Below, one piece after another: positions 1 to 64,000 of a stretch of 64,000 nucleotides of DNA; position 1 is the stretch's first letter; every line of letters begins with the position of its first letter. The stretch lies in assembly GCA_002005505.1 (NCBI GenBank), contig KV908372.1:1-64000 (forward strand), written 5' to 3'. The notes beneath the pieces are model-generated. The model was not told the DNA's origin. It searched no databases and saw only the letters and a program-made list of their open reading frames with translations. This stretch comes from Botryococcus braunii. Its lineage: Eukaryota > Chlorophyta > Trebouxiophyceae. Position numbers and translations under genes: made by a program.

Positions 1-1016
1 CCAGCATTCTGCACAGTGCCCTATCCCACTGTTCTTCGTCCAGGCAGTGAGATAGGAACGGCTTCTGCGTTTTTAGGACATGGAACATGGGTACTGTTGG
101 ATGCAGAGGGAACACTTGGCAGTGAATGCTTACTTCTGTCCCAGCTTGCTCCTCTCCAGTACCCTTTTTCCATTTTGTGCACTCCTTGCTGATGTGTCCA
201 CGGCTCCCACACTCCCAGCACCTGACTTTTCGTGACCTCTTTCTGTCTTGCTCTGACTGGTCTGCCTCAGGGTCCTGGGACTTTGGGAGGACTGCCGCTG
301 CCTTGGGAAGAGGTCGAGGGAGCTGGTCATTGAAGCCAGCACCATAGGCATGGCTCTGCAGGATTTTTACCACATCTTCTGAGGAGCGCCCGCAACATGC
401 CATAGAGTCCTTTGAACTGTGCTAGCTCAGTGGGAGACAATCCACAATAGCATTAGTGACATCTTCGGGGTCAATGGAGTGGGAGTTGTCCAGGAGGTTC
501 TGGAAAAGTATGAATTTTTCATGACAAATGTCTCGAACGTCTCCTCCCTGGTCATGTGCTCTGTTTTGAGTGTGTGTAGCCACTGGCGGTTAACAGACTT
601 GTTGTGTCCTCCAGTGAACTTATTGGCTATGTATAACAGGGCATCAAAGGCAGAGGGCTTCATTGTCAACATAGGACTCCACTCCACTGGGACACTGCCA
701 GTGATCAGCATCATGGCAGCAGCATTTGCTCTCGTGAAAGGAAGGGGTTTCTGAAAGGCCTCCGTGCACTCCTTGTGGATGCTGCAGTGGTCAGATCATA
801 AAGCCAGGACTTGAAATTCCACCCATCCTTTAATAAGGGATGGGCTACCTTAACATTTGTTGTTGATGGCTTTGTTGTGTCCTCGTGCAGTAAGGCTGTC
901 AGTATCGAAACCACTGGGAGTGCTGTCTTCTCCTGTTCTGTGGATTGACCACCCAGACTTACAGGAGGCTGTTGGTTCAGCTGGTCCATTGGAGATGATT
1001 CCGCAGACTGGGTCAT
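1..1016 (-). pseudogene. gag: Copia-A gag, partial and frameshifted (copy 1)
   Basis: Start of the Copia-A gag-pol polyprotein; gag is the nucleocapsid precursor that packages element RNA. The first ATG is at 1014-1016 (minus), just downstream of the CCCATAACCTTTCACA repeat. The frame breaks near 780, where one C is missing from the GCAGCCATCC found in intact copy 4; copies 2 and 3 share this deletion. Further single-base losses at 395-530 break the frame again. The CCHC zinc-knuckle region (near 200-250) is recognisable. The protein then runs out of the window before the protease motif, and the last 60 bases match poorly. Confidence 0.75.
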
Positions 1017-1167
1017 TGTGTGAAAGGTTATGGGTTTCTGCAAGTCTGGGTCACTTTGCAGATATGAATCGTTCTGGATATGACGTGCAGCAGGTATTCA
1101 AGGCGGACTCCTCGTACTCTGCAACCTTGGCTTCGGCGTAGCTCGATGGGCAGGTGGGCCCATAACC

Positions 1168-2284
1168 TGTGAAAGGTTATGGGCAGAGAGAACACCTGTA
1201 AGTCCGCAAAAGGATTTGTCAATGCACTGTAGAGGTTTCGTCAGTCAGACCTCGACACACCCTTTGCGCGCGACTGATACAGGTTCGACAGGAGCGCCTT
1301 CCCTTGCGGCAACCAAAAAGCAAGTGCGACTGTCTCAAACACAAATCAAATATGCAATAGCAAGCTTCAACTTGTAGCAAACAGACAGGACTTCCATTCC
1401 GTGGCACAGGATTCGGCCAACCAACGAATCGATTACATGGGACAATATTACTGCTTGCCCTACTGGCACAATCTCATATACGCATAAATTACTTCTCACA
1501 TCAGCTGGTTTATAGCATCGTCTCAAACATGTTCTGTGCCGGACCTGAGTCCGGCACACTCGTTCCCTTGACGACCTAACAGCACAGCTTTGCGACAGTC
1601 AACGAAATATCTAACCAAATAGGAATTATCTCATTAAATCACAACTACATCAATACCTGTAAGTCCGCAAAAGGATTTGTCAATGCACTGTAGAGGTTTC
1701 GTCAGTCAGACCTCGACACACCTATTGCCCCAAGCATTACGATTTAGCCAGAGCAATGAGCAACATTGCAAATGCAGTGGTTATCAAATACATCATGCTA
1801 TTCTATCATCTGTCAAAGTGCCAACGTACCCTTTGCGCGCGACTGATACAGGTTCGACAGGAGCGCCTTCCCTTGCGGCAACCAAAAAGCAAGTGCGACT
1901 GTCTCAAACACAAATCAAATATGCAATAGCAAGCTTCAACTTGTAGCAAACAGACAGGACTTCCATTCCGTGGCACAGGATTCGGCCAACCAACGAATGA
2001 CGAGTCTGTCGCCTCCAGCAGTTAAATACCTGACCGTGTTTGGCGCCCAAGGACTCGATAAAAGTCGAGTCCCTGAAAGCTTCTCATTCCAAAAGTCCTA
2101 ATGGTAATCAATACGGATGATGTCCTAGACAAAATATAAAGTCCATTCTGTACTAATAAAACACTGATGGCGCTAAAATAGTTTGACTGACTCGAAGACG
2201 TATTCGATAAAAAAAGTTCACTAGTGCAGATGCTGTGAAGTCAATGCAAAGTTGTCAAACCTATGTGAATTAGTAGGAAGACTG
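1168..2284 (-). repeat. Copia-A 5' LTR, long type, damaged U3 (copy 1)
   Basis: Read on the minus strand, this LTR ends in TTTCACA at 1168, directly before the primer binding site. It has both copies of the transcribed repeat: the spliced copy nearest the primer site and the intron-bearing copy further upstream. It carries the linked type I variants (CCCCAAGCATT near 1730 and CCTAACAGC near 1578). The U3 part from ~2060 to 2284 has lost many single bases compared with intact LTRs, and about 260 bp of outer U3 is missing. Confidence 0.8.
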
Positions 2285-3662
2285 GTTGTAGGTAATGACC
2301 TAGATCAGGTAATTACTTAGGGAGAATTACTGTTGGACTTATTCAGAGGTATTCTTCTGACTCATCCTAGGCAAAACAGTCGTGCATGCCAGGCTGCCCT
2401 GGACGGCACAACACTGTTGGGCCTTAGGTGCAAACTACTGCATACTTCTTCCAGCTAGTCCTAGGAACTTGGCTGTGAAGCGACATAATTCCTTGACAGA
2501 CCTCAGTCTTCCTCACGTAACTTCACATAGAGGTTTGGACAACTTTGCATTGACTCACACAGCATCGTGGCACTCAGTGGAACTTGTTTTTTGGGACCTC
2601 GAATACGTCTTCGAGGTCAGTCAAACTAATTCTTAGGCGGCCACATCAGTGTGTTTAATTAGGTACAGAAAATGGGACCTTTAGGTATTTTGTCTAGGAC
2701 ACATCATCCGTATTGGATTACCAATTAGGGACCTTTTGGAATGAGAAGCTTTCAGGGACTCGACTTTTATCGAGTCCCTTGGGCGCCAAACACGGTCAGG
2801 TATTTAACTGCTGGAGGCGACAGACTCGTCATTCGTTGGTTGGCCGAATCCTGTGCCACGGAATGGAAGTCCTGTCTGTTTGCTACAAGTTGAAGCTTGC
2901 TATTGCATATTTGATTTGTGTTTGAGACAGTCGCACTTGCTTTTTGGTTGCCGCAAGGGAAGGCGCTCCTGTCGAACCTGTATCAGTCGCGCGCAAAGGG
3001 TACGTTGGCACTTTGACAGATGATAGAATAGCATGATGTATTTGATAACCACTGCATTTGCAATGTTGCTCATTGCTCTGGCTAAATCGTAATGCTTGGG
3101 GCAATAGGTGTGTCGAGGTCTGACTGACGAAACCTCTACAGTGCATTGACAAATCCTTTTGCGGACTTACAGGTATTGATGTAGTTGTGATTTAATGATA
3201 TAATTCCTATTTGGTTAGATATTTCGTTGACTGTCGCAAAGCTGTGCTGTTAGGTCGTCAAGGGAACGAGTGTGCCGGACTCAGGTCCGGCACAGAACAT
3301 GTTTGAGACGATGCTATAAAACCAGCTGATGTGAGAAGTAATTTATGCGTATATGAGATTGTGCCAGTAGGGCAAGCAGTAATATTGTCCCATGTAATCG
3401 ATTCGTTGGTTGGCCGAATCCTGTGCCACGGAATGGAAGTCCTGTCTGTTTGCTACAAGTTGAAGCTTGCTATTGCATATTTGATTTGTGTTTGAGACAG
3501 TCGCACTTGCTTTTTGGTTGCCGCAAGGGAAGGCGCTCCTGTCGAACCTGTATCAGTCGCGCGCAAAGGGTGTGTCGAGGTCTGACTGACGAAACCTCTA
3601 CAGTGCATTGACAAATCCTTTTGCGGACTTACAGGTGTTCTCTCTGCCCATAACCTTTCACA
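2285..3662 (+). repeat. Copia-A 5' LTR, long type (copy 2)
   Basis: About 1376 bp, lacking only the first one or two bases of the TGTTGTAGG terminus and ending in TTTCACA. It contains U3, the intron-bearing transcribed repeat, a spacer, the spliced repeat and a 28-bp U5. It carries type I variants (AATGCTTGGGG near 3092 and CTGTTAGG near 3246), the same as the inverted LTR it abuts on its left. Confidence 0.88.
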
Positions 3663-3677
3663 GGTTATGGGCCCACC
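3663..3677 (+). other. Primer binding site, initiator tRNA-Met anticodon arm (copy 2)
   Basis: GGTTATGGGCCCACC starts at the first base after the LTR. It is complementary to the anticodon stem-loop of eukaryotic initiator tRNA-Met, not to its 3' end. This matches the half-tRNA priming known for Drosophila copia. Confidence 0.85.
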
Positions 3678-3813
3678 TGCCCATCGAGCTACGCCGAAGC
3701 CAAGGTTGCAGAGTACGAGGAGTCCGCCTTGAATACCTGCTGCACGTCATATCCAGAACGATTCATATCTGCAAAGTGACCCAGACTTGCAGAAACCCAT
3801 AACCTTTCACACA

Positions 3814-6800
3814 ATGACCCAGTCTGCGGAATCATCTCCAATGGACCAGCTGAACCAACAGCCTCCTGTAAGTCTGGGTGGTCAATCCACAGAACAGGAG
3901 AAGACAGCACTCCCAGTGGTTTCGATACTGACAGCCTTACTGCACGAGGACACAACAAAGCCATCAACAACAAATGTTAAGGTAGCCCATCCCTTATTAA
4001 AGGATGGGTGGAATTTCAAGTCCTGGCTTTATGATCTGACCACTGCAGCATCCACAAGGAGTGCACGGAGGCCTTTCAGAAACCCCTTCCTTTCACGAGA
4101 GCAAATGCTGCTGCCATGATGCTGATCACTGGCAGTGTCCCAGTGGAGTGGAGTCCTATGTTGACAATGAAGCCCTCTGCCTTTGATGCCCTGTTATACA
4201 TAGCCAATAAGTTCACTGGAGGACACAACAAGTCTGTTAACCGCCAGTGGCTACACACACTCAAAACAGAGCACATGACCAGGGAGGAGACGTTCGAGAC
4301 ATTTGTCATGAAAAAATTCATACTTTTCCAGAACCTCCTGGACAACTCCCACTCCATTGACCCCGAAGATGTCACTAATGCTATTGTGGATTGTCTCCCC
4401 ACTGAGCTAGCACAGTTCAAAGGAGCACTCTATGGGCATTGTTGCGGGCGCTCCTCAGAAGATGTGGTAAAAATCCTGCAGAGCCATGCCTATGGTGCTG
4501 GCTTCAATGACCAGCTCCCTCGACCTCTTCCCAAGGCAGCGGCAGTCCTCCCAAAGTCCCAGGACCCTGAGGCAGACCAGTCAGAGCAAGACAGAAAGAG
4601 GTCACGAAAAGTCAGGTGCTGGGAGTGTGGGAGCCGTGGACACATCAGCAAGGAGTGCACAAAATGGAAAAAGGGTACTGGAGAGGAGCAAGCTGGCGAC
4701 AGAAGTAAGCATTCACTGCCAAGTGTTCCCTCTGCATCCAACAGTACCCATGTTCCATGTCCTAAAAACGCAGAAGCCGTTCCTATCTCACTGCCCAGTG
4801 TGACGTTTAATGTATTACAAAGTGGTGGGATAGGGCACTCGTGCGAGGAATGGCTTGTGGACTCTGGGGCTACTGTCCACCTGGTTAATGACTTTGGTGT
4901 ATTGCAGAACCCCACAGTGTACACAGAACCACGTCAACTGCAGTTGGCTACATCAGAGTCTCATGGTTCCATCATTGCTAGTGGGAGTGTGTGTCTGGTG
5001 AATGCAGAAGGGAAGTTACTGTGGCTCCATAATGTACAATGTGTTCCACAGGCCAGCACAAATCTCTTGTCTGTATCAGCTGGGGTAAGGGATGGTATTC
5101 AATTTGTTCCACGTGAGAATGGGACCTACAGCAGTCTGGTGGGACCCATGGGTTGGGAGTGCAGCATTGTAGAAAGATATGGGTTGTATGTTCTGAGGGG
5201 AATTTATCCCACCAAATATCAGGTGGCTTGTCAAGTGTGTGTGAACCCTATGTCTGCACATCATGCTGCGCACAAACCTGCACATAACTGCAAGTTGCGA
5301 AAACTTTGGCATGAGAGGTTAGGGCATCCTGGGAAGACAGCCACAGAGCGTTTGAGCAGGGAGGAGTTGTGTACTGGGATACCTGTGTCCCTTCTTCCTT
5401 GTTCAAAGTGCGATACTCACTGTGACCCTTGTGTTCGGGGAAAGCAGTGTAAACCATCTTTCAAGCCAAGTTCACATGAGCCGCCTCGAGTACTGCATCG
5501 AATACATGCGGATACGGTTGGTGCCATGTCAACTCCTGGCGTTGAAGGGGAAAAGTTTTCTGTCACAGTAGTGGATGAGTTGTCTAATTTCGTTTCAGTG
5601 TTACCAGTCACTAGCAAGGCTACCATTGCATCTCATTTGACAGACACTATTACATACTGGGAGAGACAGACAGAATCCAAGGTTAAGGCGGTTAGGACTG
5701 ACAGGGGCACAGAGTTCTTGAATAAAACGTTTCATGGGTTCTGTACAGAGAATGGCATTCACACTGAGACCTCTGCCGCGTATACTCCACAGCAGAATGG
5801 AGTTGCTGAGAGAATGAATCGAACATTGAAAGAGAAGGCCAGAACATTGCTGTTGGGTGTTCAGGCAGATGAGAGTCTTTGGGTGGATGCAATGCTTACT
5901 GCTGCATATTTACATAATGTGATGCCAGTCTCTGGTCAGGAGAAAACCCCATTTGAAATGTTCACTGGCTCTGTCCCTGATCTGTCCCATTTGCGCAAGT
6001 GGGGCTGTTTGGCATACGTGAAACATGCCAAACACCAGGTGTCATCTTTGGGTGCACAGTCTGAGGCAGGTATGTTTGTGGGATACTGTCCACACACCAA
6101 GGGGTACAAGGTCCGACTGCCTGGTAGGACAGTGGTGTCTCCGAGTGTACATTTTGTGGAGAGCCAGAGTGGTGCGTCTGCCATTGGGCTTCAAGCTGCT
6201 GGGCCCGGTCCTGTATCTGCAACCCAGCCTGGATCTAGCCTGGATCCGGACCCAGCCTCACCTCAACCGGGACCCAGCCTGGACCAGGACCTGAATCCTG
6301 TGGAATTGGAGACCCCTGCATCCACTGAGGCAACAATTCCCATGGAGGACAACAGTAGCGAGGACGATGAACCCTCCCCAGCTCGCCCTCAAACTGCCCG
6401 ACTGCATCCAGACCCCACTGCACCCCGCGCACCTTGTGCACCCCCTGCGCGCACTAGGCACTCCAACCTCACTGCACCCTGCGCCCCCGCCGCGTCATCC
6501 CCAGTGGCGTCTCCTGGCTCTACAGCGCCTCGTCCAGCATCCTCAAGCCAATCACCTGGAGTCAGTGAGGTGCCCAGGCGCATGCATGCTGCTACCAGGC
6601 ATGGGACCTCTGCACCAACCACCAGTGGAGGGATTCGCACCATAGCCCGACTGAGACTCATGGCAGTACCACTGGCCAAGTCTCCAACTTCACGCACCCC
6701 GGGCGCATTCCCCTGGCCTGGTGGTACGGCACGTTTCCAGCTGCAGCCTGGAGCTTTGACACGTGCAGAGCGTCTGCAGCAACGAAATGCTCGTAAACAG

Positions 6801-9089
6801 CAACCCAAGTCTGGTGACATCACAGAGCAGGCTGGGATCGAAGCTGCTGATGAAGCTCCTACCACCGTCACTGTACATGATGACATCAGTACAGAAGAAG
6901 GGGGGATTACAACGTCCAGGGAACCAGGGGAAGCAGGAGACGTAGGGGAAGCAGGAGAAGCAGAATGTACTGGGAGGGGTACTGGAGTTGACACTGACTC
7001 TGCAGTGGAGGGTGATTCAAGTGCTGTTGATCAGTGTAGCGATGACAATGCTGTTGCTATGCATGTACGTGATGAGGCTGTAGGGAGGCTTGTTAATGCA
7101 AAATGTGAATCTGATCGTGAAACTCGACTTCGAGTTAGCAATGTGCATGACGCAGTGGACCATTCTGAGATGGTATGTGAACATGAAGAGATGATAACTG
7201 CTGCTGCTGTGAGAGAAGATGAGAGCGGGAGTCAGGAAGCACGGAGAGTAGTGGGTCAGATGAGATCCAGAGGCAAGGTTGCATTCTTTGATAATCTGCC
7301 ATCTGCCACAAGGCAGAGCTCAGATAATCCATGGGCAGGATCTGCCAGGATTGTTAGAGACATTTTGCATGAGCAAGATGGGGCAGAACCCAGTGGGGAG
7401 ATGCCTTCATGTGTGTTCCGTACCGCGGATTCAGGAGGGGATGCCAGTGAACCTGCCAGTATTGCTTTTCTACGTGCTTGCCTTGCTAGTCCTGCAGGAG
7501 TGAGATTTAGCAAGATTCCTGTACCAAGTAACTATCGTGAGGCACGAATGTCTGATCAGTGGGTGTTTTGGGAACAAGCCATGATCGAGGAGAAGAACTC
7601 TCTCGATGCTCATGAGTGCTTTGAGTACACTGAAAGACCCAGAGGAAAGAAAGTCATCCCAGTTCACTGGATCTATTCTGTTAAAGTCGATGCCCATGGT
7701 AATGTTATAAGGTACAAAGCTCGTCTTGTTGCACAAGGATGTCGTCAAATTCAGGGTATTGATGTGGACGAGGTCTTCGCACCCACCAGTAGCTTTGGGG
7801 CTCGACGTGTTCTTCTGTGTAAGGCAGCTGCTGAGGATATGGAAATTCATCAGCTCGATATAAAAACGGCCTTTTTGAATGGGGATCTGGAGGAAGAGGT
7901 TTACGTTACTCAACCTCCAGGATTTCACAATGGTGGTCCCCAAGTGTGTCGCTTGCGTAAGGCTCTGTACGGCCTCAAACAAGCTCCACGTGCCTGGTAT
8001 CATACGCTTGATGCCACACTGGCTAAACATGGATTTACTGCATGCATGTCAGATGCAGGAATCTATGTGTCAAATGTTCCAGGGGAAGATCCTGTGTATT
8101 TGGTTCTCTTTGTAGACGACATGCTGATCATGTCAAAGGCTCTCCCACGTGTATTGGCCTTTAAGGAGACTATAGGGAAAGAGTTTTCTATTCATGATCT
8201 TGGGGAAGTCAAGGATTTCCTGGGATGTCAGATTGTTCGAGATCGAGAGCGGAAGCTGATGTGGATGAGTAGTGGGCTGAAGATAGATGCATTGGTGGAC
8301 AGTTTTGGACTTAGTGGTGACACACGGGCCTATGACACACCCATGAGTAAATCATTTGTGCACACCAGTCACTCCACTCAGTCCAATCCCATTGATGGGG
8401 CTGGGGTTGCTTTGGAACCCGGGCATCGTTACTGTGAGCTGATTGGCTCTCTTCTGTATTTAGCTAATACCACACGTCCTGATATTGCTCATGCGGTAGG
8501 GGTTCTTTCACGGTATAGAGGCACACCTACCACTGCACATATGCAAGAAGGTCTTCGAGTGGTCCGGTATTTGAAGGACACTCGGGATCTTGCACTCCAG
8601 CTTGGTGGGGGCACATCTCCTCTTGAGGGTTATGTCGATGCCGACTATGCGGGTGATCTAGATATGCGAGCATCCACTACAGGTTTCGTGTTCCAAGTTT
8701 ATGGTGGGTCAGTTGTTTGGGGCAGCAAGAAACAAAGTGCCACTGCTACATCAACAGTGGAATCAGAGTTTCGAGCTGCTAGTCATGCTGTCAAAGAAGC
8801 CATTTGGCTTCGCGGTTTCTTGGAGGAGATTCATGTTGATGTGTGGAAACCTCCTCTGTTCATTGATAACTCTGGGTGTGTTCGGAATTTACGGAATCTT
8901 GTAAATTCCAAGTACACCAAGCATGTTGCTGTGGCATTTCACCATGCACGTGCTGCTGTCATTCAGGGTGACGTGGACGTGAAGTATGTACCCACCCAGA
9001 AGAATGTGGCGGACATCTTTACGAAACCACTCGTCCCTGTGTTGTTCAAGATTCACCGCAATACACTTGGTGTCGTTTCACGCGAGTGA
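3814..9089 (+). pseudogene. gag-pol: Copia-A gag-pol polyprotein with one frameshift (copy 2)
   Basis: Single-ORF copia polyprotein that would supply capsid, protease, integrase, reverse transcriptase and RNase H. The first ATG is 3814. The reading frame breaks near 4051, where one C is missing from the GCAGCCATCC of copy 4, and the remaining 1657 codons from 4116 are open to the TGA at 9087-9089. All catalytic motifs survive: CCHC knuckle, protease DSGA, integrase D-D-35-E, reverse transcriptase FVDD and RNase H YVDADY. The single lesion separates the gag N-terminus from the rest. Because intact copy 4 has one continuous frame, this is a mutation or sequencing error and not programmed frameshifting. 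Confidence 0.9.
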
Positions 9090-9275
9090 CGTCTTATTTT
9101 CCGGCTGGTGTTCACCACGACCGAGTGACCACGGGCAAAGGCGGAGGGTGAGGAGATTAGCTACCTCCTTCACTAGTAACTCCCCGAAGCACGCCTGACC
9201 CAGAAGCATGTACTACAGTGGGCGTTGCCTGAGAAGTAGTACAATAGCTGGACCTCTGAAACGTCCAAGGGGAAG

Positions 9276-10651
9276 TGTTGTAGGTAATGACCTAGATCAG
9301 GTAATTACTTAGGGAGAATTACTGTTGGACTTATTCAGAGGTATTCTTCTGACTCATCCTAGGCAAAACAGTCGTGCATGCCAGGCTGCCCTGGACGGCA
9401 CAACACTGTTGGGCCTTAGGTGCAAACTACTGCATACTTCTTCCAGCTAGTCCTAGGAACTTGGCTGTGAAGCGACATAATTCCTTGACAGACCTCAGTC
9501 TTCCTCACGTAACTTCACATAGAGGTTTGGACAACTTTGCATTGACTCACACAGCATCGTGGCACTCAGTGGAACTTGTTTTTGGGACCTCGAATACGTC
9601 TTCGAGGTCAGTCAAACTAATTCTTAGGCGGCCACATCAGTGTGTTTAATTAGGTACAGAAAATGGGACCTTTAGGTATTTTGTCTAGGACACATCATCC
9701 GTATTGGATTACCAATTAGGGACCTTTTGGAATGAGAAGCTTTCAGGGACTCGACTTTTATCGAGTCCCTTGGGCGCCAAACACGGTCAGGTATTTAACT
9801 GCTGGAGGCGACAGACTCGTCATTCGTTGGTTGGCCGAATCCTGTGCCACGGAATGGAAGTCCTGTCTGTTTGCTACAAGTTGAAGCTTGCTATTGCATA
9901 TTTGATTTGTGTTTGAGACAGTCGCACTTGCTTTTTGGTTGCCGCAAGGGAAGGCGCTCCTGTCGAACCTGTATCAGTCGCGCGCAAAGGGTACGTTGGC
10001 ACTTTGACAGATGATAGAATAGCATGATGTATTTGATAACCACTGCATTTGCAATGTTGCTCATTGCTCTGGCTAAATCGTAATGCTGGGGCAATAGGTG
10101 TGTCGAGGTCTGACTGACGAAACCTCTACAGTGCATTGACAAATCCTTTTGCGGACTTACAGGTATTGATGTAGTTGTGATTTAATGATATAATTCCTAT
10201 TTGGTTAGATATTTCGTTGACTGTCGCAAAGCTGTGCTTTAGGTCGTCAAGGGAACGAGTGTGCCGGACTCAGGTCCGGCACAGAACATGTTTGAGACGA
10301 TGCTATAAAACCAGCTGATGTGAGAAGTAATTTATGCGTATATGAGATTGTGCCAGTAGGGCAAGCAGTAATATTGTCCCATGTAATCGATTCGTTGGTT
10401 GGCCGAATCCTGTGCCACGGAATGGAAGTCCTGTCTGTTTGCTACAAGTTGAAGCTTGCTATTGCATATTTGATTTGTGTTTGAGACAGTCGCACTTGCT
10501 TTTTGGTTGCCGCAAGGGAAGGCGCTCCTGTCGAACCTGTATCAGTCGCGCGCAAAGGGTGTGTCGAGGTCTGACTGACGAAACCTCTACAGTGCATTGA
10601 CAAATCCTTTTGCGGACTTACAGGTGTTCTCTCTGCCCATAACCTTTCACA
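9276..10651 (+). repeat. Copia-A 3' LTR, long type (copy 2)
   Basis: 1376 bp from TGTTGTAGG to TTTCACA, directly after the polypurine tract. It has the full long structure: U3 of 546 bp (9276-9821), intron-bearing repeat, spacer, spliced repeat and U5. It carries type II variants (AATGCTGGGG, CTTTAGG), unlike the 5' LTR of the same copy. Confidence 0.9.
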
Positions 10652-11111
10652 CTGAGTCTGTCAAGGAATGTCGCTTCACAGCCAAGTTCTAGGCACTAAG
10701 GCCCAACATGTGTGCCTCAGGCAGCCTGCATGCACGACTGTTTGCAGATACAGAAAACCTCTGAATAAGCCAATGCCTAAGATTACCTGTCAGTACCTAC
10801 ACACTAGGCACACAGTGTCGTGCCGTCCAGGGCAGCCTGGCATGCACGACTGTTTTGCCTAGATGAGCAAAGAATACTCTGAATAAGTCAACAGTAATGC
10901 TCCCAAGTAATTACTTATTAGTTTTACCTACAACCTAGTCAGGTAATTACTTCGAGCATTACTACCTATTCGATTATTTGATGTCAATTTGATCAAAACA
11001 GTTTCAGGATTCCTGAATAGCAAGCGACAGCTGAGTTAATGCAGCAAAGACGGTGCAAACGGAAATACAGAGTCCGACTTGAGCACCGAACAGCAATCGA
11101 ATGTCAATACG
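10652..11111 (+). other. Scrambled junction between copies 2 and 3, no gene
   Basis: These 460 bases lie between two tail-to-tail Copia-A copies. They hold degraded minus-strand fragments of the Copia-A U3, partly present twice (compare 10655-10740 with 10820-10865), then an inverted LTR tip near 10920. About 150 bases (10970-11108) match nothing else in the window. No target-site duplication or coding sequence is seen. The base-dropping pattern resembles poor-quality read sequence. Confidence 0.6.
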
Positions 11112-11971
11112 TGTGAGAGGTTATGGGCAGAGAGAACACCTGTAAGTCCGCAAAAGGATTTGTCAATGCACTTGTAGAGGTTTCGTCAGTCAGACCTCGA
11201 CACACCCTTTGCGCGCGACTGATACAGGTTCGACAGGAGCGCCTTCCCTTGCGGCAACCAAAAAGCAAGTGCGACTGTCTCAAACACAAATCAAATATGC
11301 AATAGCAAGCTTCAACTTGTAGCAAACAGACAGGACTTCCATTCCGTGGCACAGGATTCGGCCAACCAACGAATGACGAGTCTGTCGCCTCCAGCAGTTA
11401 AATACCTGACCGTGTTTGGCGCCCAAGGGACTCGATAAAAGTCGAGTCCCTGAAAGCTTCTCATTCCAAAAGGTCCCTAATTGGTAATCCAATACGGATG
11501 ATGTGTCCTAGACAAAATACCTAAAGGTCCCATTTTCTGTACCTAATTAAACACACTGATGTGGCCGCCTAAGAATTAGTTTGACTGACCTCGAAGACGT
11601 ATTCGAGGTCCCAAAAACAAGTTCCACTGAGTGCCACGATGCTGTGTGAGTCAATGCAAAGTTGTCCAAACCTCTATGTGAAGTTACGTGAGGAAGACTG
11701 AGGTCTGTCAAGGAATTATGTCGCTTCACAGCCAAGTTCCTAGGACTAGCTGGAAGAAGTATGCAGTAGTTTGCACCTAAGGCCCAACAGTGTTGTGCCG
11801 TCCAGGGCAGCCTGGCATGCACGACTGTTTTGCCTAGGATGAGTCAGAAGAATACCTCTGAATAAGTCCAACAGTAATGCTCCCTGAGTAATTACCTGAT
11901 CTAGGTCATTACTTACAACAAACAGTAATGCTCCCTAAGTAATTACCTGATCTAGGTCATTACCTACAACA
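11112..11971 (-). repeat. Copia-A 3' LTR, short (spliced) type (copy 3)
   Basis: 860 bp. On the minus strand U3 runs straight into one copy of the transcribed segment in which the 107-bp intron is absent, and then into U5; the spacer and second copy of long LTRs are missing. An extra T (GCACTTGTAGAGG, near 11171) is shared with the short LTR of copy 5. The outer ~50 bp of U3 is tandemly duplicated (about 11872-11971), and the inner end reads TGTGAGAGG instead of TGTGAAAGG. Confidence 0.85.
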
Positions 11972-12156
11972 CTTCCCCTTGGACGTTTCAGAGGTCCAGC
12001 TATTGTACTACTTCTCAGGCAACGCCCACTGTAGTACATGCTTCTGGGTCAGGCGTGCTTCGGGGAGTTACTAGTGAAGGAGGTAGCTAATCTCCTCACC
12101 CTCCGCCTTTGCCCGTGGTCACTCGGTCGTGGTGAACACCAGCCGGAAATAAGACG

Positions 12157-15100
12157 TCACTCGCGTGAAACGACACCAAGTGTATTGCGATGAATCTTGA
12201 ACAACACAGGGACGAGTGGTTTCGTAAAGATGTCCGCCACATTCTTCTGGGTGGGTACATACTTCACGTCCACGTCACCCTGAATGACAGCAGCACGTGC
12301 ATGGTGAAATGCCACAGCAACATGCTTGGTGTACTTGGAATTTACAAGATTCCGTAAATTCCGAACACACCCAGAGTTATCAATGAACAGAGGAGGTTTC
12401 CACACATCAACATGAATCTCCTCCAAGAAACCGCGAAGCCAAATGGCTTCTTTGACAGCATGACTAGCAGCTCGAAACTCTGATTCCACTGTTGATGTAG
12501 CAGTGGCACTTTGTTTCTTGCTGCCCCAAACAACTGACCCACCATAAACTTGGAACACGAAACCTGTAGTGGATGCTCGCATATCTAGATCACCCGCATA
12601 GTCGGCATCGACATAACCCTCAAGAGGAGATGTGCCCCCACCAAGCTGGAGTGCAAGATCCCGAGTGTCCTTCAAATACCGGACCACTCGAAGACCTTCT
12701 TGCATATGTGCAGTGGTAGGTGTGCCTCTATACCGTGAAAGAACCCCTACCGCATGAGCAATATCAGGACGTGTGGTATTAGCTAAATACAGAAGAGAGC
12801 CAATCAGCTCACAGTAACGATGCCCGGGTTCCAAAGCAACCCCAGCCCCATCAATGGGATTGGACTGAGTGGAGTGACTGGTGTGCACAAATGATTTACT
12901 CATGGGTGTGTCATAGGCCCGTGTGTCACCACTAAGTCCAAAACTGTCCACCAATGCATCTATCTTCAGCCCACTACTCATCCACATCAGCTTCCGCTCT
13001 CGATCTCGAACAATCTGACATCCCAGGAAATCCTTGACTTCCCCAAGATCATGAATAGAAAACTCTTTCCCTATAGTCTCCTTAAAGGCCAATACACGTG
13101 GGAGAGCCTTTGACATGATCAGCATGTCGTCTACAAAGAGAACCAAATACACAGGATCTTCCCCTGGAACATTTGACACATAGATTCCTGCATCTGACAT
13201 GCATGCAGTAAATCCATGTTTAGCCAGTGTGGCATCAAGCGTATGATACCAGGCACGTGGAGCTTGTTTGAGGCCGTACAGAGCCTTACGCAAGCGACAC
13301 ACTTGGGGACCACCATTGTGAAATCCTGGAGGTTGAGTAACGTAAACCTCTTCCTCCAGATCCCCATTCAAAAAGGCCGTTTTTATATCGAGCTGATGAA
13401 TTTCCATATCCTCAGCAGCTGCCTTACACAGAAGAACACGTCGAGCCCCAAAGCTACTGGTGGGTGCGAAGACCTCGTCCACATCAATACCCTGAATTTG
13501 ACGACATCCTTGTGCAACAAGACGAGCTTTGTACCTTATAACATTACCATGGGCATCGACTTTAACAGAATAGATCCAGTGAACTGGGATGACTTTCTTT
13601 CCTCTGGGTCTTTCAGTGTACTCAAAGCACTCATGAGCATCGAGAGAGTTCTTCTCCTCGATCATGGCTTGTTCCCAAAACACCCACTGATCAGACATTC
13701 GTGCCTCACGATAGTTACTTGGTACAGGAATCTTGCTAAATCTCACTCCTGCAGGACTAGCAAGGCAAGCACGTAGAAAAGCAATACTGGCAGGTTCACT
13801 GGCATCCCCTCCTGAATCCGCCGTACGGAACACACATGAAGGCATCTCCCCACTGGGTTCTGCCCCATCTTGCTCATGCAAAATGTCTCTAACAATCCTG
13901 GCAGATCCTGCCCATGGATTATCTGAGCTCTGCCTTGTGGCAGATGGCAGATTATCAAAGAATGCAACCTTGCCTCTGGATCTCATCTGACCCACTACTC
14001 TCCGTGCTTCCTGACTCCCGCTCTCATCTTCTCTCACAGCAGCAGCAGTTATCATCTCTTCATGTTCACATACCATCTCAGAATGGTCCACTGCGTCATG
14101 CACATTGCTAACTCGAAGTCGAGTTTCACGATCAGATTCACATTTTGCATTAACAAGCCTCCCTACAGCCTCATCACGTACATGCATAGTAACAGCATTG
14201 TCATCGCTACACTGATCAACAGCACTTGAATCACCCTCCACTGCAGAGTCAGTGTCAACTCCAGTACCCCTCCCAGTACATTCTGCTTCTCCTGCTTCCC
14301 CTACGTCTCCTGCTTCCCCTGGTTCCCTGGACGTTGTAATCCCCCCTTCTTCTGTACTGATGTCATCATGTACAGTGACGGTGGTAGGAGCTTCATCAGC
14401 AGCTTCGATCCCAGCCTGCTCTGTGATGTCACCAGACTTGGGTTGCTGTTTACGAGCATTTCGTTGCTGCAGACGCTCTGCACGTGTCAAAGCTCCAGGC
14501 TGCAGCTGGAAACGTGCCGTACCACCAGGCCAGGGGAATGCGCCCGGGGTGCGTGAAGTTGGAGACTTGGCCAGTGGTACTGCCATGAGTCTCAGTCGGG
14601 CTATGGTGCGAATCCCTCCACTGGTGGTTGGTGCAGAGGTCCCATGCCTGGTAGCAGCATGCATGCGCCTGGGCACCTCACTGACTCCAGGTGATTGGCT
14701 TGAGGATGCTGGACGAGGCGCTGTAGAGCCAGGAGACGCCACTGGGGATGACGCGGCGGGGGCGCAGGGTGCAGTGAGGTTGGAGTGCCTAGTGCGCGCA
14801 GGGGGTGCACAAGGTGCGCGGGGTGCAGTGGGGTCTGGATGCAGTCGGGCAGTTTGAGGGCGAGCTGGGGAGGGTTCATCGTCCTCGCTACTGTTGTCCT
14901 CCATGGGAATTGTTGCCTCAGTGGATGCAGGGGTCTCCAATTCCACAGGATTCAGGTCCTGGTCCAGGCTGGGTCCCGGTTGAGGTGAGGCTGGGTCCGG
15001 ATCCAGGCTAGATCCAGGCTGGGTTGCAGATACAGGACCGGGCCCAGCAGCTTGCAGCCCAATGGCAGACGCACCACTCTGGCTCTCCACAAAATGTACA

Positions 15101-17432
15101 CTCGGAGACACCACTGTCCTACCAGGCAGTCGGACCTTGTACCCCTTGGTGTGTGGACAGTATCCCACAAACATACCTGCCTCAGACTGTGCACCCAAAG
15201 ATGACACCTGGTGTTTGGCATGTTTCACGTATGCCAAACAGCCCCACTTGCGCAAATGGGACAGATCAGGGACAGAGCCAGTGAACATTTCAAATGGGGT
15301 TTTCTCCTGACCAGAGACTGGCATCACATTATGTAAATATGCAGCAGTAAGCATTGCATCCACCCAAAGACTCTCATCTGCCTGAACACCCAACAGCAAT
15401 GTTCTGGCCTTCTCTTTCAATGTTCGATTCATTCTCTCAGCAACTCCATTCTGCTGTGGAGTATACGCGGCAGAGGTCTCAGTGTGAATGCCATTCTCTG
15501 TACAGAACCCATGAAACGTTTTATTCAAGAACTCTGTGCCCCTGTCAGTCCTAACCGCCTTAACCTTGGATTCTGTCTGTCTCTCCCAGTATGTAATAGT
15601 GTCTGTCAAATGAGATGCAATGGTAGCCTTGCTAGTGACTGGTAACACTGAAACGAAATTAGACAACTCATCCACTACTGTGACAGAAAACTTTTCCCCT
15701 TCAACGCCAGGAGTTGACATGGCACCAACCGTATCCGCATGTATTCGATGCAGTACTCGAGGCGGCTCATGTGAACTTGGCTTGAAAGATGGTTTACACT
15801 GCTTTCCCCGAACACAAGGGTCACAGTGAGTATCGCACTTTGAACAAGGAAGAAGGGACACAGGTATCCCAGTACACAACTCCTCCCTGCTCAAACGCTC
15901 TGTGGCTGTCTTCCCAGGATGCCCTAACCTCTCATGCCAAAGTTTTCGCAACTTGCAGTTATGTGCAGGTTTGTGCGCAGCATGATGTGCAGACATAGGG
16001 TTCACACACACTTGACAAGCCACCTGATATTTGGTGGGATAAATTCCCCTCAGAACATACAACCCATATCTTTCTACAATGCTGCACTCCCAACCCATGG
16101 GTCCCACCAGACTGCTGTAGGTCCCATTCTCACGTGGAACAAATTGAATACCATCCCTTACCCCAGCTGATACAGACAAGAGATTTGTGCTGGCCTGTGG
16201 AACACATTGTACATTATGGAGCCACAGTAACTTCCCTTCTGCATTCACCAGACACACACTCCCACTAGCAATGATGGAACCATGAGACTCTGATGTAGCC
16301 AACTGCAGTTGACGTGGTTCTGTGTACACTGTGGGGTTCTGCAATACACCAAAGTCATTAACCAGGTGGACAGTAGCCCCAGAGTCCACAAGCCATTCCT
16401 CGCACGAGTGCCCTATCCCACCACTTTGTAATACATTAAACGTCACACTGGGCAGTGAGATAGGAACGGCTTCTGCGTTTTTAGGACATGGAACATGGGT
16501 ACTGTTGGATGCAGAGGGAACACTTGGCAGTGAATGCTTACTTCTGTCGCCAGCTTGCTCCTCTCCAGTACCCTTTTTCCATTTTGTGCACTCCTTGCTG
16601 ATGTGTCCACGGCTCCCACACTCCCAGCACCTGACTTTTCGTGACCTCTTTCTGTCTTGCTCTGACTGGTCTGCCTCAGGGTCCTGGGACTTTGGGAGGA
16701 CTGCCGCTGCCTTGGGAAGAGGTCGAGGGAGCTGGTCATTGAAGCCAGCACCATAGGCATGGCTCTGCAGGATTTTTACCACATCTTCTGAGGAGCGCCC
16801 GCAACAATGCCCATAGAGTGCTCCTTTGAACTGTGCTAGCTCAGTGGGGAGACAATCCACAATAGCATTAGTGACATCTTCGGGGTCAATGGAGTGGGAG
16901 TTGTCCAGGAGGTTCTGGAAAAGTATGAATTTTTTCATGACAAATGTCTCGAACGTCTCCTCCCTGGTCATGTGCTCTGTTTTGAGTGTGTGTAGCCACT
17001 GGCGGTTAACAGACTTGTTGTGTCCTCCAGTGAACTTATTGGCTATGTATAACAGGGCATCAAAGGCAGAGGGCTTCATTGTCAACATAGGACTCCACTC
17101 CACTGGGACACTGCCAGTGATCAGCATCATGGCAGCAGCATTTGCTCTCGTGAAAGGAAGGGGTTTCTGAAAGGCCTCCGTGCACTCCTTGTGGATGCTG
17201 CAGTGGTCAGATCATAAAGCCAGGACTTGAAATTCCACCCATCCTTTAATAAGGGATGGGCTACCTTAACATTTGTTGTTGATGGCTTTGTTGTGTCCTC
17301 GTGCAGTAAGGCTGTCAGTATCGAAACCACTGGGAGTGCTGTCTTCTCCTGTTCTGTGGATTGACCACCCAGACTTACAGGAGGCTGTTGGTTCAGCTGG
17401 TCCATTGGAGATGATTCCGCAGACTGGGTCAT
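12157..17432 (-). pseudogene. gag-pol: Copia-A gag-pol polyprotein with one frameshift (copy 3)
   Basis: Same polyprotein as copy 4, minus strand, ATG at 17430-17432 and stop TGA at 12157-12159. One C is missing near 17197, breaking frame within gag exactly as in copies 1 and 2; the downstream 1657 codons are open. All enzyme motifs are present. It shares with copy 4 the variant giving Thr in the linker (TMHV) and CGTACGGCGG at 13819-13828, while copies 2 and 5 have Ala (AMHV) and CCGCGG, so variants are reshuffled between copies. Confidence 0.9.
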
Positions 17433-17583
17433 TGTGTGAAAGGTTATGGGTTTCTGCAAGTCTGGGTCACTTTGCAGATATGAATCGTTCTGGATATGAC
17501 GTGCAGCAGGTATTCAAGGCGGACTCCTCGTACTCTGCAACCTTGGCTTCGGCGTAGCTCGATGGGCAGGTGGGCCCATAACC

Positions 17584-18674
17584 TGTGAAAGGTTATGGGC
17601 AGAGAGAACACCTGTAAGTCCGCAAAAGGATTTGTCAATGCACTGTAGAGGTTTCGTCAGTCAGACCTCGACACACCCTTTGCGCGCGACTGATACAGGT
17701 TCGACAGGAGCGCCTTCCCTTGCGGCAACCAAAAAGCAAGTGCGACTGTCTCAAACACAAATCAAATATGCAATAGCAAGCTTCAACTTGTAGCAAACAG
17801 ACAGGACTTCCATTCCGTGGCACAGGATTCGGCCAACCAACGAATCGATTACATGGGACAATATTACTGCTTGCCCTACTGGCACAATCTCATATACGCA
17901 TAAATTACTTCTCACATCAGCTGGTTTTATAGCATCGTCTCAAACATGTTCTGTGCCGGACCTGAGTCCGGCACACTCGTTCCCTTGACGACCTAAAGCA
18001 CAGCTTTGCGACAGTCAACGAAATATCTAACCAAATAGGAATTATATCATTAAATCACAACTACATCAATACCTGTAAGTCCGCAAAAGGATTTGTCAAT
18101 GCACTGTAGAGGTTTCGTCAGTCAGACCTCGACACACCTATTGCCCAGCATTACGATTTAGCCAGAGCAATGAGCAACATTGCAAATGCAGTGGTTATCA
18201 AATACATCATGCTATTCTATATCTGTCAAAGTGCAACGTACCCTTTGCGCGCGACTGATACAGGTTCGACAGGAGCGCCTTCCCTTGCGGCAACCAAAAG
18301 CAAGTGCGACTGTCTCAAACACAAATCAAATATGCAATAGCAAGCTTCAACTTGTAGCAAACAGACAGGACTTCCATTCCGTGGCACAGGATTCGGCCAA
18401 CCAACGAATGACGAGTCTGTCGCCTCCAGCAGTTAAATACCTGACCGTGTTTGGCGCCAAGGACTCGATAAAAGTCGAGTCCTGAAAGCTTCTCATTCCA
18501 AAAGTCCTAATGGTAATCAATACGGATGATGTCCTAGACAAAATACTAAAGGTCCATTTTCTGTACCTAATTAAACACTGATGTGGCCGCTAGAATTAGT
18601 TTGACTGACCTCGAAGACGTATTCGAGGTCCAAAAACAATTCCACTGAGTGCCACGATGCTGTGTAGTCAATGA
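17584..18674 (-). repeat. Copia-A 5' LTR, long type with decayed U3 (copy 3)
   Basis: Long-type LTR starting at the primer site side (TGTGAAA at 17584). The intron-bearing and spliced repeats are both present. From ~18220 to 18674 it loses bases at many short runs, more towards the junction with copy 4, and about 245 bp of outer U3 is absent. It carries type II variants, matching the LTR across the junction. Confidence 0.82.
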
Positions 18675-18964
18675 AAGTTGTAACTCTAGGGAAGCATTAC
18701 TGGTTGGACTTATTCAGAGGTATTCTTCTGACTCATCCTAGGCAAAACAGTCGTGCATGCCAGGCTGCCCTGGACGGCACAACACTGTTGGGCCTTAGGT
18801 GCAAACTACTGCATACTTCTTCCAGCTAGTCCTAGGAACTTGGCTGTGAAGCGACATAATTCCTTGACAGACCTCAGTCTTCCTCACGTAACTTCACATA
18901 GAGGTTTGGACAACTTTGCATTGACTCACACAGCATCGTGGCACTCAGTGGAACTTGTTTTTGG

Positions 18965-18988
18965 GACCTCGAATACGTCTTCGAGGTC
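18965..18988 (+). other. Perfect 9-bp inverted repeat in U3
   Basis: GACCTCGAA and TTCGAGGTC are separated by TACGTC. The hairpin is conserved in clean Copia-A LTRs and is disrupted only in the decayed junction LTR of copy 1. It could be a protein-binding palindrome; its role is unknown. Confidence 0.6.
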
Positions 18989-19124
18989 AGTCAAACTAAT
19001 TCTTAGGCGGCCACATCAGTGTGTTTAATTAGGTACAGAAAATGGGACCTTTAGGTATTTTGTCTAGGACACATCATCCGTATTGGATTACCAATTAGGG
19101 ACCTTTTGGAATGAGAAGCTTTCA

Positions 19125-19148
19125 GGGACTCGACTTTTATCGAGTCCC
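19125..19148 (+). other. Perfect 9-bp inverted repeat upstream of the TATA-like box
   Basis: GGGACTCGA and TCGAGTCCC flank a 6-base loop, ending 22 bp before the TATTTAA box. Its position suggests a regulatory palindrome in U3, but no specific factor can be named. Confidence 0.6.
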
Positions 19149-19170
19149 TTGGGCGCCAAACACGGTCAGG

Positions 19171-19177
19171 TATTTAA
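19171..19177 (+). promoter_or_regulatory. TATA-like box of the Copia-A LTR
   Basis: TATTTAA lies at -30 to -24 relative to the first base of the duplicated segment at 19201, the usual distance to a polymerase II start. This is independent support for transcription starting where the repeat starts. The same box is in every clean Copia-A LTR. Confidence 0.65.
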
Positions 19178-19200
19178 CTGCTGGAGGCGACAGACTCGTC

Positions 19201-19541
19201 ATTCGTTGGTTGGCCGAATCCTGTGCCACGGAATGGAAGTCCTGTCTGTTTGCTACAAGTTGAAGCTTGCTATTGCATATTTGATTTGTGTTTGAGACAG
19301 TCGCACTTGCTTTTTGGTTGCCGCAAGGGAAGGCGCTCCTGTCGAACCTGTATCAGTCGCGCGCAAAGGGTACGTTGGCACTTTGACAGATGATAGAATA
19401 GCATGATGTATTTGATAACCACTGCATTTGCAATGTTGCTCATTGCTCTGGCTAAATCGTAATGCTGGGGCAATAGGTGTGTCGAGGTCTGACTGACGAA
19501 ACCTCTACAGTGCATTGACAAATCCTTTTGCGGACTTACAG
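19201..19541 (+). repeat. Upstream (unspliced) copy of the transcribed LTR segment
   Basis: It consists of a first part of 169 bp (19201-19369), a 107-bp GT-AG intron (19370-19476) and a second part of 65 bp (19477-19541). The second part ends in CTTACAG followed by GTATTG, a donor-like site. Without the intron it equals the 234-bp segment at 19769-20002 in length and sequence. I infer that this is the R region of the LTR in unspliced form. Confidence 0.8.
19370..19476 (+). other. Candidate 107-bp spliceosomal intron inside the LTR
   Basis: It begins GTACGT and ends CAATAG. Removing it joins CAAAGG to GTGTGTCG, exactly the sequence of the downstream repeat and of the short LTRs. A branch-point-like CTAAAT lies near 19452, about 25 bases before the acceptor. 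Its exact absence at canonical splice borders in two independent contexts is what RNA splicing followed by reverse transcription would leave. It is not protein-coding. Confidence 0.75.
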
Positions 19542-19768
19542 GTATTGATGTAGTTGTGATTTAATGATATAATTCCTATTTGGTTAGATATTTCGTTGAC
19601 TGTCGCAAAGCTGTGCTTTAGGTCGTCAAGGGAACGAGTGTGCCGGACTCAGGTCCGGCACAGAACATGTTTGAGACGATGCTATAAAACCAGCTGATGT
19701 GAGAAGTAATTTATGCGTATATGAGATTGTGCCAGTAGGGCAAGCAGTAATATTGTCCCATGTAATCG

Positions 19769-20002
19769 ATTCGTTGGTTGGCCGAATCCTGTGCCACGGA
19801 ATGGAAGTCCTGTCTGTTTGCTACAAGTTGAAGCTTGCTATTGCATATTTGATTTGTGTTTGAGACAGTCGCACTTGCTTTTTGGTTGCCGCAAGGGAAG
19901 GCGCTCCTGTCGAACCTGTATCAGTCGCGCGCAAAGGGTGTGTCGAGGTCTGACTGACGAAACCTCTACAGTGCATTGACAAATCCTTTTGCGGACTTAC
20001 AG
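19769..20002 (+). repeat. Downstream (spliced) copy of the transcribed LTR segment
   Basis: 234 bp identical in plan to 19201-19541 minus the intron (169 + 65 bp). It is preceded by spacer ending GTAATCG and followed directly by U5 (GTGTTCTC...). Its last bases CTTACAG could also serve as a splice acceptor, in which case splicing 19542-20002 would give a leader identical to the short LTR class. Confidence 0.8.
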
Positions 20003-20030
20003 GTGTTCTCTCTGCCCATAACCTTTCACA

Positions 20031-20045
20031 GGTTATGGGCCCACC
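20031..20045 (+). other. Primer binding site, initiator tRNA-Met anticodon arm (copy 4)
   Basis: GGTTATGGGCCCACC directly follows the LTR and is complementary to the anticodon arm of initiator tRNA-Met. The U5 end just before it contains CCCATAACC, the same nine bases as in the tRNA, only seven bases away, so the site can fold back on itself. The 16-mer CCCATAACCTTTCACA at 20015-20030 recurs at 20164-20179, two bases before the gag ATG. Confidence 0.85.
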
Positions 20046-20181
20046 TGCCCATCGAGCTACGCCGAAGCCAAGGTTGCAGAGTACGAGGAGTCCGCCTTGA
20101 ATACCTGCTGCACGTCATATCCAGAACGATTCATATCTGCAAAGTGACCCAGACTTGCAGAAACCCATAACCTTTCACACA

Positions 20182-23100
20182 ATGACCCAGTCTGCGGAAT
20201 CATCTCCAATGGACCAGCTGAACCAACAGCCTCCTGTAAGTCTGGGTGGTCAATCCACAGAACAGGAGAAGACAGCACTCCCAGTGGTTTCGATACTGAC
20301 AGCCTTACTGCACGAGGACACAACAAAGCCATCAACAACAAATGTTAAGGTAGCCCATCCCTTATTAAAGGATGGGTGGAATTTCAAGTCCTGGCTTTAT
20401 GATCTGACCACTGCAGCCATCCACAAGGAGTGCACGGAGGCCTTTCAGAAACCCCTTCCTTTCACGAGAGCAAATGCTGCTGCCATGATGCTGATCACTG
20501 GCAGTGTCCCAGTGGAGTGGAGTCCTATGTTGACAATGAAGCCCTCTGCCTTTGATGCCCTGTTATACATAGCCAATAAGTTCACTGGAGGACACAACAA
20601 GTCTGTTAACCGCCAGTGGCTACACACACTCAAAACAGAGCACATGACCAGGGAGGAGACGTTCGAGACATTTGTCATGAAAAAATTCATACTTTTCCAG
20701 AACCTCCTGGACAACTCCCACTCCATTGACCCCGAAGATGTCACTAATGCTATTGTGGATTGTCTCCCCACTGAGCTAGCACAGTTCAAAGGAGCACTCT
20801 ATGGGCATTGTTGCGGGCGCTCCTCAGAAGATGTGGTAAAAATCCTGCAGAGCCATGCCTATGGTGCTGGCTTCAATGACCAGCTCCCTCGACCTCTTCC
20901 CAAGGCAGCGGCAGTCCTCCCAAAGTCCCAGGACCCTGAGGCAGACCAGTCAGAGCAAGACAGAAAGAGGTCACGAAAAGTCAGGTGCTGGGAGTGTGGG
21001 AGCCGTGGACACATCAGCAAGGAGTGCACAAAATGGAAAAAGGGTACTGGAGAGGAGCAAGCTGGCGACAGAAGTAAGCATTCACTGCCAAGTGTTCCCT
21101 CTGCATCCAACAGTACCCATGTTCCATGTCCTAAAAACGCAGAAGCCGTTCCTATCTCACTGCCCAGTGTGACGTTTAATGTATTACAAAGTGGTGGGAT
21201 AGGGCACTCGTGCGAGGAATGGCTTGTGGACTCTGGGGCTACTGTCCACCTGGTTAATGACTTTGGTGTATTGCAGAACCCCACAGTGTACACAGAACCA
21301 CGTCAACTGCAGTTGGCTACATCAGAGTCTCATGGTTCCATCATTGCTAGTGGGAGTGTGTGTCTGGTGAATGCAGAAGGGAAGTTACTGTGGCTCCATA
21401 ATGTACAATGTGTTCCACAGGCCAGCACAAATCTCTTGTCTGTATCAGCTGGGGTAAGGGATGGTATTCAATTTGTTCCACGTGAGAATGGGACCTACAG
21501 CAGTCTGGTGGGACCCATGGGTTGGGAGTGCAGCATTGTAGAAAGATATGGGTTGTATGTTCTGAGGGGAATTTATCCCACCAAATATCAGGTGGCTTGT
21601 CAAGTGTGTGTGAACCCTATGTCTGCACATCATGCTGCGCACAAACCTGCACATAACTGCAAGTTGCGAAAACTTTGGCATGAGAGGTTAGGGCATCCTG
21701 GGAAGACAGCCACAGAGCGTTTGAGCAGGGAGGAGTTGTGTACTGGGATACCTGTGTCCCTTCTTCCTTGTTCAAAGTGCGATACTCACTGTGACCCTTG
21801 TGTTCGGGGAAAGCAGTGTAAACCATCTTTCAAGCCAAGTTCACATGAGCCGCCTCGAGTACTGCATCGAATACATGCGGATACGGTTGGTGCCATGTCA
21901 ACTCCTGGCGTTGAAGGGGAAAAGTTTTCTGTCACAGTAGTGGATGAGTTGTCTAATTTCGTTTCAGTGTTACCAGTCACTAGCAAGGCTACCATTGCAT
22001 CTCATTTGACAGACACTATTACATACTGGGAGAGACAGACAGAATCCAAGGTTAAGGCGGTTAGGACTGACAGGGGCACAGAGTTCTTGAATAAAACGTT
22101 TCATGGGTTCTGTACAGAGAATGGCATTCACACTGAGACCTCTGCCGCGTATACTCCACAGCAGAATGGAGTTGCTGAGAGAATGAATCGAACATTGAAA
22201 GAGAAGGCCAGAACATTGCTGTTGGGTGTTCAGGCAGATGAGAGTCTTTGGGTGGATGCAATGCTTACTGCTGCATATTTACATAATGTGATGCCAGTCT
22301 CTGGTCAGGAGAAAACCCCATTTGAAATGTTCACTGGCTCTGTCCCTGATCTGTCCCATTTGCGCAAGTGGGGCTGTTTGGCATACGTGAAACATGCCAA
22401 ACACCAGGTGTCATCTTTGGGTGCACAGTCTGAGGCAGGTATGTTTGTGGGATACTGTCCACACACCAAGGGGTACAAGGTCCGACTGCCTGGTAGGACA
22501 GTGGTGTCTCCGAGTGTACATTTTGTGGAGAGCCAGAGTGGTGCGTCTGCCATTGGGCTTCAAGCTGCTGGGCCCGGTCCTGTATCTGCAACCCAGCCTG
22601 GATCTAGCCTGGATCCGGACCCAGCCTCACCTCAACCGGGACCCAGCCTGGACCAGGACCTGAATCCTGTGGAATTGGAGACCCCTGCATCCACTGAGGC
22701 AACAATTCCCATGGAGGACAACAGTAGCGAGGACGATGAACCCTCCCCAGCTCGCCCTCAAACTGCCCGACTGCATCCAGACCCCACTGCACCCCGCGCA
22801 CCTTGTGCACCCCCTGCGCGCACTAGGCACTCCAACCTCACTGCACCCTGCGCCCCCGCCGCGTCATCCCCAGTGGCGTCTCCTGGCTCTACAGCGCCTC
22901 GTCCAGCATCCTCAAGCCAATCACCTGGAGTCAGTGAGGTGCCCAGGCGCATGCATGCTGCTACCAGGCATGGGACCTCTGCACCAACCACCAGTGGAGG
23001 GATTCGCACCATAGCCCGACTGAGACTCATGGCAGTACCACTGGCCAAGTCTCCAACTTCACGCACCCCGGGCGCATTCCCCTGGCCTGGTGGTACGGCA

Positions 23101-25458
23101 CGTTTCCAGCTGCAGCCTGGAGCTTTGACACGTGCAGAGCGTCTGCAGCAACGAAATGCTCGTAAACAGCAACCCAAGTCTGGTGACATCACAGAGCAGG
23201 CTGGGATCGAAGCTGCTGATGAAGCTCCTACCACCGTCACTGTACATGATGACATCAGTACAGAAGAAGGGGGGATTACAACGTCCAGGGAACCAGGGGA
23301 AGCAGGAGACGTAGGGGAAGCAGGAGAAGCAGAATGTACTGGGAGGGGTACTGGAGTTGACACTGACTCTGCAGTGGAGGGTGATTCAAGTGCTGTTGAT
23401 CAGTGTAGCGATGACAATGCTGTTACTATGCATGTACGTGATGAGGCTGTAGGGAGGCTTGTTAATGCAAAATGTGAATCTGATCGTGAAACTCGACTTC
23501 GAGTTAGCAATGTGCATGACGCAGTGGACCATTCTGAGATGGTATGTGAACATGAAGAGATGATAACTGCTGCTGCTGTGAGAGAAGATGAGAGCGGGAG
23601 TCAGGAAGCACGGAGAGTAGTGGGTCAGATGAGATCCAGAGGCAAGGTTGCATTCTTTGATAATCTGCCATCTGCCACAAGGCAGAGCTCAGATAATCCA
23701 TGGGCAGGATCTGCCAGGATTGTTAGAGACATTTTGCATGAGCAAGATGGGGCAGAACCCAGTGGGGAGATGCCTTCATGTGTGTTCCGTACGGCGGATT
23801 CAGGAGGGGATGCCAGTGAACCTGCCAGTATTGCTTTTCTACGTGCTTGCCTTGCTAGTCCTGCAGGAGTGAGATTTAGCAAGATTCCTGTACCAAGTAA
23901 CTATCGTGAGGCACGAATGTCTGATCAGTGGGTGTTTTGGGAACAAGCCATGATCGAGGAGAAGAACTCTCTCGATGCTCATGAGTGCTTTGAGTACACT
24001 GAAAGACCCAGAGGAAAGAAAGTCATCCCAGTTCACTGGATCTATTCTGTTAAAGTCGATGCCCATGGTAATGTTATAAGGTACAAAGCTCGTCTTGTTG
24101 CACAAGGATGTCGTCAAATTCAGGGTATTGATGTGGACGAGGTCTTCGCACCCACCAGTAGCTTTGGGGCTCGACGTGTTCTTCTGTGTAAGGCAGCTGC
24201 TGAGGATATGGAAATTCATCAGCTCGATATAAAAACGGCCTTTTTGAATGGGGATCTGGAGGAAGAGGTTTACGTTACTCAACCTCCAGGATTTCACAAT
24301 GGTGGTCCCCAAGTGTGTCGCTTGCGTAAGGCTCTGTACGGCCTCAAACAAGCTCCACGTGCCTGGTATCATACGCTTGATGCCACACTGGCTAAACATG
24401 GATTTACTGCATGCATGTCAGATGCAGGAATCTATGTGTCAAATGTTCCAGGGGAAGATCCTGTGTATTTGGTTCTCTTTGTAGACGACATGCTGATCAT
24501 GTCAAAGGCTCTCCCACGTGTATTGGCCTTTAAGGAGACTATAGGGAAAGAGTTTTCTATTCATGATCTTGGGGAAGTCAAGGATTTCCTGGGATGTCAG
24601 ATTGTTCGAGATCGAGAGCGGAAGCTGATGTGGATGAGTAGTGGGCTGAAGATAGATGCATTGGTGGACAGTTTTGGACTTAGTGGTGACACACGGGCCT
24701 ATGACACACCCATGAGTAAATCATTTGTGCACACCAGTCACTCCACTCAGTCCAATCCCATTGATGGGGCTGGGGTTGCTTTGGAACCCGGGCATCGTTA
24801 CTGTGAGCTGATTGGCTCTCTTCTGTATTTAGCTAATACCACACGTCCTGATATTGCTCATGCGGTAGGGGTTCTTTCACGGTATAGAGGCACACCTACC
24901 ACTGCACATATGCAAGAAGGTCTTCGAGTGGTCCGGTATTTGAAGGACACTCGGGATCTTGCACTCCAGCTTGGTGGGGGCACATCTCCTCTTGAGGGTT
25001 ATGTCGATGCCGACTATGCGGGTGATCTAGATATGCGAGCATCCACTACAGGTTTCGTGTTCCAAGTTTATGGTGGGTCAGTTGTTTGGGGCAGCAAGAA
25101 ACAAAGTGCCACTGCTACATCAACAGTGGAATCAGAGTTTCGAGCTGCTAGTCATGCTGTCAAAGAAGCCATTTGGCTTCGCGGTTTCTTGGAGGAGATT
25201 CATGTTGATGTGTGGAAACCTCCTCTGTTCATTGATAACTCTGGGTGTGTTCGGAATTTACGGAATCTTGTAAATTCCAAGTACACCAAGCATGTTGCTG
25301 TGGCATTTCACCATGCACGTGCTGCTGTCATTCAGGGTGACGTGGACGTGAAGTATGTACCCACCCAGAAGAATGTGGCGGACATCTTTACGAAACCACT
25401 CGTCCCTGTGTTGTTCAAGATTCACCGCAATACACTTGGTGTCGTTTCACGCGAGTGA
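20182..25458 (+). CDS. gag-pol: Copia-A gag-pol polyprotein, intact
   Basis: 1758-aa polyprotein that, after self-cleavage, would build virus-like particles, reverse transcribe the element and integrate it. An in-frame TTG lies 27 bases upstream, but 20182 is the first ATG. Domains: gag with CCHC zinc knuckle at residues 269-282 (CWECGSRGHISKEC); aspartic protease DSGA with Asp350; GAG-pre-integrase LWHERLGHPG; integrase with Asp567, Asp630 and Glu666 (D-D-35-E); reverse transcriptase with FVDD at 1433-1436; RNase H with Asp1609 (YVDADYAGD). Between integrase and reverse transcriptase lies an unusually long linker (about residues 785-1230), rich in Pro, Ser, Ala and then acidic residues. Gag and pol are in one frame, as in copia, so no frameshift is needed. 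The stop is TGA. Confidence 0.95.
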   Translation: MTQSAESSPMDQLNQQPPVSLGGQSTEQEKTALPVVSILTALLHEDTTKPSTTNVKVAHPLLKDGWNFKSWLYDLTTAAIHKECTEAFQKPLPFTRANAAAMMLITGSVPVEWSPMLTMKPSAFDALLYIANKFTGGHNKSVNRQWLHTLKTEHMTREETFETFVMKKFILFQNLLDNSHSIDPEDVTNAIVDCLPTELAQFKGALYGHCCGRSSEDVVKILQSHAYGAGFNDQLPRPLPKAAAVLPKSQDPEADQSEQDRKRSRKVRCWECGSRGHISKECTKWKKGTGEEQAGDRSKHSLPSVPSASNSTHVPCPKNAEAVPISLPSVTFNVLQSGGIGHSCEEWLVDSGATVHLVNDFGVLQNPTVYTEPRQLQLATSESHGSIIASGSVCLVNAEGKLLWLHNVQCVPQASTNLLSVSAGVRDGIQFVPRENGTYSSLVGPMGWECSIVERYGLYVLRGIYPTKYQVACQVCVNPMSAHHAAHKPAHNCKLRKLWHERLGHPGKTATERLSREELCTGIPVSLLPCSKCDTHCDPCVRGKQCKPSFKPSSHEPPRVLHRIHADTVGAMSTPGVEGEKFSVTVVDELSNFVSVLPVTSKATIASHLTDTITYWERQTESKVKAVRTDRGTEFLNKTFHGFCTENGIHTETSAAYTPQQNGVAERMNRTLKEKARTLLLGVQADESLWVDAMLTAAYLHNVMPVSGQEKTPFEMFTGSVPDLSHLRKWGCLAYVKHAKHQVSSLGAQSEAGMFVGYCPHTKGYKVRLPGRTVVSPSVHFVESQSGASAIGLQAAGPGPVSATQPGSSLDPDPASPQPGPSLDQDLNPVELETPASTEATIPMEDNSSEDDEPSPARPQTARLHPDPTAPRAPCAPPARTRHSNLTAPCAPAASSPVASPGSTAPRPASSSQSPGVSEVPRRMHAATRHGTSAPTTSGGIRTIARLRLMAVPLAKSPTSRTPGAFPWPGGTARFQLQPGALTRAERLQQRNARKQQPKSGDITEQAGIEAADEAPTTVTVHDDISTEEGGITTSREPGEAGDVGEAGEAECTGRGTGVDTDSAVEGDSSAVDQCSDDNAVTMHVRDEAVGRLVNAKCESDRETRLRVSNVHDAVDHSEMVCEHEEMITAAAVREDESGSQEARRVVGQMRSRGKVAFFDNLPSATRQSSDNPWAGSARIVRDILHEQDGAEPSGEMPSCVFRTADSGGDASEPASIAFLRACLASPAGVRFSKIPVPSNYREARMSDQWVFWEQAMIEEKNSLDAHECFEYTERPRGKKVIPVHWIYSVKVDAHGNVIRYKARLVAQGCRQIQGIDVDEVFAPTSSFGARRVLLCKAAAEDMEIHQLDIKTAFLNGDLEEEVYVTQPPGFHNGGPQVCRLRKALYGLKQAPRAWYHTLDATLAKHGFTACMSDAGIYVSNVPGEDPVYLVLFVDDMLIMSKALPRVLAFKETIGKEFSIHDLGEVKDFLGCQIVRDRERKLMWMSSGLKIDALVDSFGLSGDTRAYDTPMSKSFVHTSHSTQSNPIDGAGVALEPGHRYCELIGSLLYLANTTRPDIAHAVGVLSRYRGTPTTAHMQEGLRVVRYLKDTRDLALQLGGGTSPLEGYVDADYAGDLDMRASTTGFVFQVYGGSVVWGSKKQSATATSTVESEFRAASHAVKEAIWLRGFLEEIHVDVWKPPLFIDNSGCVRNLRNLVNSKYTKHVAVAFHHARAAVIQGDVDVKYVPTQKNVADIFTKPLVPVLFKIHRNTLGVVSRE

Positions 25459-25645
25459 CGTCTTATTTTCCGGCTGGTGTTCACCACGACCGAGTGACCA
25501 CGGGCAAAGGCGGAGGGTGAGGAGATTAGCTACCTCCTTCACTAGTAACTCCCCCGAAGCACGCCTGACCCAGAAGCATGTACTACAGTGGGCGTTGCCT
25601 GAGAAGTAGTACAATAGCTGGACCTCTGAAACGTCCAAGGGGAAG

Positions 25646-27022
25646 TGTTGTAGGTAATGACCTAGATCAGGTAATTACTTAGGGAGCATTACTGTTGGAC
25701 TTATTCAGAGGTATTCTTCTGACTCATCCTAGGCAAAACAGTCGTGCATGCCAGGCTGCCCTGGACGGCACAACACTGTTGGGCCTTAGGTGCAAACTAC
25801 TGCATACTTCTTCCAGCTAGTCCTAGGAACTTGGCTGTGAAGCGACATAATTCCTTGACAGACCTCAGTCTTCCTCACGTAACTTCACATAGAGGTTTGG
25901 ACAACTTTGCATTGACTCACACAGCATCGTGGCACTCAGTGGAACTTGTTTTTGGGACCTCGAATACGTCTTCGAGGTCAGTCAAACTAATTCTTAGGCG
26001 GCCACATCAGTGTGTTTAATTAGGTACAGAAAATGGGACCTTTAGGTATTTTGTCTAGGACACATCATCCGTATTGGATTACCAATTAGGGACCTTTTGG
26101 AATGAGAAGCTTTCAGGGACTCGACTTTTATCGAGTCCCTTGGGCGCCAAACACGGTCAGGTATTTAACTGCTGGAGGCGACAGACTCGTCATTCGTTGG
26201 TTGGCCGAATCCTGTGCCACGGAATGGAAGTCCTGTCTGTTTGCTACAAGTTGAAGCTTGCTATTGCATATTTGATTTGTGTTTGAGACAGTCGCACTTG
26301 CTTTTTGGTTGCCGCAAGGGAAGGCGCTCCTGTCGAACCTGTATCAGTCGCGCGCAAAGGGTACGTTGGCACTTTGACAGATGATAGAATAGCATGATGT
26401 ATTTGATAACCACTGCATTTGCAATGTTGCTCATTGCTCTGGCTAAATCGTAATGCTTGGGGCAATAGGTGTGTCGAGGTCTGACTGACGAAACCTCTAC
26501 AGTGCATTGACAAATCCTTTTGCGGACTTACAGGTATTGATGTAGTTGTGATTTAATGAATAATTCCTATTTGGTTAGATATTTCGTTGACTGTCGCAAA
26601 GCTGTGCTGTTAGGTCGTCAAGGGAACGAGTGTGCCGGACTCAGGTCCGGCACAGAACATGTTTGAGACGATGCTATAAAACCAGCTGATGTGAGAAGTA
26701 ATTTATGCGTATATGAGATTGTGCCAGTAGGGCAAGCAGTAATATTGTCCCATGTAATCGATTCGTTGGTTGGCCGAATCCTGTGCCACGGAATGGAAGT
26801 CCTGTCTGTTTGCTACAAGTTGAAGCTTGCTATTGCATATTTGATTTGTGTTTGAGACAGTCGCACTTGCTTTTTGGTTGCCGCAAGGGAAGGCGCTCCT
26901 GTCGAACCTGTATCAGTCGCGCGCAAAGGGTGTGTCGAGGTCTGACTGACGAAACCTCTACAGTGCATTGACAAATCCTTTTGCGGACTTACAGGTGTTC
27001 TCTCTGCCCATAACCTTTCACA
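25646..27022 (+). repeat. Copia-A 3' LTR, long type (copy 4)
   Basis: 1377 bp, TGTTGTAGG to TTTCACA, preceded by the polypurine tract AAGGGGAAG. Full long structure with intron-bearing and spliced repeats. Type I variants (AATGCTTGGGG, CTGTTAGG), differing from the type II 5' LTR of the same element and matching the inverted LTR of copy 5 across the junction. Confidence 0.9.
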
Positions 27023-27768
27023 CTCAGTGATTGCTTGAATGCTACAGGCTGTAGACCAGAACGCACTGGATACGTCTGCAGGTGCATGAGTTGATGCCTA
27101 GTGCCCAGTGCAAAGTGCGGGTGCATGTCTGGATGCATCGGCAGTTGAGGCGACTGGAGTTCATCGTCTCGTACTGGTCCTCCATGGAATTGTTCCTCAG
27201 TGGATGCAGGTCTCCAACTCCACAGATTCAGGTCCTGTCCAGCTGGTCCGTTGGGTGAGCTGGTCCGATCCAGGCTAGATCCAGCTGGTGCGATACAGGA
27301 CCAGGCCCAGCAGCTTGCAGCCAATGGCAGACGCACCATCTGGCTCTGTTGAGGTAATGACTAGATCAGTAATACTTGGAGCATTACTGTTAACTATTCA
27401 GAGTATTCTTCTGACTCATCCTAGCAAACAGTCGTGCATGCAGCTGCCTGGACGGCACAACACTGTTGGCCTTAGGTGCAAACTACTGCATATTCTCCAG
27501 CTAGTCCTAGGAACTTGGCTGTGAAGCGACATAATTCCTTGACAGACCTCAGTCTTCCTCACGTAATTCACATAGAGTTGGACAACTTTGCATTGACTCA
27601 CACAGCATCGTGGCATCAGTGGAACTTGTTTTTGGACCTCGAATACGTCTTCGAGGTCAGTCAAACTATTCTTAGGCGGCCACATCAGTGTGTTAATTGA
27701 CAGATGGACTAGATGTCAGACACATCATCCATATTGGAATGACTTAATGACTTTATCGATCTGCAAAC
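27023..27768 (+). other. Scrambled junction between copies 4 and 5, no gene
   Basis: About 27050-27350 is a degraded minus-strand copy of the pol linker (compare 14640-15090), with bases dropped from most doublets. About 27350-27700 is a degraded plus-strand Copia-A U3, again base-compressed. The last ~65 bases match nothing clearly. Open frames of 74-116 codons here are by-products. No target-site duplication is seen. The pattern looks like uncorrected read sequence bridging a fold-back. Confidence 0.65.
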
Positions 27769-29144
27769 TGTAAAGGTTATGGGCAGAGAGAACACCTGTA
27801 AGTCCGCAAAAGGATTTGTCAATGCACTGTAGAGGTTTCGTCAGTCAGACCTCGACACACCCTTTGCGCGCGACTGATACAGGTTCGACAGGAGCGCCTT
27901 CCCTTGCGGCAACCAAAAAGCAAGTGCGACTGTCTCAAACACAAATCAAATATGCAATAGCAAGCTTCAACTTGTAGCAAACAGACAGGACTTCCATTCC
28001 GTGGCACAGGATTCGGCCAACCAACGAATCGATTACATGGGACAATATTACTGCTTGCCCTACTGGCACAATCTCATATACGCATAAATTACTTCTCACA
28101 TCAGCTGGTTTTATAGCATCGTCTCAAACATGTTCTGTGCCGGACCTGAGTCCGGCACACTCGTTCCCTTGACGACCTAACAGCACAGCTTTGCGACAGT
28201 CAGCGAAATATCTAACCAAATAGGAATTATCTCATTAAATCACAACTACATCAATACCTGTAAGTCCGCAAAAGGATTTGTCAATGCACTGTAGAGGTTT
28301 CGTCAGTCAGACCTCGACACACCTATTGCCCCAAGCATTACGATTTAGCCAGAGCAATGAGCAACATTGCAAATGCAGTGGTTATCAAATACATCATGAT
28401 ATTCTATCATCTGTCAAAGTGCCAAGTACCCTTTGCGCGCGACTGATACAGGTTCGACAGGAGCGCCTTCCCTTGCGGCAACCAAAAAGCAAGTGCGACT
28501 GTCTCAAACACAAATCAAATATGCAATAGCAAGCTTCAACTTGTAGCAAACAGACAGGACTTCCATTCCGTGGCACAGGATTCGGCCAACCAACGAATGA
28601 CGAGTCTGTCGCCTCCAGCAGTTAAATACCTGACCGTGTTTGGCGCCCAAGGGACTCGATAAAAGTCGAGTCCCTGAAAGCTTCTCATTCCAAAAAGTCC
28701 CTAATTGGTAATCCAATACGGATGATGTGTCCTAGACAAAATACCTAAAGGTCCCATTTTCTGTACCTAATTAAGCACACTGATGTGGCCGCCTAAGAAT
28801 TAGTTTGACTGACCTCGAAGACGTATTCGAGGTCCCAAAAACAAGTTCCACTGAGTGCCACGATGCTGTGTGAGTCAATGCAAAGTTGTCCAAACCTCTA
28901 TGTGAAGTTACGTGAGGAAGACTGAGGTCTGTCAAGGAATTATGTCGCTTCACAGCCAAGTTCCTAGGACTAGCTGGAAGAAGTATGCAGTAGTTTGCAC
29001 CTAAGGCCCAACAGTGTTGTGCCGTCCAGGGCAGCCTGGCATGCACGACTGTTTTGCCTAGGATGAGTCAGAAGAATACCTCTGAATAAGTCCAACAGTA
29101 ATGCTCCCTAAGTAATTACCTGATCTAGGTCATTACCTACAACA
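27769..29144 (-). repeat. Copia-A 3' LTR, long type (copy 5)
   Basis: 1376 bp with the full long structure and type I variants. The inner terminus reads TGTAAAGG instead of TGTGAAAGG at the edge of the scrambled junction. The polypurine tract lies just right of 29144. Confidence 0.88.
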
Positions 29145-29330
29145 CTTCCCCTTGGACGTTTCAGAGGTCCAGCAATTGTACTACTTCTCAGGCAACGCCC
29201 ACTGTAGTACATGCTTCTGGGTCAGGCGTGCTTCGGGGAGTTACTAGTGAAGGAGGTAGCTAATCTCCTCACCCTCCGCCTTTGCCCGTGGTCACTCGGT
29301 CGTGGTGAACACCAGCCGGAAAATAAGACG

Positions 29331-32300
29331 TCACTCGCGTGAAACGACACCAAGTGTATTGCGGTGAATCTTGAACAACACAGGGACGAGTGGTTTCGTA
29401 AAGATGTCCGCCACATTCTTCTGGGTGGGTACATACTTCACGTCCACGTCACCCTGAATGACAGCAGCACGTGCATGGTGAAATGCCACAGCAACATGCT
29501 TGGTGTACTTGGAATTTACAAGATTCCGTAAATTCCGAACACACCCAGAGTTATCAATGAACAGAGGAGGTTTCCACACATCAACATGAATCTCCTCCAA
29601 GAAACCGCGAAGCCAAATGGCTTCTTTGACAGCATGACTAGCAGCTCGAAACTCTGATTCCACTGTTGATGTAGCAGTGGCACTTTGTTTCTTGGAACAC
29701 GAAACCTGTAGTGGATGCTCGCATATCTAGATCACCCGCATAGTCGGCATCGACATAACCCTCAAGAGGAGATGTGCCCCCACCAAGCTGGAGTGCAAGA
29801 TCCCGAGTGTCCTTCAAATACCGGACCACTCGAAGACCTTCTTGCATATGTGCAGTGGTAGGTGTGCCTCTATACCGTGAAAGAACCCCTACCGCATGAG
29901 CAATATCAGGACGTGTGGTATTAGCTAAATACAGAAGAGAGCCAATCAGCTCACAGTAACGATGCCCGGGTTCCAAAGCAACCCCAGCCCCATCAATGGG
30001 ATTGGACTGAGTGGAGTGACTGGTGTGCACAAATGATTTACTCATGGGTGTGTCATAGGCCCGTGTGTCACCACTAAGTCCAAAACTGTCCACCAATGCA
30101 TCTATCTTCAGCCCACTACTCATCCACATCAGCTTCCGCTCTGATCTCGAACAATCTGACATCCCAGGAAATCCTTGACTTCCCCAAGATCATGAATAGA
30201 AAACTCTTTCCCTATAGTCTCCTTAAAGGCCAATACACGTGGGAGAGCCTTTGACATGATCAGCATGTCGTCTACAAAGAGAACCAAATACACAGGATCT
30301 TCCCCTGGAACATTTGACACATAGATTCCTGCATCTGACATGCATGCAGTAAATCCATGTTTAGCCAGTGTGGCATCAAGCGTATGATACCAGGCACGTG
30401 GAGCTTGTTTGAGGCCGTACAGAGCCTTACGCAAGCGACACACTTGGGGACCACCATTGTGAAATCCTGGAGGTTGAGTAACGTAAACCTCTTCCTCCAG
30501 ATCCCCATTCAAAAAGGCCGTTTTTATATCGAGCTGATGAATTTCCATATCCTCAGCAGCTGCCTTACACAGAAGAACACGTCGAGCCCCAAAGCTACTG
30601 GTGGGTGCGAAGACTTCGTCCACATCAATACCCTGAATTTGACGACATCCTTGTGCAACAAGACGAGCTTTGTACCTTATAACATTACCATGGGCATCGA
30701 CTTTAACAAAATAGATCCAGTGAACTGGGATGACTTTCTTTCCTCTGGGTCTTTCAGCGTACTCAAAGCACTCATGAGCATCGAGAGAGTTCTTCTCCTC
30801 GATCATGGCTTGTTCCCAAAACACCCACTGATCAGACATTCGTGCCTCACGATAGTTACTTGGTACAGGAATCTTGCTAAATCTCACTCCTGCAGGACTA
30901 GCAAGGCAAGCACGTAGAAAAGCAATACTGGCAGGTTCACTGGCATCCCCTCCTGAATCCGCGGTACGGAACACACATGAAGGCATCTCCCCACTGGGTT
31001 CTGCCCCATCTTGCTCATGCAAAATGTCTCTAACAATCCTGGCAGATCCTGCCCATGGATTATCTGAGCTCTGCCTTGTGGCAGATGGCAGATTATCAAA
31101 GAATGCAACCTTGCCTCTGGATCTCATCTGACCCACTACTCTCCGTGCTTCCTGACTCCCGCTCTCATATTCTCTCACAGCAGCAGCAGTTATCATCTCT
31201 TCATGTTCACATACCATCTCAGAATGGTCCACTGCGTCATGCACATTGCTAACTCGAAGTCGAGTTTCACGATCAGATTCACATTTTGCATTAACAAGCC
31301 TCCCTACAGCCTCATCACGTACATGCATAGCAACAGCATTGTCATCGCTACACTGATCAACAGCACTTGAATCACCCTCCACTGCAGAGTCAGTGTCAAC
31401 TCCAGTACCCCTCCCAGTACATTCTGCTTCTCCTGCTTCCCCTACGTCTCCTGCTTCCCCTGGTTCCCTGGACGTTGTAATCCCCCCTTCTTCTGTACTG
31501 ATGTCATCATGTACAGTGACGGTGGTAGGAGCTTCATCAGCAGCTTCGATCCCAGCCTGCTCTGTGATGTCACCAGACTTGGGTTGCTGTTTACGAGCAT
31601 TTCGTTGCTGCAGACGCTCTGCACGTGTCAAAGCTCCAGGCTGCAGCTGGAAACGTGCCGTACCACCAGGCCAGGGGAATGCGCCCGGGGTGCGTGAAGT
31701 TGGAGACTTGGCCAGTGGTACTGCCATGAGTCTCAGTCGGGCTATGGTGCGAATCCCTCCACTGGTGGTTGGTGCAGAGGTCCCATGCCTGGTAGCAGCA
31801 TGCATGCGCCTGGGCACCTCACTGACTCCAGGTGATTGGCTTGAGGATGCTGGACGAGGCGCTGTAGAGCCAGGAGACGCCACTGGGGATGACGCGGCGG
31901 GGGCGCAGGGTGCAGTGAGGTTGGAGTGCCTAGTGCGCGCAGGGGGTGCACAAGGTGCGCGGGGTGCAGTGGGGTCTGGATGCAGTCGGGCAGTTTGAGG
32001 GCGAGCTGGGGAGGGTTCATCGTCCTCGCTACTGTTGTCCTCCATGGGAATTGTTGCCTCAGTGGATGCAGGGGTCTCCAATTCCACAGGATTCAGGTCC
32101 TGGTCCAGGCTGGGTCCCGGTTGAGGTGAGGCTGGGTCCGGATCCAGGCTAGATCCAGGCTGGGTTGCAGATACAGGACCGGGCCCAGCAGCTTGCAGCC
32201 CAATGGCAGACGCACCACTCTGGCTCTCCACAAAATGTACACTCGGAGACACCACTGTCCTACCAGGCAGTCGGACCTTGTACCCCTTGGTGTGTGGACA

Positions 32301-34574
32301 GTATCCCACAAACATACCTGCCTCAGACTGTGCACCCAAAGATGACACCTGGTGTTTGGCATGTTTCACGTATGCCAAACAGCCCCACTTGCGCAAATGG
32401 GACAGATCAGGGACAGAGCCAGTGAACATTTCAAATGGGGTTTTCTCCTGACCAGAGACTGGCATCACATTATGTAAATATGCAGCAGTAAGCATTGCAT
32501 CCACCCAAAGACTCTCATCTGCCTGAACACCCAACAGCAATGTCCTGGCCTTCTCTTTCAATGTTCGATTCATTCTCTCAGCAACTCCATTCTGCTGTGG
32601 AGTATACGCGGCAGAGGTCTCAGTGTGAATGCCATTCTCTGTACAGAACCCATGAAACGTTTTATTCAAGAACTCTGTGCCCCTGTCAGTCCTAACCGCC
32701 TTAACCTTGGATTCTGTCTGTCTCTCCCAGTATGTAATAGTGTCTGTCAAATGAGATGCAATGGTAGCCTTGCTAGTGACTGGTAACACTGAAACGAAAT
32801 TAGACAACTCATCCACTACTGTGACAGAAAACTTTTCCCCTTCAACGCCAGGAGTTGACATGGCACCAACCGTATCCGCATGTATTCGATGCAGTACTCG
32901 AGGCGGCTCATGTGAACTTGGCTTGAAAGATGGTTTACACTGCTTTCCCCGAACACAAGGGTCACAGTGAGTATCGCACTTTGAACAAGGAAGAAGGGAC
33001 ACAGGTATCCCAGTACACAACTCCTCCCTGCTCAAACGCTCTGTGGCTGTCTTCCCAGGATGCCCTAACCTCTCATGCCAAAGTTTTCGCAACTTGCAGT
33101 TATGTGCAGGTTTGTGCGCAGCATGATGTGCAGACATAGGGTTCACACACACTTGACAAGCCACCTGATATTTGGTGGGATAAATTCCCCTCAGAACATA
33201 CAACCCATATCTTTCTACAATGCTGCACTCCCAACCCATGGGTCCCACCAGACTGCTGTAGGTCCCATTCTCACGTGGAACAAATTGAATACCATCCCTT
33301 ACCCCAGCTGATACAGACAAGAGATTTGTGCTGGCCTGTGGAACACATTGTACATTATGGAGCCACAGTAACTGCCCTTCTGCATTCACCAGACACACAC
33401 TCCCACTAGCAATGATGGAACCATGAGACTCTGATGTAGCCAACTGCAGTTGACGTGGTTCTGTGTACACTGTGGGGTTCTGCAATACACCAAAGTCATT
33501 AACCAGGTGGACAGTAGCCCCAGAGTCCACAAGCCATTCCTCGCACGAGTGCCCTATCCCACCACTTTGTAATACATTAAACGTCACACTGGGCAGTGAG
33601 ATAGGAACGGCTTCTGCGTTTTTAGGACATGGAACATGGGTACTGTTGGATGCAGAGGGAACACTTGGCAGTGAATGCTTACTTCTGTCGCCAGCTTGCT
33701 CCTCTCCAGTACCCTTTTTCCATTTTGTGCACTCCTTGCTGATGTGTCCACGGCTCCCACACTCCCAGCACCTGACTTTTCGTGACCTCTTTCTGTCTTG
33801 CTCTGACTGGTCTGCCTCAGGGTCCTGGGACTTTGGGAGGACTGCCGCTGCCTTGGGAAGAGGTCGAGGGAGCTGGTCATTGAAGCCAGCACCATAGGCA
33901 TGGCTCTGCAGGATTTTTACCACATCTTCTGAGGAGCGCCCGCAACAATGCCCATAGAGTGCTCCTTTGAACTGTGCTAGCTCAGTGGGGAGACAATCCA
34001 CAATAGCATTAGTGACATCTTCGGGGTCAATGGAGTGGGAGTTGTCCAGGAGGTTCTGGAAAAGTATGAATTTTTTCATGACAAATGTCTCGAACGTCTC
34101 CTCCCTGGTCATGTGCTCTGTTTTGAGTGTGTGTAGCCACTGGCGGTTAACAGACTTGTTGTGTCCTCCAGTGAACTTATTGGCTATGTATAACAGGGCA
34201 TCAAAGGCAGAGGGCTTCATTGTCAACATAGGACTCCACTCCACTGGGACACTGCCAGTGATCAGCATCATGGCAGCAGCATTTGCTCTCGTGAAAGGAA
34301 GGGGTTTCTGAAAGGCCTCCGTGCACTCCTTGTGGATAGCTGCAGTGGTCAGATCATAAAGCCAGGACTTGAAATTCCACCCATCCTTTAATAAGGGATG
34401 GGCTACCTTAACATTTGTTGTTGATGGCTTTGTTGTGTCCTCGTGCAGTAAGGCTGTCAGTATCGAAACCACTGGGAGTGCTGTCTTCTCCTGTTCTGTG
34501 GATTGACCACCCAGACTTACAGGAGGCTGTTGGTTCAGCTGGTCCATTGGAGATGATTCCGCAGACTGGGTCAT
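29331..34574 (-). pseudogene. gag-pol: Copia-A gag-pol polyprotein, frameshifted and deleted (copy 5)
   Basis: ATG at 34572-34574. The gag frame is intact here (GCAGCTATCC rather than the deleted form of copies 1-3), and the protein is open through gag, protease, integrase and reverse transcriptase. A single C is missing near 30142 (CTCTGATC against CTCTCGATC), which shifts frame after the reverse transcriptase domain. A 32-bp deletion at 29694 removes the conserved WGSKKQ segment of RNase H; it lies between CTTG repeats, suggesting slippage. RNase H is therefore inactive in this copy. Confidence 0.9.
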
Positions 34575-34711
34575 TGTGTGAAAGGTTATGGGTTTCCGCA
34601 AGTCTGGGTCACTTTGCAGATATGAATCGTTCTGGATATGACGTGCAGCAGGTATTCAAGGCGGACTCCTCGTACTCTGCAACCTTGGCTTCGGCGTAGC
34701 TCGATGGGCAG

Positions 34712-34725
34712 GTGGGCCCATAACC
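34712..34725 (-). other. Primer binding site (copy 5)
   Basis: GGTTATGGGCCCAC on the minus strand, directly after the short LTR; the same initiator tRNA-Met anticodon-arm complement as in the other copies (1154-1167 and 17570-17583, both minus). Confidence 0.83.
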
Positions 34726-35535
34726 TGTGAAAGGTTATGGGCAGAGAGAACACCTGTAAGTCCGCAAAAGGATTTGTCAATGCACTTGTAGAGGTTTCGT
34801 CAGTCAGACCTCGACACACCCTTTGCGCGCGACTGATACAGGTTCGACAGGAGCGCCTTCCCTTGCGGCAACCAAAAAGCAAGTGCGACTGTCTCAAACA
34901 CAAATCAAATATGCAATAGCAAGCTTCAACTTGTAGCAAACAGACAGGACTTCCATTCCGTGGCACAGGATTCGGCCAACCAACGAATGACGAGTCTGTC
35001 GCCTCCAGCAGTTAAATACCTGACCGTGTTTGGCGCCCAAGGGACTCGATAAAAGTCGAGTCCCTGAAAGCTTCTCATTCCAAAAAGTCCCTAATTGGTA
35101 ATCCAATACGGATGATGTGTCCTAGACAAAATACCTAAAGGTCCCATTTTCTGTACCTAATTAAACACACTGATGTGGCCGCCTAAGAATTAGTTTGACT
35201 GACCTCGAAGACGTATTCGAGGTCCCAAAAAACAAGTTCCACTGAGTGCCACGATGCTGTGTGAGTCAATGCAAAGTTGTCCAAACCTCTATGTGAAGTT
35301 ACGTGAGGAAGACTGAGGTCTGTCAAGGAATTATGTCGCTTCACAGCCAAGTTCCTAGGACTAGCTGGAAGAAGTATGCAGTAGTTTGCACCTAAGGCCC
35401 AACAGTGTTGTGCCGTCCAGGGCAGCCTGGCATGCACGACTGTTTTGCCTAGGATGAGTCAGAAGAATACCTCTGAATAAGTCCAACAGTAATGCTCCCT
35501 AAGTAATTACCTGATCTAGGTCATTACCTACAACA
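34726..35535 (-). repeat. Copia-A 5' LTR, short (spliced) type (copy 5)
   Basis: 810 bp: U3 (34989-35535, 547 bp), one spliced transcribed segment (34754-34988, 235 bp with one extra T) and U5 (34726-34753, 28 bp). The intron, spacer and second repeat of long LTRs are absent. It is the product expected when cDNA of the spliced leader is transferred in register to the start of R. Confidence 0.88.
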
Positions 35536-38500
35536 GATAGCGGACTCCAATGTGCTTCGTCCTGGGTGAAATGGGTATGCCTCTAATGTTGGCCAGGGCT
35601 CCAGTATTATCTGAGAGTATGACTGCAGCTCCCAGATCCTCTCCAACATCCTGCACCAACTTGGACAGCCAAAGTGCCTCCTGGACACCAGTGCTCATTG
35701 CTATGAATTCAGCCTCAACAGTTGACAGGGCAGCCAGCTTTTGGAGTTTGCTACCCCAAGAGATAGCCGTGCCATCAGACAGGAAGATAAAACCAGAGGT
35801 GGATCTGTACCCATCCAGATCCCCTGCAAAGTCTGAATCAACATATCCAATGATCCCTCCCTTGCTCCTTTCCCATTTGAGACCTAACTCCTTGGTCCCT
35901 GACAGATACTGGAGCAGATGAATCCCAGCCCCCCAGTGAATAGAAGTCGGGGAGTTTGAGAATCTTGCTAGGAGAGAAGCAGAGTAGGAAATGTCTGGTC
36001 TGGTAGTGTTTGACAAGTAAAGAACACCCCCAACCAGTTCCCTATATCTGTTGCTTTGGGGAAGTGGTTTGCCTTCTCCCTTTTTGAGTTTCATTGATCT
36101 ATCGAAGGGAGTAGATTTGGGCTTGTCCCCTTTTAAATCGAAACTCTCAAGCATGTCACTGATCAATTTCTCATTTGAGAGTGTAATTGACAACAAAGCA
36201 CCATTTGCATCTCTCTCTTGTTTTATTTGCATGCCTAGAAAGTGTTGTGCCTCCCCTAAGTCCTTTATGCTGAAATGACTGGACATAAGTGATTTGACTT
36301 CTGTTATGACAGACATGCTCTGTGATAGTAATAGTATGTCATCAACATACAGCAGAAGATAGACTACAGACCCCTCTGACTTGTTCAGGATGAATAGGGA
36401 TGGATCAGCATCTGAGATAGTAAAACCTGAACTCACAAGGACATGACTGATAGTGTCATACCAAGCCTTGGGCGCCTGCTTGAGCCCATAGAGGGCCTTG
36501 TGCAGCTTGCAAACAGTATTGGGTCCACCTACATGAAAACCCTCTGGTTGCTGCACATAAATTTCCTCTGCTAATTTCCCATGTAGGAAGGCTGTGCTGA
36601 CATCCATCTGATGCACATGCATGTCCCTGTTCACAGCCTTCGCCAACAGGTACCTTAGTGTGGTATGTTTAGACACAGGGGCATAGACTTCAGTGTAATC
36701 TATGCTATATATCTGTTTGAAACCCTTGGCTACCAGTCTTGCTTTAAATCTATCCACCTCCCCTGTTTCAGTGAGCTTTATTTTGTAAACCCATTTGACA
36801 GGGAGGGCCTTTTTGCGTTGTGCATCTGAAACTTCCACATATGTCCAGGTGCTAAGAGCAGAGAGAGACTGCATTTCATCTTTCATGGCATCCAACCATT
36901 TTCCAGCTTCAGGGGAGTTGATAGCTTGAAAGTAAGTGACAGGTTCAACATATATTGTGTCTTTTTGGACTTGAACATATCCAAGGAAAGAGGTTTGGGT
37001 TTCTGTAGTGTGTGCACCAGACCACCAGGGATGTGTTTCTGCATTTTTCCTATTCCTAACTGGATACTTACTGCTGAAACCACCTGCTGGAGGCTTAGGG
37101 ACCACATCCTGGTCTACTCCAGGTTCTAATTGGGGGTCTGGGACACTCCCCCCACTCATTTCATGGATAGTCGCTTGTGGAACACCCTTAAGTGGGCGCG
37201 GACTTGCAGCACTTGTGTAACAGGGTTCTGGACCTAAAGCGTCCGTACTTCCCGCGGCTGCACTTTTACCATGCTTAGTCCCACTAGGATCAAGACCAAA
37301 GTGGTCCTGATCCTTTCCCGTTTGCTCTCCAGCACTAACCAGTGTAGTACCCTGATCCAGCTCTAAGCTAATTTCTGGGATATCTAATGCAAAAGAGACA
37401 TCAGGCATTTGCTCAGTGGTATCACCATCATCAGAATGACCATCTTCTGAGTCAGAATCAGAGACACTCACTAGTGATGGGCAAGTGTCATCCTCATCGT
37501 CTTCAGCCAGTGCTTCAGGCAGATCATGAACAGCATGTTCAGAGAATTTGACATATTCTCTGCAGTAAACATCAATCTTTCCATCAACAAGAACTTTGTA
37601 GTTCTTGCTAAGGCCATCATAACCTACAAAGATACCCTCAGCACTGACAGGCTCAAATTTCCCTCCCCTCTTTGACTTAGGAAGAAGGAGAAAACATTTG
37701 GAGCCAAAGATTCTGAGATGTGAAACATTGGGAGCCTTTCCATGCATCATTTCAAATGGGGTTTTGCTCAAGTGCTTAACAGGAGACATATCTCTAACAT
37801 AATTTGAAGTAAGAAGAGCTTCACCCCAGTTTTCAGATGATAAACCTGAGGCAGCTAGCAAACACCTTGCTTTCTCCTGTAGCGTACGGTTGAGCCTCTC
37901 TATTTTCCCATTCTGCTGATGTGCATATGGGGCAGTCTTCTGGTGAACTGCCCCATGCTCCCTACAGAATTTGAACAACCCATTGAACTCAGTACCATTA
38001 TCTGTTCTGATAAATTGTACTTTACAGTCTTGCTGGTTTTGCAAAGCTGTGAGAATGTATGTAGCTTCTTTTGCTGCATCACTCTTAGATTTAATCAGAA
38101 CAACAAATGAGTACTCTGTGAACTCATCCAAAATGACAAGGGCATACTTGTATCCTTCAGGAGTTTCAGGATCTATGGGGCCCATAAGGTCCATGTGTAT
38201 GACTTCAAGAGGTTTTGAACAAGTATTTTGGGTTGATTTAAATGGTGAGGCTGTCTGCCTCCCATGCATACAGGCATCGCAAGTACCTTGATGACCAATG
38301 CACTTGGATAGGTCACCTGATGGGAGTCCATTTTCTCCCTGCTCAACCTTTGCAAGTTTTGAGCAGAGAGATGACCAAAACGCTGATGCCATATGTTTAC
38401 CAGATCTACATCCACCTTTGTATGGTTGCACTGTGTCTTTTCATTTGACACTGGTAGGGGAACACTGTTTTGTATAGAAAGGTCTGTGAGCCACTGATAA

Positions 38501-39898
38501 GGGTATACATGTTCAGCAATGCCCACAAGATCACCATTTGAATCTGTAAGGTGACAGTGAATGCCATTTATATGAACATCTAACCCATCATGATAGGCCT
38601 TCCCTACAGACAATAAACGCTTTTTAGCTGAGGGTACATGTTTAACATTGTACAGGTAAAGAGAGTTTCCTGTTTCCAGGAAGACCTGCACAGTACCCTC
38701 ACCAATGATTTCCTCCCTACCACCATTTGCTACTATCAGGATATCTGGTTTATCATACTTGAGATAATTCATCATATTCTCACAGTCAGGGGAAATATGA
38801 TCTGTTGAACCAGAATCTATCAGCCAACCAGAAATAGAGGGTTCAGAGCAAACTGTATATAGCTGTGTGCAGTGGCTCTGCTTTGGTGGAGAAGCAAAGC
38901 TAACTCTCTTCCCCTCCAACTTTGGGCAGGTCTCTATGCTGTGTCCATCCTGCTTGCAGTACCTGCAAAATGGTAAAGGCCTCCCTATCTGTTGCAAGGC
39001 TGTTTTACCACTCTGCCCACCACCACCTTGATTAGCACCTTTCTCTACAGCATTTGAAGTAGGGGAATTTGGTGCCTTATACTTAAGGTTGTAACCTTGA
39101 CCAGGAGAGGACTTCTGGTTAAAGGTGTTATTTTTAGGTGGTGGGGTTTGGAGTTTCTTATTCACTATCTGCATATGTGCCAGCTCTAAAGAGTGTTGTA
39201 GCAGATTCACATCAGGATTGGACACTATAATAGATTGTTGAACCTGCTTATGTATATTATACTCCTCAGGGAGTCCATTTAAAAGCATAGTGCAGAGTGA
39301 GAGGTCACTGAACTCATGTCCTAAGCTTTTAATTGTGTTGGCTATTTTTCTACCCCTTAGTACATATGAGGAAGGTTTCTCATTTGTATGCATCTTGAAG
39401 GTGCGGGACTCTTCCTGGAGAGATATGATTTTGCCATTTGCTTTTGTAACAAATAAGGCCATCAAGTAGTCCCACATAGAGTAGGCAGACAAATGATCAG
39501 AGATTTGTATTTGATACTCCTCTGAACAAGACTGTGTTATAATGCTCTGGGCCTTATAATCATCTAAATAACCTCTCATGTCATGAAGAATACAGTATTC
39601 TACCCCCATCTCTATAAGCATTGCATGAACATATCTAGACCATATGACCCAGTTATCATCATTAAGTTTAAGGGGCTCTAACTTTGGAGTAAGCCTTTGA
39701 GAAGGAGAATTGAACTTCATGAAGGGATACCCACTGTAACCATAGGGGTTAAAATTCACCATACCCCAACTGCCAGATACACCACTAAACCAGGGAGGGC
39801 CTGAGGAAGAACCCCCTGGTGGATTTGGAGGCCAGCCACCACCTCCTGGTGGACCACTATAAGGAGGCCCACCACCTGGTGGAGGTGGAGGAGGTGGG
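35536..39898 (-). pseudogene. gag-pol: Copia-D gag-pol, main part, frameshifted and truncated
   Basis: Gag from the Pro-rich stretch at 39898 leftwards, CCHC knuckle CRYCKQDGHSIETC, protease DSGS, GAG-pre-integrase WHQRFGHLS, integrase (RTDNGTEF; QQNGKIERLNR), reverse transcriptase with YVDD and RNase H with YVDSDFAGD. The frame shifts near 38340 at GAGAAAATGG: gag-protease is in one frame and integrase onward in another, consistent with a 2-base insertion or 1-base deletion. The ORF ends at the Copia-A insertion just before the RNase H C-terminus. The apparent N-terminal codons beyond 39898 belong to the chromovirus LTR, not to this gene. Confidence 0.88.
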
Positions 39899-40063
39899 TG
39901 TAGCGCGCCGGTAGGCAGACGGTGCCGGGGATCGGCCCCGCACGTGCCGGGCGGTACATTGGTACTGGGTGTAGCCTCATAGGCTCGCACTATATATGGT
40001 ATGGTGCTCGGACCATACTAGCACTTTCGTCGGTGCACGGCCATCCTTTGCAAGAATATTACA
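39899..40063 (+). repeat. Chromovirus 5' LTR
   Basis: 165 bp from TGTAGCGCG to AATATTACA, identical by eye to 63589-63753. A TATATAT box lies at 39991-39997. Unusually short for a gypsy LTR. The following TTTTGGTGGCCCATATCC (40064-40081) probably holds the primer site, but the tRNA is not identified. Confidence 0.92.
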
Positions 40064-40934
40064 TTTTGGTGGCCCATATCCAAGTCGGTGGATTTGCGAT
40101 GTTGGTTGTTGATCCTGTTTGACGCTTAAGTGTGTCTTGCGGATGGTGTCGATGCTTCAGTGTGTCTTCGTTGTTGCCTGTCGTTCTATTTGGGTTGTTT
40201 CCCACTAGATCGAAGGATCAACAACATCTTGGTATCTAGTTCATGGACTTTGGTTGGGAGAATCCATTCTTCGCACCCATATAAGTTCCGATGACGGGGA
40301 TGGTTGTGGCCTGCGAGGGTCGACGCCGCGCTTGGTGTGTGGATCCAAGCCAGAAAGTACGGATTTTTTCTGTAATCTTTCTAATGGCGTTTGGCTCCGT
40401 CGTCTCCGTGGGGACGGTGGGGGAGGAAGATGGCACTTCACGATAGTGAGTGTACGCTTCCCCTCATTTGGTGTACTTTGGGTTGCTAACCCTTTGCAAA
40501 TGTTATCAACTTGCATTGCCTTGATGAAACTTTGGTGTTTCGAGCATATCGTTGGGATTTCGGTGGTAAAGTGTCAACTTTTCCGGATGCCGATCCTACA
40601 CGGATATTACACGGATATGACGCGGTCTTGCTTTGTTGATTGACACCGAGTAGCATGGAACTGAAAAGCTTTCTCTTTTGAAAGGCTGTTTAGTGCTCGG
40701 CTGGATTTGTGGCATCTTGTTGATTGAACACAAACTTTGCGTGGATGGTCGATTTGGTTCGGGGTTCCACGGCAATCGGGTTCTTCAATTAAGATTTTGT
40801 GCATTTATGGGGCTTTGGGAGCTGCCATAAATGTGGTTGAGCTTTACGTGGGGGTTTGGCTTCCATCATTGCCTCATGAAAGATTTGTCCTCTTGGGCTA
40901 GTCTGAAACCCGCTCTGCTTCACCTCACTATGCA
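40064..40934 (+). other. Chromovirus leader and decayed gag region
   Basis: Between the 5' LTR and the first recognisable coding remnant. A gag gene is expected here, but I see only short open frames in all frames (the longest is 129 codons, 40254-40643) with no recognisable gag motif. The left border of the internal duplication lies at 40714. Gag is either too diverged to recognise by eye or destroyed by frameshifts. Confidence 0.5.
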
Positions 40935-41345
40935 AGTTGCCGGTGTGGCGTGCAATGAGCGATGTGGCGGGGGTGGTGAAGCTACCACATATGCTGAATC
41001 TTTGTAGGCGATGTGCTCAGGTGTCTCCAAGGAAAAGGAGAAGGTGGCTGAACGCGAGGAAGGGGAAATTCCTCGGGACCGGGGGACAAAGCATCCTGCC
41101 AGCAACCACCTCCTACAGGAGGCATACGGCACTTGGCCAAGCTTCAAAAGAAGCATGGCCTAAGCCTGGACATGCGGGAGGCAACATGCAAGCTGGCTCG
41201 GGGAGTTTGCTTCAGATGCAACCCAGACCACTTTGTATTCGACTGCCCCGGCAAGAGGCCAAGAAGGGGTCTTCTGGCAAGAAGACAAGCCCGGGCACGG
41301 GACCTTCTTATGCTTGAAGGTGTGGGCCTTCGCTTGGCGATGTAA
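40935..41345 (+). pseudogene. gag: Chromovirus gag C-terminus remnant (unit 1)
   Basis: Pieces of the gag C-terminus spread over more than one frame. The clearest is 41133-41345, which includes a zinc knuckle CFRCNPDHFVFDC followed by a basic stretch. The knuckle has spacing C-X2-C-X3-H-X4-C, one residue short of the usual C-X2-C-X4-H-X4-C, so it is either an in-frame deletion or a variant. An upstream Lys/Glu-rich stretch reads in a different frame, showing frameshift decay. Confidence 0.55.
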
Positions 41346-41369
41346 GCCTTGCATGTTTGACGTCTATTC

Positions 41370-42423
41370 ATGCATTTGCTTGTCAAGAAGCCGTGTCACA
41401 GCTTGGTGTTTCCTGCCGAGGTGCAGGGGAGCAAGGCCACGGCGATGCTGGACTCGGGAGCTTCTTGCAATGTGGTCAGTGCAGACTTTGCTAAAGCCCT
41501 TCACTTGGAGATTGTGCCGCCGAAGGGGGATTCTTTAAGCATTAAGTTGGCTGACGGGAGAACTGTAAACCACATCGGATGTGCTGTCTTAGACATTGTC
41601 ATCCAGGGGGTACAGTTTGCTAAGGTGTCGTGTCTTGTGCTAGACTTTGCCATGGATTGGAATGTGCTGTTGGGGACTCCCTGGTTAAAGACATTCCGTG
41701 CAAATCTCATGTTTGAAGAGGACACCGTTAGGGGGTATACAAGAAAGAACAAGCCGTTCGTTTTGCGTTGCCCGCCTAAGGAGGAGAGGCCTTTGAAGGG
41801 TTCAGAAGTGGAGGATGTGCCTAGATTGGTTTTGTCTGCAGTGCAGGCTAGAAGGTTAAGCAGGAAGGGCTGCCAGTCCTTTCTGGCAATTGTAACCGAT
41901 CTATCTACCGATCCGAATGTCTCCATTCCTTCTCCCAACTCTCCTGTTGTTGACATACTCAGTGAATTCCAAGATGTTTTCCCTGAAGATGTCCCGCACC
42001 TTCCGCCTGAGAGGCAAGGGGTTAGACACACTATACCCTTGAGCGATCCACATGCTCGTCCACCGTCTCGTCCGTTGTACCGGCTTTCACGCTGAGAGTA
42101 TGATGAGGCGTTACGCCAGACAAAGCTATTGTTGGACAAAGGGTATATACAGCCGTCTACATCACCCTATGGTGCGCCCATTCTTTTTGTGCAAAAGAAG
42201 GATGGAATCCTCCGGATGGTCATTGATTACCGAGCTTTGAATCGACAGACGGTCAAGAACAGGTATCCGATGCCTCGTATCGATGAAACTCTTGATCAAC
42301 TGCAGGGTTCTACAGTGTTCTCTAGTCTTGACCTCACGTCTGGCTATCACCAGATCCGGATCACAGATGAGGATATGCCAAAGACAGCTTTCAGAACACC
42401 CGCGGGGTTGTTCGAGTGGCGGG
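41370..42423 (+). pseudogene. pol: Chromovirus protease and 5' half of reverse transcriptase (unit 1)
   Basis: Retroviral-type aspartic protease with MLDSGASCNVV (Asp near 41451), followed by the region leading to reverse transcriptase. A TGA at 42093-42095 interrupts the frame right after YRLSR, where the reverse transcriptase domain begins. The same frame then reads on through [24 protein letters not shown] and [12 protein letters not shown] to FEWRV. There it is cut by Copia-C and resumes at 56950. Unit 2 carries the identical TGA, so the mutation predates the duplication. Confidence 0.87.
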
Positions 42424-43129
42424 TGTAAACTTCTGAGGTTGGCGTTCCCTGTATGACCCGGGCACGAAGGGTGATTAGCTCGTCGGTACTCTTGTTGTGT
42501 GTAGGAGAACAAGCAGTGACCGAATGTGAATGAGGACTTGATAGGCAACAGTCAAGAGATAAGCACCCGAAGTGCCTTTAATGTCCCAATCAAGTCATTA
42601 CAATGCTACTTGCTTTCTCTCATCGCTCCGTAATTCAAACTACTTAATCTACTTAACTATCGATAGTCTGCATTATCGGTGTTCAACGAGGAAAAACATT
42701 AGCATCAATTTAACAATACTACCTAGACCTTTCCTAACCCATTGTCAATGAGGCTTCAGTCTCTTAACGTCAGTTTACCTGTATGACCCGGGCACGAAGG
42801 GTGATTAGCTCGTCGGTACTCTTGTTGTGTGTAGGAGAACAAGCAGTGACCGAATGTGAATGAGGACTTGATAGGCAACAGTCAAGAGATAAGCACCCGA
42901 AGTGCCTTTAATGTCCCAATCAAGTGCCTCGTCCTTGCACGCCGGCGTCATAAATCCTTTCTAGCAAACCGTGTCTGATTACCTCATCCTTCCTAATCAA
43001 CGTACAATTGGTCTAGATGGGATCTGGCAGAACTCCCAGGTTCTGCCACCTATTATTCATTGAAGCTGATCTGGCCACTATTACTCTTCTGAGGGAAAGG
43101 CACCAAAATGTTCTGTCACTATTATAACA
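42424..43129 (-). repeat. Copia-C 3' LTR
   Basis: 706 bp. It has the same internal 147-bp duplication as the 5' LTR and directly follows the polypurine tract (minus strand). Confidence 0.93.
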
Positions 43130-43147
43130 CTTCCCCTTGCCTTTTCC

Positions 43148-45085
43148 TCACAAAAACTTGGCCAGTCCCAGAGCCTCACGATGACTCTGAAATACCTGCC
43201 TTGTCAGAGGCTTGGTAAATATATCTGCCACATTCCTAGCAGAAGGAACGTATTTCACGTCAACCTGTCCCAATGCAATAGCTTCCCGAGCAAAATGAAA
43301 GCTGATTGCAATGAGCTTGGTATGCTTAGAGAACACTGGATTTCTGAGATGATTGATGCATCCCTGATTATCACAGTGGATCTTCACAATCCATGGAGAA
43401 ATACCAATTTCTTCCAGGAATCCCTTCATCCAATTGGCCTCTTTGACAGCTGCACTCGCCGCCATAAACTCGGCCTCTACAGTGGATGTGGCCACTGCAG
43501 ACTGATTCTTGCTTCCCCAAACTACAGCTCCTCCAAACACACGAATTACGTAACCAGTGGTGGAAAAACGATGATCCTGATCACCACCATAATCTGCATC
43601 CACAAAGCCCTCCAGCTCTGTGTCCTTCCCTCCAAGTACTAAAACAAGATCCCTGGTAGCCATCAGATATTTCAACACTCTGATTGCTTCATTCCAGTGA
43701 GCAGTGGTGGGAGTAATCCTATATCTGGAGAGCACTCCCACAGCCTGGGAAATATCAGGCCTGGTGGTGTTGGCAATGTACAACAGTGACCCAACCAGTT
43801 CACAATATCTGTGACCTGGAGGTAAGGGACTCCCAGCTCCAATGCTGGCACTGTTGTCCTTAGACATAGGTCGCTGTGTGGCTACAAAATCCTTAGTCAT
43901 AGGGGTGTCAGGCCCCACAGACTCCAGATCCAGCCCAAATTTCTCAACTAGAGCATCAATCTTGGGGATGCAGCTCAAAGAAATCAACCCTTTCTCTCTA
44001 TCTCTCATCACTTGGCAGCCCAAGAAATCTTTCACCTCTCCTAGATCATGAATGGTGAACTCCTGCTTCAGCAACCCTTTCACTCTCTCAATCTCACTCA
44101 TGCCCTTTGAAACTATCAATAGATCATCAACATAAATCAGCACAAAGGATTTCCCTCCATCCACAGAACATTTCACATAGACCCCAGCATCACTCTTGCA
44201 CACCTCATACCCCATGGTGTGTAGCTTCTCATTAAGGGTCTTATGCCATGCCCTTGGAGCTTGCTTCAGGCCATACAGTGCCTTCTTCAAGCGACACACA
44301 GTGTTCCCATCCCCATTCTCAAACCCAGGAGGTTGTGTGACATAGACCTCCTCCTCTAATTCACCATTCAAAAATGCAGTCTTGACATCCACCTGGTGAA
44401 TTTCAAGACCCTCCTGTGCAGCTACTGACAGCAATGCTCTTCTAGACCCATAACTGCTGGTGGGAGCAAATACCTCCATTACATCCACTCCTGGAATTTG
44501 CCTACACCCTTGAGCCACCAGCCTCGCCTTGAATCTAAGCACATTACCATGTGCATCCATTTTCACTGAAAAAATCCAGTGAACTGGGATTACTTTGTGA
44601 CCACGAGGTCTTGGAACAAATTCCATTACCTCATGAGCATCTAATGAATTTTGCTCTTCCTGCATAGCTGCCTTCCAGTATTCCCATTGTGGGGACTGCT
44701 GGGCCTCCCTTAGACTGGAAGGGACACTAATCTTCCCAAATCGCACCCCAGTGGGCTTCCCCTGATCTTGCTTACTCTCACCCTCACTGTTACCCACTAC
44801 TCTTTCGCTGAAGGTCGCCGCACTGCACGTGGGCACTATGGGCACAGATTCAGATCTTCCCCTCTGCTCTTTCTCTCTTTGAGACTCACAGCTTGCCCTC
44901 TCAAGCTTGCTGTCAGACACTCTCACATCATCCTCCCAAACACAGGTACCTCTCGGAAAGCTCTTGTAATTGGGGGAGTTCTCACACTGTCCAGGCTTCC
45001 GATTCACCTCCTCAGACACCCTCTCACATGGCTGACGGTTTGCAGTCCCGTCTGGACTCTCACAAGCATTGGAATCACTCTGCAT
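43148..45085 (-). pseudogene. pol: Copia-C reverse transcriptase and RNase H part of pol
   Basis: Open for 645 codons to a TGA 18 bp before the 3' LTR. It has the acidic linker, the reverse transcriptase N-terminus (VIPVHWIFSVKMDAHGNV), YVDD active site (FVLIYVDDLLIVS), RNase H YGGDQD and WGSKNQSAVATSTVEAEF, and the C-terminal FTKPL. It is close to Copia-B and Copia-A in the same domains. Both domains look intact; it is a pseudogene only because it is out of frame with the upstream integrase ORF. A (TC)n run at 45124-45140 lies at the join and may have slipped. Confidence 0.9.
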
Positions 45086-45150
45086 TGCATGAGCTCTTGG
45101 TCTGTCTTGATGCTGTGCCCATGTCTCTCTCTCTCTCTGTCTGCTCCTTA

Positions 45151-46857
45151 CTAGACATGAGCGCTGGGGCGCTCATGAGGCCCAGCAGCACACTCCCATG
45201 CATGGCCCACACTTGCGTGGCTGGCACCACATTGTCCTTGGGCATCACATATTGAGTTCTCATCTCTAACATTTCTCTCAGGCACTGAGCAGGTCCCACC
45301 CATACAGCTCAGCTCACTTGGACCATCTGCAGTCTGATCAGAGACTGCCCCCCTCTCATCTCTTACAAGTGAAACAGGTCTCTCGGTGTTCTGACCCAAT
45401 TCCTGCACTTCCCCTGGTCCCAGTGACTCTGTGTCACCATCAGTCAACCCCTCTCGCTCACAGCTCTCTCCCTTATCCTGTGCCAGCAGGATATCTCGAG
45501 CTGCAGTTCGTTGCTCATAGCGTTGAGCCCGCGACAGTCCATCCGGAGGCGGAATGGTCGTTGCCGGAAGAGTGTTACGCAGTAACTGCTGTGCTCTCTC
45601 TAATATCCGTTGGTGTTGCCCACTGTCCGAGCTTCCTCGCGCCAGTCGTTGAATTGCGTCCAGAGCCCCGGACTGATCCAAGTCCGGCTGCTGTTCTCCC
45701 GTGCTTGATTCAGGAGTCCCATCGGGAATGCCCTCCTCTTGGGAAGGCTTCCCCTGACTATCAGGCTCAGGTGCAGGTGCAGGTACTGGGAAGGAGCTGT
45801 CAGGTCTACTGCTGGGGCAGGGAGCGCTGACAGCCTGTTTCCGAGTGCTACATTGAGGTGAAGAGGCTGCAGGATTGCTGAGAGGGTGTTGGTCTGGCAA
45901 GCCTTCTGGATATGAGAACTGCAGGGACTGGTCAAGGAGAGAGGACATTCCCACCCGAGAAGCTCCTCTGATGTGCTCCACAAATTGAACATCTCTGCTC
46001 TCTCTCCAGACTCCCCCTCCCAGATAAATACGATATGCCTTGGACACTGGGGAATAACCAGTGAACATGCCAGGCACAGCCTTTGGTGCAAATACCCCCC
46101 TCTGCTGATCAGGCACATGCACGAATGCCAGACATCCCCACGTACGAAGAAGTGACACATCTGGCTTGTATCTCATGAATAGTTCACAAGGAGTGAGAGG
46201 CCTGCCTGTACTGGGTCCCATATTCAGGAGGATGCAGGCTGTCTCGAGGGCCTCTTTCCACATGACTGGGCTGGCACCAGCAAAATTGAGGAGGGTTCTG
46301 GTTCGCTCCTTCAAGGTCCTGTTGGCCCGCTCTGCTATCCCGTTCTGCTGGGGTGTGTAGGGGGCAGACATCTCCAGCTTAGTGCCCTGAGTTGCACAGA
46401 ATTCCTTGAATCTGGAATTAATAAATTCTGTGCCCCTGTCACACCGAATGCACTTAACAGTTGCCCCTCTTTCTGTCTGCCAAAATAGGATCAGGTCCCT
46501 GACAACTGAGGCAATTACATCCTTTGACTTTACAGGTAGGACAGCCTTCCATCCAGATGCCTCATCAACTACAGTCACCCAGAAACGTTCCCCAGAGACG
46601 GCTGCTGGTGAAATAGGGCCCACAGTGTCTATATGGATTCTGTCAAGAGGATTTATTGCAGGCCTGGAACTTTCGCCAAAGGGAGGACGAGTGTGCTTCC
46701 CCTCAATGCATGCTTCACAATACTTTGGACAGTTCTCACAGGATGACAGGGAGGTATCAATGCCTGTGACCAGCTGTTCATTACTCAGGCGCTGCATCCA
46801 TGGTTCGCCTGGATGTCCCATTCTACTGTGCCACAAAAAACCGTTTCGCACAATCAT
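45151..46857 (-). pseudogene. pol: Copia-C integrase part of pol
   Basis: From GAG-pre-integrase (FLWHSRMGHPGE) through the zinc-binding region (CENCPKYCEAC), integrase core (CDRGTEF and QQNGIAERANR of the D-D-E triad) and a long Ser/Pro/Glu-rich linker. It stops at tandem TAG TAA near 45149. The upstream protease frame is shifted by one base at an A6 run on the plus strand near 46833-46839, six bases where the reading frame calls for five. Reverse transcriptase continues in another frame at 45085. Confidence 0.88.
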
Positions 46858-47258
46858 GCTGCAGATTCTTCTTGGGTTTGCTCTTCACTGCTGCTGCCAT
46901 TGGTGACAACCATTGCACTGGTGGAACAGATAAGCAGTCATGAACATAATAAAGACCTTTTTCTGCTCTAACTGGCATCTTCCAGCCATTCGGGCCAGAG
47001 ACTGTGGTAAAAGCACCCATGCTGTCTGTGGTAAAGCAGGCTCCATCACGAAGGGCAGCTGACACAGACAGGATGTTTATCGTTGCAGAGGGAACACACT
47101 GGACATGATGCAGCCACAGCGGGATTGACTGCTGGTTCAATAGGCAAATTGATCCAGTGGCAATAATTCCTCCTGTTGCATCAGACGTGGCCAGCTGCAG
47201 AGGGATGGGAGCAGCATGGACTGTGGGGGCATGTAACAGTGACAGATCATTGACAAGA
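46823..47258 (-). pseudogene. pol: Copia-C protease C-terminal part, downstream of the Copia-B insertion
   Basis: Continues the gag-protease frame interrupted at 54500: after the DSGASVH motif the protein goes on here with the aspartic-protease body (LWLHHVQCVPSATINILSVS). It ends by frameshift near 46840 before the integrase. The target duplication TGGAC (47259-47263 and 54500-54504) marks the split. Confidence 0.85.
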
Positions 47259-47496
47259 TGGACTGTTGAATGAATTGGTCAATACTGTACTTAGTGACAT
47301 CCCCTGTCACATGCCATCAACAGCAGTGTAAACTATAGCCGTTATAGCCCTTTATGAACGGTATAGATCATACTCGTACCTCAATGACATAACACGTGAC
47401 TTGTACGATATGCGTTCTCAATAGACATTACGTATGGTAGTACTTTAGGATCCCTGCAGTCCGAGCCATCCCTGGGCAGCCCAGGAACGGCTCGGT

Positions 47497-47634
47497 ACTT
47501 GTCCGAAGCATGTTGGTATCCTTGACCAACCTCTACTGTTGGAGAGTGCTGTGTGCTGTTCCTGGAAACGTTGTAGCGTGGACGGTTTTTCCCACAGGCT
47601 ACGAAGTGACGCTGCCGTCGTGCCATCACTGCAG
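47497..47634 (+). repeat. Copia-B LTR duplicated segment, upstream copy
   Basis: 138 bp starting ACTTGTCCGAAG and ending CTGCAG, followed by GTGTGTTTAGG. Same plan as the transcribed repeat of Copia-A, but with no internal intron. Confidence 0.85.
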
Positions 47635-47978
47635 GTGTGTTTAGGATTCTCAAAGCCGTTCCAGATATGATTGTGCTCAAACATTCAGACCAGTTAGATA
47701 TTACTGCTGTGTGCATTGATGAGAGTGCATGACGAGAGCGCACTGAATGTTTGACCTCATTGAGACTTATGTTGACGTCCACCGTTGTGGCGGTAAGATA
47801 GTTTCACTGTACAAACATCACAAAGAGACCTTGCTGAGTTACTGATGAACTATTATTGTATTCTAGTGACGTAAAGTAGACATCGCAAGGCCTCTTTGGT
47901 GCTGAACTCTGCTATCAGGCAAGGCGTAGTGTTACGTGGTCTTTAGCAAGAGTGAGAGCAGTTAAGATCATTTGTAAG

Positions 47979-48116
47979 ACTTGTCCGAAGCATGTTGGTA
48001 TCCTTGACCAACCTCTACTGTTGGAGAGTGCTGTGTGCTGTTCCTGGAAACGTTGTAGCGTGGACGGTTTTTCCCACAGGCTACGAAGTGACGCTGCCGT
48101 CGTGCCATCACTGCAG
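47979..48116 (+). repeat. Copia-B LTR duplicated segment, downstream copy
   Basis: 138 bp identical to 47497-47634. The stretch before its end (TGCCATCACTGCAG) is acceptor-like; using it with the donor at 47635 would remove 482 bases and give the same product as this copy joined to U5. Confidence 0.85.
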
Positions 48117-48142
48117 GTGACGCCGCAAGCAGAAATGCTTGA

Positions 48143-48156
48143 GGTTATGGGCCCAC
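48143..48156 (+). other. Copia-B primer binding site
   Basis: GGTTATGGGCCCAC, complementary to the initiator tRNA-Met anticodon arm, starting at the base after the LTR. The same site as in Copia-A and Copia-C. Confidence 0.85.
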
Positions 48157-48450
48157 GCTTTCCAAGCTGAGCTTGCAGTGACGCACGACAGATTTCCAGG
48201 GAGAAAAGGGGTTTCGGACCCCGCTTCGAGACTGCGAGCTTCACTGACGAGTGAGGTCTGGCCGTTCAAACATATCGAGCTAGTCACGTAAAATTATTCC
48301 TTCTGTAGTGCTGGAAGGAATTGTTGTACAGTAGCAACTGGGCTGGGAAAGCAGAAGTACTTCTGGGACTGATCAACTCAGTGTCAGAGCTAGGAAGAAG
48401 TGCTTCCAGGGGAAGTCATTTAAGGCTTGGAGTGAAGAACTGGCTTGATC

Positions 48451-51400
48451 ATGAAAACTAGAAGCAGACAAGTGATCATGAAAACGAGAAGTAAGCGCAC
48501 TGCAACGGAGTCTGGATCAGCTGGGTCTGGCTCCTCCATCAGTGCATCACCCAGCCAGCCAGCAAACTCCACTGCGCAGAGTGGAGAGATGTGCATCGCA
48601 ATGACGAAAACCGGTGGCGTCGTCACCACGAATGTCAAATGTCCAGTGACTCTGGACAGAGAGGGAGTGGAATTTCCACTCTGGGATCTGGCATATGTGG
48701 CAGCCTGTGGCCTCAAAAGGTGCAAGGCAGCCATTGAAGCTCCAATGCCAGACACAGAGGAGAATGCAGCAGCGCTCCTAATGCTGATTGAGAGCGTCCC
48801 CAAGGCGTGGGGTGCCAAGCTGGCTGCAATGCAAGTGGCAGCCAATGCCTACCAGTGGGTTCGAGAGCGTTTTACTGGAGGGGCAGACCAGGAGGTAACA
48901 GCACGCTGGCTGGAGCTCCTACACACCAGCATGGGAGAGACAGAAACGTTGGAGGACTACTACAACAGGAAGGTGGCACTCTTCCATGCACTCAAGCGAA
49001 ATGGGCACTCCATCATGGAGAGAGAAGCCAAGCTGGCAATCATCAAGGGCCTGCCAGAGGAAGCGAAGGAGACTGGGATGTTCTCCTCATCTGCTGGGAA
49101 GGATCTGGAGGGACTGTGGGAGATCATCTCCACCACAGCCAAGGGACTGGGCTTCAACGACCAGGTCCCCAGAGTCACCCCTGTGGCCAGGGCAGCCATC
49201 ACACCAGCCTACTCCACCACACCAGGGACTGCAAGCCCACAGGAGACCCAAGCTGGAGGCCAGGGGGGCCAAGCTTCATCGACCAAGGTGGAGGGACGGG
49301 ACCGGCGTGACAACAGGCGCTGCCGCTACTGCAACAAGCTAGGCCATTTTGAGAGGAACTGCCTCAAGAAGGAGGCGGACGAGAAGATGCAACAGAACCT
49401 GCAGCAAGTCATGGCTGCAATGGCCAATCTGCTTCCGCAATTCCAAAATCAAGCGTCGGCTGCAGTGGCTCGACCTCCGGAGGGCAGCGGGAACGGCAAC
49501 AACTTTTTCCCCGGGGGATATCCACCACCCTCTGGTATGTCTGCCATGATTTCTCTGAATGTCTTAACACCAACACGCGTCATGCCAGAAGCGAGAAGTT
49601 TTCTGGTGGACAGTGGAGCCACCATCCACCTAGTCAATGATCTGTCCCTGCTACATTCCCCCACCCTGCACAGAAATCCCATTCCTTTGCATATGGCTAC
49701 GTCAGATGCCACGGGACAGATAATTGCAACTGGTTCCCTGTGCTTGAGCAGTGCAGAACAGCAACCCCTGTGGCTTCACAATGTGCATTGTGTTCCTTCA
49801 GCTACAGCTAATCTGATTTCAGTGACAGCTGCTATACGTGATGGGGCTAGTTTTGTGACAGACAGTGTGGGAAGTTACACTGGTATGCGTGGCGCTCAAA
49901 ACTGGTCTTGTTCAGTTGCACAGAGAAATGGCCTGTATTTCTTGCAGAAGGTCAGTCCAGTCAGAAACCCTGTCTCTGTGTTTGTTAACACAGCCAGAGC
50001 ACCAGTCGCTCATGATTGCAGATTGAGAGCACTGTGGCACAGTAGACTGGGGCACCCAGGGGAGGTTAATATGAGGCGACTGCAGTCTGAAGATTTGGTC
50101 CTGGGCATCCCTGTATCTCTCTCCCCTTGCGCAAACTGTCACTCTTCGTGTGAAGCGTGCATTCAAGGAAAGCACAGTCGTCCCCCTTTTGGAACCAGTT
50201 CCAGAGCAGCCACTGAGCCCCTTGAGAGAATTCATTTGGACACAGTTGGCCCCATCTCCCCTACAGCTATTACTGGGGAGCGCTTCTTTGTCACGATTGT
50301 GGATGAGGCTACGCACTACGTCATAGCCCTGGCAGTAAAAACCAAGGATGCAATCAGCAGTGCAGTCAGAGACCTCCTGATTTTTTGGCAGAGGCAGTTG
50401 AACCGCTCTGTTAAGTGCATTCGTACTGACAGGGGGACAGAATTCCTCAACAGTACATTGAAGGGTTTCTGTACGCAGGAGGGAATTAAATTTGAGACCT
50501 CTGCAGCATACACGCCTCAGCAAAATGGCGTTGCTGAACGGATGAACCGAACAATCAAGGAGAAGGCCAGAACACTCATGTTGCATGCAGCTGCCAAACA
50601 GTCACTCTGGAAGGAAGCAGTGGAGACAGCCTGCATCCTGTACAATATGGGACCTGTGACTGGACGTGACAAGACGCCTTATGAAGCCTTCCATGGGGTA
50701 AAGCCCGATGTATCCCTGCTCAGGACTTTTGGCTGTCTAGCACATGTGCACATACCTGATCACCAAAGGGGAGTGTTTGAGTCTAAGACCTCCCCTGGTC
50801 TCTTCACAGGGTATTCCAGTGTGTCAAAGGCATATAGAATTTATATGGGAAACGGGATTTGGAAAGAAAGCAGAGATGTTACCTTTCTGGAGCACTTAAG
50901 GGGCGCAGACAGAGTGGGGCTTAGCACCATGTCTCCTGTGAGTCCAAATGCAGTCCAGCAGCCCTTTGCCTTGCCTTTTGTACAACAGGAGGGCCAGCAG
51001 TCCTTGGGTCAGTTGTCTTTTTGGGACTCAGATGATCCTGAGCCTCTCTGCAACCGAGAGGTCAACGTGCAGCAGTCCGGACCTGACTCCCCCTGTGCAA
51101 CCACCCCCTGTGCAACTACCCCATGTGCAATCAACCCCTGTGAGAATTCTGAGACTACAAGTGTCAACGTGGACGGGGAGCCCACTTCCTCGGAGCTGAG
51201 CCATACGCAGTCCGGCCACAGCTGGTCCGTACTCGGACACATGGAGAACCTGGCGCGAGGAGGCGAGGAGACCAAGTCACACATGCAACGTTTGAATAAT
51301 GTGCAAGAATGTGTTCGAATGGAAGTTGGGGCCATGGGTGTCCGAGGGCAAGACGGGCTGACCCGGCAGCAACGGTATGATCAGAGAGTAGCAGCACGTG

Positions 51401-53595
51401 AGACTGCAGCTGAGGTCACTGTGGAACATGATGGAGATGTGAGTGATGGAGAGAATAGGAGAATGTCAGAGGCCATTTGCCCAGGGGAAGCAACGGAAGC
51501 TCAGCCTAATGGACAGGACTTGGCCAGGCTGGAGGGCATGTCTGATCATGTAAGCGCTGAGAGTGAGGCAAGAGAGGTCAGTTTGGAGATTTCCAATCAG
51601 ACACTTGATGGACAAAGGGAGTCTTCAGATGGCCAGGCTCTGCGTGCTTGTGAGGGACACACTGGGGAGTCACAGGTGTGTTGTGAGAGTACAAGCGTGG
51701 ATGAGAGAGACACCACTGCAGGGTGTCGCACAGTGCCAGATTATGCTGCGCCTTTGAGTGATGAGTGCGTTTGGGACATGACGAGTGATGTAAGACCCAG
51801 ATTGAGTGGAGCAGCATGTGAATCCTCCAAGGAGAGAAAGCTGCAGACACCTCCAGAGTGGGAGAGAGTCAGAGAGGTGTGTAACGCAGTAACCTCGAGC
51901 GAAAGAGTAGTGGAAGCACGTGCGTGTGAGCCTAGAGAGGATAGCCATGTTGTGCATGATCACAATCTGAATCCTGTAAAGGGTAAGATACCTGGGGTGA
52001 GGTGGTCCAAGGTGCCAATCCCTGGAAACCTCAGGGAGGCGCAAAGATCCCCTCAGTGGGAATTCTGGCGCCAGGCAATGCAAGAGGAGCAAGATTCTCT
52101 TGATGCGCACGAGGTGATGGAGTACGTTGAGAGACCCAGGGGACACAAGGTGATCCCTGTGCATTGGATCTTCTCTGTGAAGACTGATGCACATGGGAAC
52201 GTGTTGAGATTTAAGGCTCGGCTTGTAGCCCAGGGCTGTAGACAGATTCCTGGAGTTGATGTAGATGAGGTCTTTGCACCTACCAGTAGCTATGGGTCCA
52301 GGAGGACTTTGCTAGCAACTGCTGCAGCAAAGAACATGGAAATTCACCAGGTGGATATAAAGACCGCCTTTTTGAATGGTGAATTTGAGGAGGAGGTGTA
52401 TGTGACACAGCCTCCTGGATTTGATAATGGCAACCCCAACATTGTGTGCAGACTGCGTAAGGCCCTTTATGGCCTGAAGCAGGCTCCCAGGGCTTGGCAC
52501 AAGACCCTGAATGAGAAGCTGCTGAGTATGGGATATGAAGTGTGTAAGAGCGATGCGGGAGTTTACATAAAGAGACACGAGGATGGGGAGCTGTCATACA
52601 TGCTTGTGTATGTTGATGATCTTTTGATTGTGGCAATGGGTGCGGAAGAGATAGAATGGGTGAAAAAGGAGCTGTTGGCAAGCTTCAAGATTCATGACCT
52701 TGGTGAAGTCAAGGACTTCTTGGGCTGCCAGATCCTGAGAGATAGAGAGAATCGGTGCTTATCACTGAGCTGCGTGCCTTAGATTGATGCACTGTGTGAG
52801 AAGTTTGGGGTGAGTGCTGAGTCACGTACAGTCGATACTCCCATGAGTAAAGACTTTGTGATGTCTGGGATGCCGCAGGTTACAGTGGGTGAGACCAGCT
52901 TTGGGTCTGGGACTCCACTGCCTCCCGGGCATAGATATTGTGAGCTTGTTGGGTCTCTGTTGTATATTGCTAATACAACTCGACCTGATATAGCTCAGGC
53001 TGTGGGTGTTCTGTCCCGTTACCGGAACGCTCCCACCACTGCCCACATGAATGAGGGCTTGAGGGTATTGAGGTATCTTCAGTCTACTCGAGAGTGTGTC
53101 TTAGTGCTGGGAGGGAAAGGGCCTGTGTTAGAAGGTCATGTTGATGCAGATTATGCTGGCGATATTGACAGCAGGCATTCTACCTCGGGATATGTGCTAT
53201 CAGTGTTTGGCAGTGCTGTGGTCTGGGGTAGTAAGAAGCAACACTCAGTTGCTACCTCCACTGTGGAGGCAGAATTCATGGCAACCAGTCTGGCTATTAA
53301 GGAGCTTAACTGGCTGCGTGGGTTCATGGAGGAAATCGGAACTCCTCCTTGGTCAGTGAAGCTATACTGTGACAATCAGGGGTGCATTGCTAACCTGAAA
53401 AACCCACTGTATAGCAAGTATACTAAGCACATTGCAGTGTGCTTCCACTTTGCACGTGAAGCTATTGCAAAGGGGCAGGTTACACTCTGCTATGTGGAGT
53501 CTGCAAGGAACAAGGCAGACATGCTGACAAAGCCTCTCGCTCGCCCTGCCTTCCAGATGCACAGGCGAGGGTTTGGACTTGTGAAGATGACATAG
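48451..53595 (+). pseudogene. gag-pol: Copia-B gag-pol polyprotein with a single internal TAG
   Basis: 1714 codons from the first ATG at 48451 to the TAG at 53593-53595, interrupted only by TAG at 52780-52782 (codon 1444), where Copia-C has AAG for Lys in CIPKIDAL. Domains: basic N-terminus with a short tandem duplication (MKTRSRQVIMKTRSKR), CCHC knuckle from residue 291 (CRYCNKLGHFERNC), protease DSGA with Asp387, integrase with Asp660 and Glu696 (35 residues between), linker of about 370 residues, reverse transcriptase YVDD with Asp1389/1390, then RNase H after the stop (VDADYAGD, WGSKKQ). With identical LTRs and one substitution, it inserted very recently. As read, it would make gag through reverse transcriptase without RNase H. 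Confidence 0.93.
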
Positions 53596-53620
53596 GTGAC
53601 AGGGTGCTGTCAAGGGGAAG

Positions 53621-54499
53621 TGTTGAATGAATTGGTCAATACTGTACTTAGTGACATCCCCTGTCACATGCCATCAACAGCAGTGTAAACTATAGCCGTT
53701 ATAGCCCTTTATGAACGGTATAGATCATACTCGTACCTCAATGACATAACACGTGACTTGTACGATATGCGTTCTCAATAGACATTACGTATGGTAGTAC
53801 TTTAGGATCCCTGCAGTCCGAGCCATCCCTGGGCAGCCCAGGAACGGCTCGGTACTTGTCCGAAGCATGTTGGTATCCTTGACCAACCTCTACTGTTGGA
53901 GAGTGCTGTGTGCTGTTCCTGGAAACGTTGTAGCGTGGACGGTTTTTCCCACAGGCTACGAAGTGACGCTGCCGTCGTGCCATCACTGCAGGTGTGTTTA
54001 GGATTCTCAAAGCCGTTCCAGATATGATTGTGCTCAAACATTCAGACCAGTTAGATATTACTGCTGTGTGCATTGATGAGAGTGCATGACGAGAGCGCAC
54101 TGAATGTTTGACCTCATTGAGACTTATGTTGACGTCCACCGTTGTGGCGGTAAGATAGTTTCACTGTACAAACATCACAAAGAGACCTTGCTGAGTTACT
54201 GATGAACTATTATTGTATTCTAGTGACGTAAAGTAGACATCGCAAGGCCTCTTTGGTGCTGAACTCTGCTATCAGGCAAGGCGTAGTGTTACGTGGTCTT
54301 TAGCAAGAGTGAGAGCAGTTAAGATCATTTGTAAGACTTGTCCGAAGCATGTTGGTATCCTTGACCAACCTCTACTGTTGGAGAGTGCTGTGTGCTGTTC
54401 CTGGAAACGTTGTAGCGTGGACGGTTTTTCCCACAGGCTACGAAGTGACGCTGCCGTCGTGCCATCACTGCAGGTGACGCCGCAAGCAGAAATGCTTGA
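53621..54499 (+). repeat. Copia-B 3' LTR
   Basis: 879 bp, apparently identical to 47264-48142, with the same internal 138-bp duplication; followed by the TGGAC target duplicate at 54500-54504. Confidence 0.95.
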
Positions 54500-55632
54500 T
54501 GGACTGACGCACCACTGTCTACCAACCAGGACTGTTTGGAAATTCTCCCCTTGCAAGGTTTGAGAACATTATAGGATACCACGAGTGGCATACCTTCAGA
54601 TGGGGGAGAAGGTGGACCAGGTGGTGGATGCAACAGCGGGAACGCCCCCACTGCCGGGAAGATATGCTGGACTGCTGGAGGGGGCTGGGGTCCTTCAGGA
54701 AACTGACCTTGGGGCCACATGCCTGCCAGTTGCTGTACTGCTGCCACCACATTCCTCTGGGTTTCAGCGTCCCTCTGTCTCTTGCGGCAGTCTCTCCAGA
54801 AGTGTCCCTTTTTGTGGCAGTAGTTGCATGTACCACGTACCTCCACCTTGGTCTCTGTGTCTGCATGCTGTCTGGTCTGAGTCAAAGCACAGGCAGTGGG
54901 TGCAGGGGCTGCAACAGCCTGCACTGGTTGGGCAGTCATGACCACTGCAGGCAGGTCTGGGTCATCATCGTAGCCCACTGCTTCTGCTGTGGTGGAGATG
55001 AGATCTGCTAGTTGGTCCAAGGGATAAGCAACGGCTGTGGGCAGTAGTCCAGGGGGGTTGGCTGCTGCTGGTAGGCCCTGCACAATCTGGGTGGCCACGT
55101 GCCCATCTAGAAGATCATGTCCATTGCGTTTCAAGCAACCTTTCAGATTGATAATCCTATTGACATACTGAGAGATGGTTTCCCCTTGTTTCATGCCACG
55201 GGACATCTCCTTTAACCAGTCAGCATTGGCCTGAGTATTGTAGCCTCCTACAAACTTCCTACAGATATACACATATGCATCATAGGCCGATGGCTTACTT
55301 GACAGCTCCCCCAACCAGTCTTCTGGTACTGACTCATACAGCAACAACAATGCAGCAGCATTGTGGGTGGTCCCAGGCATAGCTTGTTGGATGGCTGGCA
55401 AGGAACCCTTGGCATCATTTGCTGCAGTGAAAGCATTATCCCACACCACAAAGTTCTGGCCCTTTCGTAGCAGTTTTATATGGACCTTGACCTGAGTGGC
55501 AATAACCTTGGGAAGGGTGTCTCCTTCCCCTCTGGAGGTGCTGGGAGTGCAAGGCTCCCTGGTAGGAGTTGATGTGGATTCCTCTCCTGCTGACTTCGAC
55601 TCAGAGCTGGTGCTGGTACCTTTCTTCTTCAT
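54500..55632 (-). pseudogene. gag: Copia-C gag and start of protease, cut by Copia-B
   Basis: ATG at 55630-55632. Gag with Ser/Thr/Glu-rich N-terminus, helical capsid-like region (NFVVWDNAFTAANDAKG, AYDAYVYICRKFVGGYNTQ), CCHC knuckle at residues 269-282 (CNYCHKKGHFWRDC), a Pro-rich stretch and the protease motif WLVDSGASVH, where Copia-B enters. It is homologous to Copia-A and -B gag. It lies in the same frame as the upstream 174-aa ORF, only 15 bases after that ORF's TGA. The original continuation is at 47258-46823. Confidence 0.9.
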
Positions 55633-55647
55633 GCTGTTCTGACCCTG

Positions 55648-56172
55648 TCAGTCGTCGCTCCTTTCTGACAGTCTAGAGTCTCCGTCCTCGTCCTCGCTGT
55701 CGTTCTCTGTGTCCCACTCGTCCACGTGAAATTCTCCCCCGCCGTAGAGAATCAGATGATCAATGAAGTCGTCTCCCAGGCTGCTCAAAGCTAGCTCAAC
55801 CGCTGTGTAGGCAGCTTTCTCTGTCCAATATGCTTCGTGCGATGGACCTCCCGTTTGCTGTAAACACCTCTCAAAAATTGCTCGTGTCAGATATCCTGGC
55901 TCTCCGTTGATGAATGAGATTTCCCAAACAGTGAATTTGTAAGCTGGGTATATCGGAAAACGCTCTCGGAACCACTGAGGGGGCGCGAGTGCTCCCCGTC
56001 CTTGTGCTTCGTGGACGAAGTCCTTCACCAGGAATGCTCGTTCTTCTATCGTCCGTGGGCCTTTCTCTCCTCCTGCCTTTCGACGTTCGTTATAGGTTGG
56101 AGGAGGAGGTGGAGGTGGAGGTGGTCTCCTTCCGCCCGTGCTCATACGTCCGGTTGGTCTCGTTCGCGCCAT
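55648..56172 (-). CDS. Extra ORF upstream of Copia-C gag, unknown function
   Basis: 174 codons starting 52 bp after the primer site, in a strong start context (GCCGCGATGGCG). The protein has a basic, polyproline N-terminus (nine prolines near residues 17-25), a central aromatic-rich part with no domain I recognise, and a strongly acidic C-terminus (residues ~150-174). It ends in TGA followed by C. Fifteen bases later, in the same frame, gag begins at an ATG. It may be a separate leader protein, an N-terminal gag extension reached by stop readthrough (UGA-C is a leaky context), or a gag N-terminus split by a nonsense mutation. Copia-A and Copia-B have nothing comparable in their leaders. Confidence 0.6.
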   Translation of the reverse strand: MARTRPTGRMSTGGRRPPPPPPPPPTYNERRKAGGEKGPRTIEERAFLVKDFVHEAQGRGALAPPQWFRERFPIYPAYKFTVWEISFINGEPGYLTRAIFERCLQQTGGPSHEAYWTEKAAYTAVELALSSLGDDFIDHLILYGGGEFHVDEWDTENDSEDEDGDSRLSERSDD

Positions 56173-56224
56173 CGCGGCCTACTTTGCCCAAGTCATACAT
56201 TTTTCATGCCTCAGCAGAAAAGAT

Positions 56225-56238
56225 GTGGGCCCATAACC
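56225..56238 (-). other. Copia-C primer binding site
   Basis: GGTTATGGGCCCAC on the minus strand, starting at the base after the LTR terminus TTTACA. Complementary to the initiator tRNA-Met anticodon arm. Confidence 0.85.
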
Positions 56239-56263
56239 TGTAAACTTCTGAGGTTGGCGTTCC

Positions 56264-56410
56264 CTGTATGACCCGGGCACGAAGGGTGATTAGCTCGTCG
56301 GTACTCTTGTTGTGTGTAGGAGAACAAGCAGTGACCGAATGTGAATGAGGACTTGATAGGCAACAGTCAAGAGATAAGCACCCGAAGTGCCTTTAATGTC
56401 CCAATCAAGT
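56264..56410 (-). repeat. Copia-C LTR duplicated segment, downstream copy
   Basis: 147 bp, identical to 56594-56740, joined directly to U5 after CATACAG. Its border matches the donor-like border of the upstream copy exactly. Confidence 0.85.
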
Positions 56411-56593
56411 CATTACAATGCTACTTGCTTTCTCTCATCGCTCCGTAATTCAAACTACTTAATCTACTTAACTATCGATAGTCTGCATTATCGGTGTTCA
56501 ACGAGGAAAACAATTAGCATCAATTTAACAATACTACCTAGACCTTTCCTAACCCATTGTCAATGAGGCTTCAGTCTCTTAACGTCAGTTTAC

Positions 56594-56740
56594 CTGTATG
56601 ACCCGGGCACGAAGGGTGATTAGCTCGTCGGTACTCTTGTTGTGTGTAGGAGAACAAGCAGTGACCGAATGTGAATGAGGACTTGATAGGCAACAGTCAA
56701 GAGATAAGCACCCGAAGTGCCTTTAATGTCCCAATCAAGT
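56594..56740 (-). repeat. Copia-C LTR duplicated segment, upstream copy
   Basis: 147 bp starting ACTTGATTGGG and ending CATACAG, followed by GTAAACTG on the minus strand. The TATA-like box lies 24-30 bases before its first base. Confidence 0.85.
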
Positions 56741-56763
56741 GCCTCGTCCTTGCACGCCGGCGT

Positions 56764-56770
56764 CATAAAT
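56764..56770 (-). promoter_or_regulatory. TATA-like box of the Copia-C LTR
   Basis: ATTTATG on the minus strand at -30 to -24 from the start of the upstream repeat at 56740, the same spacing as TATTTAA in Copia-A. This supports transcription starting at the repeat border. Confidence 0.5.
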
Positions 56771-56944
56771 CCTTTCTAGCAAACCGTGTCTGATTACCTC
56801 ATCCTTCCTAATCAACGTACAATTGGTCTAGATGGGATCTGGCAGAACTCCCAGGTTCTGCCACCTATTATTCATTGAAGCTGATCTGGCCACTATTACT
56901 CTTCTGAGGGAAAGGCACCAAAATGTTCTGTCACTATTATAACA

Positions 56945-58061
56945 GCGGGTTTTGCCATTTGGGCTGACTAATGCCCCGGCCACGTTTCAAACTGCCATGA
57001 TTGCTATCTTTGCTCCTTACCTGCACAAGTTTGTGCTCGTGTACCTTGATGACATCCTCATCTACAGCAAGTCCATTGAAGAGCATAGGGAGCATCTCCG
57101 CAAAGTCCTTGAACTGTTGCGGCAGCATAAGTTGTATGCTAACCTAAAGAAGTGCTCTTTCGCCAAGGATGAGCTGGAGTACTTGGGCCATTTAGTCTCA
57201 GCAGATGGGATTAAAGTGGACCCACGTAAGGTGGCTTCAGTTGCTAATTGGAGCACACCGAAGAATGTTGGCGAGTTGCGGTCTTTCCTGGGGCTGGCAA
57301 CTTACTTTCGCAAGTTTGTTCGCAATTTTGCAGCACTTGCATCGCCACTGTACAGACTCCTACGCCAAGGTGTGACCTGGGTATGGAGTGCTGGGTGTGT
57401 TCGGGCGTTTACCGAGATTAAACATGCCTTGACACATGCACCTTGCTTAGCGTATCCTGACTTCTCAAAGCCGTTTGAGGTCCATTGCGATGCGTCTTTG
57501 GCAGGGTTGGGGGCCGTGTTGTACCAGGAGGGTCGCCCAGTTGCCTACGAGAGTCGTCGTTTGACTCCCGCTGAGGTTAACTATCCTACTAGGGAGCAAG
57601 AACTTCTCGCTGTGGTGCATGCATTGACAGTCTGGAGGTGCTACCTGGAGGGGGCCCCTGAGTTTCGTGTGGTCACGGACCACAAGGCTATCCCTTACTT
57701 GGACACTTTGCCTACTTTAAGTAGACGGCAAACCAGGTGGGCCGAGTTCCTTTCGCGGTTCAATTTTCGCATGGACTATGCCCCAGGGACGTCCAATGTG
57801 GTGGCTGACGCTTTGAGTCGGCATCCGTCCGACTACGAGGCTCCTTGTCCAATCATCAATGGCGTGGTGATTGGTGGGTGTTCGCACCCGGCGCACCGTT
57901 GTCTGCCAACGCTCTCTCTTTGTGCCTTGGTTGGTACTATCCGCTCTGCGGGGGAGGGGAGTGCCGCCGCCGGGGTTGCTCTATCTTGGAAGGACAAATT
58001 TGTCCAGGGTCTTCTCAAGACCCATGGTTCCAAGATAAGCAGAATGTTGAAGGTCTGCTAG
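56945..58061 (+). pseudogene. pol: Chromovirus reverse transcriptase 3' half and RNase H (unit 1)
   Basis: Resumes the reverse transcriptase after Copia-C (PFGLTNAPATFQ), with the active site FVLVYLDDILIYS, thumb and connection, RNase H (VHCDASLAGLGAVLYQ, TREQELLAVVHAL, VVTDHKAI) and the end GTSNVVADALSRHP. The frame ends near 58020 by loss of one base (CTCAAGACCC where AAGGACCC is expected from the downstream frame DPWFQDKQNV). Unit 2 carries the same deletion. Confidence 0.88.
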
Positions 58062-58950
58062 ACTTTAACGGCTTCCTTCTGAGGGAAGGGAAGGCCGTGG
58101 TTCCGGATGCTTTTGGGCTGCGAGCTCACATCCTTAAGGAACTGCATGATAGCCCGTATGCTGGCCATCAAGGAGTGAAGAAAACCTTGGCCTTGGTAAG
58201 GCGCCATTATTGGTGGCCTACCATGCTTGCTGACATCGAACGTTACGTGCTAACGTGCCACTTGTGTCAGAAGAACAAGGCTCGGAACACTTTGCCTGCG
58301 GGGTTGCTGCAACCTATAGAGTTGCCGCTGAATCCTTGGCACACGGTGACTATGGATCTCATTACCCAACTGCCTAGAACAGGCAAGGGTCATGATGCCA
58401 TTTTCGTCGTAGTGGATAAGCTGACCAAGATGGTGCATCTTATGCCAACAACCACCAAAGCTACGGCTTAGTATACGGCTAAGCTGTACGTTGACAATGT
58501 GTGGAAGTTGCATGGTGTTCCCCAAGTGGTGGTATCTGATAGAGATAAGCTCTTCACCAGCCACTTTTCTAGAGCCTTGTGTCAATCCATTGGGACTCGA
58601 CAAGCCATGTCGACAGCCTACCATCCGCAAACGGATGGGCAGACTGAGCGAGTGAATCGAGTGCTCGAGGACATGCTACGCATGCATGTGGCCAAGTCCC
58701 AGGATGATTAGGATGAGAAGTTGGTCTGTGCAGAATTCGCGATCAATAATTGCGATCACGAATCCATGGGGTCCTCGCCCGTTCTTGCTGAACTACGGGT
58801 TTCAACCCCACCTGCCAGTCACGATTCTCCCCAACAGACGGGTACCTGGTGCGTCTGACTTTGTTCAGGGCGTGCAACGCCTCATCAATGAGGCCAGGAT
58901 GACCCATCGGGTGGCCACTGCGAGACAAGCGCAGTATGCCAACACCAAAC
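58019..58950 (+). pseudogene. pol: Chromovirus integrase, truncated by the duplication (unit 1)
   Basis: Zinc-binding HHCC region (ELHDSPYAGHQGVKKTLALVRRHYWW; CHLCQKNK), then core: Asp in TMDLITQLP, Asp in VVSDRDKLF, Glu in GQTERVNR. TAG codons at 58469-58471 and 58709-58711 and a frameshift near 58760 disrupt it. It ends at QYANTK, where the duplicated unit joins back to gag sequence, so this unit lacks the integrase C-terminus and chromodomain. Confidence 0.85.
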
Positions 58951-59171
58951 ATCTTGTTGATTGAACACAAACTTTGCGTGGATGGTCGATTTGGTTCGGG
59001 GTTCCACGGCAATCGGGTTCTTCAATTAAGATTTTGTGCATTTATGGGGCTTTGGGAGCTGCCATAAATGTGGTTGAGCTTTACGTGGGGGTTTGGCTTC
59101 CATCATTGCCTCATGAAAGATTTGTCCTCTTGGGCTAGTCTGAAACCCGCTCTGCTTCACCTCACTATGCA

Positions 59172-59582
59172 AGTTGCCGGTGTGGCGTGCAATGAGCGAT
59201 GTGGCGGGGGTGGTGAAGCTACCACATATGCTGAATCTTTGTAGGCGATGTGCTCAGGTGTCTCCAAGGAAAAGGAGAAGGTGGCTGAACGCGAGGAAGG
59301 GGAAATTCCTCGGGACCGGGGGACAAAGCATCCTGCCAGCAACCACCTCCTACAGGAGGCATACGGCACTTGGCCAAGCTTCAAAAGAAGCATGGCCTAA
59401 GCCTGGACATGCGGGAGGCAACATGCAAGCTGGCTCGGGGAGTTTGCTTCAGATGCAACCCAGACCACTTTGTATTCGACTGCCCCGGCAAGAGGCCAAG
59501 AAGGGGTCTTCTGGCAAGAAGACAAGCCCGGGCACGGGACCTTCTTATGCTTGAAGGTGTGGGCCTTCGCTTGGCGATGTAA
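59172..59582 (+). pseudogene. gag: Chromovirus gag C-terminus remnant (unit 2)
   Basis: Second copy of 40935-41345 with the same frame breaks and the same one-residue-short zinc knuckle CFRCNPDHFVFDC. The start of gag is not included in this unit. Confidence 0.55.
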
Positions 59583-59606
59583 GCCTTGCATGTTTGACGT
59601 CTATTC

Positions 59607-60332
59607 ATGCATTTGCTTGTCAAGAAGCCGTGTCACAGCTTGGTGTTTCCTGCCGAGGTGCAGGGGAGCAAGGCCACGGCGATGCTGGACTCGGGAGCTT
59701 CTTGCAATGTGGTCAGTGCAGACTTTGCTAAAGCCCTTCACTTGGAGATTGTGCCGCCGAAGGGGGATTCTTTAAGCATTAAGTTGGCTGACGGGAGAAC
59801 TGTAAACCACATCGGATGTGCTGTCTTAGACATTGTCATCCAGGGGGTACAGTTTGCTAAGGTGTCGTGTCTTGTGCTAGACTTTGCCATGGATTGGAAT
59901 GTGCTGTTGGGGACTCCCTGGTTAAAGACATTCCGTGCAAATCTCATGTTTGAAGAGGACACCGTTAGGGGGTATACAAGAAAGAACAAGCCGTTCGTTT
60001 TGCGTTGCCCGCCTAAGGAGGAGAGGCCTTTGAAGGGTTCAGAAGTGGAGGATGTGCCTAGATTGGTTTTGTCTGCAGTGCAGGCTAGAAGGTTAAGCAG
60101 GAAGGGCTGCCAGTCCTTTCTGGCAATTGTAACCGATCTATCTACCGATCCGAATGTCTCCATTCCTTCTCCCAACTCTCCTGTTGTTGACATACTCAGT
60201 GAATTCCAAGATGTTTTCCCTGAAGATGTCCCGCACCTTCCGCCTGAGAGGCAAGGGGTTAGACACACTATACCCTTGAGCGATCCACATGCTCGTCCAC
60301 CGTCTCGTCCGTTGTACCGGCTTTCACGCTGA
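59607..60332 (+). pseudogene. pol: Chromovirus protease, ended by in-frame TGA (unit 2)
   Basis: 241 codons, identical to the unit 1 copy. Protease motif MLDSGASCNVVSADF; the C-terminal part approaches the reverse transcriptase domain (HTIPLSDPHARPPSRPLYRLSR). The TGA at 60330-60332 is in frame with the reverse transcriptase ORF that follows, so a single nonsense codon separates the two. Confidence 0.87.
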
Positions 60333-60365
60333 GAGTATGATGAGGCGTTACGCCAGACAAAGCTA

Positions 60366-61772
60366 TTGTTGGACAAAGGGTATATACAGCCGTCTACATC
60401 ACCCTATGGTGCGCCCATTCTTTTTGTGCAAAAGAAGGATGGAATCCTCCGGATGGTCATTGATTACCGAGCTTTGAATCGACAGACGGTCAAGAACAGG
60501 TATCCGATGCCTCGTATCGATGAAACTCTTGATCAACTGCAGGGTTCTACAGTGTTCTCTAGTCTTGACCTCACGTCTGGCTATCACCAGATCCGGATCA
60601 CAGATGAGGATATGCCAAAGACAGCTTTCAGAACACCCGCGGGGTTGTTCGAGTGGCGGGTTTTGCCATTTGGGCTGACTAATGCCCCGGCCACGTTTCA
60701 AACTGCCATGATTGCTATCTTTGCTCCTTACCTGCACAAGTTTGTGCTCGTGTACCTTGATGACATCCTCATCTACAGCAAGTCCATTGAAGAGCATAGG
60801 GAGCATCTCCGCAAAGTCCTTGAACTGTTGCGGCAGCATAAGTTGTATGCTAACCTAAAGAAGTGCTCTTTCGCCAAGGATGAGCTGGAGTACTTGGGCC
60901 ATTTAGTCTCAGCAGATGGGATTAAAGTGGACCCACGTAAGGTGGCTTCAGTTGCTAATTGGAGCACACCGAAGAATGTTGGCGAGTTGCGGTCTTTCCT
61001 GGGGCTGGCAACTTACTTTCGCAAGTTTGTTCGCAATTTTGCAGCACTTGCATCGCCACTGTACAGACTCCTACGCCAAGGTGTGACCTGGGTATGGAGT
61101 GCTGGGTGTGTTCGGGCGTTTACCGAGATTAAACATGCCTTGACACATGCACCTTGCTTAGCGTATCCTGACTTCTCAAAGCCGTTTGAGGTCCATTGCG
61201 ATGCGTCTTTGGCAGGGTTGGGGGCCGTGTTGTACCAGGAGGGTCGCCCAGTTGCCTACGAGAGTCGTCGTTTGACTCCCGCTGAGGTTAACTATCCTAC
61301 TAGGGAGCAAGAACTTCTCGCTGTGGTGCATGCATTGACAGTCTGGAGGTGCTACCTGGAGGGGGCCCCTGAGTTTCGTGTGGTCACGGACCACAAGGCT
61401 ATCCCTTACTTGGACACTTTGCCTACTTTAAGTAGACGGCAAACCAGGTGGGCCGAGTTCCTTTCGCGGTTCAATTTTCGCATGGACTATGCCCCAGGGA
61501 CGTCCAATGTGGTGGCTGACGCTTTGAGTCGGCATCCGTCCGACTACGAGGCTCCTTGTCCAATCATCAATGGCGTGGTGATTGGTGGGTGTTCGCACCC
61601 GGCGCACCGTTGTCTGCCAACGCTCTCTCTTTGTGCCTTGGTTGGTACTATCCGCTCTGCGGGGGAGGGGAGTGCCGCCGCCGGGGTTGCTCTATCTTGG
61701 AAGGACAAATTTGTCCAGGGTCTTCTCAAGACCCATGGTTCCAAGATAAGCAGAATGTTGAAGGTCTGCTAG
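60366..61772 (+). pseudogene. pol: Chromovirus reverse transcriptase and RNase H (unit 2)
   Basis: 468 open codons uninterrupted by Copia-C, showing the sequence that unit 1 had before that insertion (FEWRVLPFGLTNAP). Active site YLDDILIYS; RNase H with HCDASLAGLG, REQELLAVV and DHKAI. Same frame as the protease ORF. It ends where one base was lost near 61731, ahead of integrase. Confidence 0.9.
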
Positions 61773-62930
61773 ACTTTAACGGCTTCCTTCTGAGGGAAGG
61801 GAAGGCCGTGGTTCCGGATGCTTTTGGGCTGCGAGCTCACATCCTTAAGGAACTGCATGATAGCCCGTATGCTGGCCATCAAGGAGTGAAGAAAACCTTG
61901 GCCTTGGTAAGGCGCCATTATTGGTGGCCTACCATGCTTGCTGACATCGAACCTTACGTGCTAACGTGCCACTTGTGTCAGAAGAACAAGGCTCGGAACA
62001 CTTTGCCTGCGGGGTTGCTGCAACCTATAGAGTTGCCGCTGAATCCTTGGCACACGGTGACTATGGATCTCATTACCCAACTGCCTAGAACAGGCAAGGG
62101 TCATGATGCCATTTTCGTCGTAGTGGATAAGCTGACCAAGATGGTGCATCTTATGCCAACAACCACCAAAGCTACGGCTTAGTATACGGCTAAGCTGTAC
62201 GTTGACAATGTGTGGAAGTTGCATGGTGTTCCCCAAGTGGTGGTATCTGATAGAGATAAGCTCTTCACCAGCCACTTTTCTAGAGCCTTGTGTCAATCCA
62301 TTGGGACTCGACAAGCCATGTCGACAGCCTACCATCCGCAAACGGATGGGCAGACTGAGCGAGTGAATCGAGTGCTCGAGGACATGCTACGCATGTATGT
62401 GGCCAAGTCCCAGGATGATTAGGATGAGAAGTTGGTCTGTGCAGAATTCGCGATCAATAATTGCGATCACGAATCCATGGGGTCCTCGCCCGTTCTTGCT
62501 GAACTACGGGTTTCAACCCCACCTGCCAGTCACGATTCTCCCCAACAGACGGGTACCTGGTGCGTCTGACTTTGTTCAGGGCATGCAACGCCTCATCAAT
62601 GAGGCCAGGATGACCCATCGGGTGGCCACTGCGAGACAAGCGCAGTATGCCAACACCAAACGAAGGAAAGTTCAATTTGGTGTGGGGGACTGGGTCCGCC
62701 TCTCCTCAAAGAACCTTCGTTTCAAGGTGGGCACGCCCAAGCTCCTCCCGCGTTGGGTAGGGCCGTTCCAAGTGGTGAAACGTGTGGGTACCCAAGCTTA
62801 TGAGCTTGACCTCCCAGCACGATGGCGGATTCATGATGTCTTTCATGTCTCCAACCTGGAACGCTACCGTCGGGATGGTTCGATGCAACCCCCACCACCG
62901 GCAGAGGTGCTGGAGGGGGAGGATGAGTAG
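61730..62930 (+). pseudogene. pol: Chromovirus integrase, complete in extent but disrupted (unit 2)
   Basis: HHCC zinc region, D-D-E core and C-terminal GPY/F-type region (PKLLPRWVGPFQVVKRVG, ELDLPARWRIHDVFHVSNLERY). Lesions: TAG at 62180-62182, TAG at 62420-62422, a one-base loss near 62470 and TAG at 62928-62930 just before the chromodomain. The first two and the frame loss also occur in unit 1. The enzyme cannot be made in one piece. Confidence 0.87.
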
Positions 62931-62933
62931 GAG

Positions 62934-63146
62934 GTGGAAGCCTTAATGGACCACCGTCGTGTCAATTCACGTGGCCGTCCCAAGTATGAGTACCTTGTCC
63001 GCTGGACGGGTTCCTCGTCAGAGCATGACACCTGGGAAGAGGAACGGAATTTGGCAAATGCTCCCAATGTTGTAAAGGGATACTGGGACAAAGTCAACGC
63101 ACGGGCACCAAGAGGCGGGGCACGTCGTCGTGGGAAGGTTGACTAG
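62934..63146 (+). pseudogene. pol: Chromodomain at the integrase C-terminus
   Basis: EVEALMDHRRVNSRGRPKYEYLVRW followed by TGSSSEHDTWEEERNL and YW, a chromodomain with the aromatic Tyr and Trp positions expected to hold methylated histone tails. It defines the chromovirus group, whose integrases are guided to heterochromatin. It is in frame with the integrase C-terminus but separated by the TAG at 62928-62930. A basic tail (RGGARRRGK) ends the protein. Confidence 0.88.
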
Positions 63147-63588
63147 GGGAAACACAGCAGCACGAGCCTGTCAAGCTGCGTCACCGGGGGGTCGTGGTTT
63201 ACCCATACGTTCGCGTGATCACAGAACGTCCCCTGACTTGGTGGCTAAGTGTCGTCCAGCCCCTGCCCCTACTATCCGCCCTGAAGTTAGCAACTTCACT
63301 GCTTCTTCGTGGGAATGTGTACACGTGGAGTGTACATCTGTTCACGCCGACGACTGCCCTTTGGGCCCCGTCACTGCGGGATTTTGGTCTAGGCGTACCA
63401 TAGAGATACCTCAGGCAAGTGTACACCCAGGCTGGCAGTTGCGGCTGCGGTTTGGTGTCTGGAGGAGACTCACCGGCTCAATGTATAAGATATAGAAGTG
63501 TAGCAGTGACCTTCTATATGCCTCTGCCTGTGACTGTGGCTTGCTTCGGCAGGCCTCCCGGGAGCTCGGTCACCTAGGAGGGGGAGAA
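63147..63588 (+). other. Chromovirus 3' untranslated region and polypurine tract
   Basis: 442 bases between the polyprotein end and the 3' LTR. No coding sequence recognised. The last bases, AGGAGGGGGAGAA (63576-63588), are the polypurine tract that primes plus-strand DNA. Confidence 0.7.
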
Positions 63589-63753
63589 TGTAGCGCGCCG
63601 GTAGGCAGACGGTGCCGGGGATCGGCCCCGCACGTGCCGGGCGGTACATTGGTACTGGGTGTAGCCTCATAGGCTCGCACTATATATGGTATGGTGCTCG
63701 GACCATACTAGCACTTTCGTCGGTGCACGGCCATCCTTTGCAAGAATATTACA
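63589..63753 (+). repeat. Chromovirus 3' LTR
   Basis: 165 bp, identical by eye to 39899-40063, followed by the GTGGG target duplicate (63754-63758). TATATAT box at 63681-63687. Confidence 0.92.
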
Positions 63754-63758
63754 GTGGG

Positions 63759-63934
63759 GCAGACACTTGTGCCGTTGACTGTGCAGCAGTTCCCTGTGTA
63801 GCACTCACACTTTGAACAGTTGGTGCAATAGAGTTTAAAATTGTAGATGTTGGAAGACTGATTGGCATTGTGCCACCAGTTGCCAAGGGAACATGCACTA
63901 CTGTAGTACCAGATGCTGTACTTGCCTGATTTAT
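63759..63934 (-). pseudogene. gag: Copia-D gag, N-terminal piece
   Basis: On the minus strand it reads a Ser/Thr/Ala-rich stretch (for example TGGTMPISLPTSTILNSIAP) that runs in frame into the polyproline segment at 39898 once the chromovirus and one GTGGG are removed. Its upstream part and start codon are cut off by the Copia-A LTR at 63935. The in-frame join is direct evidence that both pieces belong to one gag gene. Confidence 0.75.
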
Positions 63935-64000
63935 TGTGAAAGGTTATGGGCAGAGAGAACACCTGTAAGTCCGCAAAAGGATTTGTCAATGCACTGTAGA
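63935..64000 (-). repeat. Copia-A LTR end, sixth copy, running out of the window
   Basis: U5 and the end of the spliced repeat of a Copia-A LTR on the minus strand (TGTGAAAGG at 63935), without the extra T of the short class (GCACTGTAGA). It borders Copia-D gag, so it is the 3' LTR end of an inserted minus-strand copy or a solo LTR. The rest lies outside the window. Confidence 0.8.

Follow-up and report, generated by a model that had tools for sequence, protein, structure and literature searches.

The window (the 64-kb stretch of DNA analysed here) contains several Copia elements, and the one on which we focus, an A-family element, carries a forward-strand LTR in which one segment occurs twice, first with an intron and then without it. 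Its features are as follows:

18680..20030, forward: focal 5' LTR (A-family Copia), damaged at its left end, paired with the 3' LTR at 25646-27022
18680..19200, forward: U3; TATTTAA, read directly from the sequence ~30 bp upstream of 19201, is a candidate promoter
19201..19369, forward: R1 exon 1, starting at the left duplication edge; A19201 is the putative transcription start
19370..19476, forward: R1 internal intron, 107 bp, GTACGT...CAATAG, missing in R2
19477..19541, forward: R1 exon 2, with CAG at its end, then donor GTATTG
19542..20002, forward: putative terminal intron, 461 bp (spacer plus R2), GTATTGAT...ACTTACAG
19542..19768, forward: spacer, 227 bp
19761..19765, forward: TGTAA, putative poly(A) signal, ending 3 nt before R2
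19769..20002, forward: R2, 234 bp, an intron-free copy of R1 exons 1 and 2
20003..20030, forward: U5, 28 bp
20031..20044, forward: primer-binding site (PBS) GGTTATGGGCCCAC, complementary at 14/14 positions to the anticodon region of a tRNA-Met (CAU) gene
20101..25458, forward: gag-pol open frame, with zinc knuckle, integrase and RVT_2 in copia order
25646..27022, forward: 3' LTR, same plan as the 5' LTR, TG start at 25646
26192-26533, forward: R1 of the 3' LTR, containing a 108-bp intron at 26361-26468
26761-26994, forward: R2 of the 3' LTR, identical to the R1 exons

Sequence comparison confirms the duplication that the preliminary description had reported, a repeat of 19201-19541 at 19769-20002 minus 19370-19476: joined end to end, 19201-19369 and 19477-19541 equal 19769-20002 at 234/234 bases, with zero mismatches. 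At the left edge (A19201/A19769) 0 bases match beyond the repeat, and at the right edge 2 more bases (GT) are in common. The bases missing from R2 run GT...AG (GTACGTTG...GGCAATAG) in the placement originally given; as both borders contain GGT, this placement could shift by a few bases. The proposed junction 19541/20003 is also correct, in that 19542-20002 reads as a stretch with the ends listed above, and taking it out leaves an R-U5 identical to R2-U5. One correction concerns the left end of the LTR, at about 18680, which is damaged where an inverted LTR adjoins it.

The focal element is copia-type by domain order, with one polyprotein (probable start ATG at 20182) in which the integrase core lies ahead of RVT_2 (rve 586-686 and RVT_2 1296-1529 of 1785 aa). 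An LTR pair with a TG start is present, as is a tRNA PBS adjoining the 5' LTR, although the TG of the 5' LTR itself is damaged, and a polypurine stretch precedes the 3' LTR (AAGGGGAAG/TGTTG). Five of eight related elements examined have 5-bp target-site duplications (AAGTC, ATATC, AACAC, CTGGC, CCTCA). The PBS is of the half-tRNA type; the tRNA-Met pattern is present at three places in the genome, one of which was checked as a tRNA gene. Within 20003-20044, the end of U5 reads CCCATAACCTTTCACA, the tRNA-Met stretch in sense orientation, and could form a hairpin with the adjoining PBS; the same 16 nt reappear at 20164-20179, just ahead of the probable gag start. The CCCATAACC end is common to some sampled families and missing in others.

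The remaining elements of the window include further copies of family A, elements of families B and C, and a more distant one:

1168-1998, reverse: A-family LTR, R1 intron-bearing, R2 intron-free
2332-3662, forward: A-family LTR, R1 intron-bearing, R2 intron-free
9324-10651, forward: A-family LTR, R1 intron-bearing, R2 intron-free
17584-18681, reverse: A-family LTR, R1 intron-bearing, R2 intron-free
27772-29096, reverse: A-family LTR, R1 intron-bearing, R2 intron-free
11112..11872, reverse: A-family short LTR, U3-exon1-exon2-U5, without intron, spacer or second copy
34726..35487, reverse: A-family short LTR, U3-exon1-exon2-U5
27395-27694: A-family U3 fragment
63935-64000: A-family LTR piece cut by the window end
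47264..48142, forward: family C 5' LTR, R1 47497-47634 identical to R2 47979-48116, no internal intron
53621-54499, forward: family C 3' LTR, R1/R2 at 53854-53991 / 54336-54473, same as its 5' LTR
56239..56944, reverse: family B 5' LTR, R1 56594-56740 identical to R2 56264-56410, no internal intron
42424-43129, reverse: family B 3' LTR, R1/R2 at 42779-42925 / 42449-42595, same as its 5' LTR
35528-40017, reverse: element E, a more distant Copia pol, ~41% identical to A over the RT part

Counting both focal LTRs, matched in this comparison at 18703-20030 and 25694-27022, seven A-family LTR copies in the window have the intron in R1 and lack it in R2. Those at 17584-18681 (reverse) and 18680-20030 (forward) are head-to-head 5' LTRs with damaged U3 ends, sitting within a cluster of long inverted A-family copies. 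Each short LTR seems to be paired with a long one in an A-family element, 11112-11872 with 17584-18681 and 34726-35487 with 27772-29096 (all reverse). The family C element (47264-54499) is apparently inserted in the gag-pol of the family B element (42424-56944), and 5-bp flanking duplications can be read by eye for both (TGGAC and CCCGC, respectively); flanking repeats of element E were looked for and none were detected.

The LTR plan across the genome

The 14-base PBS has 1,898 matches in the genome surveyed (176 Mb, 989 contigs; the single source of all DNA evidence here), and 0 when read backwards. Our sample comprised 90 loci of the 100 PBS sites listed, leaving out a site close to the end of its contig and the final nine of the list. 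A U3-R1-spacer-R2-U5 plan ending shortly before the PBS was found in 80/90 sampled loci, with one exon in 76 and three in 4; among them L089 is a tandem and the R1 start of L044 is truncated. Seven of the ten remaining loci are short U3-R-U5 LTRs (L017, L042, L047, L051, L054, L060, L070), and the other three (L074, L082, L084) have neither arrangement. In L084 (C9:928986-930999) the U5 and PBS of family L015 are preceded by unrelated sequence ending CAACACAG, perhaps a foreign exon that splicing joined to U5. L017, L042 and L074 have in common their own sequence after the PBS, and the short LTRs of L017 and L042 have GTGATGCC after R. The 3' LTRs of L036, L071, L017, L042 and L074 were not found in the stretches fetched.

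Clustering of R2 gave 16 clusters, counted as 13 families with L068, L071 and L072 left out as variants of two clusters; the family table has 14 rows, L027 and L050 being one family. Pol identity is 38% over 1,487 aa between A and C and 63% over 531 aa between A and B. An 830-base query running from R1 to U5 was matched over its full span by at least 47 genome matches among the 64 listed, a lower bound because scoring covered 40 of 229 candidates. A protein search for relatives returned 25 proteins, with P0002 at 80% and P0003 at 73% identity, both from metagenome sources; no DNA of relatives came from the viral contigs scanned with Pol of C and A, or from the genome contigs scanned with Pol of C.

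R1 ends in CAG/GT in 13/13 family representatives, and R2 ends in the same bases followed by U5 (the L009 R2 end carries a change), so that R1 spliced to the CAG at the R2 end would give exactly R2-U5. Between the R1 donor and the end of R2 lies a putative intron of 282-482 bp, GT-AG except at the changed L009 end, and its removal would give R2-U5 in the 13 families. Four families also have internal introns in R1, 7 in total, all GT-AG and exactly missing from R2: 107 bp in A, and 92+85, 92+86 and 90+88 bp in three others (the first L027 border was left unassigned by the script, whereas that of its sister L050 was assigned). These LTR introns combine precise GT...AG borders with exact loss from a processed copy, as spliceosomal introns would. 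R2 begins with A in 11/13 representatives, and the R1/R2 match extends 1 and 2 bases further left in L015 and L018, respectively. By eye, a TATA-like stretch lies ~30 bp upstream of R1 in A, L009, L012 and L045, and none is visible in the other representatives.

In 13/13 families a TGTAA stands just ahead of R2, its end -1 to 3 nt away; the 14 x 700 nt examined contain 19 TGTAA, of which 14 occupy this position. In chlorophytes, UGUAA peaks ~17 nt before cleavage sites (PMC1868727), which would place the RNA 3' end ~10-15 nt inside R2. By analogy, TGTAA at the R2 start may be a poly(A) signal, a role that is putative for this host. In three LHC stretches judged to begin at true C-termini (of seven scanned), TGTAA follows the stop at 533 nt, at 765 nt, and not within 792 nt, and there is none in the 467 and 507 nt after two RbcS stops; none of these five host genes thus has it in the first ~460 nt past the stop codon. 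RuBisCO small-subunit and chlorophyll a/b-binding genes are present in the host genome, in which the RuBisCO large subunit has no match. These genes mark the host as photosynthetic and of the green lineage, and its small subunit resembles those of chlorophytes.

R1 and R2 within single elements

R1-R2 identity is 0.93-1.00 in 81 elements (L089 left out), 63 of them exactly identical, against 0.53-0.90 to the nearest R1 of the other 15 clusters. Two ancestral copies evolving independently would reverse this order; R2 has probably been copied from R1, and repeatedly. In seven families with at least three members (69 elements, L044 dropped), 7 sites in R have a minor base in at least two R1s, and R1 and R2 carry the same base in 100/101 element-cells, a figure that omits 4 columns beyond R and becomes 114/117 when these are included. 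At one such site the members of family C divide 7:7, and R1 and R2 agree in 14/14. Mismatching R1/R2 cells number 21 in the 69 elements, 10 of them in family L009 and 2 in columns beyond R; in the element L009 itself the LTRs are 92.7% identical to each other and R1 and R2 95.5%, so that the R1-R2 difference needs only post-insertion mutation.

Two variants carry the same change in every copy of R. In L068, R is 41 bp shorter than in its family, and in L072 it starts 12 nt further upstream, in each case in R1 and R2 of both LTRs; each element has a 5-bp target-site duplication. A leader that was altered, or that started elsewhere, would leave such a pattern through its cDNA.

Among the 575 alignment columns of a 24-member family, the one immediately preceding R2 varies most (G17, T5, C1, A1; next column 21:3), and in family L015 the column adjoining the A of R2 also ranks first, narrowly (C9, G5, T1). 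Family C has no hypervariable R2 junction, with G in 98 of the 100 copies listed. The junction pattern of the 24-member family has 868 genome matches, and a narrower pattern, one base fewer, has 33; among the 100 matches listed for the 24-member-family pattern, read by eye, a variant junction is the same in both LTRs (~6.3 kb apart) in eight pairs and different in one. Non-templated addition or cap copying at the end of strong-stop DNA would give a variable junction base. Across the 13 families this base is G in 8, A in 4 and T in 1. That the G expected from a copied cap is present in only 8/13 families, and that the junction of family C is not hypervariable, count against the model.

The existence of short LTRs (7/90 loci, and two in the window) indicates that loss of R2 is possible. 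In L051 and L089 the two LTRs of one element are unlike, one long and one short in the case of L051, and together with the apparent long/short pairs of the window they indicate that R1-R2 recombination or slippage also acts. We had considered short LTRs as proof of cDNA transfer to R1, and dropped the argument: L051 and apparently two window elements pair a long LTR with a short one, DNA recombination or slippage explains short LTRs equally well, and this evidence was set aside. L089 was likewise dropped as a candidate captured unspliced leader, its tandem 5' LTR and normal 3' LTR being explained equally well by recombination or slippage. In L047, L054 and L070, both LTRs are short and flanked by 5-bp target-site duplications, and over the U3+R stretch compared each element has 0 or 1 column unlike that of the long element L065, so that the short form appears to be recent and either made during transposition or itself able to transpose.

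A proposed replication cycle and its rivals

The observations can be joined in a cycle in which the LTR would consist of U3, R1, a terminal intron (spacer plus R2) and U5. Transcription would start at the first base of R1, and splicing of the 5' leader would take out any introns within R1 as well as the terminal intron, the latter from the R1-end donor to the R2-end acceptor, leaving spliced R-U5-PBS; the 5' TGTAA, being intronic, would be removed with the spacer and R2. RNA of the 3' LTR would be cut ~10-15 nt inside R2, directed by the TGTAA just before it, and would stay unspliced because the cut lies upstream of the acceptor. Strong-stop cDNA, primed by tRNA, would copy U5 and spliced R up to the cap, anneal to the few bases of R2 with which the RNA ends, and be extended through the spacer, unspliced R1 and U3. 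With spliced cDNA transferred in this way, the R2 of each new LTR would be a fresh copy of the spliced leader, and R1 and its introns would derive from the RNA 3' end.

We consider transfer of spliced-leader strong-stop cDNA to an unspliced 3' LTR the best explanation of R2, with a probability of roughly 0.8. It addresses features observed directly in the DNA, namely exact intron removal, the boundaries, the TGTAA position, the likeness of R1 and R2 within elements, and the hypervariable base in two families. The preliminary description had already proposed, for the focal LTR, that the transcript is spliced and its cDNA joined to an unspliced 3' end; our comparisons support that mechanism, which would also explain 12 further families, including three with two internal introns exactly removed. 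That description treated it as an event in one element; the plan is common to many families, and this together with within-element R1/R2 likeness makes a recurrent process more likely. R2 is probably rewritten in each cycle rather than occasionally. Recognition of spacer plus R2 as a GT-AG intron, and of TGTAA at the R2 junction, goes beyond the earlier account.

A single ancient strand transfer, after which R1 and R2 were kept alike by DNA gene conversion or unequal crossing-over, is an unlikely alternative. R1 and R2 are indeed close direct repeats, and the elements with unlike LTRs (L051, L089 and those of the window) show that they recombine or slip, but conversion should sometimes move introns into R2 or out of R1, and in the four three-exon loci and the seven window A LTRs with both copies the introns are confined to R1. 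It also leaves unexplained why the base where R2 begins is hypervariable in two families, and the start shift in L072. We give very little weight to a second alternative, that RNA starts at R2 or in the spacer, with R2-U5 ordinary and R1 an upstream duplicate that acquired introns later; the TATA-like TATAAAA at about 19684 in the family A spacer would suit such a start, yet intron gain at exact GT-AG positions would be needed in four families, a terminal donor at the duplication end in 13/13, and a separate cause for the within-element likeness of R1 and R2. Internal repeats are common in LTRs, but chance or ordinary tandem LTR duplication with a coincidental intron-like deletion is hardly credible given that four families show 7 internal introns removed exactly at GT-AG and that the boundaries follow one logic in 13/13.

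It seems likely, though we hold this with less assurance, that these elements follow a distinct retroelement cycle, in which an LTR intron holds spliced-leader cDNA rewritten at every minus-strand transfer and one LTR sequence has two end behaviours. An element with a poly(A) signal in its LTR must ignore the 5' signal and use the identical 3' one, and must also retain a common R at both RNA ends; placing the poly(A) signal and the spliced R inside an LTR intron would meet both needs together. For each copy, the genome would then preserve in DNA how the transposon is spliced and where its transcript starts, both readable without RNA; and with an earlier strong-stop cDNA recorded in R2, minus-strand transfer would become directly testable.

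Comparison with known systems

These elements resemble Ty1/copia in having integrase before reverse transcriptase, the order LTR-PBS-gag-pol, and a PBS matched to the tRNA-Met anticodon region; half-tRNA iMet priming is found in Drosophila copia-type Ty1/copia elements. A standard LTR is U3-R-U5 with one R. Here, instead of a single R bounded by start and poly(A) sites, R occurs twice in 80/90 loci, one copy able to hold introns and the other spliced. In processed pseudogenes and other cDNA-mediated intron loss, introns are exactly removed and the copy begins at the transcription start, and both the exact removal and a copy from the putative start recur here; the difference is that the copy lies at a fixed LTR position and is kept like its source. 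We know of no spliced R duplicate in foamy viruses.

No LTR with a spliced R duplicate was recognised in the open-access literature searched; PMC5542766, judged by its accessible portion, deals with engineered vectors and is not relevant to it. Ogre, EVADE and BARE1 are alike in that the RNA of an LTR retrotransposon is spliced by the host, and in the available part of PMC12786077 its products are subgenomic or alternative (GAG) mRNAs, with no description of a role for splicing in the LTR or in strand transfer. In foamy viruses the LTR poly(A) signal lies downstream of the major splice donor, where U1 binding silences the 5' signal (PMC3694450), a layout to which that of the algal LTR is plausibly parallel. 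Unlike the foamy virus LTR, the algal one has donor, poly(A) signal and acceptor all within the LTR, the acceptor being the end of a copy of R.
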